Assembly (NCBI RefSeq): GCF_012033735.1
Contig: NZ_JAAVJD010000007.1
Span: 1-61,109 of the forward strand
Length of the DNA stretch: 61,109 nt
Reading direction: 5' to 3'
Source: Streptomyces lonarensis
Lineage (GTDB): Bacteria > Actinomycetota > Actinomycetes > Streptomycetales > Streptomycetaceae
The position numbers and the translations under genes were made by a program. Below are positions 1 through 61,109 of the stretch, piece after piece (the stretch's first letter is position 1; the number at the start of each line of letters is the position of its first letter). A model generated the notes under the pieces. That model searched no databases. It was given only the letters and a program-made list of their open reading frames with translations, and had not been told where the DNA came from.

Positions 1-172
1 GGAGGAGCGCACCGCTCCCCCCGCGCGCCCCGGGGCCGCCGGCCCGGGACGTGCCGGGGCGTGCCGGGGACAAGCGGCGCGATCGGCCCCGGGCCGGGCC
101 TCGACGAGGTCGGAGGGAGAACCGGCGGAACCGGCTGCACCGTCGCCGCCTGAGCCGGGCCCGCCGCCCCGC

Positions 173-1189
173 TCAGGCGGGCGCGACCGGCGGTGGGAGG
201 AAACCCTCGACAAGCGTGCCCGCACCCTCCGCCCGGGCTGCCCGCAGCACCATGTCGGCGACGGCGAGGTCGAGGACGCCCAGGCCGAACGGCGAGAACA
301 ACGTGACGCGCTCCGGGTCGCGCGGCAACGAGGCACCGGCGGAGAGCAGCCCGCCGAGCGTCGCGGAGACGAACCCCCGGCCGCCGGTGGCCTGCTCGGC
401 CAGGTGCACGGAGGTCTCCGCGCGGCAGACGTGGTCCAGGTCGTCCACGATGTTCACCGCCGCCAGCACCGCGGGAACGGTCACATCCCGCAACGAGACG
501 TGGAGCACCAGCGTGCCGGGGGCGCACGCGGCCAGGTCCTGGTGGGGGACGGTCGCCGTCGTGGCCAGCGAGACCAGGCGGTGCGCGCCCAGCGCCTCGT
601 CGATGTCGGAGGCGACCCGCACCGTCCGCCCGTCGCCGGCCAGCTCCGTCGCACAGCGGTCGCGGAACCCGGCGGCGCGCCCGGCGTCCAGGTCGAAGAC
701 GGTGATCTCGGTGATCTCCGGCCGTACCACCAGCAGGAACCGCAGCACCTCGTAGTTGATGACGCCGCACCCCACGAGGGCCACCCCGGTCTCCGCGCCG
801 CCCCCCGGCGGCAGGGCTCCGGCGGCCAGCGCCGCGCTCGCGGCGGTGCGGCGGGCCGAGATGGTCGATGCCTCGACCAATGCCTCCGGTACGCCCGTCT
901 CCATCGAGTTCAGGATGATGGCGGCCGAGGCCCGTTCCCGACCCCGCGCGACGTTGCCGGGGAACGAGGAGATCCACTTGATGCCGGCCTTCGGCTCCTC
1001 GCCACCGAGGTGGGCGGGGAGGGCGATGATCCGGTTGCGGTCGTCACCGGGGAACCGCAGGAAGACGGAGTGCGGGAGCGCGCTGCGCCCGGCCTCGTGC
1101 TGCAGGTAGGCGTCGCGCACGGCGCCCAGGAGTTCCTTCTCCCGGCCGTCGAGGACCCGTCTCACATCCGCGTTGCCGAGCGTCAGCAT
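173..1189 (-). CDS. sbnB: 2,3-diaminopropionate biosynthesis protein SbnB-like (ornithine cyclodeaminase family dehydrogenase)
   Basis: A 338-residue member of the ornithine cyclodeaminase/mu-crystallin family. The Rossmann loop is visible as VALVGCGVINYE around residues 136-147, and the N-terminal substrate part contains the GIKWISSFPGN segment near residues 69-79. In the SbnB branch the enzyme oxidises N-(1-amino-1-carboxyl-2-ethyl)glutamate with NAD to give L-2,3-diaminopropionate and 2-oxoglutarate. The SbnB call rests mainly on context: the preceding gene is an SbnA-like synthase whose stop overlaps this ATG (ATGCTGA, 7 nt overlap), so the two are translationally coupled. It is the last gene on this strand before the window edge. 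A generic ornithine cyclodeaminase is the alternative, but the pairing makes that unlikely. Confidence 0.88.
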   Translation of the reverse strand: MLTLGNADVRRVLDGREKELLGAVRDAYLQHEAGRSALPHSVFLRFPGDDRNRIIALPAHLGGEEPKAGIKWISSFPGNVARGRERASAAIILNSMETGVPEALVEASTISARRTAASAALAAGALPPGGGAETGVALVGCGVINYEVLRFLLVVRPEITEITVFDLDAGRAAGFRDRCATELAGDGRTVRVASDIDEALGAHRLVSLATTATVPHQDLAACAPGTLVLHVSLRDVTVPAVLAAVNIVDDLDHVCRAETSVHLAEQATGGRGFVSATLGGLLSAGASLPRDPERVTLFSPFGLGVLDLAVADMVLRAARAEGAGTLVEGFLPPPVAPA

Positions 1190-2274
1190 CGCCCCGCCCC
1201 CGCCATCTCGTCCTTCCACAGGTGCGTCACCTCTCCGAACTGGGCCTTCACCCAGGCGTCGTCGTAGATCGTGTCCAGGTACCGCTCGCCGCGGTCGGGC
1301 ATCACCAGCACGCAGTCCGAGCCGTCCGGCACCCGGTCGCTCAAGCGGTCGAGCGCGGTCGCCAGCGCACCGGAGGAGCCGCCGAGCAGCAGCCCCTCGG
1401 AGAGCGCGAGCCGGCGGCAGCCGACGACGCTGTCCAGGTCGCTGACGTGCATCACCTCGTCGGCGAGCCCGCTGCGGAAGAGCGGCGGGCGGACGGCGGC
1501 GCCGTGACCGGGGAGCAGCCGCCGGCCGGTCGGTGGCCCGAAAATGGCGCTGCCCTCGGCGTCGACGGTCACGACCCGCGTGGCGTGGCCCCGCTCGCGT
1601 ATCCAGTCGGCGCAGCCGCGCAGCGTGCCGGAGGAGCTGATGGTGCACAGCAGGTGGTCGGGGGCGCGGCCGAGCTCGTCCTCGATCTCGCGCATGGTGA
1701 CCCGGTGGGCCCAGCCGTTGCGGGGGTTGGCGTACTGGTTGGGCCAGTACGCCCCGGGGAGCGAGGCGACCAGTTCCCGGACCCGCTCGATCCGCACCGG
1801 CTGGTACTCGCCGGTGGCGGAGTCGCGTGCGGTCACCAGGTGCACGGCCGCGCCGAGTGCCCGCATGATCGCGATGTTCTGGGGGTTGGTGCGGGGGTCG
1901 ACCACGCAGACGAAACGCAGCCCCAGCGCGCGGCACGCCTGGGCCATGCCGATCCCGAGGTTGCCCGAACTCGACTCGACCACCGTCCCACTGCCGGGCA
2001 CGACCGCGCCGGTGGCGATCGCGTGGCTCAGCATCACGTACGCGGAGCGGTCCTTGATGCTGCCGCCGGGGTTGGACGACTCGAGCTTGGCCCAGATCCG
2101 GAACCGGGCGCCGGGCAGCAGCCGGGTGAGCCGCACCAGCGGTGTCGACCCGACCGCGGTGAGGACCCCCGTGCGGTCGTCGCCGTAACCGGCGGCGACC
2201 GGGGTGTGCTCGTCGGCGGCGGCCACGGCCCCCGCGGCGGTGGGGCGGGGCATGGTCTGGGAGATGATGGTCAT
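1183..2274 (-). CDS. sbnA: 2,3-diaminopropionate biosynthesis protein SbnA-like (PLP-dependent cysteine-synthase fold)
   Basis: A 363-residue fold-type II PLP enzyme. The PLP lysine motif NPGGSIKDR is near residues 68-76 and the substrate loop SSGNLG is near 102-107, where true cysteine synthases usually have TSGNTG. A GGSSGA phosphate-binding loop lies toward the C terminus. SbnA-type enzymes condense O-phosphoserine with glutamate to the N-(amino-carboxyethyl)glutamate precursor that SbnB oxidises. The ATG at 2274 is preceded by GAGGAG at good spacing. The gene sits between the MbtH-like gene (32 nt gap) and the sbnB-like gene (7 nt overlap), so the three form one transcription unit. The product 2,3-diaminopropionate is a known building block of siderophores and peptide antibiotics; which compound applies here cannot be told from the window. 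Confidence 0.9.
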   Translation of the reverse strand: MTIISQTMPRPTAAGAVAAADEHTPVAAGYGDDRTGVLTAVGSTPLVRLTRLLPGARFRIWAKLESSNPGGSIKDRSAYVMLSHAIATGAVVPGSGTVVESSSGNLGIGMAQACRALGLRFVCVVDPRTNPQNIAIMRALGAAVHLVTARDSATGEYQPVRIERVRELVASLPGAYWPNQYANPRNGWAHRVTMREIEDELGRAPDHLLCTISSSGTLRGCADWIRERGHATRVVTVDAEGSAIFGPPTGRRLLPGHGAAVRPPLFRSGLADEVMHVSDLDSVVGCRRLALSEGLLLGGSSGALATALDRLSDRVPDGSDCVLVMPDRGERYLDTIYDDAWVKAQFGEVTHLWKDEMAGAGRC

Positions 2275-2306
2275 CGCGGGGCTTCTCCTCGGGTTGGCGA
2301 CGCTGC

Positions 2307-2567
2307 TCAGACCGGGGTGCTCTCTCGGCCCTGCTCCGCCACCGCCCCTGACGCCGCGCCCACGGCGCCGCTGTCGGACCGGCGGCGCAGGCTGGCGGGC
2401 CGCAGGTCCGTCCACACCCGCCCGATGTGGTCCAGGCACTCCTGGCGCGTGCCCTCCGTGCCCTCCGCGTACCACCCGGCGGGCAGGTCCCGGTCGGCCT
2501 GCCAGATCGAGTACTGCTCCTCGTCGTTGAGCACCACGCGGAACACGGTCTCGGGGTGTTCGGACAT
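2307..2567 (-). CDS. MbtH-like protein, NRPS adenylation-domain partner
   Basis: An 86-residue protein with the family hallmarks NDEEQYSIWQ, PAGW and ECLDHIGRVWTDLRP in the expected order within the first 60 residues. MbtH-like proteins bind and activate or stabilise adenylation domains of nonribosomal peptide synthetases. The usual P after the first conserved tryptophan (SIWP or SLWP) is Q here, and the protein has a non-conserved tail of about 25 residues after the conserved core, which is longer than typical. The ATG at 2567 has GAGGAGGGA just upstream. It is the first gene of the minus-strand unit with sbnA and sbnB. No NRPS lies inside the window, so the partner enzyme must be to the left or elsewhere in the genome. 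Confidence 0.9.
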   Translation of the reverse strand: MSEHPETVFRVVLNDEEQYSIWQADRDLPAGWYAEGTEGTRQECLDHIGRVWTDLRPASLRRRSDSGAVGAASGAVAEQGRESTPV

Positions 2568-2910
2568 GTCCGTCCCTCCTCGGTGTCGTCGGTCGCCGGA
2601 CGGCCACCGGCGCTCCGCACGAGCGTGCCGTGACGAGCGGATCGGACGTAGAGACAAACGGGCAGCCGTGAACGCCGCACTCACCCGCCGTTCCTCCCCT
2701 GCCCGGGTGGTCCGGAGCAGCGGCGGCGGGGGCGCGACCGGACGGCCTCCGCAGGGGGCGGGCCACCTGTCCGAACTCCTGCCGGTGGGCGGCGATCTCC
2801 GTAGAATCGCTTCCGCCGGTGCTCCGAGGACCAATGCGGTGCCGCCGTGGCCGGCCGGGACGACGGACCCGGGCCGAGCACCGTTCCACAGACGATCAGG
2901 GGGCGCATCC
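2568..2910. other. Divergent intergenic region between the mbtH-like gene and the RelE-UvrD gene
   Basis: These 343 bases separate two divergent genes and must hold both promoters. I see no convincing coding sequence, RNA gene or iron box in it. Base composition is ordinary for the window. Confidence 0.5.
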
Positions 2911-5082
2911 ATGCCACGACTGGCGCTCACGGAGGGTTTCCTCTCGGATTTCAGCTCGCTGGGCTCCCATGAACGCAAGCAGGTCACGGAGAGCATCAAG
3001 GCCTTCGGGAGCTTCTCCGTGTCGGAGCTGCGCGCGCACAAGGGCCTCCACCTCGAGAAGCTGCAGGGTGCCAGAGACCCGCGGATACGCACCATCCGGG
3101 TGTCGCGCTCCCTGCGCGGCGTCCTGCTGGCGCCGGATGACAGCAGCGAACTCTTCACACTGCTCCGGGTCCGTCCCCACGACGAGGCGAACTCCTGGGC
3201 CGTCAGCCGCGCATACTCGGTGAACAGCGCCACCGGCGCCCTGGAAGTACGGAACGTCACCCAGTTGGAACATCTGGAGACCTATTACGAAGATCGCGCC
3301 GTGGAGGCACCGAGCCGGTTGTTCGCCGCACACTCCGACACCGTCCTCCGCGACCTGGGCATCGACGACCAGGTGCTCCGGCTGGCTCGGATCTGCGTCG
3401 AGGAATCGGACCTCGCGGCGATGCGGCCGCCGCTGCTCCCGGCCGACCAGTTCGAAGCACTGGAGTACCTTGCCGCCGGGCACTCCGCGGACGAGGTGTG
3501 GGAACAGCTGATCGTGCCCCGGGGGCAGACGGTCCGCTCGGCCGACAGCCGCGAGCCGGTCACGACGTCCGAGGCCGTGTTGCGCAGCTCGGATCGGATC
3601 GTCGAGGTGACCAGCCCCGCCGAGCTCGATCGTGTGCTCTCGGGCGACTTCGAGCGCTGGCGGGTCTTTCTCCACCCGACTCAGCATCGGTATGCCTACC
3701 ACCCCCGGTACCGCGGCCCGGCTCAGGTCACGGGCGGCCCCGGTACCGGCAAGACGGTGGTCGCGCTCCACCGCGTACGGCATCTCCTTCGCACCGGGCT
3801 TCCGGAGGACCGCCTGCTGCTGACCACGTTCACGACGGCGATGGCCTCCACTCTTCGGGATCAGCTGGCACTGCTCCTGGGAGAAGCGGATGCCCATCTG
3901 CTGGCGCGGGTCGAGGTGACGACAGTGGACGCGTTCGCGGCTCAGGTACTCAAGGCCACGCCAGGGGGAGCACCACGACCGCTGACGGAAGCTTCCGAAC
4001 GGGCCGCGTGGAAGCGTGCGCTGGGTGACGAGCGGAGCGCATGGTCGGAACGGTTCCTGGCGCAGGAGTATCGGAACGTGGTGCTCGCGCAGGATCTCCG
4101 GACCGCGGCGGCATACCTCGCGTGCACCAGGCACGGCCGTGGATCGCAGCTCGGGCGGGTCCAACGGGCCCGGCTCTGGAAGGTCATGGAGCGGTTCCGC
4201 GAGGAGACCGCCTCGCGGGGCACGGCCACGTTCGCGCAGCTCGCAGCACGCGCCGCCGCGCGGTTGGCCGCGCACGGCCCGCAGTACCGGCACGTGGTCG
4301 TCGACGAGGCCCAGGACCTCCACCCGGCCCAGTGGCGCGTGCTGCGGGCCGCGGTGGCACCTGCGCCGGACGACATCTTCCTCGTGGGCGACCCGCATCA
4401 GCGGATCTACGACAACAGGGTGTCGCTTCGCTCTGTCGGCGTCCACGTCCGGGGGCGGTCCTCAGGGCTGCGCGTGAACTACCGCAGCACCGAGGAGATC
4501 TTGTCCTGGTCGGTCCGACTCCTCTCCGACCTGGCGTTCCACGAGCTGGGCGCGGACGACGAGGCGGACGGGGCCACGGATTCCCTGGCCGGCTGTCGCT
4601 CGGTCCTCCGGGGGCCGGTACCGACGCAGCGGGCGTTCGCCTCCCCGCGCGAGGAACTGGACGCCCTCGTCGCCCAGGTACGCCACTGGTCGGAGCGTGA
4701 CGGCGTGCCTCTTGCCGAGATCGCGGTGGGCGCGCGTCTCAACTCGACGGTGGACGCGGTGGTGGCCAGGCTGCGGCGTGACGGCCTGGCAGCCGTCGGG
4801 GTACGAGCAAGTCCCGCCCCGGGGTCGGCAGGTGTGCGGGTGTCGACCATGCACGGCCTCAAGGGACTGGAGTTCCGGTGCGTGGCCCTGGTGGGCCTGA
4901 CCTCCAGCGCCCTGCCGTATCTGCAACAGGTCTCCCCCGCGGACGAGGACCCCGCACAGCACCGCCACGACCTGCTGGCCGAGCGCTGCCTCTTGTTCGT
5001 CGCCGCGACGCGGGCACGTGACGCCCTGGCCGTGTCGTGGAGCGGCCAGCCGTCGTCGCTTCTCGATCCGACGACGCCCTGA
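2911..5082 (+). CDS. UvrD-like SF1 helicase with N-terminal RelE/ParE-like domain
   Basis: A 723-residue protein. Residues 1-100 look like a RelE/ParE toxin fold: a helical N terminus, then LHLEKLQGARDPRIRTIRV, a short arginine-rich strand ending LRGVLL, and a terminal strand LFTLLRVRPHDEANSWA. The rest is a UvrD/Rep-type superfamily 1 ATPase: GGPGTGKT near residue 275, VVVDEAQDLHP near 462, VGDPHQRIYD, NYRST, HGLKGLEF near 647 and VAATRARD near 697. The start at 2911 follows CAGGGGG. No separate antitoxin gene lies next to it, so the toxin-like domain is probably regulatory or DNA/RNA-binding within the helicase; that is inference. The gene converges on the giant helicase gene and shares a terminator hairpin with it. 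Similar fusions are often annotated simply as UvrD-helicase domain proteins in actinomycetes. Confidence 0.85.
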   Translation: MPRLALTEGFLSDFSSLGSHERKQVTESIKAFGSFSVSELRAHKGLHLEKLQGARDPRIRTIRVSRSLRGVLLAPDDSSELFTLLRVRPHDEANSWAVSRAYSVNSATGALEVRNVTQLEHLETYYEDRAVEAPSRLFAAHSDTVLRDLGIDDQVLRLARICVEESDLAAMRPPLLPADQFEALEYLAAGHSADEVWEQLIVPRGQTVRSADSREPVTTSEAVLRSSDRIVEVTSPAELDRVLSGDFERWRVFLHPTQHRYAYHPRYRGPAQVTGGPGTGKTVVALHRVRHLLRTGLPEDRLLLTTFTTAMASTLRDQLALLLGEADAHLLARVEVTTVDAFAAQVLKATPGGAPRPLTEASERAAWKRALGDERSAWSERFLAQEYRNVVLAQDLRTAAAYLACTRHGRGSQLGRVQRARLWKVMERFREETASRGTATFAQLAARAAARLAAHGPQYRHVVVDEAQDLHPAQWRVLRAAVAPAPDDIFLVGDPHQRIYDNRVSLRSVGVHVRGRSSGLRVNYRSTEEILSWSVRLLSDLAFHELGADDEADGATDSLAGCRSVLRGPVPTQRAFASPREELDALVAQVRHWSERDGVPLAEIAVGARLNSTVDAVVARLRRDGLAAVGVRASPAPGSAGVRVSTMHGLKGLEFRCVALVGLTSSALPYLQQVSPADEDPAQHRHDLLAERCLLFVAATRARDALAVSWSGQPSSLLDPTTP

Positions 5083-5099
5083 ACATCTGCTTGTGGTAC

Positions 5100-5135
5100 C
5101 CGGTGGTGCGCGCTCCCAAGGACGCGCACCACCGG
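5100..5135. terminator. Bidirectional terminator-like hairpin
   Basis: A perfect 13-bp inverted repeat, CCGGTGGTGCGCG at 5100-5112 and its complement at 5123-5135 with a 10-nt loop, lies in the 64-bp gap between the convergent UvrD-like gene and the giant helicase gene. Confidence 0.75.
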
Positions 5136-5146
5136 CACGGCAGCCG

Positions 5147-8100
5147 TCAGCAACTCACCTCGCGGACCCGTACCGTGGACTGCTTGCCCGGGGTCGCCTC
5201 GTAGGCCAGCTCGGTGCCCACCGTCTGCCACAGCAAGCGGGAGCCCAGCGGTGAGGAAGGAGAGATGGTCTCGGCGTCTTCACACGGCAGTTCGGCCACG
5301 GTGTACAGGACCTCCCGGTCCCAGCGGCCGTCGAACTCCAGGGAGACGAGCGCCCCGGGGACGACTGCTGCGGGCGCCTGCAGCGCCGGGTCGACCGTCG
5401 CGGTGTCCGAGAAGGAGCGCAGTACCCCCAGATGGTGGGCCCTGCGCTCACGCTGTTCCCGCAGCGTGCGCCGGAGGAACACCACGCGCGCGGCATCGGT
5501 CTCGCCGTCGAGGGGGTCGTCGGTTGCGCTGAGCGCTGCCTCCAGTTGGCGCATCTCGTCCATCACCCTTCGCAGCACCGCATACGGAACGGGTTCCCTC
5601 GTGGGATCGGGCAAGGACTCCTCGGTGGCAGAGGTCTCCTCGGTGGCTGCGGCCTCACCTGTCGCCCCGGCGGTGACGGGTTTCCCGGTGGGTTCGCCGG
5701 CGACGGCCGCGCTCTGCTGAACGGGGTCGGCCGCGTCCGCCACCCGCTCCGCTCCGTCGGGCTCTCCGAGGCCGCCCGGTTCGGACGGGACCGGCCCGGA
5801 GGGGACGGGCTCGCACGGGACGGGCTCGGGCGGAGTCGGTTCGATGCCGAGTTCCCCCAGCCGTACCCACAACGGCGCCAGCGCTCGCTCGCGGTCCAGG
5901 TGGAAGCGACTGGCCCGGATCCGGACAAAGACCCAGTCCACGCGTTCGAGGTCACGCTGACGACGCGCGGCGGTCTCCGCGTCCTCCCCCTCCGCGAACG
6001 AGTCGCCGTCGCAGCAGACCGCAAGCCGCCGGCTGCCGCCTTCGACCACCAGGTCGAGTGCGTGTCCGCCCACGCGGTACCCGGGCCGTACCCGGAACCC
6101 CCGAGCGGTGATCTCTCGGTAGACCAGCTGCTGGAACAGGTTGTCGAACGCCGGGTGCCGCACGTCCGGTCGGACCTCGCCATCGACGACCTGCTCGGGG
6201 GCGGCCTCGATCGGGCGGCTCAGATGGTCCAGCCAGTGCCGCCGCAGGTCGCCCGCGTGGAACTGGTCGGCGCGTGCACTGTGGAACACCCAGACCTGGT
6301 CCCGGGCGCGGGAGGCAGCGACGTTGAGGCGCCGCTCGTACGTGGGGCCGTTGAAGCCGCCCGGCACCGTTCCCGCTGCGGTGCTCGCCGAGTTCACACA
6401 GGAGATGAAGACGACATCGCGCTCGTCCCCCTGGAAGGCCGCCGCATCGCCGACGCGAAGGCGCCGCTGCTCACGTTGCTCGTAGCCGATCCGCTCGGCC
6501 AACAGGTTCTCCAGCTCCGTGGTGTGCGCCACGGCACTCCGCAGGACGATGACCCCCATCGTCAGCCCCGCGTAGGCCGGGTCGGCGCAGCTGCGGGCGA
6601 CCGCGTCGACGAGAGCTTCGACCTCCGCGTGGTTGACCAGGCGATTGCCGGCGCCCGTCACTTCTCCGTCCGGCACCTGGACCGTCCTCACCGGTGGCAG
6701 CCGGTCGGCCCCGAACTGGCGCAGCGGAAGCAGGTCACCGCTGTAGCACAGCTCGTTGGAGAAGGAGATGATCTCCGGCATGCACCGGAAGTGCTCCTTG
6801 AGCATGAGCGTTCCCCGGCCCGACGACAGCGCCTCGGTCAGGTCGAAGAAGCTGGAGTCCGGCCCGAAGAGACTCCGGATGTCCGGCTCCAGTTCGGTGA
6901 GGAGCCGGTCACGCAGCTGGAAGTAGTCCTCCCGTTTGAGACCCACGTTCTCCGGACTGACCTGCTTGCTGTCGCCGACCACGACCATCCGGTCCGCGAG
7001 CCAGCTCAACAGCATCGCCTCCAGCCCGGACTGGCTCGCCTCGTCGACGATGACGACGTCGAAGAGCCCGGGGCGGTCCATCGGCACGGTCTCCGCCACC
7101 TGGTGGAGGGGCATGATCCAGGCCGGGACGGCGCTCTGCGCCTTGGCCAGCGCCAGCTGCGCGTCCTTCCGGTACCGCTGTTGGTACTTGCCACGGATCC
7201 GGCCCGCTGCCTGCTGGTACGCCTTCAGCGCGCGGGACTGGTCGTCGGTCAGCAACCGGAGGCACTGGTGCCAGGCTTGCCGCGCGGCCAGGCGGCCGAG
7301 GGTGATGCGGGCCTCGTCATCGGCTTCGGTGAGCTGCCGGAGGAGCTTCTCCTCCGTCTGCGGGTCGGTGAGGCGTTCCAGGCGCTCACGCCAGGCCGTC
7401 CACGCCCAGGCCTGTGCCAGCCGCGGCAGCCGCTGGTCCCAGGCGGGGTCCTCCGGCGTTGTGACGATACGTTCGGCAAGGCGGGGGAAGGCCGCATCGA
7501 CCCGAGCGTGAGCGGCGTGCTGTTCGGCCCTGAGGCGCGCCGCCTCGCGGACCTCGGACAGCGTCTCGCAGTGCTGCCGGTACCGCTCGGTGTCGCGGTC
7601 GCGCACGGCGGCATGGGCCTCGGTCACCGCCGCGGCGCAACCTGGGCGATCGGTCCATGCGGAGAGCAGCTGCTCGGCGGAGTTGAGCAACTGCTCGGCG
7701 CTCTCGGCCTGCTGCACCCCCACCGCGGCACGCAGCAGGTCGCGGACCGCCTCGCGGGTCTTCTTCTCCTGCCACGGCGCGTCGGTCAGGCCGGGAGCGG
7801 CGGCGCCCACCGCCCCGAGGTCGATCCGGGCACGCACCACGGCGCACAACGCATCGAGCACCTCGAGGTCCTGCTCGATGCGCGCCACCCGCGACGCCGG
7901 CCCCTGCCACGGACGAGTCTCGCCGTACCACTCCGTCTCGGCCTCGCAGAGGCTCAGCTCGGCCAGGACGCGGGCGTGCACGACAGCAGCCGCTTCGGCG
8001 TCGTGCGGTGGCCGCCCGTCGACGGTCACCGCGTCGGCGAAGGTGCCGACGGACTTTGCAAGTCTGGTCCGCATCCCGAACGGGCCCCGCAGTCGACCTC

Positions 8101-10288
8101 CCTCGGCGAGTCCCTGCGACAACAGGGTCGCGGGGGCGAGAGCTTCCTGGGGTGAGTGCGCCTCCAGGCCTGCGACCCTCCGGGACCCGATCGTGGCGGT
8201 CGCCGCCGACACGTCGACCAGAGCCCGCACGAGACCGTCGCGGCGGGCCGTGATCCGGCGGTCGCGGCCGCGACGGGCCTCTCCCTCCAGGTCGACCGCC
8301 CAGCTGCCGGCGCCCTCCGCTAGATCAGCCGCCCGGGCACAGGCGGTGGTGAAGGCGTCGAGCCGCTCCGAGATGCGGTGCAGCTCCGGCGAGGTGAGTC
8401 CCCGCACGGCCTCATCGTAGGAGCGACACGCCTCGTTGGCGCGAGCACGTTCCAGCGCGTCGAACGCCTGCCGGGTGGTGGCCACCGCGCGGTCGAAGTC
8501 GCCCGGCCCCGGCAACTCGGCGGGGCCGGGGACCTCAGCTGCCAGCGCCTGCCGTTCCGGAGTGAAGGCGCGTGTCGCTCGCAGCAGTTCGAGCGCTTCC
8601 TCAGCGGTGAGCGAGGGCTGCTCGACCGGAACCGGCCCGAGCCACCGATGGGCCTCGGTCTCGGCGACGAGACGTTGCGCGATCTCCTGCAGACTGCCCT
8701 CGTAGTCGCCGATGTCGGGCTCGAAGCGGTGGGTCTCCTGGTTCCTCAGCACGGCCAGGTCGGCGAGGCGGACGCGTTGGGCGTCCCGTGCACGGTCGAG
8801 GCGCGTGCGGAGTGAGCTGATCTCCCGCTCCGCCGCCCCGGGGTCGTAGGTGGCGTACTCACGGAGGATGCGTTGGACCGATGCCTCGAGTTCCCGCTGC
8901 GCAGCCGACCCGTCCTCGGTACGGCTGACGCACAGATCGCGGACGGTGTCGGGGAGTTTGTCCCGCAGAACCCGCAGCGCGCGGGCGGTGTGGCTGGTGA
9001 TCAGCACACGCTTCCCCTGCGCCAGCAGGTCGGTGACGAGGTTGGCGATGGTGTGCGTCTTGCCGGTACCGGGCGGTCCCTGGACCACGACGAGACGGTT
9101 GGCCCGGAGCCGTCGGGCGATGGTCCGCTGTTCGTCGTTGGCGGGCAGGGCGAAGAAGACCTCACCACCGGTGGGGTCTTCTTCGCCGGCGGCGTGATCC
9201 GCCGCGGTGAGTGAGCCGCCGCGGCCGGCGATGTGGGCGAGCAGATCGGTGGGTTCCACCCCTTCGTCGACGGCTCGCGCGATGGTCTTGAGCGCGTCCA
9301 GCGTGGAGCTGCGATCGCGTTCGCGCAGGACCAGTGCGGGGGTGAGGCCGACCTGCGGGCTCTCCAGCGTCGCGGGACGTGCCCGCGAGATTCCCTGGTG
9401 GTAGGCGCCCGCCGCGTGTGCGGCGTTGACCCAGACCCGCAGGGCGTCGTGCACCGCGGTGAGGTGCGTGGCAGCCGTGAGATCGCCGGCGTCCGCCAGG
9501 CGGGCGATGATCTCCTCACGCACGTTGCCCGCCACGTGCTGCCCGCCGTCGAGCATGCCCTCTTCGAGCTCCGGCCCCATGGCGAGCGGGTCGGGCCCCG
9601 CGGACAGCGCTCCGCTCGCGCTGTCCAGGGTCAGGACCGCGCGGTGCGTGACGAGGTGACGCTCGACGCGGTGCCCCGCCTCGGACTGCCAGGTGAGCCG
9701 CCCCAGACCGAGGACGAGTTCGTTTGCCTCACCGAGCTCCGCGGCGTCCTCGTGCATCTTGTGGAGTCGGTCGTACAGCTCGACCTGGGGGTCCATCGCG
9801 CGGCGCCGTTCCGCCCACCCGAGCCACTCCAACCGCCAGGCGTCGTACGCCTTCTCGATGCGTTCGCGCTGCGGGTGGTCGTCCAGAACGTCGTAGCTCT
9901 TCTCCAGCGGCACCCCCTCCGACCAGTCGGGGAACTGCGGTTCGATCCGCCGCAGCAGCACGGGCGCCTGCGTCCGGCGGAAATCGCGCAACCCCGTCTC
10001 CTCCACCCAGAGCTCGATGAGCTCGGGCAGGGCCGGCGCCTCCTCCCGCGCCGGGCGTTCGACCCGCAGCCACGCCGGCGCCCCCTCCGTCAGCGGCGCG
10101 TCGAGCACCACGGACACCGCAGGGTCGGACGGAAGATCGTCGAACCAGACGATCCCCGCCACACCGTCGAGCGTCCTCCGCGGGCGGACTTTCGACTCCT
10201 CCGCGTCCGCCAGGAACCGGAAGATCTGTTGGACTCTTCTGCCGTCGATGCCCTGCGGCGGCACGTCGCTGTCCCCGTCATGGCCCAT
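5147..10288 (-). CDS. Giant SF1 helicase / Vsr-like nuclease / GreA-GreB C-terminal domain fusion
   Basis: A 1713-residue protein if it starts at the ATG at 10288; a TTG 75 nt upstream is possible. It has a long N-terminal region of unknown function. The SF1 (Dna2/Upf1-like) ATPase has GPPGTGKT near residue 405, a long helical insertion, VIVDEASQ near 1081 with GDSKQVSP just after, FQGDERDVVF near 1285 and NVAASRARD near 1325. Residues about 1380-1475 resemble the MTES_1575-type Vsr-like restriction fold (GHALDLVVEG, CDGD, RQRDLERVDWVFVRIRAS). In my recollection that family reads AVECDGD; here it is AVCCDGD, so an expected acidic residue is cysteine. After a proline-rich linker, residues about 1630-1712 match the GreA/GreB C-terminal domain (ISPSSPLGSRLL, VGTEL, TPGKQ). 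A role in phage or plasmid defence, perhaps acting at transcription complexes, is inference. Confidence 0.82.
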   Translation of the reverse strand: MGHDGDSDVPPQGIDGRRVQQIFRFLADAEESKVRPRRTLDGVAGIVWFDDLPSDPAVSVVLDAPLTEGAPAWLRVERPAREEAPALPELIELWVEETGLRDFRRTQAPVLLRRIEPQFPDWSEGVPLEKSYDVLDDHPQRERIEKAYDAWRLEWLGWAERRRAMDPQVELYDRLHKMHEDAAELGEANELVLGLGRLTWQSEAGHRVERHLVTHRAVLTLDSASGALSAGPDPLAMGPELEEGMLDGGQHVAGNVREEIIARLADAGDLTAATHLTAVHDALRVWVNAAHAAGAYHQGISRARPATLESPQVGLTPALVLRERDRSSTLDALKTIARAVDEGVEPTDLLAHIAGRGGSLTAADHAAGEEDPTGGEVFFALPANDEQRTIARRLRANRLVVVQGPPGTGKTHTIANLVTDLLAQGKRVLITSHTARALRVLRDKLPDTVRDLCVSRTEDGSAAQRELEASVQRILREYATYDPGAAEREISSLRTRLDRARDAQRVRLADLAVLRNQETHRFEPDIGDYEGSLQEIAQRLVAETEAHRWLGPVPVEQPSLTAEEALELLRATRAFTPERQALAAEVPGPAELPGPGDFDRAVATTRQAFDALERARANEACRSYDEAVRGLTSPELHRISERLDAFTTACARAADLAEGAGSWAVDLEGEARRGRDRRITARRDGLVRALVDVSAATATIGSRRVAGLEAHSPQEALAPATLLSQGLAEGGRLRGPFGMRTRLAKSVGTFADAVTVDGRPPHDAEAAAVVHARVLAELSLCEAETEWYGETRPWQGPASRVARIEQDLEVLDALCAVVRARIDLGAVGAAAPGLTDAPWQEKKTREAVRDLLRAAVGVQQAESAEQLLNSAEQLLSAWTDRPGCAAAVTEAHAAVRDRDTERYRQHCETLSEVREAARLRAEQHAAHARVDAAFPRLAERIVTTPEDPAWDQRLPRLAQAWAWTAWRERLERLTDPQTEEKLLRQLTEADDEARITLGRLAARQAWHQCLRLLTDDQSRALKAYQQAAGRIRGKYQQRYRKDAQLALAKAQSAVPAWIMPLHQVAETVPMDRPGLFDVVIVDEASQSGLEAMLLSWLADRMVVVGDSKQVSPENVGLKREDYFQLRDRLLTELEPDIRSLFGPDSSFFDLTEALSSGRGTLMLKEHFRCMPEIISFSNELCYSGDLLPLRQFGADRLPPVRTVQVPDGEVTGAGNRLVNHAEVEALVDAVARSCADPAYAGLTMGVIVLRSAVAHTTELENLLAERIGYEQREQRRLRVGDAAAFQGDERDVVFISCVNSASTAAGTVPGGFNGPTYERRLNVAASRARDQVWVFHSARADQFHAGDLRRHWLDHLSRPIEAAPEQVVDGEVRPDVRHPAFDNLFQQLVYREITARGFRVRPGYRVGGHALDLVVEGGSRRLAVCCDGDSFAEGEDAETAARRQRDLERVDWVFVRIRASRFHLDRERALAPLWVRLGELGIEPTPPEPVPCEPVPSGPVPSEPGGLGEPDGAERVADAADPVQQSAAVAGEPTGKPVTAGATGEAAATEETSATEESLPDPTREPVPYAVLRRVMDEMRQLEAALSATDDPLDGETDAARVVFLRRTLREQRERRAHHLGVLRSFSDTATVDPALQAPAAVVPGALVSLEFDGRWDREVLYTVAELPCEDAETISPSSPLGSRLLWQTVGTELAYEATPGKQSTVRVREVSC

Positions 10289-10852
10289 TGGCCACCCCAC
10301 TTCTCCCGAGGGCACATCGCGCCGTGACAGCGCGGTCCCCGCCCCCACAACCACCGATGACAAGCACTGCGCACCCCAAGATCAACTGTGAACCGGGTAC
10401 ACAGGGGGATGAGATTAGCAGGAAATGACACCGTGTCAGCCCTAATGCCAAAGCTTGAGTTCCGGCGAAGCCGCAGCGCCCGTCGCCGGGGCTCCGCACC
10501 CTCACTCTCCCGCAGAGAACGCGCCAACTGGCGAGGACCACGGTCCGCGAGTTCGGTGCCGGTGGCCCGTGAGGACACCGACCGCCTCCGCGGGGGGCGG
10601 GGCAGGGTTACGCGGCAGTTCAGCCCTCGCGGCGCTCGCCGGGCGGTTGCCGAGACGGTTCCTCACCGGTTGCGGTCGGGTGGGATGGCGCCGCGCCGTC
10701 GAAGCCGTCAAAGGGGCCCTGCGCCGACGTGGTCGTCGGCCTCTCCCGGACCCAATCGCGCCGGCCGCCCTCCACTCGTCCGGTTCAGCGGCGGAAAGCT
10801 GGGCGGGGAGTTCGACTCCCCGGCTCCGGTAAGTCTGGGGCAAGGCCAGCAG
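10289..10852. promoter_or_regulatory. Upstream region of the giant helicase gene with inverted repeats
   Basis: A 564-bp gap between two minus-strand genes with no coding sequence I can support. Part of it, about 10380-10460, is noticeably AT-richer than its surroundings. It holds a perfect palindrome TGACACCGTGTCA at 10426-10438 and an inverted repeat CTGTG/CACAG at 10386-10404. Both are placed where an operator for the giant helicase gene (start 10288) could lie. No clear -35/-10 pair could be fixed. The rest (about 10470-10850) looks like plain GC-rich spacer. Confidence 0.4.
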
Positions 10853-12196
10853 TCAGCCGCCGCCACGGCGGCGGCGGGTCCGCTCCGCCTGCGGCAGGGT
10901 GTCGTCGCTGAGCGCCGCCAGCACGAGATTGCGTTGCCCGCGGAAGGTGCGGATCACCTGCTGGCGCACCAGCTCGGTGCTGGTCCCCGAGGTTCCGATC
11001 TGGCCCGACTCCACCAGCCGGGAGAACAGGGTGTTGTCCAGGTAGCCGGGCACATTCTGGTAGCCGAACCGCACGGCGCCGCCCCGACCGTCCCGCAGCC
11101 GCGCGTCGCGGCGCAGTGCCTCGAACTGCCGCCGGGAGAAGTACATGCCGTGGATCATTTCGTTCGTGTGGCGCATCGTCGACTGCGGGTGGCAGAGCTT
11201 CACCCAGCTCGGGCTGGGGTCGAGACGCTGCTCGCCCTCCTCGCCCGCGATCCGGGCGGCATAACGGTCCAGTGCCTCCATGCGCCGCAGTTCCTCGCCG
11301 AACTTCCGGTCGCTGTTCGGGTAGTAGAAGCCCTTGCGTGCCGCGTCGAGCTTCTTGTACTGGACCAGGACGAGCGATTCGCGGGTCACGTTGTAGTAGA
11401 CGATGTCGCAGCCCAGCAGGGTCTCCGCAGGTGTCCGGTTGGCGTTGGCGACCAGCAGCGTCCGACCGTGCTCCCGGAACTCGCGCCAGGCGACATCGGA
11501 GGTCTCGGTGCTCAGCCATCCGAGCATCGTCTCGGCGTCGCGCGCGATGAGATGGTCCTCCAGCGCGGGGCGGGCGCGCCCACCCGCCAGTGCGAGGAAG
11601 GTGGGAGGTGGCCGGTCGACGTCCAGCTCACCCGCGGGCGGGTCCCACTCCGCGAGCTCCGTGGCGTCGAACCCCGCCATCCTCGCCGCCCCCAGCGTGG
11701 CGTCGCGTTGCAGCGCCACTTCCTGCGCCGCGCGGTTCTCGCCGAACGTCCACGGGGCGACCGCGCCTTCGATCAGCTTCACCGCCTCGGTGGCCGCCGG
11801 CCGCAGTCGCAGCAGCCCGTCGCGGAGCGCCTTGCTCACCCCGTCGGTCTGGTGGCCCTGCTCGGCCAGACGACGGTGTTGAACGGGGGCCAGCACGGCC
11901 AGCAGTTCGGTGAGCCGCAAGGGTTCGGCGAGTCGGAAGACCAGCGAGACGGTCAGCTGCTGGTCCTGGTCCTTCGCTGCCTTGCCTCGGACGGACTTCC
12001 CCACGTGCGTGACGTACATCTGCCCGTCGTCGTCCCGCGCAGCGATCAGCAGCAGCCGGCGGCTCCTGCCTTTGGCCCAGGGGGCCCGCGGCCGGGTGAA
12101 CGACCAGTTCCAGTCCCACCGCCGCAAGGCGTACAGATCTTCCTTCTGACGGAGGAAGTCGGCCTCATGATCCCAGCACTGCACGATCGCCACCAT
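10853..12196 (-). CDS. Uncharacterised protein with possible D...QxK (PD-(D/E)xK-like) nuclease motif
   Basis: I do not recognise a named family for this 447-residue protein. The C-terminal half contains LLGCDIVYYNV followed, about a dozen residues on, by LVLVQYKKL. The arrangement of strand, Asp, strand, Q-x-K is like the active site of PD-(D/E)xK nucleases that carry QxK. The segment KGFYYPNSDRKFGEELRRM follows directly. No signal peptide or membrane segment is seen, and the C terminus is basic (RTRRRRGGG). The ATG at 12196 has AGGA about 8 nt upstream; an ATG at 12205 has its ribosome site too close. It is divergent from pglW, 334 bp away, and lies between the giant helicase gene and BREX-2, so an accessory defence nuclease is a reasonable but untested guess. 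Confidence 0.7.
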   Translation of the reverse strand: MVAIVQCWDHEADFLRQKEDLYALRRWDWNWSFTRPRAPWAKGRSRRLLLIAARDDDGQMYVTHVGKSVRGKAAKDQDQQLTVSLVFRLAEPLRLTELLAVLAPVQHRRLAEQGHQTDGVSKALRDGLLRLRPAATEAVKLIEGAVAPWTFGENRAAQEVALQRDATLGAARMAGFDATELAEWDPPAGELDVDRPPPTFLALAGGRARPALEDHLIARDAETMLGWLSTETSDVAWREFREHGRTLLVANANRTPAETLLGCDIVYYNVTRESLVLVQYKKLDAARKGFYYPNSDRKFGEELRRMEALDRYAARIAGEEGEQRLDPSPSWVKLCHPQSTMRHTNEMIHGMYFSRRQFEALRRDARLRDGRGGAVRFGYQNVPGYLDNTLFSRLVESGQIGTSGTSTELVRQQVIRTFRGQRNLVLAALSDDTLPQAERTRRRRGGG

Positions 12197-12530
12197 GCAG
12201 GCCATCCTGCACGGTCGCCCCCGCCCCCGTCCCCTGGGCCCACGCAGCCTCCGGGAGGAACGCCCCGCCCGCTCCCCTCCCTGTCCATCGGAGAGCCGAG
12301 CGGTCCGACCAGTACGTCTTCGGACGCACCACAGGGCGCGCCCCCGGTCGCTCGCCAGTGCCCGTCCATCCGCCGGCCTGCCGCTGTGCGGCCGCTGTCG
12401 CTTCTGGACCGCTGGCTGTCGGTGTCACCGTCTAGGATTTCTTCCGGGATTTCGGCCGGGCGGCCCGGGACGCACCAACAAGAAGGCGACCGGCGCGCAC
12501 GGACATGAGCTGACACGGGGCGGGAGCCGC
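12197..12530. promoter_or_regulatory. Divergent promoter region upstream of pglW
   Basis: A 334-bp gap between the divergent uncharacterised gene and pglW with no gene in it. A TAGGAT at 12433-12438 resembles a streptomycete -10 element about 93 bp before the pglW ATG, but I find no well-spaced -35 partner. GGGAG at 12522-12526 is the pglW ribosome site. Confidence 0.35.
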
Positions 12531-15500
12531 ATGGAGGATGGCCGGTGGACGACGGTCACCGAGTCCGAGTTCGAGCACGAGCGCCGCGGTCTTGAGGCCA
12601 TCCGGAGGCTCCTGCCGAATGAGGAGCCCTGGCGTGCCTGGTCGAACTTCACCTTCACGGCGGAAAGGGGGCACGTCCGCGAGGTCGATCTCATGGTCAC
12701 CGCGCCGGCCGGTGTGTTCCTGATCGAGCTGAAGGACTGGCACGGGTCGGTGAGCGGTGGTGGGAGCAGCTGGGTGCAGACGAAACTCAGCGGTGTCCAG
12801 CGCCGGCACGGCAACCCGCTGCACCTGACCAACCAGAAAGCCAAGGAGCTGGCGGGCCTGATCAAGGGCGTCGAGAAGGGCGCCCGTAAACAGCCGGGGA
12901 TCTGGGTGGGTGAGGCGGTCTGCTTCACCCACGACAAGCTCCGGGTGAATCTGGCGAGCGCCGACCTGAACGGCGTCTTCACGATCCGGCAGCTGGTGGA
13001 AATGCTCGCTCGCCCCCCGGAGGGCGGCCGGGGGCAGGTGACCGCCGCGGTCTCGCTCCGGGTCGACGCGGCCCTCAAGAAGCTCGGCATCGCGCCCGTC
13101 CGACGTCAGCACGAGGTGGGGTCGTACCTCCTGGAGTCGAAGTCGTTCGACTCCGGTCCGACCTGGGCCGACTACCTGGGGCGTCACACCCAGCTGCACG
13201 ATCTGGCACGGGTGCGGGTCTTCCTCAGCGAACGGGGGGCGTCGGACGCCGCACGCGCCTCGGTGGAGAAGGCCGCCGCGCGTGAGGCCGCGGTGCTCAG
13301 CCGGTTCCGGCACCCGGGCGCCGTCCAGCTGAAGAGCTACCTGCCGTCGGGACACCCGGCGGGCCCGACCATCCTCTTCGACTACCACCCGGAGACCGTC
13401 AGGCTCGACGACTACCTCGTGGAACACGGCAAGCACCTCGACCTGCCCGGCCGTCTCGCGCTGGTCCGCCAGCTCGCCGAGACGCTCCGTTCCGCGCACT
13501 CCAACCGGCTCCATCACCGCACGCTGGCGGCGCATGCGGTGCACGTGATCCCGCGCAACCGCGGTCCGCGTGGGCACGAGCTGAGCGAGGAGCAGCGCTG
13601 GCTGAGCCCCCGGCTGCAGATCGCGGACTGGCAGATCGCCTCCGGCCACAGCGGCAGCCAGGGCAAGCCGCTGACGCATGCCACCTCCGGAGTCTCCGGG
13701 GTGCACCTCTCCCAGCAGACCGACCCGTATCTGGCACCCGAGCTGCGGATCCCGAAGGCGGACCCGGTCCGGCTCGACGTGTACGGGCTCGGTGTGCTCA
13801 CCTATCTCCTGGTCACCGGGCAGCCGCCGGGTGCGACCCAGGCTGAGGTCCTGTCCCGCCTGGAGGCAGGTGAGACGCTCGCCCCGAGCGCGCTGGTGGA
13901 CGGCCTCGATCCCGACCTCGACGACCTCGTGGAGGCGTCCACCGCGTACGAGCCGAGCCGCCGGCTCTCGACCGTCGATGACTTCCTGGAGATGCTGGAG
14001 TTCGTCGAGGAGTCGTTCGCCGCCAAGGACGTCAAGGACGCCGCGGACGGCGACTCGGCTTCCGGCGCTGGCCCGGCCTCGCCGGCCGGCGGGGAGCAGA
14101 CCGAGCCGGAGAAGGACCCGCTGGAGGCCGGCGCCGGTGACCTGCTCGCCGGGCGCTGGGAGGTCCTGCGCCGGCTCGGCACGGGCTCGACCGCGCGGGC
14201 ATTCCTGGTCCGCGACCTGGCGGGCGAGCCGCGTCGCAGTGGCAGCCTGCCGGTTGCGGTGCTCAAGGTCGCGCTCAGCGAGGCGAAGCACGTGGTGCTC
14301 GACAGGGAGGCCGATGTCCTGGCCCGGATCCACCGGGATTCCAGCATCATCGCGCTGTACGAGCGGGAGCCGCTGACCCTCGCGGGCCGCCGGGTGCTCG
14401 CCCTGGAGTACGTGGGTGACAGCCGCGCCCTGGACACGGAGGGCACGGGCAAGGCCGCCCGCAGACGCGAGGAGACCGTAGCCCGTCAGCTGCGGGACTA
14501 CGGCCGCCTCCGGATGGACCAGCTGGAGGTGTACGGAACGTATCTGTTCGGCGCGGTGGAGCACCTGGAGGCGGAGGGCATCTGGCACCGGGACCTGAAG
14601 CCGGACAACATCGCGATCCGGCTCCGTCCCAACGGCACCCGCCAGCTCGTGCTGATCGACTTCTCGCTGGCCGGATACCCCGCGAAGGAGATCGAGGCGG
14701 GCACCGAGGGCTATCTCGACCCCTTCGTCGGCGTCATCACCCGCAGTTCGTACGACGGCCACGCCGAGCGGTACGCGCTGGCCGTCACGCTGCACGAGAT
14801 GGCCTCCCGCGAGCTGCCCCGCTGGGGCGACGGGTCGGTCACGCCCCGGCAGACCGACGCGAAGGAGTGGCCGTACCCGCACCTGGCCGCCGACGCCTTC
14901 GACGACCCGGTCCGGGACGGCCTGGTGGCCTTCTTCCGCAAGGCCCTGGCCCGGGACGTGAAGGACCGCTTCCCGGACCTGAAGCCGATGGTGCGCGCCT
15001 GGAACGCGATCTTCCTGGACGCCCGGCGGACGACCGCGCCGAGCTCCGGGCACGGCAACACGACGGCGGCGGTGGAGGGCGCAGCGCCGCGGATCGGCCA
15101 GAGCGACGACGATGCCTCGGCCGAGGAGATCCGCGACAAGCAGGCCGAGCAGGCCGACCGTTCCACACCGCTGTCGGTGGCGGGCCTGACGCAGGCGGCG
15201 CAGTCCCAGCTGTTCGACCTGGGCCTGAACACCGTGGGGGACGTCCTCGACTACTCGGTGCGGAAGTTCCTGACGGCGCCGGGCATGGGCGCCCGGACCC
15301 GCACGGAGATCCAGAACCGGCAGAAGCAGTGGAACCTGCGGCTCGGCAGAACGCCGGCGCCGATGAGCAACGAGGCGCTCAAGGCCGCCCGCGAGGAGGC
15401 CACCGAGTTGGAGCAGGCGGTCGCCGAGTCGGTCGCGGCGGACGGCGGCGACACCGGCCGGGAGGTGCTGCGCGGGTTGAGCCTGGATGCCCTCGCCTCC

Positions 15501-17201
15501 CGCTTGGTGCCGCGCCCGTCGAGCGGCAGCGCCCGTTCCAACGCGACGGAGCGCGAGGCTGTCCGGCTGCTGCTGCGGCTTCCCGACGACAACGGTGTGC
15601 TGCCCGAGGGGCTGCCCTGGGTCCGGCAGGCGGACGTCGCCAAGGCCCTCGGCCTCACCGTGGGCCGCATCCCGCAGATCGTGAAGAAGGCGCGCGAGCG
15701 CTGGTACCGCGATGCCGCGCTGGGGCCGCTGAGCGACGACCTGGTCGAGCTGGTCGCCGAGCGCGGCCGGGTCGTGCCGGTGCTGGAACTCGCCGACGCG
15801 CTGCTCGCTCAGCGCGGCAGCAAGGTGGCGAAGCGTCGGGACCGGCGTGCGCTGGCGCTGTCGCTGCTGCGTGCGGTGGTGGAGCGGGAGCAGTTCCGGG
15901 AGCAGATCGAGGAGACGCCGCCGCGGTTCCGCTACTTCCACGCCCGGCTGCCCAAGGGCGCCGACCCGGTGCTCGGGCTGATCGTCATCGACGTCCGCGA
16001 CGGGGAGGGCAGTGACGACGGCGCGGACACCCCGACCCTGCCGGCGCTCCGCGAGTACGCGCTCAAGCTGGGCGCGCAGGCGGACGAGCTGGCGCGTCTG
16101 GAGTCCCTGCCGACGGCGAGCACGGTCCTCACCAAGCTGGCCGCGATCCGGCAGCCGCCGGGGAAGCTCGGCTGGGACGAGCGGCGGACGGCCGAGATCG
16201 CGGTCGCGGCCTCCCCGGGGGCCGCGCTCACGCCCCGCCTGGAGATCTATCCGCGCGATCTGGACCTCGTGCGCGCACTGCGGATTACCCAGGCCGGTGT
16301 GGTCGCCGTGCAGCCGGGTGTCGAGGAGGAGCGCCAGCCGGGTCTGACCGTCGACGCGCTGCACAAGCGGGTCGCGACCCGCTTCCCCGATCTGGGCGAC
16401 GATCCCCTCGTTCCGCGCGAACTGCCGGACGGCAGCGCGCTGGTGCGGTTGCTGAAGGAGGCCGGCTTCGAGCTGAAGCTGGCGACCCGCTACGACAAGA
16501 CCCTCCGGCTCGTCCCGGAGCTGCCCGCCGGAGAGTTCACCGGCGGTCTGACGTCGGCGAGTTGGGGCGCGACCTCGTCGGCGCGGCGGGCCGCGCCGAC
16601 GCAGTACGACGCGGACGCGGCGGTCGCGGCGGCGGTGAAAGCCGAGCAGCGGCTCGTGCATTCGGCGCGGCAGGACGGGTTCCGGGTCCTGACCGTGCCG
16701 CAGCAGGGCGCCGAGACGGCGGTACGACGGCTGGCCGACCAGCCCTATGGGGCGGCGGTTGTCTCGGTGACCGAGCTGTTCCTGGCCGAGCTGCGCGCCG
16801 TGATCGCCGAGGCGGCCAAGCCGACGTGGGAGACCGTCCTCAAGGCGGACGCCGCCGAGGCGGGCACCCGGCACCACCAGCAGCTGCGGGTCCGCACGGA
16901 CAAGGCGTGGGGGCGCGTCGAGCCGCTCCTTCGCGAGCGCCTGGCGCAGGCCGGCGGCCCGCTGCTCCTCACCGACACGGCGGCGCTCGCACGCTACGAC
17001 GCGTTCGACCTCCTGGGCCGACTCGCGGAGGAGTCACGGCAGGGCGGCAGCCCGCTGTGGCTGCTCGTCGCCCAGTCCGACCCGGCGCGCGCGCCGAGGC
17101 TGGCCGGGCAGAACGTGCCATACCAGGCCGGGTTCGACGAGTGGATCGTCGTGCCGGACGCGTGGGTGGCGCGGAAACATCTGCCGCCGGACGCCGCCTG
17201 A
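12531..17201 (+). CDS. pglW: BREX-2 system protein kinase PglW
   Basis: A 1556-residue protein with PglW architecture. Residues about 12-130 are a NERD nuclease-related domain (EVDLMV, FLIELKDWHG). A first kinase-like domain follows, about 200-490. It lacks the HRD loop: HHRTLAAHAV near residue 327 stands where HRDLKPxN should be, so it looks like a pseudokinase. The second kinase domain, about 540-840, is intact: RLGTGSTARAF glycine loop, AVLKVA lysine near 579, HRDLKPDN near 685 and IDFS in place of DFG. Further on are a helix-hairpin-helix-like stretch about 883-937 and a helix-turn-helix-like segment near 1030-1056. Pgl studies in S. coelicolor treat PglW as the kinase of the phage growth limitation system. 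It is followed 88 bp later by pglX. Confidence 0.95.
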   Translation: MEDGRWTTVTESEFEHERRGLEAIRRLLPNEEPWRAWSNFTFTAERGHVREVDLMVTAPAGVFLIELKDWHGSVSGGGSSWVQTKLSGVQRRHGNPLHLTNQKAKELAGLIKGVEKGARKQPGIWVGEAVCFTHDKLRVNLASADLNGVFTIRQLVEMLARPPEGGRGQVTAAVSLRVDAALKKLGIAPVRRQHEVGSYLLESKSFDSGPTWADYLGRHTQLHDLARVRVFLSERGASDAARASVEKAAAREAAVLSRFRHPGAVQLKSYLPSGHPAGPTILFDYHPETVRLDDYLVEHGKHLDLPGRLALVRQLAETLRSAHSNRLHHRTLAAHAVHVIPRNRGPRGHELSEEQRWLSPRLQIADWQIASGHSGSQGKPLTHATSGVSGVHLSQQTDPYLAPELRIPKADPVRLDVYGLGVLTYLLVTGQPPGATQAEVLSRLEAGETLAPSALVDGLDPDLDDLVEASTAYEPSRRLSTVDDFLEMLEFVEESFAAKDVKDAADGDSASGAGPASPAGGEQTEPEKDPLEAGAGDLLAGRWEVLRRLGTGSTARAFLVRDLAGEPRRSGSLPVAVLKVALSEAKHVVLDREADVLARIHRDSSIIALYEREPLTLAGRRVLALEYVGDSRALDTEGTGKAARRREETVARQLRDYGRLRMDQLEVYGTYLFGAVEHLEAEGIWHRDLKPDNIAIRLRPNGTRQLVLIDFSLAGYPAKEIEAGTEGYLDPFVGVITRSSYDGHAERYALAVTLHEMASRELPRWGDGSVTPRQTDAKEWPYPHLAADAFDDPVRDGLVAFFRKALARDVKDRFPDLKPMVRAWNAIFLDARRTTAPSSGHGNTTAAVEGAAPRIGQSDDDASAEEIRDKQAEQADRSTPLSVAGLTQAAQSQLFDLGLNTVGDVLDYSVRKFLTAPGMGARTRTEIQNRQKQWNLRLGRTPAPMSNEALKAAREEATELEQAVAESVAADGGDTGREVLRGLSLDALASRLVPRPSSGSARSNATEREAVRLLLRLPDDNGVLPEGLPWVRQADVAKALGLTVGRIPQIVKKARERWYRDAALGPLSDDLVELVAERGRVVPVLELADALLAQRGSKVAKRRDRRALALSLLRAVVEREQFREQIEETPPRFRYFHARLPKGADPVLGLIVIDVRDGEGSDDGADTPTLPALREYALKLGAQADELARLESLPTASTVLTKLAAIRQPPGKLGWDERRTAEIAVAASPGAALTPRLEIYPRDLDLVRALRITQAGVVAVQPGVEEERQPGLTVDALHKRVATRFPDLGDDPLVPRELPDGSALVRLLKEAGFELKLATRYDKTLRLVPELPAGEFTGGLTSASWGATSSARRAAPTQYDADAAVAAAVKAEQRLVHSARQDGFRVLTVPQQGAETAVRRLADQPYGAAVVSVTELFLAELRAVIAEAAKPTWETVLKADAAEAGTRHHQQLRVRTDKAWGRVEPLLRERLAQAGGPLLLTDTAALARYDAFDLLGRLAEESRQGGSPLWLLVAQSDPARAPRLAGQNVPYQAGFDEWIVVPDAWVARKHLPPDAA

Positions 17202-17289
17202 CGTACGGCGGATCGCCGCCTCTTCTCTCCTCCTTCTCGTCCCGCCTTCTAGTCACCCAGCCACCCAGTCACCACTTCGGGAGCAGTCC

Positions 17290-20200
17290 GTGATCGACCG
17301 CAAGAGCCTCCTCAGCGACCTGCAGAAGCAGGTGAAGGCGGCAGAGACCGACCTGGACGCCCAGGTCAAGACCGTTCCGGAGGTCGGGGCACGGCTGCGC
17401 AGTGAGTACGACCAGGCGAAGAAGGTGGGGCGGACGGCGGCGACCTGGAACTCCTGGCTCGGGGAGCGGGTCACGCAGGTCGCGGTGGCGTGGGTGCTCG
17501 GCACGGTCTTCGTCCGGTTCAGCGAGGACAACCGGCTGATCACGGAGCCGTACATCACGGCGCCGGACGTGGCGGGGCGCGAGGTCGCCCAGGCCCGGTA
17601 CGAGGACTACATGGCGAAGGACGCCGACCCGACGTACCGCGGGTGGCTGGAGACGGCGTTCGCGGAACTGGGCGCGGGGCAGGCGGGGCGGCTACTGTTC
17701 GACCAGGACCACAACCCGCTGTACCAGATTCCGCTGTCGCACGACGGGGCGGGAGCGCTGCTGGCGTTCTGGCGGGAGCAGAAGTCGGTGGAGCCGGAAG
17801 CGGAGGACGGCTCCGGCAGCACGTCGGTGCTGGTGCACGACTTCACCGACGCGCTGAGCGAGGACGGCACGGAGGGCTGGGACACCCGGTTCCTGGGTGA
17901 CCTGTACCAGGACCTGAGCGAGGCGGCGCGAAAGACGTACGCGCTGCTCCAGACCCCGGAGTTCGTGGAGGAGTTCATCCTCGACCGCACGATGACGCCT
18001 GCGGTGCGGGAGTTCGGTTTCGAAGAGCTGAAGATGATCGACCCGACGTGCGGGTCGGGGCACTTTGTGCTGGGCGCCTTCCGGCGGCTGGTTCGGCTGT
18101 GGAGTGAGGAGCGGCCGGAGGTCGGCGCGTACGAGCGGGTGCGGGCATCGCTGGAGTCGGTGCACGGGGTGGACCTGAATCCGTTCGCGGTGGCGGTGGC
18201 GCGGTTCCGGTTGCTCGTTGCGGCGATGGCGGCGAGCGGAATGCGGACGTTCGCGACGGCGCGGGAGTACGACTGGCCGATCCATCTGGCAGTGGGTGAC
18301 TCGCTCATCAAGGACCGGCAGTTGGAACTGCCGCTGACGCTCGGCGAGGAGAGTGCGCCTGGCGACCCGCTGGCCGAGTTCTCGTACGCGACAGAGGATG
18401 TGCACGAGCACCCGGGAATTCTGCAGCAGGGGCGCTACCACGTGGTGGTGGGCAACCCGCCGTACATCACGGTCAAGGACAAAAAGCTGAACGAGCTTTA
18501 CCGGGAGCTGTACGACGCATGCGCAGGGAAGTACGCATTGTCGGTTCCCTTCGCACAGCGGTTCTTCGAACTCGCTAAGCGCGGCATGGACAACGGGCAC
18601 GATTGGGGGATGGTCGGCCAAATCACAGCCAGGTCGTTCATGAAGCGGGAATTCGGCGCGAAGCTCATTGAGGAATTCTTCGCGCAGAAAACTGAGCTCA
18701 CCGAAGTAATCGACACCTCGGGGGCTTATATCCCAGAGCATGGAACGCCAACGGTTATCTTGGTCGGTAGGCCGAGGAGCGGCGGCAGACGATCGACGTC
18801 GACGCGAACAGCCCGCGGCGTGCAAGGGGAGCCAATCACACCCGAGAACGCAGAGGAAGGATTGGTTTGGCGGGCAATCGTGGAGCAAATTGATAGGCCT
18901 GGATCCGCCAGCCAATGGGTGTCAGTGGACGACTTGGAGAGCGAGCGTTGTTTCGGAAAGCATCCGTGGGTTCTAACTGCCGGCGGACAGGAAATGATCG
19001 ACTCACTCAACAAAGGTGCAGCGGCAAAACTTTCCTCGATCGTTGAATCTGTAGGATCGAGCGCCATTACCGGGGACGACGACCTGTTCATCATCCCCAA
19101 TCCGTCAGCCCGATGGGTCAACCTGAACATTCACCCCCTTCGCCCATTTCTCGAAGGTGATCAAGTTCGCGAATGGAGCTGCACCCCGGCAGCAAGCGCT
19201 ATCTACCCTATGGGGGCGACCCCCAAAGAGCGCCAAACCCTGGAGAAGGTTCAGCTCTGGCCAGGCCGCAGGATCCTCCGCGGGACTCTATACTTCGGAA
19301 AGACTAAAGAGCAACGATCCATGCCATGGTCAGATTACGCCTTCCACAAGGCAGATCGACTGCAATCACGATTCTTGATTACATTCTCTTTCGTTGCCAC
19401 CCATAATCACTTCGCACTCGATCGAGGTGGGCGCATCCACAATAAATCCGCCTCCGTGATCAAGCTCCAGAAAGGGGTAACCGAGAAAGATTACATTCAG
19501 ATTCTCGGACTACTCAATAGCTCCACATCTGGATTCTGGCTCAAAATGGTGAGCCACAATATGGGCGCTGGAGGGATTGGCGGAGGGATTGCCGCAGAGC
19601 AATGGGAACAGTTCTACCAATTCAACGGAACCAAGATCAACGAATTTCCTCTTCCGGGCGACTTTCCCACGATTCTCGCTACCGAGATCGACTCTCTCAC
19701 CCAGGACCTGTTCACTGCGACCCCAGCCGCACTGGTGGCTGAATCTCTTCCCACTGTCTATGCGCTGCGTGAAGCCCAAGCTCGCTACGACATCACCCGA
19801 GCCCGTATGATCGCCCTCCAAGAGGAGCTCGACTGGCAGGTCTACTCCCTCTACGACCTGCACTCCGAGGACCTGCGTCTGCCCGACTCATCCGCTGTCC
19901 CGGAACTTGCCCTCGGTGAGCGGGCCTTCGAGATCGTCCTCGCGCGCCGAGTCAAGGCCGGCGAGGCAAGTGGTGAGTGGTTCAAGCGGCACGGGTCCAC
20001 GCCCATCACCGACATCCCCGCCCACTGGCCTGACGACTACCGCGCTCTCGTGCAGAAGCGGATCGAGGTCATCGAGTCGAACCGTGCCATCGGCATGATC
20101 GAGCGTCCGGAGTACAAGCGGCGCTGGGCAACCGAGGGGTGGGACTCCATGCGGCAGAAGGCGCTGAAGTCCTGGCTGCTCAATCGCATCGAGAACCGCT

Positions 20201-20952
20201 CCTACTGGTTCGACGCGAACGACAACCCCACCGTCACCACTCTCGCCCGCCTCACCGAAGCCCTGTCCGCCGACGAGGACTTCACCTCCGTTGCCGACCT
20301 CTACGCCCCCCGGCAGGACCTCGCCAAGACCGTCCGCGATCTGCTCTCCGAGGAACACGTCCCCTTCGTCTCGGCTCTTCGCTACAAGCCCGCCGCGCTC
20401 AAGAAGCGGGCTGACTGGGAGCACGTCTGGGATCTTCAGCGGGAGGAGGACGCCGCGCCGGACGAGCCCGCCAAGCGGAAGATTCGGGAGCGGACGCCCG
20501 TACCGCCGAAGTACACGTCGGCCGACTTCCTCAAGCCCAGTTACTGGCGGGCCCGCGGCAAGCTCGACGTGCCCAAGGAGCGGTTCGTCTCGTACGGCAC
20601 GGTGAACGCGCAGTCGCCCGAGCTGTACGGGTGGGCCGGCTGGGACCACCTGGAGCAGGCGCTCGCGCTGGCCTCGTACATCCAGACCGCCGGTCTCAGC
20701 AACGAGGAGATCGTGCCGTTCCTGGCCGGCCTGCTGGAGCTCCAGCCCTGGCTGGACCAGTGGTACGGCGAGTACGACGCCGAGTTCGCCGCGTCCCCCG
20801 CCGCCGAGATCCTCGCCTTCCGCCAGCAGAAGCAGGGCGAGCTCGGTCTGAGCAACGACACGCTGCGCGCCTGGCGCCCCGCCCCCGCCACCCGCGCGAA
20901 GAAGGCCGCCGCCCCCAGGAAGAAGGCAGCGGCCTCCGCAGAGTCCGCCTGA
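17290..20952 (+). CDS. pglX: BREX-2 system adenine-specific DNA methyltransferase PglX
   Basis: A 1220-residue N6-adenine methyltransferase. The SAM-binding motif DPTCGSGHF is near residue 250 and the catalytic NPPY near 387; the long C-terminal part should contain target recognition. In BREX it marks host DNA and takes part in attack on unmarked phage. In S. coelicolor PglX is toxic without PglZ. The GTG at 17290 follows GGGAG. Codons from about 18480 to 19800 are much AT-richer than the rest of the gene, starting just after NPPY. The S. coelicolor gene is reported to phase-vary through a G tract; I see no comparable tract here, the longest I noticed being six C at 20306-20311. A hairpin follows the stop. 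Confidence 0.95.
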   Translation: MIDRKSLLSDLQKQVKAAETDLDAQVKTVPEVGARLRSEYDQAKKVGRTAATWNSWLGERVTQVAVAWVLGTVFVRFSEDNRLITEPYITAPDVAGREVAQARYEDYMAKDADPTYRGWLETAFAELGAGQAGRLLFDQDHNPLYQIPLSHDGAGALLAFWREQKSVEPEAEDGSGSTSVLVHDFTDALSEDGTEGWDTRFLGDLYQDLSEAARKTYALLQTPEFVEEFILDRTMTPAVREFGFEELKMIDPTCGSGHFVLGAFRRLVRLWSEERPEVGAYERVRASLESVHGVDLNPFAVAVARFRLLVAAMAASGMRTFATAREYDWPIHLAVGDSLIKDRQLELPLTLGEESAPGDPLAEFSYATEDVHEHPGILQQGRYHVVVGNPPYITVKDKKLNELYRELYDACAGKYALSVPFAQRFFELAKRGMDNGHDWGMVGQITARSFMKREFGAKLIEEFFAQKTELTEVIDTSGAYIPEHGTPTVILVGRPRSGGRRSTSTRTARGVQGEPITPENAEEGLVWRAIVEQIDRPGSASQWVSVDDLESERCFGKHPWVLTAGGQEMIDSLNKGAAAKLSSIVESVGSSAITGDDDLFIIPNPSARWVNLNIHPLRPFLEGDQVREWSCTPAASAIYPMGATPKERQTLEKVQLWPGRRILRGTLYFGKTKEQRSMPWSDYAFHKADRLQSRFLITFSFVATHNHFALDRGGRIHNKSASVIKLQKGVTEKDYIQILGLLNSSTSGFWLKMVSHNMGAGGIGGGIAAEQWEQFYQFNGTKINEFPLPGDFPTILATEIDSLTQDLFTATPAALVAESLPTVYALREAQARYDITRARMIALQEELDWQVYSLYDLHSEDLRLPDSSAVPELALGERAFEIVLARRVKAGEASGEWFKRHGSTPITDIPAHWPDDYRALVQKRIEVIESNRAIGMIERPEYKRRWATEGWDSMRQKALKSWLLNRIENRSYWFDANDNPTVTTLARLTEALSADEDFTSVADLYAPRQDLAKTVRDLLSEEHVPFVSALRYKPAALKKRADWEHVWDLQREEDAAPDEPAKRKIRERTPVPPKYTSADFLKPSYWRARGKLDVPKERFVSYGTVNAQSPELYGWAGWDHLEQALALASYIQTAGLSNEEIVPFLAGLLELQPWLDQWYGEYDAEFAASPAAEILAFRQQKQGELGLSNDTLRAWRPAPATRAKKAAAPRKKAAASAESA
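18480..19800 (+). other. AT-rich mosaic segment inside pglX (putative exchanged specificity region)
   Basis: Sixty-base blocks counted by hand here run about 45-60% G+C (for example 19441-19500 at 45% and 18661-18720 at 48%), against about 67% in blocks at 17881 and 19861. Codons such as AAA, ATT and TTG become common. The frame stays open throughout. The left edge falls about 10 codons after NPPY. Confidence 0.75.
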
Positions 20953-20957
20953 ACAGT

Positions 20958-20995
20958 GCGTCTGTGAGGTGGCTGATCCGCCGCCTCACAGACGC
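20958..20995. terminator. Terminator-like hairpin after pglX
   Basis: GCGTCTGTGAGG at 20958-20969 pairs perfectly with 20984-20995, and the stem can extend by about three pairs including a G-T wobble. It sits in the short gap between pglX (stop 20952) and the convergent DUF397 gene (stop 20999), so it can serve both. Confidence 0.75.
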
Positions 20996-20998
20996 CGG

Positions 20999-21187
20999 TC
21001 AGGCACCCGACACGTGCGCGGCGAAAGCCGCCCAGGCACCGGGGGCGACGGCGAACGAGTCGCGGTCGAGGTCCTTGGAGTCCCGCACATGGACCGCTTC
21101 GGCGTCCAGTGCGACCTCGATGCAGTTGTCGCCTTCGCTTCCGCTGTAGCTGCTCTTGAACCAGCCCAGGTATTCCGTGGTGCTCAT
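20999..21187 (-). CDS. DUF397 domain-containing small protein
   Basis: A 62-residue protein with the DUF397 pattern: WFKSSYSGSEGDNCIEVAL near the start, then VHVRDSKD and a closing FAVAPGAWAAF. DUF397 proteins are abundant in Streptomyces and usually sit next to an XRE/DUF5753 regulator, sometimes described as antitoxin- or anti-regulator-like partners. Its ATG overlaps the stop of the upstream XRE gene (ATGA), so the two are translationally coupled. The pair lies on the opposite strand inside the BREX-2 cluster, converging on pglX. Confidence 0.9.
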   Translation of the reverse strand: MSTTEYLGWFKSSYSGSEGDNCIEVALDAEAVHVRDSKDLDRDSFAVAPGAWAAFAAHVSGA

Positions 21188-22068
21188 AGCGCTCCTCGCA
21201 TCTGTTCCAGCAAGCTCACCGTAGCCCGGCAATCCAGGGCCTGGGAACGCAGCTTGCCATAGCGCTGGAGGAGCACACTGACGTCGTTCGGAGCAGTGAT
21301 CAGGCTGCTGGAGCGCTGACCTTCGACGTAGCCGATCCACTGGTGCCCAGGCCGCTCGGCCAGGTACATCTGACCGTCGACGCCGGTGTGATCCTCCTGC
21401 TGAAGCGGCATCACCTGGATCTCCACGTTGCGTTGGCTGCCAACGTCGAGTAGGTGGTCGATGACCGAGCGCGTGACCTCGGCTCCTCCCAAGCGGCGTT
21501 CGAGCAACGCTTGCTCGATGACGAAGCTGAAGGCGGTGTTCGGCCGCTGCGTGAGCAGTTTCTGACGGTCCAGCCGAGCGGCAACCTCGCGTTCCAGCTG
21601 CTCCTCAGTCACAGGCGGGAGTCTGCGGTCGAACAGTGCCCGGACGTACCCCTCGGTCTGCAGCAACCCCGGAATCGCCCGGCACTCGTACGCGTACAGC
21701 GTGATGGCCTCTTCCTCGATCCCCGCCCACTGCAGGAACCAGGAAGCCAGCCCTGCCTTCCTCCGCAGGGTCTTCGCGGCTGCCGCGAGAACCTTGCCCG
21801 CGACGGGTCCCAGCGCCTCGCCCGCCTTCCCGGGCAGCGTCTCCGGCGGGAACCGCCTGCCCTGCTCGATCTTCGCGACATACGCCGGCGAGTACCGCAC
21901 CCGGGCCGCGAGCTCCTCCTGCGTGAACCCTCCGGCCTCCCGCAGCGCCTTCAAGACGGCCCCGAACGTCTGGAGACTGTCCGACAGTTCGGTTTCACCA
22001 CACACCGCCGTACCGCTGCCGTCCTGGTCCGCCGTCATCGCCGCCCCGCTTTCCGTGCTCTGTGCCAT
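21184..22068 (-). CDS. XRE-family regulator with DUF5753 domain (Scr1-like)
   Basis: A 294-residue regulator. The N-terminal helix-turn-helix spans about residues 35-90 (LKALREAGGFTQEELAARV, then YSPAYVAKIEQGRR). The remainder is the DUF5753 sensor-like domain with typical landmarks: LYAYECRAIPGLLQTEGYVRAL, TEEQLEREVAARLDRQ, FVIEQALLERRLGG and VQVMP-like IQVMPLQQ. The family occurs in many copies in Streptomyces, almost always with a DUF397 partner, as here (ATGA overlap downstream). An in-frame ATG at residue 11 is an alternative start. Because it is inserted between pglX and pglY it could regulate the BREX genes, but the position alone does not show that. Confidence 0.9.
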   Translation of the reverse strand: MAQSTESGAAMTADQDGSGTAVCGETELSDSLQTFGAVLKALREAGGFTQEELAARVRYSPAYVAKIEQGRRFPPETLPGKAGEALGPVAGKVLAAAAKTLRRKAGLASWFLQWAGIEEEAITLYAYECRAIPGLLQTEGYVRALFDRRLPPVTEEQLEREVAARLDRQKLLTQRPNTAFSFVIEQALLERRLGGAEVTRSVIDHLLDVGSQRNVEIQVMPLQQEDHTGVDGQMYLAERPGHQWIGYVEGQRSSSLITAPNDVSVLLQRYGKLRSQALDCRATVSLLEQMRGAL

Positions 22069-22262
22069 GCGCCCCGTACGCCGCGTCGGCCAACCAGCCC
22101 AAAATTACCTTGGGTCACTCGGCAAGCCCCGAGAGTGAACCAGGACAGACGCATCTGTATGGGCAGCGTCCTTGCAGACCGGCGGGCACAGCAAGCCCTC
22201 CCGGACGGTTGTGCGCACGACGGCATCCCAGGCCACACCGCCCCGGCCGTCCGCCGATCGCG

Positions 22263-22339
22263 TGGCAGGCGACGGTCTCGGTCGGCGGCCCGACCCACCA
22301 GCTTGGGCAGGCCCTCGCAGCGGCGAGCGTGCCTCTCAT
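22263..22339 (-). pseudogene. Frameshifted PIN-domain toxin remnant
   Basis: An ATG at 22339 overlaps the stop of the upstream antitoxin gene (ATGA), as in intact antitoxin-toxin pairs, and encodes MRGTL. After eight more bases the homology jumps frame and reads EGLPKLVGRAADRDRRL. From memory, PIN toxins coupled to this antitoxin type begin MTGTLVLDSEGLSKLV, so about four bases appear lost between the two blocks. Nothing downstream resembles the rest of a PIN domain. I therefore call it a broken N-terminal stub. Confidence 0.55.
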
Positions 22340-22614
22340 GCGTTCTCCGCCGCGTCGGTCACATCTCCGCGCAGGAGTGCCCGTTTGGCGTCGACCACCG
22401 CTTGGTCCACGGGCCCGTGTTCGGCTTCGGCCTCCGCGATCAGCTCGCGCAGCCGTTCCCGTTCGAGCCGGCGCTGCAGGAGTGCTGCCGCGGACGCGGA
22501 CCTACCGTGAGTGCCGGTGCGCGCCCCGAGGGCGGCGATGACGCCGTCGGGAGGGACGACGGAGACCGGGCGGGCGGGGCCTTCGCCCGGGATGGAGTCA
22601 GGGTTGGCGCTCAT
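22336..22614 (-). CDS. Orphan antitoxin-like protein
   Basis: A 92-residue protein. The C-terminal 50 residues, ERERLRELIAEAEAEHGPVD then VVDAKRALLRGD, match the toxin-binding tail common in actinobacterial antitoxins paired with PIN toxins. The N-terminal 40 residues are proline- and glycine-rich and do not show a clear ribbon-helix-helix. The ATG at 22614 follows GGGGAAAG. The gene after it, which should be the toxin, is broken, so this antitoxin is now alone. It lies in the minus-strand block between pglX and pglY. It could be a leftover or could still bind other PIN toxins. Confidence 0.7.
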   Translation of the reverse strand: MSANPDSIPGEGPARPVSVVPPDGVIAALGARTGTHGRSASAAALLQRRLERERLRELIAEAEAEHGPVDQAVVDAKRALLRGDVTDAAENA

Positions 22615-22959
22615 GGAGCAACTTTCCCCCAGGGGCCGCAGACGCGACCGGATCAGCACCCACCCGGTCCAGAGCGTGAACCCGCACACGTGGATCTGTA
22701 CGGGTGGCGTCCCTGTCGGCACGACGGGCACCGCCGTTACCCGGCTCGACGACCGGGGTGGGCTCCTCCTCGTGCAGCGCGGGGCCCGTGCGGCTGGTGA
22801 AACGCGTGGTCGCCGCTGCGTCCCCGGCGTCACGCACTGTGCTAAGCGGATGCTGTGAATCGCACGGCGCACTGTCGGCGGCGCCCACTACGATTGCTCG
22901 GGCAGCTCAGCTGATCGAGCTGCCCGAGGACCGGCCGGGCGAGGAGCTTCACAGACACC
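22615..22959. promoter_or_regulatory. Divergent intergenic region upstream of pglY
   Basis: A 345-bp gap between the antitoxin gene and pglY. It must carry the promoter of the pglY-pglZ-brxD-brxHI unit. GAGGAG at 22941-22946 is the likely pglY ribosome site, though its spacing to the ATG (13 nt) is long. I see no coding sequence or obvious operator. Confidence 0.4.
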
Positions 22960-25900
22960 ATGGCGTTCATGAGCAGGAACACCCCCCGCCCCGAGGACCG
23001 CCCCCTCCTTCGCGAGCTGATCCACATCCCGGAGCGGGTCTCGACCTCCGACTTCGTGCTGAAGCTCGGCGAGGCCGTCACGCCCGAGGGCGCCGAGGCC
23101 GCTCTGCAGGACTACGTCGTCACCGACCGCCTGCGCGGCAACTTCGACGAAGCCCTCGACCTGATCAAGTCGGCGCTCGACAGCCACTCCTCCAAGGCCG
23201 CCTACCTGCACGGCTCGTTCGGTTCCGGTAAGTCGCACTTCATGGCGGTGCTCTACGCCCTGCTCTCCGGCCACCAGGCCGCCCGCTCCAAGACGGGCCT
23301 CGACCCCGTCCGCGGCAACCACTCCTGGCTGGACGCGGGGGACCGCACGTTCCTCCTCGTCCCGTACCACATGCTCGGCGCCAAGTCCCTTGAGCAGCGC
23401 ATCCTCGGCAAGTACGTGGAGCACGTGCGCAAGGTGCACCCGGGCTGCGATCTGCCGCAGGTCTATCTGACCGACGGCCTCTTCGAGGACTTCGCCGCCC
23501 ACCGCCGTGGCAGCGGCGACGACCGGGTGATCGCGCAGCTCGCCGAGGCGGACAGCGGTGAGGGCGACGAGTGGGGCGAGGCGTTCGCCTGGACCACCGA
23601 GCTGCTCGACCAGGCCGTCGCCGCGCAGGAGGAGCACGAGAACACCAAGGGCTTCGACCTGGACAACCCGACCACCCCGCAGGAGCTGCGGGCACGGCTC
23701 GTCCAGGACCTGACCAAGACCCTCTTCCCGTCCTTCGCCCGCAACGCCTCGGAGAACTCCGACGGTTTCGTCTCCCTGGACAAGGGCCTCGGCATCATCG
23801 CCGCGCACGCCAAGTCCCTCGGCTACGACGGCCTCGTCCTCTTCATGGACGAGCTGATCCTGTGGCTGGCCACCCTCATCCACGACCAGAAGGCGCTCGG
23901 TCGCGAGGCGGGCAAGGTCACCAACTTCGTGGAGGGCGCCGACGAGCGCCGCGCCATCCCCGTCGTCTCGTTCATCGCGCGTCAGCGTGACCTGCGCGAG
24001 CTGGTCGGCGAGGAGATGTCCGGCGCCGCCGAGGCCGCCGTGCAGGACACGCTGAAGCTCAACGGCGGCCGGTACGACTCGATCGTCCTGGAGGACCGCA
24101 ACCTCCCGACGATCGCACGGGCCCGACTGCTGAACCCCGTCGACGACGAGGCCGAGGCGAAGGTCGCGGCGGCCTTCGACGAGGCGAAGAGGCTCGGCCC
24201 GGACGTCTGGCAGACCCTGCTCGGCCACAAGGACTCCACCACCGGCGCGGACGAGGACGCCTTCCGGCGCACCTACCCCTTCCCGCCGGCCTTCATGGAC
24301 ACCCTGGTGCACATCTCCGGTGCTTTGCAGCGCTCCCGCACCGGCCTCAAGCTGATGAGCCAGCTGCTGGTCGACCACCGGGACGACTGGCGGCTCGGCC
24401 AGCTCGTACCGCTCGGCGATCTGTACCCGGCGATCGTCGGCGGCGGCGACAAGGCGTTCAGCGGCGAGACCAGCGTTCACTTCGAGGCGGCGGACAAGCT
24501 GTACCGCGAGAAGCTGCGCCCGTACCTGCTGAAGACCAACCAGGTCACCGAGGACGACGTGGAGACGTACCGGCGCCGTCCGGAATCGATCGACGACCCG
24601 CAGCTGAAGGCCCGCTGCCGGGACTTCACCGGTGACAGCCGGCTGATCCAGACGCTGCTCCTCTCCGCGCTCGCGCCGAGCGTCCCCGCCCTGTCCGACC
24701 TGACCCTGGCCCGGCTCAACGCGCTCAACCACGGGTCCATCACCACCCGGATCGCCGGCACCGAGATCGGCCGCCTGGAGCAGAAGACCAAGGAGTGGGC
24801 GGCGACCTTCCCGGAGATCAAGGTCGCCGGCACCGGCCCCGGCGCGGTCGTCCGCCTGGAGCTGACCGGCGTCGACCTCGACGCGGTGCTCGCCAACGCC
24901 CAGGTCCACAACAACCTGGGCAACCGCCGGGCCACCATGCGCACCCTGTTGAAGGAGGCGCTCGGCGTCACCGACGGGGCCGGCGGGTTCGACCCGTACG
25001 ACACCCTCGACCTGGTGTGGAAGGGCACCGAGCGGCAGGTCGAGGTGGTCTTCGGGAACGTCGCCGACGTCGACTCGCTGTCGGACGCGGCGCTGCGGCC
25101 CAGCCAGGAGGACGCCTGGCGGCTCGTCGTCGGCTTCCCGTACGACGAGGGCGAGTTCGGGCCGATGGACGACCTGCAGCGGCTGCGCACGCTGCGGGAG
25201 AAGACGGGCGGCGCCTCGCGGACCCTGGCCTGGCTGCCCACCCACCTCACCGACGCGACCCGCGGCGACTTCGAGCGTCTCGTCGTCATCACCAAGGCAC
25301 TCTCCGACGAGGCCCGCTTCGACTCCGAGTTCGCGCGCAGTCTCAACGCCGACGACAAGGCCCGCGCCAAGGGCATGCTGCAGTCGCAGCGGGAGGTCCT
25401 CACCGAGCGGGTCCTGGGCGCGCTGAAGCAGGCCTACGGACTCGCGCAGAAGCAGGAAGGCGTCGTCGACCTCGGCTTCGCCACCCACCTGGAGGCCCAG
25501 CAGCAGGTGGCGGGGCTCCAGCTGCCGATCGGCGCGCAGCTGGGCGACGCCGCACGTCAACTGGCCGGAAAGCTGCTCGGCCACCAGTTCCCCGCCCACC
25601 CCGAGCTGGACCCGGAGGGCACCGGGAAGCCGCTACGGGCCGCCGAGCTCAGAACCGTCTTCGAGTACGTGCGCAGGGCCGCCGAGGACCGTGACGGGCA
25701 GGTGGAGGTCGAGGCCAAGGACCGCAAGGTCATGGCGCGGATCGCGGGCGGCCTGGGGCTCGGTGCGATGCACGAGGCGTACTACCGGCAGTCCACGCTC
25801 TGGCTCGACCACTTCACCGCGCAGGCCCGGCGGGACGGGGTCGCCGAGCCGACCCTGGTCAAGCTTGCGGACTGGACCGACCGGCCCGACCCCCGCGGCC

Positions 25901-26856
25901 TGCCCGAGCCGCTGCGGCGGCTGCTGGCCGCCGCGTACGCGGAGATGTCCGACCGCGTGTGGGTGCGCGGCGGAGTCGCGGTCGAACCCGCGCCGCTGCC
26001 GAGCGACCTGAAGCGTGACTACGCACTGCGGGAGCAGCCGCTGCCCACCGAGGCGGACTGGGCCGAGGCACGCAAGCGGTACGAGACGGTGTTCGGCACC
26101 CCCGCGCCGCAGCTGCGTCGCGGGCGGATCGTGAACCAGTTCGCCGGGCAGATCCGCAAGGCCGCGAACGGGTTCGCGCCCGACGCGGAACGGCTCGTCA
26201 CGGAGCTGGAGAAGCACCGGAGGTTCCTGCACCTGGACGACGCCTCGCCGCGCCTCGTGCTCGCCCGGCGGGCCCAGGAGCTGGTGGACGCGGTGCGCGA
26301 GGAGAACCTGGGCGCCAAGGCAGTGGTCGACCGGCTGGCCGGCTTCGACCTCGGCGGCTTCACCGCCCACCGGTACGGCATGTCGCTGACCGGTGCCCGG
26401 GCCGTCGCCGACGCGCTGCAGAACACCAGCTGGAGTGAGCAGCTGGAGCTGGCCGACACGCTCGGCCGGGACGGGGCGGCGATCATGGAGCGGGTGCGCG
26501 ACGCCGCCGCCGGCGACCCCGGCGACTATCCCGACCTGCCGTCCGTGCTGAAGAAGGGCAGCCGGGAGGTGATGGCGCTGCTCCGGTCCCGGCAGAGCCC
26601 GACGCCGGCCCCGGAGCCGCAGCCCGCCGCTGCGGGGCTCGGCGCCGAGGCGGTGCCCCTGGACGGCGGCTCCGCCCATCCGCAGGTGCTGCCGACGCCG
26701 CCCGCGCCGCGTGATCCGGCCCGCCCGGTGGCCCGCTCCGGTGGTGGCCGGACGACGGCCGCCAAGGCGGTCGTGGAGCTGCAGGCCGAGATCGCGGCGC
26801 TCGCCGCGGCCCACCCCGACGCCACCGTCGAGGTCACCTGGAAGGTCGTCGACTGA
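22960..26856 (+). CDS. pglY: BREX-2 system ATPase PglY
   Basis: A 1298-residue P-loop ATPase, the type 2 counterpart of BrxC. Walker A is HGSFGSGKSH near residues 85-94. A Walker B-like hydrophobic strand LVLFMDE sits near 288-294. The long C-terminal region is charged and helical, ends in a proline-rich linker and finishes with AAHPDATVEVTWKVVD. PglY is one of the proteins needed for Pgl immunity in S. coelicolor. The stop overlaps the pglZ ATG by one base (TGATG), so translation is coupled. The gene opens the second half of the BREX cluster. An ATG three codons in is an alternative start. Confidence 0.95.
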   Translation: MAFMSRNTPRPEDRPLLRELIHIPERVSTSDFVLKLGEAVTPEGAEAALQDYVVTDRLRGNFDEALDLIKSALDSHSSKAAYLHGSFGSGKSHFMAVLYALLSGHQAARSKTGLDPVRGNHSWLDAGDRTFLLVPYHMLGAKSLEQRILGKYVEHVRKVHPGCDLPQVYLTDGLFEDFAAHRRGSGDDRVIAQLAEADSGEGDEWGEAFAWTTELLDQAVAAQEEHENTKGFDLDNPTTPQELRARLVQDLTKTLFPSFARNASENSDGFVSLDKGLGIIAAHAKSLGYDGLVLFMDELILWLATLIHDQKALGREAGKVTNFVEGADERRAIPVVSFIARQRDLRELVGEEMSGAAEAAVQDTLKLNGGRYDSIVLEDRNLPTIARARLLNPVDDEAEAKVAAAFDEAKRLGPDVWQTLLGHKDSTTGADEDAFRRTYPFPPAFMDTLVHISGALQRSRTGLKLMSQLLVDHRDDWRLGQLVPLGDLYPAIVGGGDKAFSGETSVHFEAADKLYREKLRPYLLKTNQVTEDDVETYRRRPESIDDPQLKARCRDFTGDSRLIQTLLLSALAPSVPALSDLTLARLNALNHGSITTRIAGTEIGRLEQKTKEWAATFPEIKVAGTGPGAVVRLELTGVDLDAVLANAQVHNNLGNRRATMRTLLKEALGVTDGAGGFDPYDTLDLVWKGTERQVEVVFGNVADVDSLSDAALRPSQEDAWRLVVGFPYDEGEFGPMDDLQRLRTLREKTGGASRTLAWLPTHLTDATRGDFERLVVITKALSDEARFDSEFARSLNADDKARAKGMLQSQREVLTERVLGALKQAYGLAQKQEGVVDLGFATHLEAQQQVAGLQLPIGAQLGDAARQLAGKLLGHQFPAHPELDPEGTGKPLRAAELRTVFEYVRRAAEDRDGQVEVEAKDRKVMARIAGGLGLGAMHEAYYRQSTLWLDHFTAQARRDGVAEPTLVKLADWTDRPDPRGLPEPLRRLLAAAYAEMSDRVWVRGGVAVEPAPLPSDLKRDYALREQPLPTEADWAEARKRYETVFGTPAPQLRRGRIVNQFAGQIRKAANGFAPDAERLVTELEKHRRFLHLDDASPRLVLARRAQELVDAVREENLGAKAVVDRLAGFDLGGFTAHRYGMSLTGARAVADALQNTSWSEQLELADTLGRDGAAIMERVRDAAAGDPGDYPDLPSVLKKGSREVMALLRSRQSPTPAPEPQPAAAGLGAEAVPLDGGSAHPQVLPTPPAPRDPARPVARSGGGRTTAAKAVVELQAEIAALAAAHPDATVEVTWKVVD

Positions 26857-29792
26857 TGTCCGGCACGATCGCCGCCACCCCTGCCGGGCCGGACCCGTCC
26901 GCCGCGGGTCCCGCCCGCCTCTCGGTGAGCACGGTCCGCCAGTTCGTCACCGCGCGCAGCAAGCTCTGCGACGGCGCGGTCCGCGTCATGCTGCTGCGGG
27001 CCACCCCGCAGTGGGACGGGGCCGCCGAGCAGCCGACGGCGGACGGGACGCGGGTCCGGGTGGCCGTCGCGCCGTCCGTCCTGGCGGTGCACGAGCAGAT
27101 CCTGGGCCACCTGGAGGCGCCGGCACCGCCGGAGCCACGCGTCCTCGTCGTCCTCACCGACCGGGAGAACACCGAGCTCGACCCCGGTCTGCTCGCCCGC
27201 GTCTACGGTCACCGCATCAGGTCCGTCGACAACTGGGAGGTGGTGCAGGAGGCGTTCGGGGCGAGCGGCCTCGACACCCGGCTGCGCGGCGAGACCTGGG
27301 CGGCCGAAGCGCTCTTGGACGCGGCCGGCACCCGGGGGTGGCGCACGATCGGCAGGGGCGTGCTCTCCCGCGACGAGGCCCTCGCCCGGCTGACCCGGCG
27401 GCGCCTCCGCCTCGACGACGACAGCGGCGACACGCCGGCGGGTCGCGTCCCGCCGGGAGCGTCGGACCGGGTCGACCCCGTCGCCCTGTTCCGGTGGACC
27501 CTCACCCCCGGCGGCCCGGAGCTCCTGCGCGAGCTGCGCGGCCCGGAGAAGGCCGGGCTCTCCCGCTTCCTCGCCGCGCCCGAGCAGGGCGGCGCCGCGG
27601 GCAGGGTGATCACGGCGCTGGTCGATGCCGACCACGGCCCCGACGCCGCTGCCTACGCGGTGGTCTGCGCCGCGCTGTGGGGCCACGCGGAGGCCGACCA
27701 CGACCTGTACCGCGCACGCGGCCGGGCCGAACGGTGGCTGGGCGAGCAGCCGCCCGCCCAGGGCGACGAACTCGACCGTCTCCTCGCCTCCTTCGCCCGC
27801 AGCGGCGAGGCGTACGTACGCGATCTTCTCGACCGAGGTGAGCACCGCCTCGCCGACCCGGTCCTGACCCGGGCCGCCCAGCTGGTCTCCCAGTTCGGGG
27901 CGCAGGCAGCCGCCACCGCCAGTCCGCTCCTGCCCGCCGGGCTCGACGCCCGGTTCGCCGCCGCCGGTCACGCGCTGGCCGGCGACTCGAGCGAGGTGGT
28001 CACGGACTCCGTCACCGCGCTCCGCACGCACGCCCTCGCCCGCCGCGACGGCGAGACCCGGGCCCGGATCGAGCGGGTCCGGATGGCCGTCCGGCTGCGG
28101 CGCTGGCTGGCCGGGAACCCGTCGGAGACGATCGACTCGGTGTCCGACGGGACGGACCGCCAGATCCGCGAGCTCGGCTGGGCCGACCGCGCGCTGGAAC
28201 ACCTGGAGGCGGGCGGCGACCCCGACGCCGTCCTCGCCGGCGCGTACAACCGGATCGGCGACCAGGTGCGACGGACCCGCCGCGCGCTCGACCACGCCTT
28301 CAGCGAACGGCTCGCCGTGTGGACGGCGGACGCCGGCTCCGCCGGCTCCCTGCTCACCGTCGAGTCGCTCCTGACGCGCGTCGTCGCGCCGGTCGTCGCC
28401 GAGCCGGGGCGCCGGGTCCTGCTGCTGCTCCTGGACGGGATGAGCGCGGCCGTCGCGGCCGAGCTGGGGCAGGAACTGCGGCGGCAGTGGGCCGAGTTCG
28501 ACCCGCTCCCCGGGGCGCACGGCGCACCGGTGCGCCGTGGCGTGGCAGCAGCGCTGCCCACCCTCACCGCCGTCTCACGCACCTCGCTCTTCACCGGAAC
28601 CCTGATGAAGGGCGACCAGAACGACGAGAAGCGGCTCTTCCCTCTCCACGCCTGCTGGCAGGGGGCCCCGGCGGCCGTCTTCCACAAGGACGACCTGCGC
28701 GGCCCCGACACCGGCTCTCCCTTCTCCACCGCCCTCGGCGAGGCCCTCGCCGACGAGCGCATGCACGTCGCCGTCGTCCTCAACACCGTCGACGACCGGC
28801 TCGCCAAGGAGCAGAAGCTCGGGGACGGAGCCTGGCGCGCCAACGAAGTCAGTGGTCTCGAAGCGCTGTTGCGGGCCGCGCGGGCCAACGGCATGACCGT
28901 GCTGCTGACCTCCGACCACGGCCATGTCGTCGAACGGCGGAGCAGCAAGCTCGACGCCCCTGCCGGAGCCATCGGTTCGTCCCGTCACCGTGGCCCCGGC
29001 GGTCCGGTGGCCCCCTCGGAGATCGCACTGGCCGGGCCGCGCGTGGTCTGGCCGGAGCCCGGCGCGCACATCGTCGCGCTGCGCGACCACGACGCCCGGT
29101 ACACCGCCCTCAAGGCGGGCTACCACGGCGGGGCGACGCTGGCCGAGTTCACCGTTCCGCTGCTCGCCCTGCTGCCCTTCGGCGCCGAACCACCGCAGGG
29201 ATGGCGGGAGTTGGGCGATCCGGCTCCGCTGTGGTGGTCCGAGGGGACGGGCATCGAGACGGAAGCCGGTGCCGAGGCCGTCACCGCCTCCGGCGTCGCT
29301 GCGCCCGCGGCCACGCCGTCGCGTCCCGGCGCCAAGCAGACCAGGAAAGCCACCCAGCCCCCGGCGGAGGGCGTCATCAGTCTCTTCGGCGAGGACGCGC
29401 TCGCCCCGCTCGCCTCCCCGAACCCTGCCGACCCCGCGACCAAGCCCGAAGCACCCTCCCCCCAGGCCCAGTCCCCTGCCGTCGCGCTCGTGGAACGTCT
29501 CGTCGCCACCGAGCTGTACGCGGCGCAGCTGGAGCTGCTCGCCCGGAAGCCCCGGGAGCCGTCCTCCCTCCCCAAGGCGCTGGTCGCCCTCGTCGAAGCG
29601 GGCACCCTGCCCCTGACCGCCCTGGCCGAACGCGCGGGCCAGCCCGCCAGCCGCGCCCACGGCTTCGCCGCGACCCTGGCCCAGCTCCTCAACTACGACG
29701 GCGCCCAGATCCTGGAGATTCTCCCCGACAACCGCACCCTGCGCCTGCACCGCGCGCAGCTGATCGAGCAGTTCGGACTGCGCACCCCGTGA
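26856..29792 (+). CDS. pglZ: BREX-2 system phosphatase-fold protein PglZ
   Basis: A 978-residue protein with the alkaline-phosphatase-superfamily PglZ domain. The metal-site strand LLLLLDGMSAA is near residue 521 and the TSDHGH motif near 686. PglZ is the signature protein shared by all BREX types. In the Pgl system it is reported to counteract PglX toxicity. After residue about 810 there is an alanine- and proline-rich linker, then a helical C-terminal domain (VERLVATELYAAQLELLARK). It is coupled to pglY by a one-base overlap and followed by brxD after 70 bp. Confidence 0.95.
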   Translation: MSGTIAATPAGPDPSAAGPARLSVSTVRQFVTARSKLCDGAVRVMLLRATPQWDGAAEQPTADGTRVRVAVAPSVLAVHEQILGHLEAPAPPEPRVLVVLTDRENTELDPGLLARVYGHRIRSVDNWEVVQEAFGASGLDTRLRGETWAAEALLDAAGTRGWRTIGRGVLSRDEALARLTRRRLRLDDDSGDTPAGRVPPGASDRVDPVALFRWTLTPGGPELLRELRGPEKAGLSRFLAAPEQGGAAGRVITALVDADHGPDAAAYAVVCAALWGHAEADHDLYRARGRAERWLGEQPPAQGDELDRLLASFARSGEAYVRDLLDRGEHRLADPVLTRAAQLVSQFGAQAAATASPLLPAGLDARFAAAGHALAGDSSEVVTDSVTALRTHALARRDGETRARIERVRMAVRLRRWLAGNPSETIDSVSDGTDRQIRELGWADRALEHLEAGGDPDAVLAGAYNRIGDQVRRTRRALDHAFSERLAVWTADAGSAGSLLTVESLLTRVVAPVVAEPGRRVLLLLLDGMSAAVAAELGQELRRQWAEFDPLPGAHGAPVRRGVAAALPTLTAVSRTSLFTGTLMKGDQNDEKRLFPLHACWQGAPAAVFHKDDLRGPDTGSPFSTALGEALADERMHVAVVLNTVDDRLAKEQKLGDGAWRANEVSGLEALLRAARANGMTVLLTSDHGHVVERRSSKLDAPAGAIGSSRHRGPGGPVAPSEIALAGPRVVWPEPGAHIVALRDHDARYTALKAGYHGGATLAEFTVPLLALLPFGAEPPQGWRELGDPAPLWWSEGTGIETEAGAEAVTASGVAAPAATPSRPGAKQTRKATQPPAEGVISLFGEDALAPLASPNPADPATKPEAPSPQAQSPAVALVERLVATELYAAQLELLARKPREPSSLPKALVALVEAGTLPLTALAERAGQPASRAHGFAATLAQLLNYDGAQILEILPDNRTLRLHRAQLIEQFGLRTP

Positions 29793-29862
29793 GCACGACC
29801 AATCCGATCTGACTGTCGGCACTCCGGCCCTCCGGCCGCCTCGCCGATGGGAGACTGTCCGG

Positions 29863-31224
29863 GTGAACTCGTTCGGATCCTCAACTCCCCGTGCCGGTGT
29901 ACCCGTCGGCGCCGTACGCCGCCGTGCCGTCGTGGACGCGTTGCGACGCGGTGCCGTCCCCGAGAGCGGCCTCGACCTGCTCGCCACCGGCCTGGGCCGC
30001 TTCGAGCAGGCGATCGACGAGGAACTCGACACCGTCGCCGCCGGCGGCTCGGTGTTCAAGGCGGTGCGCGGTGAGTACGGCTCCGGCAAGACGTTCTTCA
30101 CCCGCTGGCTCTGCGAGCGGGCCAAGCGGCGCAGCTTCGCCGTGGCCGAGGTACAGGTGTCGGAGACCGAGACCCCGCTGCACAAGCTGGAGACGGTCTA
30201 CCGACGGCTCACCGAACGCCTGACCACCCCGAGCTTCCCGCCCAGTGCGCTGCGGCCCGTCGCCGATGCCTGGTTCTACGCCCTGGAGGAGGACGCGCTC
30301 GCCGACGGCGCGGCCGAGAGCGACCTGCCGCAGGCCGTGGAACGGCTGCTCACCGCCCGCCTGGCCGAGGTGTCCCGCCAGGCCCCCGCCTTCGCCACCG
30401 CCCTGCGCGGGTACAAGCAGTCCCTCGACGCCGGTGACGAGGCGACCGCCGCCGCGGTGATGGCCTGGCTCGGCGGCCAGCCGCACGTCGCCGCCGCCGC
30501 CCGGCGCAGCGCGGGGGTCCGCGGCGACCTCGACCACTTCGGCGCCTTCGGCTTCCTCCAGGGGTTGCTGACCATGCTCAAGGACGCGGGGCACGGCGGG
30601 CTCGTGCTCGTCCTGGACGAAGTGGAGACGCTGCAGCGGGTCCGCTCCGACGCCCGTGACAAGGCGCTCAACGCCCTGCGCCAGCTCATCGACGAGGTGC
30701 ACTCCGGTCGGTTCCCCGGCCTCTACCTCGTCATCACCGGCACGCCCGCCTTCTACGACGGACAGCAGGGCATCCAGCGCCTCCCCCCGCTCGCCCAGCG
30801 CCTGGCCACCGACTTCACCACCGATCCGCGCTTCGACAACCCGCGTGCGGTGCAGATCCGGCTCCCCGGATTCACCGAGGAGTCCCTGACCGCTCTGGGT
30901 GCCACCATCCGCGACCTGTACGCGGACGGCGTCTCCACCCCCGACTCCGCCGAGCGGATCAAGCGACTCGCCGACGACGCGTACCTTGCGGACCTGGCAC
31001 GGGCCGTGGGCGGGGCGCTGGGAGGCAGAGTCGGAGTCGCACCGCGCCTCTACCTGAAGAAGCTGGTCGGGGACGTCCTCGACCGGATCGACCAGTTCGA
31101 CGACTTCGATCCGCGTGCGCACTACACCTTGACCCTCGGCAGCGGTGATCTCACGGCCACCGAACGCAACCTCGCCGCGCCGCCGGCTGCCACGTCGGCC
31201 GACGACCTCGACCTCGACCTCTGA
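29863..31224 (+). CDS. brxD: BREX-2 system ATP-binding protein BrxD
   Basis: A 453-residue ATPase of the type found only in type 2-like BREX loci. Walker A GEYGSGKT is near residue 69 and Walker B LVLVLDEVETLQ near 246. The sensor region includes LYLVITGTPAFYDG. The fold resembles ORC/Cdc6-like AAA ATPases. The GTG at 29863 has GGGAG upstream. The last residues are an acidic tail (DDLDLDL). The next gene, brxHI, begins 71 bp on, across a short hexamer repeat. Confidence 0.93.
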   Translation: MNSFGSSTPRAGVPVGAVRRRAVVDALRRGAVPESGLDLLATGLGRFEQAIDEELDTVAAGGSVFKAVRGEYGSGKTFFTRWLCERAKRRSFAVAEVQVSETETPLHKLETVYRRLTERLTTPSFPPSALRPVADAWFYALEEDALADGAAESDLPQAVERLLTARLAEVSRQAPAFATALRGYKQSLDAGDEATAAAVMAWLGGQPHVAAAARRSAGVRGDLDHFGAFGFLQGLLTMLKDAGHGGLVLVLDEVETLQRVRSDARDKALNALRQLIDEVHSGRFPGLYLVITGTPAFYDGQQGIQRLPPLAQRLATDFTTDPRFDNPRAVQIRLPGFTEESLTALGATIRDLYADGVSTPDSAERIKRLADDAYLADLARAVGGALGGRVGVAPRLYLKKLVGDVLDRIDQFDDFDPRAHYTLTLGSGDLTATERNLAAPPAATSADDLDLDL

Positions 31225-31245
31225 TCGGTCGCCTTCCCCTCCCCC

Positions 31246-31269
31246 TTCCCGTTCCCGTTCCCGTTCCCG
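31246..31269 (+). repeat. Four tandem TTCCCG hexamers between brxD and brxHI
   Basis: Four perfect TTCCCG units fill 31246-31269, 26 bp before the brxHI GTG and 13 bp before its ribosome site (CAGGGAG). They are outside any frame. Copy-number change would alter spacing or upstream mRNA, not reading frame. Confidence 0.8.
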
Positions 31270-31295
31270 GAAGACCAAGCGCAGGGAGCCACCAC

Positions 31296-33443
31296 GTGCA
31301 GGACCAGCCGCCCGGCCCCGACCCGCTCGAACGCCTCGACCCGGTCGTCCTGCACCACATCGTCAACTCCCTCGGATGGCCCGATCTGCGCCCGTTGCAG
31401 AAGGCCGCCGTGGGGCCGCTGATGGACGGGGAGGACGCGATCCTGCTCGCGCCGACCGCGGGCGGGAAGACGGAAGCCGCCACCTTCCCTGTCCTGTCCG
31501 CCATGCGGGAGCAGCACTGGACGGGCACCTCGGTCCTCTACCTGGCGCCGCTCAAAGCCCTCCTCAACAACCTCGTCCATCGTGTCGACAGCTACGCCCA
31601 GTGGCTCGGTCGCCGCGCCGCGCTCTGGCACGGCGACACCCCGGAGTCCGTACGCCGCCGCATCCGCACCGAGTCGCCCGACGTCCTGCTCACCACACCC
31701 GAGTCGCTCGAAGCGATGCTGATCAGTGTCAAGACGGACCACGCGAACATGCTCGGCCGGGTCCGTGCCGTGGTCATCGACGAGGTGCACGCCTTCGCGG
31801 GTGACGACCGTGGCTGGCACCTGCTTGCCGTGCTGGAGAGGCTGGAGCGGCTGGCCGGCCACCGCATCCAGCGGATCGGGCTCTCCGCCACCGTCGGCAA
31901 CCCGGACGCACTGCTCACCTGGCTGCAGGGGGCACGCCCCGCCGAACGCCCGGGGCGGGTCGTCGCGCCCGGCGTGACTCTGCCGGACACCGCCGGGGAC
32001 ACCCCGCTGCCGAGGCCCGCCGGAGACGTCGAACTCGACTACGTCGGCTCACTCGCCAACGCCGCCAGGGTGGTCTCCGCCCTGCACCGCGGCGAGAAGC
32101 GTCTGGTCTTCTGCGACTCCCGCAAGCAGGTCGAGGAACTCGGTGCGGCGCTCCGGGGCCGCGACGTCACCGTGTTCCTCTCGCACGCCTCGCTCTCCAC
32201 CGATGAGCGGGCGCGCTCCGAGCAGGCGTTCGCCGAGGCGCGCGACTGCGTCATCGTGTCCACCTCTACCCTGGAACTCGGCATCGACGTCGGCGACCTC
32301 GACCGAGTCATCCAGATCGACTCCCCCGGCAGCGTCGCCTCGTTCCTGCAACGCATCGGCCGTACCGGCCGCCGCGCCGACACCTCTCGCAACTGTCTCT
32401 TCCTCGCCACCAGCCCCGCGTCGCTGCTGCAGGCCGCCGGGCTGCTCACCCTCTGGTCCCGGGGTTGGGTCGAGCCCGTCACCCCGCCACCGTCACCTCG
32501 TCACCTCGTCGCCCAGCAACTGCTCGCGCTCACCCTGCAGGAACACCGCATCGGTGACCGGCTCTGGCCGGACCGGTGGAACGGCCTCGCGCCCTTCGAC
32601 CGCTCGGCCACCCCGCTCCTGACGCACCTGATCGACGAGGGCTTCCTGGACAGCGACGACGGCATGCTCTTCATCGGCCCGCAGGCCGAGAAGCACTTCG
32701 GCCGCCGCCACTTCATGGAGCTCACCGCTTCCTTCACCGCGCCGCCCGAGTTCACCGTCCTCGCCGGGCGCACCGAGATCGGCACCACCGACCCCACCGT
32801 GCTCACCGAGGAACGCCCCGGCCCGCGCCGTCTGCTGCTCGCCGGGCGCAGCTGGCAGGTGACGTTCATCGACTGGGCCCGCCGCCGTGCCTTCGTCGAA
32901 CCCGTCGAGGACGGCGGTGTGGCCAAATGGCAGGGCGGCGAGCCACGCGGCCTGTCGTTCACCCTCACCCGCGCCATGCGCGACGTCCTCCTCGGCACCG
33001 ACCCGGACGTCCGGCTCACCCGCCGCGCCACCGCTGCCCTCGCCGAGCTGCGCACCGATCGCGCCCCCCACGAGGTCCACCCGGCCGGCACTCTCGTGGT
33101 CCGCGACGCCGATGCCACCCGCTGGTGGACCTGGGCCGGCTACCGCGCCAACGCGACCCTCGCCGCGTCCCTCGGCAACCTGGCCGACCCCGTCCAGCGG
33201 CCCACCGACACCCATCTCCGCCTGCGCCAGGACCTCTCCCCCGCCGACTGGAAGTCCGCTCGCGCCGAACTCCCGGACGCTCTCACGCTGCCCACCGTCG
33301 ACCCACGCGCCGTCCGCGGCCTGAAGTTCTCCGCTGCCCTCCCGTCGCGCGTGGCCACCGCCACCCTGGCCGAACGCCTCGCGGACTTCGACGGGGCGCT
33401 GACCGCGGCGCGCGAGCCAGTGCGGCTCGAATGGGGGATGTGA
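31296..33443 (+). CDS. brxHI: BREX-2 system DEAD/DEAH-box helicase BrxHI
   Basis: A 715-residue SF2 helicase of the Lhr-like group. Motif I APTAGGKTE is near residue 51, DEVHAF near 160, the SAT motif GLSATVGNP near 190, and motif VI QRIGRTGRR near 351. The C-terminal third contains a winged-helix/Lhr core-like region. BrxHI is the helicase subunit of type 2 BREX and completes the six-gene set. The GTG at 31296 follows CAGGGAG. It is the last gene of the plus-strand unit. I see no strong hairpin after its stop, so the 284-bp gap to the convergent vapC gene may hold only weak termination. Confidence 0.94.
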   Translation: MQDQPPGPDPLERLDPVVLHHIVNSLGWPDLRPLQKAAVGPLMDGEDAILLAPTAGGKTEAATFPVLSAMREQHWTGTSVLYLAPLKALLNNLVHRVDSYAQWLGRRAALWHGDTPESVRRRIRTESPDVLLTTPESLEAMLISVKTDHANMLGRVRAVVIDEVHAFAGDDRGWHLLAVLERLERLAGHRIQRIGLSATVGNPDALLTWLQGARPAERPGRVVAPGVTLPDTAGDTPLPRPAGDVELDYVGSLANAARVVSALHRGEKRLVFCDSRKQVEELGAALRGRDVTVFLSHASLSTDERARSEQAFAEARDCVIVSTSTLELGIDVGDLDRVIQIDSPGSVASFLQRIGRTGRRADTSRNCLFLATSPASLLQAAGLLTLWSRGWVEPVTPPPSPRHLVAQQLLALTLQEHRIGDRLWPDRWNGLAPFDRSATPLLTHLIDEGFLDSDDGMLFIGPQAEKHFGRRHFMELTASFTAPPEFTVLAGRTEIGTTDPTVLTEERPGPRRLLLAGRSWQVTFIDWARRRAFVEPVEDGGVAKWQGGEPRGLSFTLTRAMRDVLLGTDPDVRLTRRATAALAELRTDRAPHEVHPAGTLVVRDADATRWWTWAGYRANATLAASLGNLADPVQRPTDTHLRLRQDLSPADWKSARAELPDALTLPTVDPRAVRGLKFSAALPSRVATATLAERLADFDGALTAAREPVRLEWGM

Positions 33444-33727
33444 ACTCGGAGCCCCGGTCCTGGCACTCCAGATCTCTGCGCCTTCCTCCGAACATTGCTG
33501 CCACATCCGCCCGGGCGGTGGCGGACATCAGGCCGTCGAGCGCGCGGAAGAGCGGAGACCGTAGCGCACGGAGTCAAGCGACAGCGCCCGCGGACAGGCA
33601 CCCCTCGTCTGCAGGCTGCAGGATCCTCACGCACTACAGACGGGGAGTCGCCGGAACGGTGCCGTCCCGGGCAGGGTCCGGAGGTACGCCAGAAAGGATC
33701 ATGCCTCGGGCGCATCACGCCCGCACG

Positions 33728-34168
33728 TCAGAGCGCAAGATCGTCCGGGAGCAACCGGAACGCCTTGTGGTGGCCCAGCGGGCGCACCGCGCGGACGTTA
33801 CGACGATCGAGGGTGAGCACCGCGTCGGTGTCGAAGTCGGCGGCGAGGGCCTCGTTCACCGCATCCGCCAGATCCTGGTCGAGGTCCCGTAGCGGGCGCG
33901 CACGCTGGGCGAGCCCCAGGTGGTCCTCCGCGATCTCGGGGACGGCGACACGGCCGCGACGCGTCCAGTTCCGGGTATCGTCGACGGCGCTGAGCTCGGC
34001 TTCACGACCGAGTTCGCGAGTCGCCACGTGATAGATCTCCGCAAGAAGCAGCGGCGACATCACCAACAGACCGGCGGCCATGATCGCTACGTTCGACGTC
34101 TGGTGCTCGGGGTGGGTGGAGTCGAGCGCAGCGAGGAACCCGGACGTATCCGCGATGACGATGATCAC
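33728..34168 (-). CDS. vapC: PIN-domain ribonuclease toxin, VapC-like
   Basis: A 146-residue PIN-domain protein. The first metal-binding aspartate is in VIADTSGFLAALD near residue 7, a conserved glutamate in LLLAEIYH near 43, and acidic positions in LADAVNEALAADFDTDAVLTLDRR near 105-125. VapC toxins cleave RNA and are neutralised by a cognate antitoxin. The GTG at 34168 overlaps the stop of vapB (GTGA). The C-terminal codons and about 45 bases beyond the stop have a decayed second copy at 35727-35839. Confidence 0.9.
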   Translation of the reverse strand: MIIVIADTSGFLAALDSTHPEHQTSNVAIMAAGLLVMSPLLLAEIYHVATRELGREAELSAVDDTRNWTRRGRVAVPEIAEDHLGLAQRARPLRDLDQDLADAVNEALAADFDTDAVLTLDRRNVRAVRPLGHHKAFRLLPDDLAL

Positions 34169-34425
34169 GCAGCGGTGCCTGCTTCGGTCTCGTGACGTGC
34201 AGCGTCGGCCACCGTGTCACGCACCTCGCTGCTGTCCAGCGTGCGACCGGCCCCCTCGAAAGTGCGGGAGAAGAGTGGCTCGTCCCAGACCCGGTTCGCC
34301 ATGGCCGCGAGGTGGATGCCCTGCCGGATGATCTCGGCCTCGTTGATGCCGCGCCGCTTGGCCGCCGCCTTGATGATGGCGAGGTCCTCCGGGTCGGCAT
34401 GGACGTTGGTTCGCTTCATGGACAT
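34165..34425 (-). CDS. vapB: Antitoxin of the VapBC pair, ribbon-helix-helix type
   Basis: An 86-residue protein beginning with a ribbon-helix-helix: the strand KRTNVHADPED, then LAIIKAAAKRRGINEAEIIRQGI. The C-terminal half (VWDEPLFSRTF, then SSEVRDTVADAA) is the likely toxin-binding tail. A second ATG two codons in (34419) is equally possible, since neither has a strong ribosome site. The gene is coupled to vapC by a four-base overlap. Two direct repeats overlap the start and probably serve autoregulation. Confidence 0.85.
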   Translation of the reverse strand: MSMKRTNVHADPEDLAIIKAAAKRRGINEAEIIRQGIHLAAMANRVWDEPLFSRTFEGAGRTLDSSEVRDTVADAARHETEAGTAA

Positions 34426-34449
34426 GTACCAACGATGACGTATGTACCA
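34424..34449 (-). promoter_or_regulatory. Direct-repeat operator candidate for vapBC
   Basis: On the minus strand the sequence TGGTACAT occurs twice, at 34442-34449 and 34424-34431, an 18-bp period, with the second copy overlapping the vapB ATG. Paired sites are typical targets of ribbon-helix-helix antitoxins that repress their own operon. Confidence 0.5.
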
Positions 34450-34512
34450 GGTTGATGTATGAGCGTGAGCGAGACGGCTCCGACCAACCCCCCACCCACC
34501 TCCACTCCGGCC

Positions 34513-34578
34513 GACGCCGGCCAGGCGTTCCACGCCGGAGGTGTCGGTGTGGCCGGAGGTCTGGGCGACGCGGAGCAT
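34513..34578 (-). pseudogene. Remnant of the 3' end of the 742-residue gene
   Basis: Twenty-two codons read MLRVAQTSGHTDTSGV followed by ERLAGV. They match 17 of 22 residues, with no gap, to codons at 35962-36027 in the complete gene at 35845-38073. Similarity stops at both ends and no larger reading frame of that protein exists here. The fragment lies directly upstream of vapB in the same orientation. The surrounding stretch, 34450-34871, has no other gene I can support. Confidence 0.75.
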
Positions 34579-34871
34579 CGTGGGGTCGGCCCGTCGGGCG
34601 TGTCTCGGCCGGAGGCCCCGCGGCAGGCCGGGACGACCCGGCACCGACACCGTCACGCGCGTACCCGACTCCGGCGACCTCCCTCCCGGTCGGGCCGGCG
34701 AAAACGTGGCGCGCGGAGCCGGCAGGACCGGGTACCGTCATCGTCATGTTCTGCCAGACGCCGGTCTACGAGTGAGCGTGGCGGGCGCCCGCTGACGTCC
34801 CCCGACGTCGCGTCGCCGCCCGTCCCCCCGATGAATCCGCAGATCACTTCACCTCACCACCGGGAGAACCC

Positions 34872-35069
34872 GTGACCGACAGCAAGAACATCAACAACCC
34901 CGTGGGCCAGGGCGGCGGCCAGCGCAAGCGGCGGTCCCGCGCCGAGCAGCAGAACAACGGCCCGCACCGCAACCTCGACCGCCAGGGCGCCGCCGACCGC
35001 AAGGCGGAGCTGGTCCGCAAGATGCGCGAGAAGCTGAACGCAACCGAGAACGACACCGCGAACAGCTGA
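34872..35069 (+). CDS. DUF6243 family small basic protein
   Basis: A 65-residue, highly charged protein with the pattern seen in streptomycete DUF6243: a glycine-rich start (NNPVGQGGGQRKR), then SRAEQQNNGP, NLDRQGAADRKAELV and KMREKLN. No function is known to me. The GTG at 34872 follows GGGAG at 7 nt. It is transcribed away from vapBC and stands alone. Confidence 0.85.
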   Translation: MTDSKNINNPVGQGGGQRKRRSRAEQQNNGPHRNLDRQGAADRKAELVRKMREKLNATENDTANS

Positions 35070-35776
35070 CGCGCCGCCGCCACCGGGCGACCCCACCGCA
35101 CAGGACAGGTCCCGGACCGCGACACCCGGTCCGGGCCCTGCGGCTCGTTCGGCGTCCCGCCGGAACGAGCCCCTGGCAGCCCGACGACGCCGAGACGATC
35201 GAGCGCCGCAGCGGACCGCAACCACGTCGCGAGAACGAAACGCGAGCCGGGCTCTCTCCCGGAACCCCCGACAAACGCCCTGACCGAGCAGTTACGCGAG
35301 CGCGGTGGGTCGGAGCGGGTCTCGATACAGACTTCAGGTAAGCGCGTCGTAGCACACGAAAGCGCGGGCACACCGACCGCTGCCTGTTGGGGTTAATGCA
35401 GAGCAGGACGTTACGCATCGGATGGGCACCGCTGCAGGACGGAACCCCCTCCTGCGGCGCTGTAGAGGTCGGACCTCTCCACCGTGGTGAACCGGAACAT
35501 CTCCGGCGGAACCCTGCGCACGTCCCTCGCCCCTCGTCTCTCCACCAGCCTCCACCCCACCGTAGAGGGAGACACCGACGCTCGGGGCAGGAACAGAGCG
35601 TCGGCCTCGGCAAACGTGCCGTCGCCGCCCGAAGCTCGCGACGAAGCGGGACACCGTCGGGAGGGCCGTTGCCGTGAGCGGAACCGCCGCTCCGGGCCGC
35701 TCACGCTCCGACCTCCGGAGCCGGTTCCGGAGGGAGGTCGGGAAGGACGACGCCTCGGGGGCGCTCCACCCGGACA
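35070..35776. other. Long intergenic stretch between DUF6243 and the 742-residue gene
   Basis: About 700 bases without a supportable gene. It contains a perfect palindrome, AGAGGTC-G-GACCTCT, at 35464-35478. Its last part (35727-35776) is similar to the sequence just downstream of vapC at 33682-33727 and belongs to the decayed copy described next. A minus-strand open stretch at about 35410-35700 has no recognisable protein similarity and I do not call it. Confidence 0.45.
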
Positions 35777-35839
35777 TCAGAACGGAGGATCGCCCGGGAG
35801 CCCCGGGAACGCCGTGTGGTGCCCCAGCCTCCGCATCCC
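35777..35839 (-). pseudogene. Remnant of a vapC 3' end
   Basis: Immediately after the stop of the 742-residue gene the minus strand reads RRLGHHTAFPGLPGDPPF and a stop codon. The end of the intact VapC at 33728 reads RPLGHHKAFRLLPDDLAL and stop. Similarity at the DNA level continues downstream of both stops for about 45 bases. Only the last 18 or so codons remain, so this cannot encode a toxin. Confidence 0.7.
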
Positions 35840-35844
35840 GCGTG

Positions 35845-38073
35845 TCAGCGACGCTTCTTGCCCCTGCCCTTCTTCTTCGCGCTGTCGGGCTTCCGCTTGC
35901 GTGCGGCAGCCGCGCGCAGTCGGCCCAGCTGGGCGGAGCGGCGACGCAAGGCCGCCACGTCGATACCGGCCAGACGTTTGAGGCCGGAGGTGTCCGGGTG
36001 GCCGGAAGTCCGGGCCACGCGGAGCATCGCGGTGAGGGTCTCGGCGCCGGCTCCGGCGCGGCCGGCTCCCTCCAGCAGCCCGTTCTCCCCGTCGAGTTCC
36101 CACATGAGCAGCAGGCTCTCGGCGACGGCAAGGGCATACTCGCGGTCGTCCAGGGTGTCGTCCGTGTCCTGGCCGGGCGCCTCCCCTCGGACGAGCGCCG
36201 CCTCGGCCGCCTCCTCCTGCCCGACGAGGAGTGCGCTGGGAGCGAGATCGGGGTCGGTGCGCAGCCATCGGATCAGGCCAGGGCCGTGTCCGTCGGGAAG
36301 CTCCGCCACCAGCATCCGTAGCAGGCTGTTGCGGCGCGCGTGCAGGTGCACCCGCTGCAGCGCGTCCGCAAGGGCCGGACGCGCCGCGTCCCAGCCGCCT
36401 GCTGCCTCCACCCAGCCGGCCAGCTCGGTGCTGGTGTGCTGGTCGTCGTACTCGTCGTGGAGGGTGGCGAGGAGGGTGGTGGCGTCGGCCGTGCGCAGCT
36501 CTCCGAGGGCCGGGGCGGAGCGGCCCAGCGTCGTCAGCGACGCGCGGACGGCGTAGGTGCCGAGCGGGGTGAGCCGGAGGAGCTCGACGTCGTCGCCCTC
36601 GCACGAGCGCAGGAGTTCGTGGAGGCGCGCGGCACCGTCGGGGCCGCCAGGGCCGAGCAGCGTGGCCGGCCCGCTGCTCCCGTTCTCCGCTGCCAGGGTT
36701 CGCAGGCCGTCGAGGACCGAGGCGTCGGCCGGGCCGCGTTCGAAGACGATCATCCCGGTGCGTACGAGCAGGTCGAGGACCACCCGAAGTTCTGCCGGAG
36801 AGTCGATGTCCGCTCCCCCGTCCAGCTGCCGGCCGTCGTACAGCTCTCCCTGACACACCGTGTGCCACAGCATCGGCCAGGGTGTACCGACCGGCATCGC
36901 GTACAGCGCTGCCAACACGTCGGTGAGCAGCAGGTCGAAGCACGGGTAGAGCGGGGAGCGGGTGTCCGACTCCGGCCCGGCGAGCAACGGGTCGCGCAGG
37001 GCGGGAAGCGCTGTGAGCGCGCGGGCGGCGAGTGCGAGCGGGTCCTCGCGGACAGTGCGGGCGCCCGCGACCGCGACAAGGCAGCCGCCGTAGACCCGCA
37101 CCAAGCGGGCTTTGTGTGCCCAGTCCACCAGCAGCCGCAGGTAGGGGAGCTGGTCGGCGCGGCGGATGTGACGGAAGTCGTCGCCGGCGAGATGGTTCAG
37201 CGGGCGCGCGGCCTCGCCCAAGCCGCGGTCGGTACCCAGATGGCGGGCGAGTTCCAGGGCGTCGGCGGTCTTCAACCTGCCGGTCCTGGTGAGCGGCCGG
37301 CCCTCCTTCCCGAGCCACCGGGCCACCTCGGCCAGTTGCCCGAGGACATCCACACCGGCGGCCGCCTCGCGCAGGGCCTCGTCGCCCCCGAGATCAACGA
37401 CCGGCAGCGGCGGCATCCGTTCCGCCAGCAGGCTGTGGCCACCGGGCCCCGCGCCCACGAGCCCGCCGAGGAACTGGTTGGTCATCACCTCGGCCAAGAC
37501 CGCCTCGTCGTACTTCACGCGTCCCGCGCGGACATCGGCGAGGAATCGTTCCAAGGCCCGCTCGTCGCGCACGTCGACACCACTGCGTGCCGCGGTCAGC
37601 ATCCAGAACGTGGCCGGCCCCATCAAGCGGGGATCCTCACGGGCCTCCGTGTGCGCCTGCCGCAGCGACTCCGCCACGTCCCGCAGCCGGCCGGGATCGT
37701 CCGAGCGGCTGTCGAGCAGACCCGAAACGGCAAGGAACTCCACCAGCGTGGCAACAGCGCCGGGCGCGTCGTGCTCGTCCGACTCCTGCGGCAGGACCGT
37801 CACGTTCCGCGGTAGCCACTCCAGGAGCAGCGCCCGCACATGCTCCTCGCGCCACAGCGCCAGCCGCCCGTCCGTCGTGGCCCGATGCCGATACTCCAGC
37901 GCCTGCACGACGGAGAACTCGTCCAGGCCGCCCGCCTCGGCGCCGCGCTGCTGCTCGTCGTACTCGGAGGTGAGACGGACCAGGATGTCGCGGGTCGCCT
38001 CGAACCCCTCACCCTGGCCACCCCCGACCCCCTCACCGGCGGCGTCCGCGTCGGCATCGAAGAGCAGTTTCAC
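35845..38073 (-). CDS. Uncharacterised 742-residue protein
   Basis: I do not recognise a family. The 742-residue protein is rich in leucine, alanine and acidic residues, is probably mostly helical, and has no signal peptide, membrane segment or nucleotide-binding motif that I can see. The C-terminal 30 residues are very basic (KRKPDSAKKKGRGKKRR). The GTG at 38073 is the longest start; its ribosome site (GAGGAAG) is 14 nt away, so the start is uncertain. A 22-codon fragment of its 3' region lies upstream of vapB, which suggests that this gene and a VapBC pair once sat together as a unit. Confidence 0.75.
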   Translation of the reverse strand: MKLLFDADADAAGEGVGGGQGEGFEATRDILVRLTSEYDEQQRGAEAGGLDEFSVVQALEYRHRATTDGRLALWREEHVRALLLEWLPRNVTVLPQESDEHDAPGAVATLVEFLAVSGLLDSRSDDPGRLRDVAESLRQAHTEAREDPRLMGPATFWMLTAARSGVDVRDERALERFLADVRAGRVKYDEAVLAEVMTNQFLGGLVGAGPGGHSLLAERMPPLPVVDLGGDEALREAAAGVDVLGQLAEVARWLGKEGRPLTRTGRLKTADALELARHLGTDRGLGEAARPLNHLAGDDFRHIRRADQLPYLRLLVDWAHKARLVRVYGGCLVAVAGARTVREDPLALAARALTALPALRDPLLAGPESDTRSPLYPCFDLLLTDVLAALYAMPVGTPWPMLWHTVCQGELYDGRQLDGGADIDSPAELRVVLDLLVRTGMIVFERGPADASVLDGLRTLAAENGSSGPATLLGPGGPDGAARLHELLRSCEGDDVELLRLTPLGTYAVRASLTTLGRSAPALGELRTADATTLLATLHDEYDDQHTSTELAGWVEAAGGWDAARPALADALQRVHLHARRNSLLRMLVAELPDGHGPGLIRWLRTDPDLAPSALLVGQEEAAEAALVRGEAPGQDTDDTLDDREYALAVAESLLLMWELDGENGLLEGAGRAGAGAETLTAMLRVARTSGHPDTSGLKRLAGIDVAALRRRSAQLGRLRAAAARKRKPDSAKKKGRGKKRR

Positions 38074-38327
38074 ACCTGCACCATCGCTTCCTCGTCATGA
38101 CCGGTTGCCCGGCCCCGCTGCTGCGCACCGACACGGCAGGGGCGGCCTGCGCCCACACTAGGACACCGGCGCCTTCCGAACGCCGGTGCTCGACACGGGA
38201 GTAAGGGGTGTGCGCCCCGGAAGCCCCTCGGCCGGCCGGCTGCCCACCGGCCACGAGCCTCGTTCCCGCGGCGGGACACCGACCGGGCGCCCGCGCCGAG
38301 CGTCACAGCCACGGGAAACACCGCAGG

Positions 38328-39692
38328 TCAGGAGGGCTTGGACATTGGCTCCAGGATCGCCACGCACTCCAGGTGGTGGGTCATCGGGAAGAGGTCGAAG
38401 GCGCGGAGGAAGCGGGGGCGGTAGCCGGCGGTGCGGAAGTGGGCCAGGTCCCGGGAGAGCGCGGCGGGGTCGCAGGCGACGTACGCGATGCGGCGCGGGC
38501 CGAGCGCCGCGACGCGCTCGACGGTGCGCTTCCCGGCGCCGGCGCGCGGCGGGTCGAGGACGACGAGGTCCGCCTCGCTGATTCCGGTGCGCGGCAGCAC
38601 CTTGTCGACCGTGCCGTGCTCGATGCGGACCCGCGGGTAGTCGGTCAGGTTGTGGCGGGCGTCCTCGACGGCGCGCTTGCCGGACTCGATGCCCAGCACG
38701 GCGCCCTCCTCGCCGACCCGGTCGGCGAGCGCCCCGGCGAAGAGGCCGACGCCGCAGTAGAGGTCGAGGGCGCTCTCGCCCTTGCGGGGGGTCAGCCCCC
38801 GCATCACCGCGTCGATGAGCAGTTCGGCGGCCTGCGGGTGAACCTGCCAGAAGCCGCCGGCGCCGACGCGCCAGGTCCGGTCGTCGGCACGCTCCCGGAC
38901 GAAGCTGCGGCCGTGGACCGGCAGCACCTTCTTGTCCTTCTCGTTGACGCGCATCACCGAGACGGGGCGGTCCAGCTCGACGATGGGCAGCCGCCCGCCG
39001 GGGCGGGGGGTGAGGACAACCTGGCGGTCCTGCGAGCCGGTCGCCGCGATGGCGTCGACAGCGGCGATCTGCGGCCACTCCCGGGACTCGATGCCCAGCT
39101 CGCTGACGCCCTCGGCGGCGATCAGGCAGCGGTCGATCGGCTCGACCTCGTGGGAGCGGTGGCGCCGCAGCCCGGCGCGTCCGTCGGCGTCGACCGCGTA
39201 CTGGACGCGGGTGCGCCAGGCGGGGACCTCGCCGGCGGGCAGCTTGTCACCGGGTGCCGGTTCGACGGTGCCGTCCCAGCCGGCCTCCTCGGGAGTCATC
39301 CGCGCGAGATGGCCGAGCTGCTCGGTGAGGACGTCGCCCTTGAGCTTCCGCTGCCGTCCCGGCTTCACGTGCTGCCAGTCGCAGCCGCCGCACCGCCCCG
39401 GCCCGGAGAACGGGCAGGGCGCCTCGATGCGGTCCTTGTCCGCCTCGATGACCTCGACGGCGTCCGCCCGCAGGAAGCGGGAGTCCTCCCGGCCGTCGGT
39501 GACCCGTACCCGGACGCGCTCACCGGGGAGGGTGTGGCGCACGAACAGCACCTGGCCGTCGGGGGTGCGGGCCACGCAGTGACCGCCGTGCGCGACCGGC
39601 CCGACCTCCACCTCGTACTCGGTGCCGACCAGGGACGCGGCCTGCTCGGCGGGCGTCACGGTGTCGGTGCCGTTGTCACGGTCGGAAGTCAT
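38328..39692 (-). CDS. Class I SAM-dependent RNA m5U methyltransferase (TrmA/RlmD family)
   Basis: A 454-residue enzyme of the TrmA/RumA family, which methylates C5 of uridine in tRNA or 23S rRNA. The N-terminal TRAM domain covers roughly residues 20-80. A cysteine cluster CPFSGPGRCGGC, as in the iron-sulfur site of RlmD-type enzymes, follows. The SAM site is LYCGVGLFAGAL, the substrate motif is VLDPPRAGAGK, and the catalytic cysteine lies in YVACDPAAL near the C terminus. The ATG at 39692 has GGAG 9 nt upstream; a longer start 72 nt earlier is in frame but has low-complexity sequence. The exact RNA target cannot be told from sequence alone. Confidence 0.9.
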   Translation of the reverse strand: MTSDRDNGTDTVTPAEQAASLVGTEYEVEVGPVAHGGHCVARTPDGQVLFVRHTLPGERVRVRVTDGREDSRFLRADAVEVIEADKDRIEAPCPFSGPGRCGGCDWQHVKPGRQRKLKGDVLTEQLGHLARMTPEEAGWDGTVEPAPGDKLPAGEVPAWRTRVQYAVDADGRAGLRRHRSHEVEPIDRCLIAAEGVSELGIESREWPQIAAVDAIAATGSQDRQVVLTPRPGGRLPIVELDRPVSVMRVNEKDKKVLPVHGRSFVRERADDRTWRVGAGGFWQVHPQAAELLIDAVMRGLTPRKGESALDLYCGVGLFAGALADRVGEEGAVLGIESGKRAVEDARHNLTDYPRVRIEHGTVDKVLPRTGISEADLVVLDPPRAGAGKRTVERVAALGPRRIAYVACDPAALSRDLAHFRTAGYRPRFLRAFDLFPMTHHLECVAILEPMSKPS

Positions 39693-40241
39693 CGGGAGGG
39701 GCTCCGTTGCGTCTGCCCCGGCCGGCGCGCCGGGCGGGGCGTGCGCTGCGGGCGCGCACGGCACGGCGTCGGCCGGGGGCGGGGTGCGGTGTGTGGGTTT
39801 CGCCCGTCGTCGTCGCGGGTGGCTCTCGGCGCAGCCCTGACGCGGGGGACGCCCCAGTCTAGGGCCTCGGCCGGGTGCCCCGACCGGCGCCGCCCCACGC
39901 CGCCCGGACGGCCCAGGTCGGGGGCGCTCCGGCAGCGTTCGGTGGCCGTCCCACGGGCGCCTCGGGGACGTCAGGGCCCGTCGCGGACGCCCGTACCGGC
40001 GCGGAGGCGCGTACCGGCGGCCGCCCCGGCAACCTCACCCGTGACGTCCCGCGGGCCTCCGGGACGTCGGGGCCCGTCGCGGACGCCCGTACCGGCGGGG
40101 AGGCGCGGGCCGATTGCCGGGCGTGCGACCCCGGCGCGGGTGCCGGTGCACGGCGCCCGCACAACGTGGCGGGGCGGCGACGACGCTCACCGAGGCTTAC
40201 CGTGTGCTTGCTGGGATCGGACCATCGGGCTCGGGGGTCAC
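39693..40241. other. Intergenic region between the RNA methyltransferase and trkA genes
   Basis: A 549-bp divergent gap, very GC-rich. Apart from a 57-bp direct repeat (separate entry) I see no gene. The promoters of both flanking genes should lie here, but none could be assigned. Confidence 0.4.
39955..40110. repeat. Two-copy 99-bp-period direct repeat
   Basis: A segment starting near 39955 (core GGGCCCGTCGCGGACGCCC) recurs at 40054 with only a few differences over roughly 57 bp, giving a period of 99 bp. The copies lie outside any supported gene, in the gap before the first trkA gene. It looks like a recent local duplication. Confidence 0.75.
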
Positions 40242-40910
40242 GTGCACATCGTCATCATGGGGTGCGGTCGGGTGGGCGCCTCGCTGGCGTCCGCCCTGGA
40301 GGACCTCGGTCACTCGGTCGCGGTCGTCGACCGCGACCCCGCCGCCTTCCGGCGGCTGGGCTCCGGCTTCACCGGTCGCACCGTGACCGGCCCCGGGTTC
40401 GACCGCGCGACGCTGCTCGCGGCGGGGGTGGCCGAGGCCGGGGCGTTCGCCGCGGTCAGCAGCGGCGACAACTCGAACATCATCGCCGCGCGGGTGGCGC
40501 GGGAGATCTTCGGCGTGGAGAACGTCGCCGCCCGGGTGTACGACATACGGCGGGCGGAGATCTACGAGCGGCTGGGCATCCCGACCGTGGCCACCGTCCG
40601 CTGGACGACCGACCAGATGCTGCGGCGGCTGGTGCCCTCCGGAGCGGAGCCGCTGTGGCGCCACCCGGGCGGCTCGCTGGAGCTGGCGGAGCTTCCCGTC
40701 GCGGACTCGTGGTTCGGCCGGCGGGTCAGCGAGTTCCAGGAGCGGACAGGTGTACGGGTCGCGTTTCTCACCCGTCTGGGTGAGCCGATGCTGCCGCACT
40801 CGCGGACCGTGCTCCAGGACGGGGACCTCGTGCACGTCCTGATGCGCTCCGACCGGGTGGCCGAGGTGGAGGCCGCCGCGCTGCGCGGCCCGAAGGAGGA
40901 CGCACGATGA
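40242..40910 (+). CDS. TrkA-family potassium uptake regulatory protein (first of two)
   Basis: A 222-residue RCK protein. The N-terminal nucleotide-binding domain begins HIVIMGCGRVGASLA with the GxGxxG dinucleotide loop, followed by VVDRDP. The C-terminal RCK_C part is about residues 140-215. Such proteins gate potassium transporters in response to NAD(H) or other nucleotides. The GTG at 40242 is chosen because the Rossmann strand starts at once after it. The stop overlaps the next gene's ATG (ATGA), so the two TrkA proteins are probably made together. Confidence 0.88.
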   Translation: MHIVIMGCGRVGASLASALEDLGHSVAVVDRDPAAFRRLGSGFTGRTVTGPGFDRATLLAAGVAEAGAFAAVSSGDNSNIIAARVAREIFGVENVAARVYDIRRAEIYERLGIPTVATVRWTTDQMLRRLVPSGAEPLWRHPGGSLELAELPVADSWFGRRVSEFQERTGVRVAFLTRLGEPMLPHSRTVLQDGDLVHVLMRSDRVAEVEAAALRGPKEDAR

Positions 40911-41743
40911 GGGTGATGATCGCCGGGGCGGGCGCGGTCGGCGTCTCGATCGCCTCCGAGCTGTCCGACAACGGCCACCGGGTGCTGCTGGTGGACCACT
41001 CCCCCGACGCGGTGCGGGTGGAGCGGGAGCCGCGCGCGGAGTGGCTGCTCGCCGACGCCTGCGAGATCGCCACCCTGGACGACGCGGGACTGGAGCGGTA
41101 CGACGCGGTGATCGCGGCGACCGGCGACGACAAGGTCAACCTGGTCGTCTCGCTGCTCTCCCGTACCGAGTTCGGAGTAGCCCGGGTGGTGGCCCGCGTC
41201 AACGACCCGCGCAACGAGTGGCTGTTCAACGAGGGCTGGGGCGTCGATGTCGCTGTCTCCACGCCCCGGCTGATGTCGGCGCTGGTCGAGGAGGCCGTCA
41301 GCGTCGGCGACCCCGTCCGATTGCTGCGGTTCAGCCAGGGCGACGCCGGCCTGGTCGAGGTGACGCTGCCCGCGGACGCCGCCCTGGTGGGCTCGGGGGT
41401 CGGGGAGGTGGCGTGGCCGCGCGACGTGGCGCTGGTCGCCATCGTGCGTGGTTCCCGGGTGCTGGTGCCGGAGCGGGACGAGCGGCTCGCCGCGGGCGAC
41501 GAGTTGCTGCTGGTCGCGACGACCAACGGGGAGCAGCTCATCGCGGGACTGTTCGCACCACCGCGGCACACGGCGGGCGCACGCCACGCTGCGGCGGCCG
41601 AGCCGGCGGACGGCGAGGGCGACGCCGAGCGGGCCGCCGCCCGCCTGCGGGCGGCCGACCCGACGGCCGACACCCCCACGCCCGGTGCCGCGGGGCCCGC
41701 CGACGACGAGCCGGGCGCGGCGCCCGAGACGGACCGCGGATAG
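40907..41743 (+). CDS. TrkA-family potassium uptake regulatory protein (second of two)
   Basis: A 278-residue RCK protein with MRVMIAGAGAVGVSIA as the nucleotide-binding loop, VDHSPDAV after the second strand, and RVNDPRNEWLF before the C-terminal RCK_C domain (about 140-220). The last 60 residues are a low-complexity Ala/Asp/Pro tail. It overlaps the first trkA gene by four bases. A very strong hairpin begins at the stop codon. No potassium channel or transporter membrane subunit lies in the window. Confidence 0.9.
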   Translation: MRVMIAGAGAVGVSIASELSDNGHRVLLVDHSPDAVRVEREPRAEWLLADACEIATLDDAGLERYDAVIAATGDDKVNLVVSLLSRTEFGVARVVARVNDPRNEWLFNEGWGVDVAVSTPRLMSALVEEAVSVGDPVRLLRFSQGDAGLVEVTLPADAALVGSGVGEVAWPRDVALVAIVRGSRVLVPERDERLAAGDELLLVATTNGEQLIAGLFAPPRHTAGARHAAAAEPADGEGDAERAAARLRAADPTADTPTPGAAGPADDEPGAAPETDRG

Positions 41744-41790
41744 CAGGACGGACGGCCGGGGCCTGTCGTGCCCCGACCGTCCGTCCTGCT
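41742..41790. terminator. Strong bidirectional terminator hairpin
   Basis: AGCAGGACGGACGG at 41742-41755 pairs perfectly with 41777-41790. After one mismatch six more pairs close a 7-nt loop. It starts at the stop codon of the second trkA gene and faces the convergent DUF3159 gene. Confidence 0.88.
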
Positions 41791-41923
41791 GTCGTACCAC
41801 TGCTGTCGTACTGCCGTCGTGCCGATCTCGGTGCCGCCCGTCGCTCGCGACCGCGGTGTCCGGCCCCGCCTCGCGGCCCGGCCTCGCGGAACGGCGCGCC
41901 GGGGCGCGGAGCGGGGCGTCCGG

Positions 41924-42805
41924 CTACCCCTGCGGCCCGTGCCCGGGCGGCGGGCCGGGGCGGTACCCGGGCCCCGCCGGGTCGGGGCCGTCAGCGGCCG
42001 GGCCCTCCACCGGCCCGGTCTCGGCGGACTGGGCCGCGACCGCGGCACGCTGCGCGGCCTGCTCCTTGGCGGACGCCGCCTCCGCGGCCTCCTCCGCCTC
42101 CATCTCGGCGATGACGTCGATCGGCGGCGGCGCCTTCACCAGGATGACCCAGGTGAAGTACACGGCGACGAGGAACGGCGGGATGCCGAGCGCCACCCGG
42201 AGCCAGCCGAGCTGGGTGGCGTCGCCCCAGAAGTAGATGGGGAAGGTGATGGCCGACTTGGCCAGCAGGATGCCGCCCCAGACGTAGCTGGCCTTGACGT
42301 AGGCCAGCTTGCGGCCCGGGTTCCGCGTCCGCCAGGAGAGGTTCTCCTTGAAGACGGGGCCGAGGACGAGCCCGAGCAGCGGCACGCCGGCGGCGGCGGT
42401 CACCACGTACGCGATGCCGAGGCCGAGCGTGTAGACCATCCCGGGCAGGTAGAAGTTCTTCGCGTCGCCGGTCATCATCGCGAAGACCGCGCCGAACACC
42501 ACGCCGAAGACGCCGGTGAAGGCGTGCTTGGTGGGGCCGCGCTGCACCAGGCGGGCCAGGAACATGACGCCGGTGACGGCGAGCGCCAGGATCGCGGAGA
42601 GCTGGATGTCGCGGGTGATGGTGTAGCAGAGCACGAACACCAGGCCGGGGACGGTGGTCTCCACCATCCCGCGTACGCCGCCGAAGGCGTCGAAGAACGC
42701 CGCCTTGGTCGCCTGCTCGTCGGCGACGGGGGGCGCGTCCTCGCGCGTGGTGTCCGGGAGGCCCTGGGCAAGGGTCTCGTTGGCCTGCTTGTCGAGTGAG
42801 GTCAC
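41924..42805 (-). CDS. DUF3159 multi-pass membrane protein
   Basis: A 293-residue integral membrane protein. Several hydrophobic helices lie between residues about 45 and 225, for example GLVFVLCYTI, AILALAVTGVMFLA, FGVVFGAVFAMM, YVVTAAAGVPLLGLVLG and FLVAVYFTWVILV. A charged coiled-coil-like stretch and a Pro/Gly-rich tail follow. The function of DUF3159 is unknown. The GTG at 42805 has GGAGGAG 7 nt upstream and overlaps the stop of the OB-fold gene (GTGA), so the two are coupled. Confidence 0.9.
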   Translation of the reverse strand: MTSLDKQANETLAQGLPDTTREDAPPVADEQATKAAFFDAFGGVRGMVETTVPGLVFVLCYTITRDIQLSAILALAVTGVMFLARLVQRGPTKHAFTGVFGVVFGAVFAMMTGDAKNFYLPGMVYTLGLGIAYVVTAAAGVPLLGLVLGPVFKENLSWRTRNPGRKLAYVKASYVWGGILLAKSAITFPIYFWGDATQLGWLRVALGIPPFLVAVYFTWVILVKAPPPIDVIAEMEAEEAAEAASAKEQAAQRAAVAAQSAETGPVEGPAADGPDPAGPGYRPGPPPGHGPQG

Positions 42806-43215
42806 CCGCACTCCTCCGTTCCGGGAGGTCGTAGCTCGTATCTGGGGTTGAAGAGCACCGGGTGCCCGTCGAGGTTCGCCATCCGGCCGGACGCGGTCAG
42901 GCAGCGACCGGGCACCACCCCGGAGAGCCGGTCCCGGCCGAGCCACACCACGTCCAGCGAGGCGGACCCGTCGTCGAGTTCGGCCCGCAGTGCGGGCACC
43001 CCACCGACGGGTTGCGTGCTGACCGCACGCAGCGTACCGCTCACGGTGACGACCGGGCGGCCGGCCGCCGTGGCCCGGCACTCGGAGATGCGGCGCCGAT
43101 CGCTCTCCGAGAGCCCGTCGCCCTGCGGCGGCAGGCCGTCGGGCGCGGGCTCCGGCCGGGCCGGCAGCCACCACATCCAACCGGGCCGGGCTGCGTGCCG
43201 GCCGTCGCGCGTCAT
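42802..43215 (-). CDS. OB-fold nucleic-acid-binding protein
   Basis: A 137-residue protein whose C-terminal 90 residues form an OB fold like that of RecG-type wedge or tRNA-anticodon domains: VTVSGTLRAV, LRAELDDGSASLDVVWLGRD, VVPGRCLTASGRM and PVLFNPRYEL. It is conserved beside DUF3159 and DUF3710 in actinomycetes; the exact role is not known. The ATG at 43215 was chosen over a start about 100 nt upstream because the family usually begins close to this point. Confidence 0.85.
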   Translation of the reverse strand: MTRDGRHAARPGWMWWLPARPEPAPDGLPPQGDGLSESDRRRISECRATAAGRPVVTVSGTLRAVSTQPVGGVPALRAELDDGSASLDVVWLGRDRLSGVVPGRCLTASGRMANLDGHPVLFNPRYELRPPGTEECG

Positions 43216-43380
43216 ACGTTCAGCGTAACCGTCCGGGGGTCCGCACGGCCCCCGGAGCGTGGCGGCGCGGCCGACACAACGGCGCGGGGGCGCCGGGACC
43301 GACCGACGGCACACCGGTGCCGGGGTGAACCACGTGCCGTGGTCCCGGTCGGGCCCGCGCCCCCGTCTCGCCGTGAAGTG

Positions 43381-44142
43381 TCAGCGGACCTCGCTGATCT
43401 CCGGACCGCGGCGCAGCTTGTCCATACCGCCGGCGAACCGCGACGGTGCGGCGGCCTCGGAGTCCGCCTGCTGCTGCCGCACGCCGTCGGGGACCATCTT
43501 GGCGTCCTCGGGGAGCTTCAGGACGATCGGGTCGCGCGGCGCCATCGGGCTGTCGCCCCGGACCACGACGGTGTCCTTGAAGATCTGCTCCAGCAGCCCG
43601 GCGGCCTGCGGCTGCACCGCACCCTGACCGGAGATGACGCCCCGCAGGAACCAGCGCGGACCGTCGACCCCGATGAACCGCACGACCTGCATGCCGCGCT
43701 TGCCGTCGGGCAGCTGCACCGGCACCTGCGCCCGCAGCTCCCAGCCCAGCGGGCCCTCGGTCTCGTCGATGACACCACCCTGCTGGGTGATGCCCGAACC
43801 GATCTCCTCGCGCACCTCGCCCCAGATGCCCTCGCGCTTGGGGGCGGCGAACGCCTGGAGCTGGATCGCGCTGTCCTTCAGGACGAGGGTGGCGGCGACG
43901 ATCGAGTCCCCGGCGACCTCGACCCGCAGTTCCATCCCCTGCACGCCGGGCACGTAGAGCCCGCCGAGGTCGACGCGGCCCTTGCCGGGTTCGCTCAGCT
44001 CGCTGACGTCCCAGGGGCCGTCGGGCCGCGGGGCGGGCTCAAGCTTGACGCGACGCAGTTCGGCCTCGTCCGGGGCCTCCTGCGCGGTGGGGTCGATGCC
44101 CTCTTCGGGCTCCGCGTTCCGCTTCTGGCGACGTCCGAACAC
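43381..44142 (-). CDS. DUF3710 domain-containing protein
   Basis: A 253-residue soluble protein. The DUF3710 core spans about residues 45-220 with RVDLGGLYVP, VAATLVLKDSAIQLQAFAAPK, GIWGEVREEI, WFLRGVISG and the ending VVRGDSPMAPRDPIVLKLP. The N terminus is acidic and charged. It starts one base after the dut stop, so dut and this gene form one unit. No biochemical function is established to my knowledge. Confidence 0.9.
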   Translation of the reverse strand: MFGRRQKRNAEPEEGIDPTAQEAPDEAELRRVKLEPAPRPDGPWDVSELSEPGKGRVDLGGLYVPGVQGMELRVEVAGDSIVAATLVLKDSAIQLQAFAAPKREGIWGEVREEIGSGITQQGGVIDETEGPLGWELRAQVPVQLPDGKRGMQVVRFIGVDGPRWFLRGVISGQGAVQPQAAGLLEQIFKDTVVVRGDSPMAPRDPIVLKLPEDAKMVPDGVRQQQADSEAAAPSRFAGGMDKLRRGPEISEVR

Positions 44143-44143
44143 G

Positions 44144-44629
44144 TCACTGTCCTTTCAGGGCGTAGGAGTTGTGCTCACCGGCGTGGCCACCGGTGGAGCC
44201 GAAGCCCCCGGCGTCACGCGCGGAACCGGGCAGCTGCGCCACCTCGTGGAACCGCACGGCCTCGACCCGCTGGACGACCAGCTGGGCGATCCGGTCGAAC
44301 CGCTCGAAGCGCACGTTCTTCCGGGGGTCGAGGTTGACGACGATGACCTTGATCTCTCCACGGTACCCGGCGTCGACGGTCCCCGGAGCGTTCACGAGCG
44401 CGACCCCGCAGCGGGCGGCGAGCCCCGACCGGGGGTGGACGAACGCCGCGTAACCGTCGGGCAGCGCGATGGACACCCCCGTTGGCAGGACCGCCCGCTC
44501 GCCCGGTTCCAGCTCCGCGGCCTCGGTGGTCACCAGGTCGCAGCCGGCGTCGCCGGGATGCGCCCGCGCGGGCAGGGGGACGTCGGGATCGGTCCGGCGG
44601 ATGAGGACATCCACGGGCGCGTGGTCCAC
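44144..44629 (-). CDS. dut: dUTP diphosphatase
   Basis: A 161-residue trimeric-type dUTPase that hydrolyses dUTP to dUMP and pyrophosphate. The five motifs are present in order: HPGDAGCDL, PRSGLAARCG, NAPGTVDAGYRGEIKV, ERFDRIAQLVV and the P-loop-like GGFGSTGGH near the C terminus. The GTG at 44629 is preferred over an ATG 33 nt upstream because GAGGTGA lies at the right distance. It heads the minus-strand unit with the DUF3710 gene. Confidence 0.95.
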   Translation of the reverse strand: MDHAPVDVLIRRTDPDVPLPARAHPGDAGCDLVTTEAAELEPGERAVLPTGVSIALPDGYAAFVHPRSGLAARCGVALVNAPGTVDAGYRGEIKVIVVNLDPRKNVRFERFDRIAQLVVQRVEAVRFHEVAQLPGSARDAGGFGSTGGHAGEHNSYALKGQ

Positions 44630-44724
44630 TCTCAGGTCACCTCGATGGCTTCCGGTCAGCACTCACGGTGCAGACCATACCGCCGCGCGGTGCCCGGCGT
44701 GTCCCGCCTGCCATGCTTGGTCCC

Positions 44725-45207
44725 ATGCAGCAGTACGACGAACGACTCCACGTCCCCCGCAGCTGGTGGCTGCTCGGTCTGCTCAGCTCGGCGCTGGTGG
44801 GGGTGACGCTGCTGCCACTGGGGGTGATCCCGCTGCTCGCGGGCACCGCTGCCGCCGCCGCGGCCGCTGCCGCCGCGCTCAGCTCCTACGGCTCCGCCCG
44901 GATCAGGCTCGTCGGGGACGCGCTCGTGGCGGGTTCCGCGCGTCTGCCGTTGAGCGCCCTCGGCGAGGCACGGGCGCTGGACGCCGACGAGGCGCGGGCT
45001 TGGCGCACGCACCGGGCGGACGCCCGGGCGCACCTGCTGCTGCGGGGCTACATCCCCACCGCGGTACGGGTGGAGGTCACCGACCCGCAGGACCCCACAC
45101 CGTATCTGTACCTCTCCACGCGCCACCCGCTGCGGCTGGCGCGCGCACTGTCGGCCGCACCCGCCGACGGGGCGGTACGGCCGGAGGTCCGGGAGGCGGA
45201 GCGCTGA
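44725..45207 (+). CDS. DUF3093 membrane protein
   Basis: A 160-residue protein. After a short cytoplasmic start (QQYDERLHVPRSWW) come two hydrophobic segments, about residues 14-34 and 36-55 (alanine-rich), then a soluble C-terminal domain with YGSARIRL, ARLPLSAL, HLLLRGYIPTAVRVEV and YLYLSTRHPLRLARAL, the DUF3093 pattern. The function is unknown. It is divergent from dut and convergent with the DUF4193 gene. Confidence 0.9.
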   Translation: MQQYDERLHVPRSWWLLGLLSSALVGVTLLPLGVIPLLAGTAAAAAAAAAALSSYGSARIRLVGDALVAGSARLPLSALGEARALDADEARAWRTHRADARAHLLLRGYIPTAVRVEVTDPQDPTPYLYLSTRHPLRLARALSAAPADGAVRPEVREAER

Positions 45208-45216
45208 CGAGCGTCC

Positions 45217-45241
45217 GGGCGAGACCCCCTGGGTCCCGCCC
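45217..45241. terminator. Bidirectional terminator-like hairpin
   Basis: An 11-bp stem with one A/C mismatch and a three-base loop lies at 45217-45227 and 45231-45241, in the gap between the convergent DUF3093 and DUF4193 genes. Confidence 0.65.
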
Positions 45242-45276
45242 GTCGTTCCTCTGTCGTGTGGTTCCGCCGCCCGGCC

Positions 45277-45576
45277 TCACGCCGCGCAGTCGCGGCAGAT
45301 CGGGTGCCCGTTCTTCTCGGCGGCCAGCTGGGACCGGTGGTGAACGAGGAAGCAGCTCATGCAGGTGAACTCGTCGGCCTGCCGCGGGAGCACCCGCACC
45401 GACAGTTCCTCGTTGGACAGGTCAGCGCCGGGCAGCTCCAGGCCCTCGGCCTGCTCGAACTCGTCGACGTCGACGTTGGAGGCCGACTTGTCGTTCCGCC
45501 GGGCCTTCAGCTCCTCGATGCTGTCCTCGTTGACATCGTCCTCGGTCTTGCGTGGAGTGTCGTAATCCGTAGCCAT
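45277..45576 (-). CDS. DUF4193 protein with putative zinc-ribbon
   Basis: A 99-residue acidic protein. The C-terminal FTCMSCFLVHHRSQLA followed by HPICRDCA gives two CxxC pairs that should bind a metal, probably zinc. The N terminus is strongly acidic (TEDDVNEDSIEELKARR). In my recollection DUF4193 proteins are widely conserved in actinobacteria. It may bind RNA polymerase or nucleic acid, but that is a guess. It is downstream of a good promoter candidate. Confidence 0.9.
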   Translation of the reverse strand: MATDYDTPRKTEDDVNEDSIEELKARRNDKSASNVDVDEFEQAEGLELPGADLSNEELSVRVLPRQADEFTCMSCFLVHHRSQLAAEKNGHPICRDCAA

Positions 45577-45660
45577 GTCTGTTCTCCCCCTCTGGGTGTC
45601 TGGTGTCTCCAGCGCGGTCAACGCGCGAGAGGCCGGTCTTGTGCCCGACCTGAGGCGGAG

Positions 45661-45691
45661 ATTTTGCCTCACTTCAAGCCCTGTTACTCAA
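45661..45691 (-). promoter_or_regulatory. Promoter candidate for the DUF4193 gene
   Basis: On the minus strand TTGAGT (45686-45691) and CAAAAT (45661-45666) are 19 bp apart, about 85 bp before the ATG, within a locally AT-rich patch. The spacing is one or two bases longer than ideal. Confidence 0.4.
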
Positions 45692-45845
45692 CCGACACGT
45701 AGCCGGACGCCTGAAGAGGTGATGATCCGGGCCGCCGGCCGGGCGCCGCACAGGCAGAACGGCCGGTCGGGGCCGCTCCGTACCGCCCGCCGAAGGCGGA
45801 GGTATGGGATTGGTCACATCTGCCGGTTCCTGCCGCTACATCATC

Positions 45846-47093
45846 TCAGACCGGCAGAAAGACCCGCATCGTGAGCCCCCCGTTCTCTCGTGGCTCCGCC
45901 GTGACGGAGCCGCCGTGGGCGCGGGCGACCGACCGGACGATCGAGAGCCCCAGGCCGACGCCCTTGTCGCTGCCCGTGCGTTCGGTCCGCAACCGCCGGA
46001 ACGGCTCGAACATCGTGTCCACCTCGTAGGCGGGCACCACCGGCCCGGTGTTGGTGACCACCAGCTCGGCCACGCCGCCGCGGACCTCGGTCCGCACCTC
46101 CACCCAGCCGTCGGCGGAGACGTTGTAGCGGACGGCGTTCTGCACCAGGTTGAGGGCGATGCGTTCCAGCAGCACCCCGTTGCCCCGGACGTAGGCCGCC
46201 CGGCGCACGCCCCTGAGAGCGACGCCCGCCGCCGCGGCCTCGGCGCGGGACTGCTCGACCGCGCGGTCGGCCACCTCGGCGAGGTCGACCGGTTTGCGGT
46301 CCACGATCTCGTTCTCGCTCCGGGCGAGCAGCAGCAGGCCCTCGACCAGCTGCTCGCTGCGCTCGTTGGTCGCCAGCAGGGTACGCCCCAGCTGCGTGAG
46401 CTCGGGCGACGCCTGCGGGTCGGAGAGCTGCACCTCCAGCAGCGTCCGGTTGATCGCCAGCGGGGTGCGCAGCTCGTGGGAGGCGTTGGCGACGAACCGC
46501 TGCTGGGCGGTGAAGGCCCGGTCGATGCGGTCCAGCATCTCGTCGAAGGTGTCGGCCAGCTCCTTCAGCTCGTCGTCCGGGCCGTCCAGCTCGATGCGGC
46601 GGTGCAGGTCGGAGCCGGCGACACGGCGGGCGGTGCGGGTGATCCGGCCCAGCGGGGAGAGGACACGCCCCGCCATCACGTACCCCAGCGCGAACGCGGC
46701 GACCGCGAGACCGAGGAGCGCCAGCAGCGACCGGCTGAGGAGCACGTCGAGGGCGGCGGCGCGCTGCACGTCGGCGCACTGCGCGTACCAGGCCCGGAAG
46801 GTCTCGGCGTCGACCTGGCCGCTGATGCTGCGGCAGGCGTCGGAGGTGATCTCCACCTCGGCCTGGCTGGTGAACCGGAACGGGACGGCGCTGCCGTCGT
46901 GGAGGGCGTTGGCGGCGAGCAGGTAGATGATCGCGAGCAGAACGATGCCCGCCATCAGGAACATGCCGCCGTAGAGCAGCGTGAGGCGAATCCGGATCGT
47001 CGGGCGCAGCCAGGGGGTCCGCCCGGTCGGCTGCGGGTCCCAGTGGGGCTTGGGGGGCGCCGCCGGGCGCGGGGGCGGCGGGGCGGCGCTCAC
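45846..47093 (-). CDS. cutS: Sensor histidine kinase, CutS-like
   Basis: A 415-residue membrane histidine kinase. The first membrane segment is about residues 37-57 (GIVLLAIIYLLAA). A periplasmic or extracellular loop of about 80 residues contains two cysteines (DACRSISG and YAQCADVQ). The second membrane segment is about 130-155, then HAMP (RVLSPLGRITRTAR). The phosphoacceptor box is ASHELRTPL, and the ATPase N box NLVQNAVRYN and G box GVGLGLSIV follow. The GTG at 47093 overlaps the cutR stop (GTGA). The cutRS names come from gene order matching S. coelicolor (beside DUF4193, IMPase and ferrochelatase genes). The paired cysteines are notable given links drawn between CutRS and redox or copper stress, but the signal is not shown here. 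Confidence 0.88.
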   Translation of the reverse strand: MSAAPPPPRPAAPPKPHWDPQPTGRTPWLRPTIRIRLTLLYGGMFLMAGIVLLAIIYLLAANALHDGSAVPFRFTSQAEVEITSDACRSISGQVDAETFRAWYAQCADVQRAAALDVLLSRSLLALLGLAVAAFALGYVMAGRVLSPLGRITRTARRVAGSDLHRRIELDGPDDELKELADTFDEMLDRIDRAFTAQQRFVANASHELRTPLAINRTLLEVQLSDPQASPELTQLGRTLLATNERSEQLVEGLLLLARSENEIVDRKPVDLAEVADRAVEQSRAEAAAAGVALRGVRRAAYVRGNGVLLERIALNLVQNAVRYNVSADGWVEVRTEVRGGVAELVVTNTGPVVPAYEVDTMFEPFRRLRTERTGSDKGVGLGLSIVRSVARAHGGSVTAEPRENGGLTMRVFLPV

Positions 47094-47749
47094 TGCCCGA
47101 TCCGGTAGCCGGAGCCGGGCACGGTGGTGATGACGGGCGGCTCGCCGAGCTTGCGGCGCAGTGTCATGACGGTGACGCGGACCACGTTGGTGAAGGGGTC
47201 GGTGTTCTCGTCCCAGGCCTTCTCCAGCAGCTGCTCGGCGGAGACGACCGATCCCTCGGCGCGCATCAGGACCTCCAGGACGGCGAACTCCTTCGGGGCG
47301 AGCTGCACCCGGCGCTCCTCGCGGAAGACCTCGCGGCGGTTGGGGTCGAGCCGGATACCGGCGCGCTCCAGCACCGGGGGCAGCGCGGTGGTGGCGCGGC
47401 GGCCGAGGGCGCGTACGCGGGCGACCAGCTCCGCGAAGGCGAAGGGCTTGGGGAGGTAGTCGTCGGCGCCGATCTCCAGCCCCTCCACCCGGTCGCTGAC
47501 GTCGCCGGAGGCGGTGAGCATCAGGACGCGGGTGGGCAGTCCCAGCTCGACGATGTGGCGGCAGACGTCGTCCCCGTGGAGGAGGGGGAGGTCCCGGTCG
47601 AGGACCACCACGTCGTACTCGTTGACGTCGACGCGCTCGCGGGCGGCCGCGCCGTCGTAGACGACGTCGACCGCCATCGCCTCGCGGCGCAGGCCGGTGG
47701 CGACGGCGTCCGCCAGCAGTTCCTCGTCCTCGACGACGAGTACGCGCAC
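47090..47749 (-). CDS. cutR: OmpR-family response regulator, CutR-like
   Basis: A 219-residue response regulator. The receiver domain, residues 1-118, has VEDEE, the phosphoacceptor aspartate in VVVLDRDLP near residue 51, TAS and the conserved lysine in LPKPF. The winged-helix domain, about 130-218, ends with TVMTLRRKLGEPP and GSGYRIG. The GTG at 47749 is chosen since GAGGAGGAG stands just upstream and the receiver strand follows at once. It is coupled to the sensor kinase gene by a four-base overlap. Confidence 0.9.
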   Translation of the reverse strand: MRVLVVEDEELLADAVATGLRREAMAVDVVYDGAAARERVDVNEYDVVVLDRDLPLLHGDDVCRHIVELGLPTRVLMLTASGDVSDRVEGLEIGADDYLPKPFAFAELVARVRALGRRATTALPPVLERAGIRLDPNRREVFREERRVQLAPKEFAVLEVLMRAEGSVVSAEQLLEKAWDENTDPFTNVVRVTVMTLRRKLGEPPVITTVPGSGYRIGQ

Positions 47750-48169
47750 TGTGCTCCTCCTCGGTTCGGGCGGCCGCGGCGCGGCTCCCGGCGTCATCCT
47801 CTCGCGCCACCGGGTAAACCGGCGGTTAGCGACGGCGCGCGGGCCCGGGGCGCTCCGGCCCGGGGATGGCGCGCAGTGCCGCGCCCGGCCGCTCCGGAGG
47901 CGGCGGGGGCCGGTCGGCGCGGTGTGCGGGCCCGGTCGTACGTGGCGAAGCGGTGGCCACGGGGTGGCGATCCGGTGACCGTGGGAGACAGGGGGATTTC
48001 CGTGGCGCCGCGAGGTTTCCCGCTTTCACGGCGGGGGGAAGACCCCTGGACACCCCACGATCGGCCGTTCCGGGCGGCAAGCCGTGTCGCTGCCGACCCG
48101 CCGGACGCATCCGTGGCCGCACATCCACCGGCACTCAGTGCCGCCGACCCGAGAGTAGGGGGCACCCCC
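47750..48169. other. Divergent intergenic region upstream of cutR and the 56-residue gene
   Basis: A 420-bp GC-rich gap with no gene I can support; promoters of both neighbours should lie here. GGGGG just before 48170 is the ribosome site of the plus-strand gene. Confidence 0.35.
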
Positions 48170-48340
48170 ATGGACGCGTTCACCACCGGCATCCTCCAGC
48201 GCATACGGCACGCCGAATCGAGCCTGCACGAAGCACGGGAGACGGGCGACGTGTACACCGTGGACGTCGAACAGGCGGAGCTCGACGACCTGCGCCGGAT
48301 CGCGGCCGATCACGGTGTCGAGGTCGGGACCCCCGCCTGA
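48170..48340 (+). CDS. Small uncharacterised acidic protein
   Basis: A 56-residue protein predicted to form a helical hairpin: TTGILQRIRHAESSLHEAR, a short turn, then VEQAELDDLRRIAADHGV. I know of no function. The ATG at 48170 has AGGGGG upstream, codon usage is normal, and a perfect hairpin follows about 40 bp after the stop; together these support a real gene. Confidence 0.75.
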   Translation: MDAFTTGILQRIRHAESSLHEARETGDVYTVDVEQAELDDLRRIAADHGVEVGTPA

Positions 48341-48378
48341 CCCACCCGCGCTCCGACCCGCGCTCCCCGATCCACGCC

Positions 48379-48415
48379 CGATGTGCCCCGGACCTTCCCG
48401 GTCCGGGGCACATCG
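48379..48415. terminator. Perfect 16-bp terminator hairpin
   Basis: CGATGTGCCCCGGACC at 48379-48394 and its complement at 48400-48415 enclose a five-base loop, between the small plus-strand gene and the convergent inositol-phosphatase-like gene. Confidence 0.88.
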
Positions 48416-48432
48416 GCGTTCGGGTGCGCCGC

Positions 48433-49263
48433 TCAGTCGTGCCAGGCGCCGAGTTCCTCCAGCAGCGGCTGGAGGAGCGGGAAGACCCCGGGTGAGGCCG
48501 CGACGGTGAGGTCGCCGTCCGGCCGGGCGCCCGGGCGACCGCCGGTGAGCGCGCCACCCTCGCGGGCGATGAGGTCGCCCGCGGCGAGGTCCCAGGGGGC
48601 GAGTCCGCGCTCGTAGAAGGCGTCGAGCCGCCCGCCGCCCACGTCGCAGAGGTCGATCGCCGCCGAACCGGAGCGCCGGATGTCCCGGACGGCGGGGATC
48701 AGCCGCTGGGCGACGGCCGCCTGGTGGGTCTTGACGGTGGTGACGTAGTTGAAGCCGGTGCCGACGAGGGCGTGCTCCAGCGGCGGTGAGGGTCGGGTGG
48801 CCATCCGCTCGGCCGGGCCATCGTCCCGGGTCCGCCAGGCGCCGCCGCCGAGCGTGGCGTGGTAGGTCTCCCGCCGCAGCGGCGCCTCCACCACGGCCGC
48901 GACGGTCTCGCCGTCGCGCTCCGCGGCGATGGAGACGGCCCAGTTCGGCAGCCCGTACAGGTAGTTGACCGTCCCGTCGAGCGGGTCGATGACCCAGCGG
49001 ACGCCGCTGGTGCCCTCGGTGGTGCCGCCCTCCTCGCCGAGGATCGCGTCGTCGGGGCGGTGCTCCGCGAGGTACTCGCAGATGAGCTTCTCGGCGGCGA
49101 GGTCCATCTCGGTGACGACGTCGATGGGGCTGGACTTGGTGGCGGCGACGCCGAGGTCGGCGGGGCGGCCGTCGCGCAGCAGCGCTCCGGCGCGCGACGC
49201 CGCCTCGCGGGCGAGCGCGAGCAGGTGGGCGTGGGCGTCGAGGTGCTGGTCGGCTGGGGTCAC
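48433..49263 (-). CDS. Inositol monophosphatase family protein
   Basis: A 276-residue metal-dependent phosphatase. The metal sites are ILGEEGG near residue 75, WVIDPLDGTVNY near 91 and LAPWDLAAGDLI near 223, the standard three motifs. Family members act on inositol phosphates, histidinol phosphate, fructose-1,6-bisphosphate or PAP; the substrate here is not settled by sequence. The GTG at 49263 begins 158 bp after the ferrochelatase stop on the same strand, with a hairpin between them. Confidence 0.9.
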   Translation of the reverse strand: MTPADQHLDAHAHLLALAREAASRAGALLRDGRPADLGVAATKSSPIDVVTEMDLAAEKLICEYLAEHRPDDAILGEEGGTTEGTSGVRWVIDPLDGTVNYLYGLPNWAVSIAAERDGETVAAVVEAPLRRETYHATLGGGAWRTRDDGPAERMATRPSPPLEHALVGTGFNYVTTVKTHQAAVAQRLIPAVRDIRRSGSAAIDLCDVGGGRLDAFYERGLAPWDLAAGDLIAREGGALTGGRPGARPDGDLTVAASPGVFPLLQPLLEELGAWHD

Positions 49264-49383
49264 GGGGCTCCTTCGGTGGTGGCGTGCGGTGGCGGCCGGC
49301 CCGCTGCCGGGGCGCGGTGTCGCTGCCGGCGGCCGGTGGGGACGGCGCGGGCGGACCGGTTCCCGTGTCGGGCGTGCCGACGG

Positions 49384-49413
49384 GGCCGCCCCGCCCGGTC
49401 AGGTGGGGCGGCC
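49384..49413 (-). terminator. Terminator-like hairpin after the ferrochelatase gene
   Basis: GGCCGCCCC at 49384-49392 pairs with 49405-49413 across a 12-base loop, 8 bp past the ferrochelatase stop. It may separate that gene from the downstream phosphatase gene. Confidence 0.5.
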
Positions 49414-49421
49414 GGGTCGTT

Positions 49422-50546
49422 TCAGGGGCCGTCGGCGCCGGCGGCCGCGGGGCGCGGGGTCCTGCCGGGGCAGCAGCCCACGGGGCAGACGTCGTGCCAG
49501 GGGCCCGACTCGCCGAGCGCGCACCGTACCGGGTGCTCGTCGCGGGCGGTGGCGGCGCGCTCCAGCACGAGGTCGCGGACGGCCGCGACGAAGCGCGGGT
49601 CGGTGCCGACGGTGGCGGACCGCACGGCGGGCAGCCCGATCTCGGCGGCGACCGCCGTCGCCTCGGTGTCGAGGTCGTAGCGGACCTCCATGTGGTCGGA
49701 GACGAACCCGACGGGGACCATGACGACGGCGGGGGTGTCCTTGTCGCGGAGCGTCCGCAGGTGGTCGCAGATGTCGGGCTCCAGCCACGGGATGTGGGGC
49801 GGGCCGCTGCGGGACTGGTAGACGAGCTCCCAGGGGTGGTGCGTCCCGGTGGCCGCGGCGACCGCGTCGGCGATGTGGCGGGCCGCCTCCAGGTGCTGGG
49901 CGACATAGGCGCCGCCTGCGCCGTGTCCGGTGGGCGGCCCGGAGGTGTCGGCGGCGTTGACCGGGATGGAGTGGGTGCAGAACGCCAGGTGGGCTTCGGC
50001 CCGCACCTGCTCGGGGAGTTCGGCGAGCGCGGCGAGGACGCCGTCGGTCATGGTGTCCAGGAAGCCCGGGTGGTCGTAGTAGACGCGCAGCTTGTCGGTC
50101 CGCGGCGGCCGGAGGCCCTCCGCGAGGAGGGTGTCGCGGGCGGCGGCGAGGTCCTCGCGGTACTGGCGGCAGCCGGAGTAGGAGGAGTACGCGGAGGTGA
50201 CGAGGGTGAGGACGCGGCGGTGGCCGGCCTCGGTCATCTCCCGGAGGGTGTCGGTGACGTAGGGCGGCCAGTTGCGGTTGCCCCAGTACACCGGGAGGTC
50301 GACGCCGTGGTCGGCGAGGTCGGTACGGATGGCGTCGAGCAGGCGGCGGTTCTGCTCGTTGATGGGGCTGACGCCGTCGAAGAGGTAGTAGTGCTCCCCC
50401 ACCTCTTCGAGCCGCTCGCGCGGGATGCCGCGTCCCCGGGTCACGTTCTCCAGGAAGGGGACGACGTCGTCGGGGCCCTCCGGCCCTCCGAAGGAGAGCA
50501 GCAGGAGCGCGTCGTAGGGGGCGGGGTCGGTCGGGTGCTGCGACAT
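49422..50546 (-). CDS. cpfC: Coproporphyrin ferrochelatase
   Basis: A 374-residue ferrochelatase. In actinobacteria this enzyme inserts iron into coproporphyrin III in the coproporphyrin-dependent haem pathway; older annotations call it hemH. Landmarks are [14 protein letters not shown] at the start, [23 protein letters not shown] with the catalytic histidine near residue 190, VYQSRSGPP and [17 protein letters not shown]. One cysteine in SGCRQ and a C-terminal cluster ([13 protein letters not shown], then CC) match the [2Fe-2S] ligand pattern of actinobacterial ferrochelatases. The ATG at 50546 has GGGAGG 9 nt upstream; an ATG at 50555 would be too close to it. Confidence 0.94.
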
Positions 50547-50960
50547 ACCGGCCATCCTCCCACCCGGCCGGCGTCGCCCGGCGGCGACCGGCGCCCCGCG
50601 GCGCGGCTGCTCCGCGGGGTCGGCGGGCCGGGGCGCGGCGCGACACGCCGAGGAATCGGGCGGGGTGTCAACTCGCGTCGGGGCGGTGAAGTTCGGTGGC
50701 TCGCTTCCGCGCCCTGATGGCCCTAATGGAGTAGTCTGTCAACTCCTGGCTGCGGCCCGCCGACGACCGTTTCGGGCCCTCGTTCGCGCCGGTCACCGCA
50801 TGTGGCCGGGTTGCCACCGTGTCACAGCGGTGGTTGTGGGCGCGGCCCGACACACCGGCTGGGTCGGAGTGGTTGTGGCAGGCTGCACCCGGGCAGGAGA
50901 CATTCGCCCAACTGGGGCAGCGACGGGGAGTCGTCGGCCGGCACCACCCGGGAGGTTCAC
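50547..50960. promoter_or_regulatory. Divergent promoter region between ferrochelatase and sepH
   Basis: A 414-bp gap without a gene. A perfect TTGACA lies on the minus strand at 50737-50742, about 190 bp before the ferrochelatase start, but its -10 partner is weak. TAGTCT at 50732-50737 could be a plus-strand -10 for sepH. GGAGG at 50951-50955 is the sepH ribosome site. Confidence 0.4.
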
Positions 50961-51950
50961 GTGCCCGAACTGCGTGTCGTGGCCGTCAGCAACGACGGCA
51001 CACGACTGGTGCTGAAGGCTGCCGACAACACGGAGTACACACTCCCGATCGACGAGAGACTACGCGCCGCGGTCCGCAACGACCGCGCCCGCCTGGGTCA
51101 GATCGAGGTCGAGAACAACCTGCGCCCGCGGGACATCCAGGCGCGCATACGAGCCGGGGCCACCGCGGAAGAGGTCGCGGACCTCGCCGGTATCCCGGTC
51201 GACCGCGTCCGGCGGTTCGAGGGGCCGGTCCTGGCCGAGCGCGCGTTCATGGCGGAACGCGCCCGCAAGACCGCGGTCCGGCGGCCGGGTGAGTCCACCG
51301 GGCCGATGCTGGGCGAGGCGGTCGCGGACCGGCTGATGACCCGGGGCGCGGCCAAGGAGTCCGTGCGCTGGGACAGTTGGCGCCGGGACGACGGCACCTG
51401 GGAGGTGCTGCTGGTCTTCATGGCCCAGGGCGAGCCCCAGTCGGCGACCTGGACGTTCGACCCGCCGCGGCGGCTGGTGCAGGCGGCCGACGACGGTGCC
51501 CGCTCGCTGCTGGGTGACACGGACGAACCGCCCGAGCCCAGCACCCCGTTCGTGCCGCGGATCGCCCGCCTCCCCCGGGACGGCGACGGCGGACGGCAGC
51601 GGACCTCCCGTGCGCCCGGAGACGGTCTCAGCGCGCCGGCGGAGCCGGATTCGCTGACCAGCCTGCTGGAGGCGGTGCCCTCCTTCCGGGGCGATCTCGT
51701 CGCCCCCGCGGCGGAGGTGGCCCAGCCCGAGGAGGCCGAGCTGCTGCCGGCGGAGGAGCGCCCCGCTGCGGGGGCCGGCTCCGCCTATGCCGATGTCCTG
51801 ATGCCGAGGGCGGTGGCAGGCCACCGGGACCGGCTGACGGGGACGACGGACCGGCAGGCCGAGGCGGACGGCGTCCGCCCGGGTCGACGGGCGGCCGTGC
51901 CCAGTTGGGACGAGATCGTGTTCGGCACCAGGCGCTCGAAACCCGAGTAG
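50961..51950 (+). CDS. sepH: Cell division protein SepH
   Basis: A 329-residue protein. The N-terminal DUF3071 domain (ELRVVAVSNDGTRLVLKAAD, YTLPIDERLRAAV) contains a helix-turn-helix near residues 60-95 (RPRDIQARIRAGATAEEVADLAG, then DRVRRFEGPV). The AERAFMAERAR segment, WDSWRRDDGTWEV and the disordered C-terminal half follow. The protein ends PSWDEIVFGTR, like SepH in S. venezuelae and S. coelicolor. SepH binds FtsZ and stimulates filament assembly during sporulation septation. The GTG at 50961 has GGAGG 5 nt upstream. A long hairpin overlaps the stop. Confidence 0.95.
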   Translation: MPELRVVAVSNDGTRLVLKAADNTEYTLPIDERLRAAVRNDRARLGQIEVENNLRPRDIQARIRAGATAEEVADLAGIPVDRVRRFEGPVLAERAFMAERARKTAVRRPGESTGPMLGEAVADRLMTRGAAKESVRWDSWRRDDGTWEVLLVFMAQGEPQSATWTFDPPRRLVQAADDGARSLLGDTDEPPEPSTPFVPRIARLPRDGDGGRQRTSRAPGDGLSAPAEPDSLTSLLEAVPSFRGDLVAPAAEVAQPEEAELLPAEERPAAGAGSAYADVLMPRAVAGHRDRLTGTTDRQAEADGVRPGRRAAVPSWDEIVFGTRRSKPE

Positions 51951-51982
51951 CACCGGGGGCGGGCGCCCCCGGTGCTCTCGGG
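51942..51982. terminator. Strong bidirectional terminator at the end of sepH
   Basis: CCCGAG (51942-51947), a bulged T, then 12 further pairs (51949-51960 with 51965-51976) and CTCGGG (51977-51982) form an 18-bp stem with a four-base loop. It overlaps the sepH stop and abuts the stop of the convergent sigma-factor gene. Confidence 0.88.
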
Positions 51983-52828
51983 TCAGGATGCGCGGACCGG
52001 CATGGCGCAGCGGTCGGCGGCACGGCGGATGTCTAGCCGGGCGATGCGCCGCCCCGTGATGGTCGCGGTGATGACGGCGAGCAGGTGCCCGCCGGGGGCT
52101 ATGACGTCGACCGGCCGGTTGTCCAGGACCATCGGCGTGGCGGCGCGAATGCGGTGGGCGAACGTGGATGTCTCCCCGGCGACAGCGTGCGCGCCGGTCA
52201 CCACCTCCGGCGTCCCGGGCGGGACCAGGGTCGAATCCACGGTTCGCGTGCAGTCATCGGTCATCAGGGCGATCATCCGGTCGACGTCGCCACCCGCGGC
52301 CGCGGCGAGGAACGCTGTGACGACGGCCTGGTCGGCGGCGGCCTCCGTCGGCTCGGGTGTGGCCCGGTCGATACTCCCCCGTGCGCGGCTGGCGTGTTTC
52401 TTGGCACTGTCCGCGCTGGTGCCCAGCACCCGTGCCACCTCCCGGAACGGGACGCCGAAGAGGTCGTGCAGCACGTAGGCGACCCGCTGGGCGGGCGTCA
52501 GGAGGTTGAGCACGACCATCAACGCGCGGGACACGTCCTCCCGCTGGAGGTAGCGCTCGTCCGCTGCCACGGACTCGGCGGGCAGCGCGTCCGCGGGGAG
52601 GGGCTCCTCGCGGCGACGGCGGCGCGCCCGCAGCTGGTCGAGACAGACGCGGGTGAGCACGGTCGTCAACCACGCGGCCGGGTTACGGAGCCCTTCCGTC
52701 TCCGCGGCCGACGCCTTGATCCAGGTGCTCTGCACAGCGTCTTCCGCGTCGTGGATCGAGCCGAGCAGCCGGAACGCCAGCGCTGTCAGCTGCGGTCTCA
52801 TCGCTTCGAATTCCATGATCGGCACCAC
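51983..52828 (-). CDS. ECF sigma factor with C-terminal SnoaL-like domain (SigJ/ECF41-like)
   Basis: A 281-residue sigma factor. Region 2 is about residues 8-75 (ALAFRLLGSIHDAEDAVQSTWIKA) and region 4 about 110-160 (LTPAQRVAYVLHDLFGVPFREVARVL, then SAKKHASRAR). A SnoaL-like domain follows to the end and, in ECF41 proteins, controls activity in place of an anti-sigma factor. The DGGG motif typical of ECF41 is not evident, so a related SnoaL-bearing ECF group is possible. The GTG at 52828 has AAGGTG 7 nt upstream; an ATG at 52816 is the alternative. The divergent DoxX-like gene is a common neighbour of this sigma type. Confidence 0.88.
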   Translation of the reverse strand: MVPIMEFEAMRPQLTALAFRLLGSIHDAEDAVQSTWIKASAAETEGLRNPAAWLTTVLTRVCLDQLRARRRRREEPLPADALPAESVAADERYLQREDVSRALMVVLNLLTPAQRVAYVLHDLFGVPFREVARVLGTSADSAKKHASRARGSIDRATPEPTEAAADQAVVTAFLAAAAGGDVDRMIALMTDDCTRTVDSTLVPPGTPEVVTGAHAVAGETSTFAHRIRAATPMVLDNRPVDVIAPGGHLLAVITATITGRRIARLDIRRAADRCAMPVRAS

Positions 52829-52832
52829 CGGG

Positions 52833-52859
52833 TGTCACCTTTCCGAGAGGGCTGACGTC
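52833..52859 (+). promoter_or_regulatory. ECF41-type promoter candidate directed toward the DoxX-like gene
   Basis: TGTCACC at 52833-52839 and CGTC at 52856-52859 are 16 bp apart, matching the -35/-10 pattern TGTCAC-N16-CGTC reported for ECF41 promoters. It lies just upstream of the sigma gene and points to the DoxX-like gene. The -35 overlaps the complement of the sigma gene's ribosome site, which weakens it. The 383-bp gap 52829-53211 holds no other gene I can support. Confidence 0.5.
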
Positions 52860-53211
52860 GGGACGGATGGGGCCGACATCCCCCGTCCCGAACACCCTGG
52901 AAACGGAAGTACCTACTGGTGATCGTACAGACAGTCAGTTTCTCCCCCGCACGGGGAAACCACCGGCCCGTTCCCGAGCCCATCGGGTCCCCGTTCGGTG
53001 GTGTACGTGGCGCCGACCGAGGGGCGAGGCGGTACGTGCCGCCTCGGCACGATGAGTCGGCGGCCACGCCGCTGCTCGGGCGCTCCGCTCCCGGCGGAGC
53101 CGAGCACCCGCCGCCGTCCACACCTGCCACCGCCGGCCTCCGCACCTGGTCGACCCACGACATCGCCGCCGCGGCACTGCGACCGTGCGCAGGAACAGGA
53201 GGGGACGCCGC

Positions 53212-53574
53212 GTGATCACCACCCTGCTCGTCGCCACGATCCTCTGCGTCCTGGCCAATGCCGCTGTCGCGGTCGCCGACTACGCACGGGCGGAGTTCGT
53301 ACTGAGGAACTCGGCCCGGGTTCGCGTCCCCGCACGCGCTCTCCCGTATCTCGGGACGCTGAAACTGGCCGGCGCTGTCGGTCTTGTCGTCGGCCTGGCC
53401 GGGTGGGCCTGGGTGGGCGCCGCTGCCGGCACCGGGCTGCTCCTGTTCTACATCGGCGCCGTGGCCGTCCACGTCCGGGCCCGCGTCCTGCACACCCTCG
53501 CCTTCCCGGGGACGTACCTGCTCCTGGCAACCGCGGCAGTCGTCCACATGGCGCGCCTCACCGCGCGATCCTGA
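53212..53574 (+). CDS. DoxX-like membrane protein
   Basis: A 120-residue protein with four hydrophobic helices: residues about 2-20 (TLLVATILCVLANAAVAVA), 45-65 (LGTLKLAGAVGLVVGLAG), 66-85 (GTGLLLFYIGAVAVHV) and 98-115. This is the DoxX/DoxX-like four-helix layout. The GTG at 53212 follows AGGAGGGG. Its position, divergent from a SnoaL-type ECF sigma gene and downstream of a matching promoter motif, suggests it is a target of that sigma factor. Confidence 0.82.
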   Translation: MITTLLVATILCVLANAAVAVADYARAEFVLRNSARVRVPARALPYLGTLKLAGAVGLVVGLAGWAWVGAAAGTGLLLFYIGAVAVHVRARVLHTLAFPGTYLLLATAAVVHMARLTARS

Positions 53575-53781
53575 CCGCCGCGCCCCTCGTGGCCGGCCAG
53601 GGCCGAGGCACACCGGCCCGACAGGAGTGAGGAGATGAGGAGAGGAGGCCGGGCGTCGCGCGCCGGCGCCTCAGCAGGGGCCGTGCCGCGCGAGTTGGCA
53701 CGCCGAAGGGAGACGGGACCTCCGTGCGGCGGGCGCCGGGCCCGGCCGGGCCCACCGCATCGGAGGCGGTCTGCGTGTGCC

Positions 53782-54609
53782 TCAGCCGGGGTGGGGGCCG
53801 GTGGCGACGGGGCGGCCGGCGTCGGCCGTCCACTCGCTCCACGAACCCGGGTACAGGGCGGTGTCGAACCCCGCGACGGCCAGGGCCAGTGCCTGGTGGG
53901 CGCCGGAGACCCCCGAACCGCAGTAGACGCCCGCCGGGGAGTCCGCGGTCACCCCGAGGTCGGTGAAGCGTGCGCGGAGTTCCGCGGCCGGGCGGAGGAG
54001 CCCGTCCTCGCCGGTGTTGTCGGCGGTGGGGGCGGACAGCGCGCCGGGGATGTGGCCCCCGACGGGGTCGATGGGCTCGACCTCGCCGCGGTAGCGCTCC
54101 CCCGCGCGGGCGTCGAGCAGCACACCGGAGCGGGCGAGTCCGGCGGCGGCGTCGGCGTCGAGCGTGGGCAGCGATCCGGGCCGGGGGCGGAAGTCGCCGG
54201 GCTCGGGGTGCGGCTCCTCGGTGGTGAGTTCACCGCCCCAGGCGGCCATGCCCCCGTCGAGGACCCGCACGTTCTCGTGTCCGGCCCATCGCAGCAGCCA
54301 CCACGCGCGGGCGGCGCCCCAGCCGGGACCGCCGTCGAGGGTGACGACCGGCGTCCCCTGGTCGACACCGGCGCGACGCATCGCCGCGCCGAACTCCGCC
54401 GGGTCCGGCAGGGGGTGACGGCCCGCCGGGCCCGCGGGGCCTGCCAGCTCCGTGTCCAGGTCGACGTAGACGGCTCCCGGGATGTGGCCCTGTTCGTAGA
54501 CGGGGCGACCGGGCGGGCCGCCCAGCTGCCAGCGGACGTCGAGCAGCGTGAGCGGCTGCCGCGTGTCCATCTCGCTGATGAGGTCGGCTGCGGAGATGAT
54601 GGCTGTCAT
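53782..54609 (-). CDS. Rhodanese-type sulfurtransferase (thiosulfate / 3-mercaptopyruvate family)
   Basis: A 275-residue protein with two rhodanese domains. The N-terminal domain, about residues 8-140, has LLDVRW, HIPGAVYVDLD and VTLDGGPGWGAARAWWLL and no catalytic cysteine. The C-terminal domain, about 150-270, has LLDARAGERYRG, HIPGALSAP and the active-site loop YCGSGVSGAH with the catalytic cysteine. The CGSGV loop is closer to mercaptopyruvate sulfurtransferases than to thiosulfate rhodaneses. The ATG at 54609 was chosen over an in-frame start 51 nt upstream because the first domain begins just after it. Confidence 0.9.
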   Translation of the reverse strand: MTAIISAADLISEMDTRQPLTLLDVRWQLGGPPGRPVYEQGHIPGAVYVDLDTELAGPAGPAGRHPLPDPAEFGAAMRRAGVDQGTPVVTLDGGPGWGAARAWWLLRWAGHENVRVLDGGMAAWGGELTTEEPHPEPGDFRPRPGSLPTLDADAAAGLARSGVLLDARAGERYRGEVEPIDPVGGHIPGALSAPTADNTGEDGLLRPAAELRARFTDLGVTADSPAGVYCGSGVSGAHQALALAVAGFDTALYPGSWSEWTADAGRPVATGPHPG

Positions 54610-54764
54610 GGGCCCATTGTCGGCCGTCCGGCGCACGCCCGGCGACAGCGCTTCCCGCACACTCGTTTACCAGGGGTCACCGGGGGCAGGACTGACACCG
54701 AGTGCCTTGGGCTCCGTGGACGACGGCGGCCGGGGCCCCTCAGGCTTGGCGAGGAGAGGCGACG

Positions 54765-55547
54765 ATGACCGACGCAACGACCCGGCCGGGGCCCGGCATG
54801 CCCTGCTGGGCGAGTCTCATGGCCCACGATCTTCCGGCCGCGCAGCGGTTCTACGGTGAGATCTTCGGTTGGGAGTACGAACCGGGACCGGGAACTCTCG
54901 GCCCGTACGTCCGAGCGCTGCGCGACGGTGTTCCGGTGGCCGGGCTCAACGCCACGGCCCGACGCCTCGACGGCCCGGCGGCCTGGCTGCCCCATGTCGC
55001 GGCACTCGATGCCGACCTCACGGCCAACACCGTCCGCGAGTGCGGCGGGACCGTCGCGGTGGGTCCGCTCGACGCGGCGGAGGACGGCCGGACCGCGATC
55101 GCCGCGGACATCGCCGGCGCCGGCTTCGGCATCTGGCAGCTCGCGGAGACCGGTCGCGGCGTCACCTTCGGGCAGTCGCCCGGGGCGCCGGTCTGGACGG
55201 AGCTGATCACCTCCGACGCCACCTGGGCGAGCAAGTTCTACCAGATGGTCTTCGGCTACGAGGCCCGCACGGCGCGGACGGTGCCCGGCGCGGACCGGCT
55301 GACCCTCTATCTGGGCGACCGGCCGGTCTGCGGTATCCGCGGCGTGGACGGCCGGTTGCCGCACGACCGCGGCTCGTTCTGGCTGGTGTACTTCTCGGTG
55401 CCCGACGCCGACGCCTCGGCGGCCCGCGTGCGGGAGCTCGGCGGCGAGACGGCCGAGCCGGACGAGACGCCCATCGGCAGGTTCGTCCGGGCGACCGACC
55501 CGGAGGGCGCGCCGTTCGCGCTGCTCCAGCAGCCCACCGCCGGCTGA
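54765..55547 (+). CDS. VOC-family protein (glyoxalase/bleomycin-resistance fold)
   Basis: A 260-residue protein made of two VOC modules. The first, residues about 12-125, reads CWASLMAHDLPAAQRFYGEIFGWEY. The second, about 140-255, reads VWTELITSDATWASKFYQMVFGYEA and ends DPEGAPFALLQQ. Two-module VOC proteins of this kind in Streptomyces are mostly uncharacterised, with possible roles as metal-dependent lyases, dioxygenases or drug-binding proteins. The ATG at 54765 follows GAGGAGAGG. It is convergent with tdk. Confidence 0.88.
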   Translation: MTDATTRPGPGMPCWASLMAHDLPAAQRFYGEIFGWEYEPGPGTLGPYVRALRDGVPVAGLNATARRLDGPAAWLPHVAALDADLTANTVRECGGTVAVGPLDAAEDGRTAIAADIAGAGFGIWQLAETGRGVTFGQSPGAPVWTELITSDATWASKFYQMVFGYEARTARTVPGADRLTLYLGDRPVCGIRGVDGRLPHDRGSFWLVYFSVPDADASAARVRELGGETAEPDETPIGRFVRATDPEGAPFALLQQPTAG

Positions 55548-55725
55548 CAGCCTTCCCGCGGGCGACACGTCCCGGGCCGCCCGACGCGGTGGCCCGGGAC
55601 GACGCACGTCCCACCACGCCGCGCGGCGCGGGCGCAGACAGGACGGCCGCGCCCGGGGCGTGCAGGCCGACACGTGCGGCGCCGCCGGAGCGGTCGGTCC
55701 GCCGTGGGTCCGGCCCGGGGCGGGA

Positions 55726-56403
55726 TCAACCCCGGGGGGCGGGCACAGCGGCGTCGAGCGGCAGCGTGTCGTGCGCGATGCCGCCCGAGCCCGCGGAGGC
55801 AGCGGTCAACCGCCGGCGGTGGTGTCGGCGGCAGAGCACCTCGTACCCCGTCTCCCCGGCCCCGTCCGGCCCCTGGCCGATGTCCCCGACGACCACCTGG
55901 GCGCCCTCCACCACCATGCGGCCCTCGACCGTCCGCGCGTTGTGCGTGGCCCGGGCGCCGCACCAGCACAACGCCTCGACCTGCAGTGTCTCGACCCGGT
56001 CGGCGAGCTCGATGAGTCGCTGCGACCCGGGGAACAGCCGGGTGCGGAAGTCGGTGGTGATGCCGAACGCGTAGACATCGACGGACAGGTCGTCGACGAT
56101 GCGGGCCAGTTGGTCGACCTGCTCCGAGGAGAGGAACTGCGACTCGTCGGTGATGACGTAGTCGACGCGGCCACCGGCGGTCAGGTGCCGCACCAGATGG
56201 CGGTGGAAGTCGAACCCCTCCCCCGCCTCGACCGCCTCGCTGACGAGGCCGAGCCGGGAGGAGATCCGGCCCTCGCCCGCCCGGTCGTTCCTGGTGAAGA
56301 TCAACCCCGCCAGGCCGCGCGCCGACCGGTTGTGCTGGATCTGGAGCGCGAGGGTGCTCTTCCCACAGTCCATCGTGCCGGAGAAGAAGGCGAGTTCAGC
56401 CAT
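55726..56403 (-). CDS. tdk: Thymidine kinase
   Basis: A 225-residue type II thymidine kinase that phosphorylates thymidine with ATP. Walker A is FFSGTMDCGKST near residues 7-18. The Walker B and lasso region includes YVITDESQFLS and AFGITTDFRTRLFPGS. Zinc-finger cysteines are CWCGARATHNAR and, more loosely, LCRRHH near residue 190. The enzyme family is usually 190-215 residues; the extra C-terminal tail here is non-conserved. The ATG lies 12 bp after the stop of the upstream phosphatase gene, so both belong to one unit. Confidence 0.93.
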   Translation of the reverse strand: MAELAFFSGTMDCGKSTLALQIQHNRSARGLAGLIFTRNDRAGEGRISSRLGLVSEAVEAGEGFDFHRHLVRHLTAGGRVDYVITDESQFLSSEQVDQLARIVDDLSVDVYAFGITTDFRTRLFPGSQRLIELADRVETLQVEALCWCGARATHNARTVEGRMVVEGAQVVVGDIGQGPDGAGETGYEVLCRRHHRRRLTAASAGSGGIAHDTLPLDAAVPAPRG

Positions 56404-56415
56404 GGATCGGCTCCG

Positions 56416-57621
56416 TCACGTGCGTACCTCCAGGAGCGGGACGAGCTGTTCGGCCGGTGTCACCGACCCGTGCATGCCGACCAGGGCCGACTCGTTGGGC
56501 TCGGACCGGGTGGCAACGACGGCCGCGTCCCCGGTCATGGCGACGACGACGTCACCGATGCGGGGCAGCACCCGGTCCTCGACCGCGCCGGGCGGACCGA
56601 ACCACCCGAGGGCGACCGCCTCCTCCCGGGTCGCGACGTAGGCCGTGTCGGCGAGCACCTCGCGCCAGACGGCGTGGACGTCGGCGGCGGCCCCGGGCAC
56701 CGCGTACACGTGGCGGGCCCGTCCCTCGCCGCCGAGGAGGGCCACGCCGGCGCCGAGCTCCCAGTCCTCGTCGAAGTCGAAGCGGGCCTCCTCGGTGAAC
56801 GGCACGTCGACCATTCCGTGGTCGCCGGTGACGTACAGCGCGGACCGCGGGGGGAGCTGCTCGGCGAGCCGCAGGGCGAGGCCGTCGACCCGGCGGAGCT
56901 GCTCGCGCCACTGCTGGGAGTCCACGCCGTGGCGGTGGCCGTTGCCGTCGAGGTCGGCGTAGTAGGTGTACACCAGCGCCCGGCCGGCCTCGGCCAACCG
57001 CTGCGCCGCCGCGTCCACGCGGGCCTCGGGGTCCTCACGGCCGGTCCACACCCCGCCCGTCAGGGCGACCTGGGTGAGCGGGGTCCGCTCGAAGCGCGGC
57101 CCGGAGACGTGCGCGGTGTGCACCCCGGCGGCGTGCGCGCGAGCGAAGACGGTGGGGTGCGGCTGCCAGCTCCGCGGCTCCACCCACGGATCCCAGCGAA
57201 GCTGGTTCATCAGCAGCCCGCTGTCGGGGGCGAGGACCTTGTAGCCGGCCAGCCCGTGCGAGCCCGGCGGCAGACCGGTCCCCACCGACGCCAGCGAGGC
57301 GGCGGTGGTGGAGGGGAACCCGGTGGTCAGCGGCCTGCCGGTACCGCCGCACGAACTCGGCAGCAGGGAGGTCAGGAACGGCGCCAGATGCGGATGGTCA
57401 CGCAGCGCGTGCCAGCCGAGGCCGTCGACGAGGAAGACGCAGACCCGGTCCGCGGGGGGCAGCTCCAGTCCGGTGCCACCGGGCATACCGAACCCGGCGA
57501 TGATCGCCGGCAGCAGGTCGGAGAGCGACCCGGTGCCGTACGCCGGTACGGGGGCATCCCTGGGGTCCAGCGGTACCGGATCGAAGGACCCGAGCGCCGC
57601 CGCCGAGGGGTGGTGACTCAC
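56416..57621 (-). CDS. Nucleotide pyrophosphatase/phosphodiesterase-like alkaline phosphatase superfamily protein
   Basis: A 401-residue protein of the type I phosphodiesterase/nucleotide pyrophosphatase fold. Metal and nucleophile motifs are VFLVDGLGW near residue 65, TTGFPSTTAAS with the likely nucleophile threonine or serine near 103, YYADLDGNGHRHG near 223 and TGDHGMVD near 271. No signal peptide is visible, so it is probably cytosolic. The GTG at 57621 overlaps the stop of the DUF5998 gene by four bases (GTGA), and tdk follows closely, giving an apparent operon. Confidence 0.88.
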   Translation of the reverse strand: MSHHPSAAALGSFDPVPLDPRDAPVPAYGTGSLSDLLPAIIAGFGMPGGTGLELPPADRVCVFLVDGLGWHALRDHPHLAPFLTSLLPSSCGGTGRPLTTGFPSTTAASLASVGTGLPPGSHGLAGYKVLAPDSGLLMNQLRWDPWVEPRSWQPHPTVFARAHAAGVHTAHVSGPRFERTPLTQVALTGGVWTGREDPEARVDAAAQRLAEAGRALVYTYYADLDGNGHRHGVDSQQWREQLRRVDGLALRLAEQLPPRSALYVTGDHGMVDVPFTEEARFDFDEDWELGAGVALLGGEGRARHVYAVPGAAADVHAVWREVLADTAYVATREEAVALGWFGPPGAVEDRVLPRIGDVVVAMTGDAAVVATRSEPNESALVGMHGSVTPAEQLVPLLEVRT

Positions 57622-58205
57622 CTCGCGGACACCGCCGTGGCCTCGGAGAGCGACTGGGCGAACCGCAGGGTCTGCTGCACGGTCTCGGGGCCGTCCCCGG
57701 CCTCACTGATGCGCAGCGAGAGGTCGTCGGCGGTGGTGGAGCCGGTGTAGCCGTGGTCGGCCTCGCAGTTGGGGTCGCCGCAGCTCGCGGGCTCCATGTC
57801 GATGCGGGACAGCGCGCCCCACCCGACGGTCAGGACGACCTCGTGCGGCGGGGTGCCGGGCCGGTAGGACTCGGGGTCGGCGACGACCCTGCTGACGACG
57901 ACGGACGAGATGCGCGAGAGGCGCACCGACTCCGTGGAGGTCGAGGCGTACGAGGCGGGGGCGGTGGAGTCGGCCGGCTGCTCGTCGGTGTGGCTGACGA
58001 TGAAGCGGGTGCCGGTGAGGACCAGCACCGTGATGTGGCGCCGCACCTCGTCGCTGTCGAAGGTCGTCTCCTGGTGGACGAGGTAGGAGACCACCGCCTC
58101 ACGGCCGATGGCGGCCTCGACGGCGTCGGCGACCAACGCCGGGTAGTAACCACTGCGCTCGATCGCCGCCCGCAGCCCCTGAGTGGTGGTACCGGTCTTC
58201 GCCAT
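57618..58205 (-). CDS. DUF5998 family protein
   Basis: A 195-residue actinobacterial protein. It begins GLRAAIERSGYYPALVADAVEAA, then EAVVSYLVHQETTFD, a strand-rich middle (HITVLVLTGTRFIVSHTDEQ) and SCGDPNCEADHGYTG, whose two cysteines and histidine might bind a metal. It ends with a helical TVQQTLRFAQSLSEA. The function is unknown. The ATG at 58205 has AGGA about 8 nt upstream and is preferred to one at 58214. It is coupled to the downstream phosphatase gene. Confidence 0.9.
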   Translation of the reverse strand: MAKTGTTTQGLRAAIERSGYYPALVADAVEAAIGREAVVSYLVHQETTFDSDEVRRHITVLVLTGTRFIVSHTDEQPADSTAPASYASTSTESVRLSRISSVVVSRVVADPESYRPGTPPHEVVLTVGWGALSRIDMEPASCGDPNCEADHGYTGSTTADDLSLRISEAGDGPETVQQTLRFAQSLSEATAVSAR

Positions 58206-58309
58206 GCGCACCATCCTAAGGGGCCACCGGGCCGGCTACGCCCCGGACGGCGGGGCCGGTGCGCGGCTCCTCGGGCGGGGCGGCCCGGCCCGGTGCCCGG
58301 TACCGGCGC

Positions 58310-61066
58310 TCAGTAGGTGGGCAGTCGGCGCGGCCCGTAGCCGGAGCGCGGCGGGGGCGGCGCGGCCCGCACCGCGGCACCCAGGACGTGCACGCCCCGC
58401 GAGGCGACGACGACCGGTTCCAGGTCGACGGCCGCGATCTGCGGATGGTCGTCGAGCAGCCGCCCCAACCGGGTCAGCAGCTCCTCCAGCGCCGCGGTGT
58501 CGACCGGTTGTGCGCCCCGCCAGCCGAAGAGCATGGGCGCCGCCCCGATGGAGCGGATCAACTCGCTCGCACCGCGGTCCGTGACGGGGAGCAGCCGGTG
58601 GGCCATGTCACCGAGCAGTTCGGAGGCGGGTCCCGCCAGGCCGAAGGAGAGCACGGCCCCGGTCAGCGGGTCGGTGCTCGCGCGCACCACCGTGTCGACA
58701 CCGCGCGCGGCCATGGGCTGGACCACCGGCAGGAGGTCGGCGGGGTCGCCGAGTTGGCCGGCGAGTTCCGTGTACGCGCGGACCAGCTCCTCCTCGGAGG
58801 AGAGGCCCAGTCGGACCCCGCCGAGGTCGGGGCGGTGCCGCAGGTGCGGCGCCGTGGTCTTGAGCGCGACGGGGTACCCCAGTCGGCGGGCCGCGAGACG
58901 GGCGGCGTCCTCGTCGGGAGCGGGCAGGGTGGGCACGACGGTGATCCCGTAGGCACCGAGCAGCGCCTGCGTGTCGGCGGCGGGTAGTTCGACGGCACCG
59001 GCGGCGGCGTCGGCGGGGCCGCGGGGGGCCGGGCGTCCCACCAGCGCAGCGTTGAGGACGGCGGTGGCCACCGGGGCGTCCAGGTCGTCGAACTCCGGTA
59101 CGCGGCCGGAGTCCCCGGCCGTCCGGACCCAGCCGGCGTGCCGCGCGGCCTGGCCCAGCGCGCGGACGGCGCGCTCGGCGGACGGATAGGCGGGGATGCC
59201 GTGGGTGGCGAGTTCGGTGGCGAGGCCGTCCAGCGCCAGGTGGGCGACGAGCACGGGCTTCCCGACGCCGGCGTCCGCCACCGCGGCGCGCAGCGCCTCG
59301 CTGAGGGCGGCCACGTGCTCGGCGCGTCCCGGGCCCGCGGTGGAGTCCTCGGTCACGGTGGGGATGGCGGTGACGAGGACGGCGTCGCAGCCGGCGTCGG
59401 CCAGCGCCTCGGCGACGGCGGCGCGGAAGTCCTCGGGGCGGGCGGCGGGGCCCAGGCCCCGGGGCGGCAGCGGCTCCAGGTGGTGGGCGCGGCACGCGTC
59501 GTGCGCCACGAGCCCCAGCGACTCGGCGTTGCCGACCACGGCGACGCGGTCGCCGGGCGGCAGCGGTTGGCGCGCGAGGAGCAGGCCGGTGTCGACGAGG
59601 TCGGTGACGGTCTCCGCCTCCACGACACCGGCCTGCCGCAGCAGCGCGGAGACGGTGGCGTGCGGGGTGTGCCCGACGGGGACGGTGTGCCCGCGGGGCG
59701 GGGCGCCCCCGCTGTGGCGACCGCCGCGGACGACGACCACGGGTCGGCCGGCGAGTGCCGCGCGGCGGGCGAGGCGGGTGAACTTGCGGGGATTGCCCAG
59801 CGATTCGAGGTACATGAGGGCGACGGAGGTGTGCTCGTCCTCGTACCAGTGCTGGAGCAGGTCGTTCCCGGAGACGTCGGCGCGGTCGCCGGCCGAGACG
59901 AAGTCGCTCAACCCGGCGCCGCACTGGTCGAGTTCCTCCAGGACCGCGATGCCGATCGCCGCGGACTGGGTGAAGAGGCCAATGGGGCCGCGGCGGGGCA
60001 GGTAGGGGCCCGGGCTCGCGTTCAACCGGACGGCGGGGTCGGTGTTGATGATGCCGAAGGCGCCCGGCCCGATGAGGCGCATGCCGTGGGCCCGCGCGAG
60101 TTGCACCAGGGAGCGCTGCCGTTCGGCGGAGTGCTCGGTCGCCAGGACGACCAGCCCGCGCACGCCGTGCTCACCGCATTCGCCGACGACGCCGGGGAGT
60201 TGGTCGGCAGGCACGGCGAGCACCGCGAGGTCCACCGGCTCGGGGATGTCGGCGATGCGGCGGTGGGCCGGGGCGCCGCCCAGCTCGGTGGCGTCCTCGG
60301 GCAGCGCGTTGTTGACGGCGTGGACCGTGCCGGTGAAGCCGCCCTCGCGGAGCCGCTCCACCACGGTACGGCCGGCGCCGCCCGGTCGGCGGCCGACCCC
60401 GACGACGGCGACGCTGGCCGGGGCGAGGAGGCGACCGACCGAGCGCGCCTCGGCCCGCTGCTCGCGCGCCTGCATGACCTCCAACGAGGCGGCGGTCGGT
60501 TCCAGGTCGAGGGTGAGATGCACCGAGCCGTCGGCGAAGCTGCGGCGCTGCGAGTACCCCGCGTCGGTGAACACCTTGATCATCTTGTTGTTGGCCGGGA
60601 GGACCTCGGCCGCGAAGCGGCGGATGCCGCGTTCGCGGGCGCAGGCGGCGATGTGCTCCAGCAGCGAGGAGGCGAGCCCCCGCCCCTGGTGCGCGTCCTC
60701 CACCAGGAACGCGACCTCCGCGCTGTCGGCGTCGCCGGAGGCCGCCCGGCCGCGCTCGTCGATCCGGTCGTAGCGGACGGTCGCGATGAACTCGCCGCCG
60801 ACGGTCGCCGCGAGTCCGACGCGGTCCACGTAGTCGTGGTGGGTGAAGCGGTGCACGTCCCGCGCCGACAGCCGCGGGTACGGCGCGAAGAACCGGTAGT
60901 ACTTCGACTCCTCGGAGACCCGTTCGAAGAAGCTCACCAGCCGGTCGGCGTCGGCGGCGGTGATGGGGCGCAGCCGCGCGGTGCCGCCGTCACGCAACAC
61001 GATGTCCGCCTCCCAGTGGTCCGGGTAGGACGGTGCGGGACTCTCGGGCTCCGTGAGCGGGCGCAT
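58310..61066 (-). CDS. patA: PatA-type protein acetyltransferase: N-terminal GNAT fused to NDP-forming acyl-CoA synthetase-like domains
   Basis: A 918-residue protein. Residues about 20-190 are a GNAT acetyltransferase (LRPITAADADRLVSFFERV, VAFLVEDAHQGRGLASSLLEH, LPANNKMIKVFTDAGY). A CoA-binding domain follows (VAVVGVGRRPGGAGRTVVE near 220), then the ligase-CoA-like domains and an ATP-grasp domain from about residue 690 (YGITVVPTLPAPDEDAARLA, GYPVALKTTAPHL). S. lividans PatA, with the GNAT first, acetylates acyl-CoA synthetases and thereby controls them; the usual order in other bacteria is GNAT last. The ATG at 61066 is the longest start. The gene heads a probable minus-strand operon with DUF5998, phosphatase and tdk genes. 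Confidence 0.9.
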   Translation of the reverse strand: MRPLTEPESPAPSYPDHWEADIVLRDGGTARLRPITAADADRLVSFFERVSEESKYYRFFAPYPRLSARDVHRFTHHDYVDRVGLAATVGGEFIATVRYDRIDERGRAASGDADSAEVAFLVEDAHQGRGLASSLLEHIAACARERGIRRFAAEVLPANNKMIKVFTDAGYSQRRSFADGSVHLTLDLEPTAASLEVMQAREQRAEARSVGRLLAPASVAVVGVGRRPGGAGRTVVERLREGGFTGTVHAVNNALPEDATELGGAPAHRRIADIPEPVDLAVLAVPADQLPGVVGECGEHGVRGLVVLATEHSAERQRSLVQLARAHGMRLIGPGAFGIINTDPAVRLNASPGPYLPRRGPIGLFTQSAAIGIAVLEELDQCGAGLSDFVSAGDRADVSGNDLLQHWYEDEHTSVALMYLESLGNPRKFTRLARRAALAGRPVVVVRGGRHSGGAPPRGHTVPVGHTPHATVSALLRQAGVVEAETVTDLVDTGLLLARQPLPPGDRVAVVGNAESLGLVAHDACRAHHLEPLPPRGLGPAARPEDFRAAVAEALADAGCDAVLVTAIPTVTEDSTAGPGRAEHVAALSEALRAAVADAGVGKPVLVAHLALDGLATELATHGIPAYPSAERAVRALGQAARHAGWVRTAGDSGRVPEFDDLDAPVATAVLNAALVGRPAPRGPADAAAGAVELPAADTQALLGAYGITVVPTLPAPDEDAARLAARRLGYPVALKTTAPHLRHRPDLGGVRLGLSSEEELVRAYTELAGQLGDPADLLPVVQPMAARGVDTVVRASTDPLTGAVLSFGLAGPASELLGDMAHRLLPVTDRGASELIRSIGAAPMLFGWRGAQPVDTAALEELLTRLGRLLDDHPQIAAVDLEPVVVASRGVHVLGAAVRAAPPPPRSGYGPRRLPTY

Positions 61067-61109
61067 GGGGCCAGCCTACGGCGCCCGGCGGGCCGGGCGC
61101 CCGCCGTGC

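Follow-up and report, generated by a model that had tools for sequence, protein, structure and literature searches.

A minus-strand gene of Streptomyces lonarensis encodes an SF1 helicase that runs on into a Vsr-like nuclease domain and ends in a tail predicted to fold like a Gre transcription factor. The restriction of this tail to one clade, the swapping of tails by lineage, the clade-wide loss of the nuclease site and the defensive neighbourhood are new here. The gene lies within the 61,109-nucleotide stretch of DNA that was analysed (the window), in an open reading frame spanning 5147–10363, with its stop at 5147 and a likely Met start at 10288. The resulting 1713-amino-acid product (5147–10288) was assigned from the ORF, profile searches and the GC3 pattern; the GC3 score was the best of the overlapping ORFs, and several stops (frame 1) ruled out a plus-strand reading of the same interval. 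The three-part architecture of the original prediction was confirmed by the Pfam models AAA_11, AAA_12 and PF18741 and, for the tail, by NCBIfam, a genome search and the predicted fold. All features of the gene given below are on the minus strand.

The motor was identified by AAA_11 (3.1e-16) and AAA_12 (1.6e-15). The first part of RecA-like domain 1A (AAA_11, residues 384–461; 8906–9139) carries the Walker A motif GPPGTGKT at residues 404–411, which is conserved in the aligned relatives. Domain 1A is split in the AlphaFold2 model by an all-helical insertion of ~590 amino acids (residues about 461–1050; 7139–8908); this measured 595–602 amino acids in six sequences, Gre-less ones among them. 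Downstream lie the Walker B/motif II sequence DEASQ (residues 1082–1086; 7031–7045), located by alignment and present in 167 of 169 aligned sequences with the remaining two gapped, and RecA-like domain 2A (AAA_12, residues 1158–1335; 6284–6817). The best Foldseek matches of the motor were SETX, Dna2, Sen1 and Upf1. A second fold comparison placed Ighmbp2 and Upf1 among the best, with nsp13 and UvrD close in score. The AAA_11/AAA_12 core, the intact Walker A and DEAxQ motifs and the Upf1-like fold place the protein in the UPF1/Sen1-like class of SF1 helicases.

The Gre-factor-like module occupies residues 1569–1713 (5150–5584), as judged from NCBIfam, a genome search, an AlphaFold2 model, and fold and profile comparison. 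It comprises a helical hairpin (1569–1587 and 1599–1629) with an acidic loop, followed by an FKBP-like beta domain (about 1640–1713), the two parts of the Gre fold. The Pfam model PF01272 (GreA_GreB) scored 17.7 bits, below its cut-off of 26.9, so the Gre call needed other support. NCBIfam GreA matched residues 1610–1708 (5.4e-6) with 26.2 bits, likewise far below its whole-protein cut-off of 161. A whole-genome search with the protein returned, besides itself, one match at E 0.001 or better, read as greA (E 4.8e-6; 31% identity, residues 1611–1708). Direct comparison with this GreA-like protein gave 30% identity over 101 amino acids, and profile comparison gave a probability of 97.5%. For the AlphaFold2 model of residues 1549–1713 (pLDDT 88.3), the 14 best PDB matches were Gfh1, GreA, GreB and Gre-like entries. 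A chance hit was ruled out, since the only other genome match at that threshold was greA-like and the fold search agreed. The original prediction had named the lack of a significant profile match to the Gre or Vsr-like models as the finding that would count against it; this applied to the Pfam Gre model and not to PF18741, which passed its cut-off. Conservation extends over the hairpin and acidic loop as well as the FKBP-like part. One Asp of the loop is invariant (25 of 25 rows), but the tip motif seen in this genome's GreA is absent, in a register that is unsure. Overall, the tail is predicted to adopt a Gre-factor fold, with Gfh1/GreA/GreB as the best match of the model.

A protein search returned 4332 homologues at E 1e-3 or better; among the best 120 of these, all with an organism name were Streptomyces or Actinacidiphila. 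Scanning species genomes yielded 48 loci (labelled L), 27 from Streptomycetaceae and 21 from other groups. Every Streptomycetaceae copy with a readable end carries the Gre module; in L009 the module is in another frame, and L021 ends at a contig edge. The Gre stretch of L009 (Streptomyces, 14400–15240) lies out of the helicase frame, and the break in the linker is either real or an assembly error. Proteins from Thermobifida (L024) and Nocardiopsis (L026, L030) end 2–11 residues past the nuclease-domain match and have no tail. Among Streptosporangiaceae, an Lsr2 DNA-binding domain was found over cut-off in L036 (1.1e-14) and L041 (5.3e-14), under cut-off in L034 and L039, and by eye in L035 and L038; L037 and L043 have short tails without Lsr2. 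The Desulfovibrio relative (L032) has a DUF3320 tail. When Lsr2-tailed L036 was used as query, 34 of the best 120 proteins listed had a precomputed Lsr2 domain. A plasmid search gave distant matches in 445 records, with less than 80% of the query covered in every one; matches stop short of the Gre tail in all 15 rows listed of these 445 records.

In a tree of 49 helicase cores (quick method, midpoint root, with a long-branch warning, and with the Gre state of L009 and L021 assigned by clade), the Gre-tailed proteins formed one clade, of Streptomycetaceae. The tail-less Nocardiopsidaceae were its sister, and SH-aLRT was 100 for both the clade and the join. As read from these sequences, the Gre tail marks a single clade and the C-terminal end differs by lineage. 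At the other end of the protein, 114 of 120 annotated relatives have at least 60 residues (median 236) ahead of the residue aligned with window residue 20. This extra stretch was alike among the relatives compared (P0005, P0111, and L020 at 9482–9991), and the one sequence tested had no Pfam match. No counterpart was found in the window or in L018, the closest relative locus (93% identity).

The nuclease-like domain matched PF18741 (MTES_1575, Vsr-like PD-(D/E)xK) at residues 1385–1477 (5858–6136), with 72.7 bits against a cut-off of 38.2. Its motif reads AVCCDGD at residues 1423–1429. By alignment, Asp1412 is kept, the conserved Glu is replaced by Cys1425 (codon 6014–6016), and the conserved His position is Ala1432; of the Asp, Glu and His of a catalytically active PF18741/Vsr-like site, only Asp is kept. 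The site was surveyed in 289 sequences, with the Gre tail called by a profile built from 25 alignment rows, which match by construction. Some proteins occur twice in this set, as locus and as protein hit, and both protein lists were the best 120. There were 145 Gre-tailed sequences and 144 without a Gre match. From the latter we removed six lacking the nuclease stretch (including L047, a broken Streptomyces copy), together with L009 and L021, which are Gre-clade members, to leave 136 evaluable Gre-less sequences.

The conserved Glu was lost in 143 of the 145 Gre-tailed sequences (Ala 138, Cys 3, Ser 1, Val 1) and the conserved His in all 145. Both the first Asp and the CDG-motif Asp were kept in the Gre clade. 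The two Gre-tailed sequences that keep Glu, L017 and L031, are the first branches within the clade in the tree. Asp, Glu and His are all present in 102 of the 136 Gre-less sequences; 17 others retain Glu without His, and 17 are without Glu. All of these 17 Glu losses are to Gly, with His retained in two. The Glu-to-Gly relatives (P0171, P0172, P0176 and others, from the search with an Lsr2-tailed query) represent a separate inactivation. A strict one-to-one switch between nuclease loss and the Gre tail is weakened by these counts; nuclease loss extends beyond the Gre fusion to 17 sequences without a Gre tail, and 17 more lost His only.

The suspicion that the nuclease is altered was thereby upheld. 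The family motif given in the original prediction, AVECDGD, fits most Gre-less relatives and does not fit the Gre clade, which mostly reads AVACDGD. The E-to-C change on which the suspicion was founded is real, and it does not stand alone: most of the Gre clade has Ala in place of Glu. It is neither a private mutation nor an error of sequencing, as Cys is common to the window, L018 and P0004 in a clade that is otherwise mostly Ala. On alignment, then, the window Cys reads as a local form of a clade-wide, mostly E-to-A, loss. All 145 Gre-tailed sequences retain the Lys of Walker A and the DE pair in motif II. Because these ATPase residues are intact and the nuclease residues are lost, the protein is predicted to combine a working motor with a disabled nuclease.

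In the window, a convergent neighbour on the plus strand (2911–5082) encodes a UvrD/GajB-like helicase of 723 amino acids, assigned by Pfam and PADLOC. Its first 110 amino acids gave no Pfam match, and we take its N-terminus to be RelE-like by analogy with the layout of ArmD, not from a profile. Upstream of the helicase gene on the same strand lies a 450-amino-acid gene (10853–12205) with no Pfam or PADLOC match. Its 44 homologues are mostly unnamed or hypothetical, three being termed 'NERD domain-containing protein' in UniRef, and a 98% identical copy lies upstream of the relative in L018. By eye, it contains a D...QxK stretch that resembles the PD-(D/E)xK nuclease motif.

Beyond this gene, Pfam and PADLOC identified a type 2 BREX (Pgl) cluster on the plus strand (12195–33443). 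It comprises pglW (12195–17201), pglX (17290–20952), a PglY-like gene (22960–26856), PglZ (26856–29792), BrxD (29863–31224) and a BrxHI-like helicase (31296–33443), corresponding to the type 2 set of pglW, pglX, pglY, pglZ, brxD and brxHI; the Gre-tailed helicase is not a BREX core protein. The PglY-like label was given by position and a DUF6079 match just under cut-off (21.2 versus 23 bits), and the BrxHI label by DEAD/Helicase_C domains together with an identity of 59% to L024 BrxHI. A minus-strand HTH-DUF5753 gene (21184–22068) separates pglX from the PglY-like gene; over pglX, GC drops to about 60%. Just past BREX on the minus strand (33728–34656), PIN-domain and ribbon-helix-helix genes form a toxin-antitoxin-like pair. 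DISARM drmA, drmB and drmC were not recognised among the window ORFs scanned.

The RelE-like/UvrD helicase gene tracks the Gre clade, since it was found at 25 of 27 Streptomycetaceae loci and at 0 of 21 others (flanks of at most 10 kb, with many contigs short). It was missing in L017, on a short contig, and in L021, where the helicase gene runs off the contig; L031 has it upstream instead. Neighbour clustering of the 27 Streptomycetaceae loci, with names taken from PADLOC and Pfam on L005, gave a GmrSD-like gene at 20, drmA at 18, drmB at 17, a 293-amino-acid gene at 16 and drmC at 13. Of the nine loci without drmA, the contigs of L017, L021 and L022 are too short, and L006, L009, L018, L020, L027 and L031 lack it in the stretch covered. 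At the 20 and 16 loci that have them, the GmrSD-like restriction gene and the 293-amino-acid gene are divergent and upstream of the helicase (L005, 5618–9091, and also L056 and L057); in L005 the GmrSD-like gene has an extra MGMT-type DNA-binding domain. Wadjet jetC and jetD were found at L018.

Loci of other groups had neighbours of their own. DrmD-like genes were present at L036 and L041, together with a DrmMI/IIG-like gene at L036. L030 also has a DrmD-like gene, for which the top PADLOC model was labelled DrmA (1316 bits, DrmD 1291). At L024, brxHI lies about 9 kb from the helicase. The window Pgl genes were near only 1 of the 48 loci (this L024 brxHI; flanks of at most 10 kb), which ruled out a fixed partnership with BREX. 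Tail-less Nocardiopsidaceae relatives lie near a DEDDh-type exonuclease gene (L030, 14607–16199; L024, 3017–4612; L026, 5224–6933), recognised in L030 by PADLOC PDC-S48 and Pfam RNase_T and in L024 and L026 by eye. This exonuclease is a possible alternative partner in that family.

PF18741 was found over cut-off in 17 of 61 genus genomes drawn. Four places were cut out (G009, G032, G019 and G053), and a Gre-tailed helicase was present in G009 and G032, surrounded in identical order by GmrSD, the 293-amino-acid gene, RelE-like/UvrD and drmABC. The relatives in G019 and G053 had no Gre match at 1e-6. The G032 contig equals that of L029 in length (32,666), so the locus is probably the L029 record and hence probably no extra case beside the 27. 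Gre-tailed helicases thus occur in at least 3 of the 61 genomes, counting the window's own. The proposed defence-island context was supported by BREX in the window and, among relatives, by RelE-like/UvrD (25/27), drmA (18/27), GmrSD and Wadjet. Homologues confined to housekeeping neighbourhoods, the outcome that would have spoken against it, were not what we found. Defence is the best-supported context for the Gre-tailed helicase.

We tentatively favour, with a little less than balanced confidence, a reading in which a Upf1/Sen1-type helicase docks on RNA polymerase through its Gre-like tail and, driven by ATP, strips or stalls the transcription of an invader's DNA, as part of an actinobacterial anti-phage island. 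Known Gre-fold members plug into the secondary channel of the polymerase. This polymerase-docking motor was chosen because of the defence context, the intact motor, the lost nuclease site, the secondary-channel fold and the HelD analogue. The protein likely stops transcription rather than cuts DNA, because the tail is predicted to fold Gre-like and the nuclease has lost an active-site residue. We infer the docking, the direction of the motor, the role of the dead nuclease and the immune outcome; contact with RNA polymerase is suggested by fold, tail swapping and conservation. The Gre-like hairpin and acidic loop would enter the secondary channel, as their fold and conservation suggest. The motor, its motifs intact, would then pull nucleic acid against the anchored polymerase, and the complex would be released or arrested by a logic like that of HelD or Sen1. 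The former nuclease domain, judging from its lost conserved residues, would no longer cut and is likely a DNA-binding or structural piece. Linkage suggests that the same response may involve the RelE-like/UvrD helicase of the convergent gene, along with DISARM proteins in most relatives.

Other readings of the tail were considered. It may serve solely as a platform for binding other proteins, such as the RelE-like/UvrD helicase or Drm proteins, and make no polymerase contact. FKBP-like domains have many protein partners, and the tracking of the Gre clade by the RelE-like/UvrD gene would fit such a role; a simple platform would need neither the hairpin nor the acidic loop, yet both are conserved with the FKBP-like part, and we consider this reading rather unlikely. 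Alternatively, the Gre module could sense that a phage protein has altered or occupied the polymerase and switch on the helicase, which would act on DNA and not on the polymerase. Variable tails on a constant motor are what a sensor slot would produce, but with the nuclease residues lost an effect on DNA is hard to see unless a partner nuclease acts, and we regard a sensor as distinctly unlikely.

It is improbable, in our estimate, that the nuclease retains activity through a changed metal site, which would make the protein a conventional restriction factor of the helicase-nuclease kind, guided to DNA under transcription. The retained first Asp and CDG-motif Asp and the Pfam score would allow it, whereas the near-complete loss of Glu and complete loss of His in the Gre clade argue against it. 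We give equally little credence to a housekeeping factor for transcription-coupled repair or stalled-polymerase recycling, unrelated to defence. Such a role is suggested by HelD-like and Sen1-like fold relatives and by the linked UvrD-type helicase, but it sits poorly with the patchy presence of the gene (confirmed in 3 of 61 genus genomes, four other places having been inspected) and with a neighbourhood matching models of BREX, DISARM, GmrSD and Wadjet.

The polymerase-docking reading, if true, would describe immunity that acts at the RNA polymerase of the infected cell via a Gre-type ligand, without DNA cutting. It would link anti-phage helicases (UPF1-like, DISARM, ARMADA), polymerase recycling motors (HelD, RapA, Mfd) and xenogeneic silencing (Lsr2), and it predicts that exchangeable C-terminal tags decide the target of the same motor. 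More speculatively, and on balance doubtfully, these proteins could be immune helicases with interchangeable address tags. In one lineage an Lsr2 tail would direct the Upf1/Sen1-type motor to AT-rich foreign DNA; in another a Gre tail would direct the same motor to RNA polymerase. The Gre version, having given up its nuclease, would be a transcription-terminating immune motor that silences an invader's DNA and, in its logic, a bacterial counterpart of Sen1/HelD. Natural contrasts are available in proteins with no tail and an intact site, with an Lsr2 tail and an intact site, and with a Gre tail and a lost site.

The Gre tail has already been met by annotation pipelines, which name some relatives 'transcription elongation GreA/GreB family factor'. 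No description of a Gre-helicase fusion was found in titles and abstract openings of open-licence PubMed Central articles (supplements excluded), nor did these searches turn up an account of the clade-wide nuclease loss, the tail swapping or the conserved island of the Gre fusion. The whole word 'GreA' is absent from the main texts of PMC12458937, PMC11090510, PMC12839542 (BREX diversity) and PMC10853773. As in Gfh1, GreA and GreB, the window tail pairs a helical hairpin with an FKBP-like domain; unlike them, it is fused to a helicase, its first hairpin helix is shorter and the tip sequence of the genome's own GreA is not kept. Among NCBIfam and PADLOC models, ProA, Hhe, PDC-S37 and Mokosh gave the best profile matches over the helicase, the first three extending over the nuclease. 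The window protein falls far below the curated cut-offs of ProA (183.5 versus 1500 bits) and Hhe (115.5 versus 2000 bits) and is not a member of either.

UPF1-like helicases with a Vsr-like nuclease are described in PMC11090510 on CoCoNuTs. There, CnuH of CoCoNuT type III-B is a UPF1-like SF1 helicase fused to a Vsr-like nuclease, as here, and its relatives also have a helical extension (PMC11090510). Unlike CnuH, the window protein has a Gre tail and an inactivated nuclease site, and no McrB-type GTPase (CnuB) was present among the 15 window ORFs (1–38073) scanned by Pfam, the opposite flank being the contig end. For ARMADA, PMC12458937 reports YprA helicases that come with Vsr nucleases, as well as a RelE-GajB-like fusion. 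The type II protein ArmD described there, with a RelE-like start and a GajB/UvrD-like helicase, has the layout of the convergent neighbour. In contrast to ARMADA, the neighbour here stands beside a Upf1-like helicase (and DISARM drmA in most relatives), not a YprA-like helicase.

HelD and HelR are SF1-related RNA polymerase recycling motors with a motor fold similar to that of the window helicase. HelD is not known to have an FKBP-like or a nuclease-like domain. PMC7749167 describes HelD as an SF1-related motor that anchors by an N-terminal arm superficially similar to GreB and clears nucleic acid from polymerase. The window protein instead carries a whole Gre module at its C-terminus, on a Upf1-like core and in a defence setting. 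The HelD layout, an N-terminal secondary-channel arm followed by SF1-like 1A/2A domains with a clamp arm, is thus not that of the window protein, whose Gre-like part is C-terminal and includes an FKBP-like domain. This difference lowers the case for membership in the HelD family and leaves the working analogy with HelD standing.
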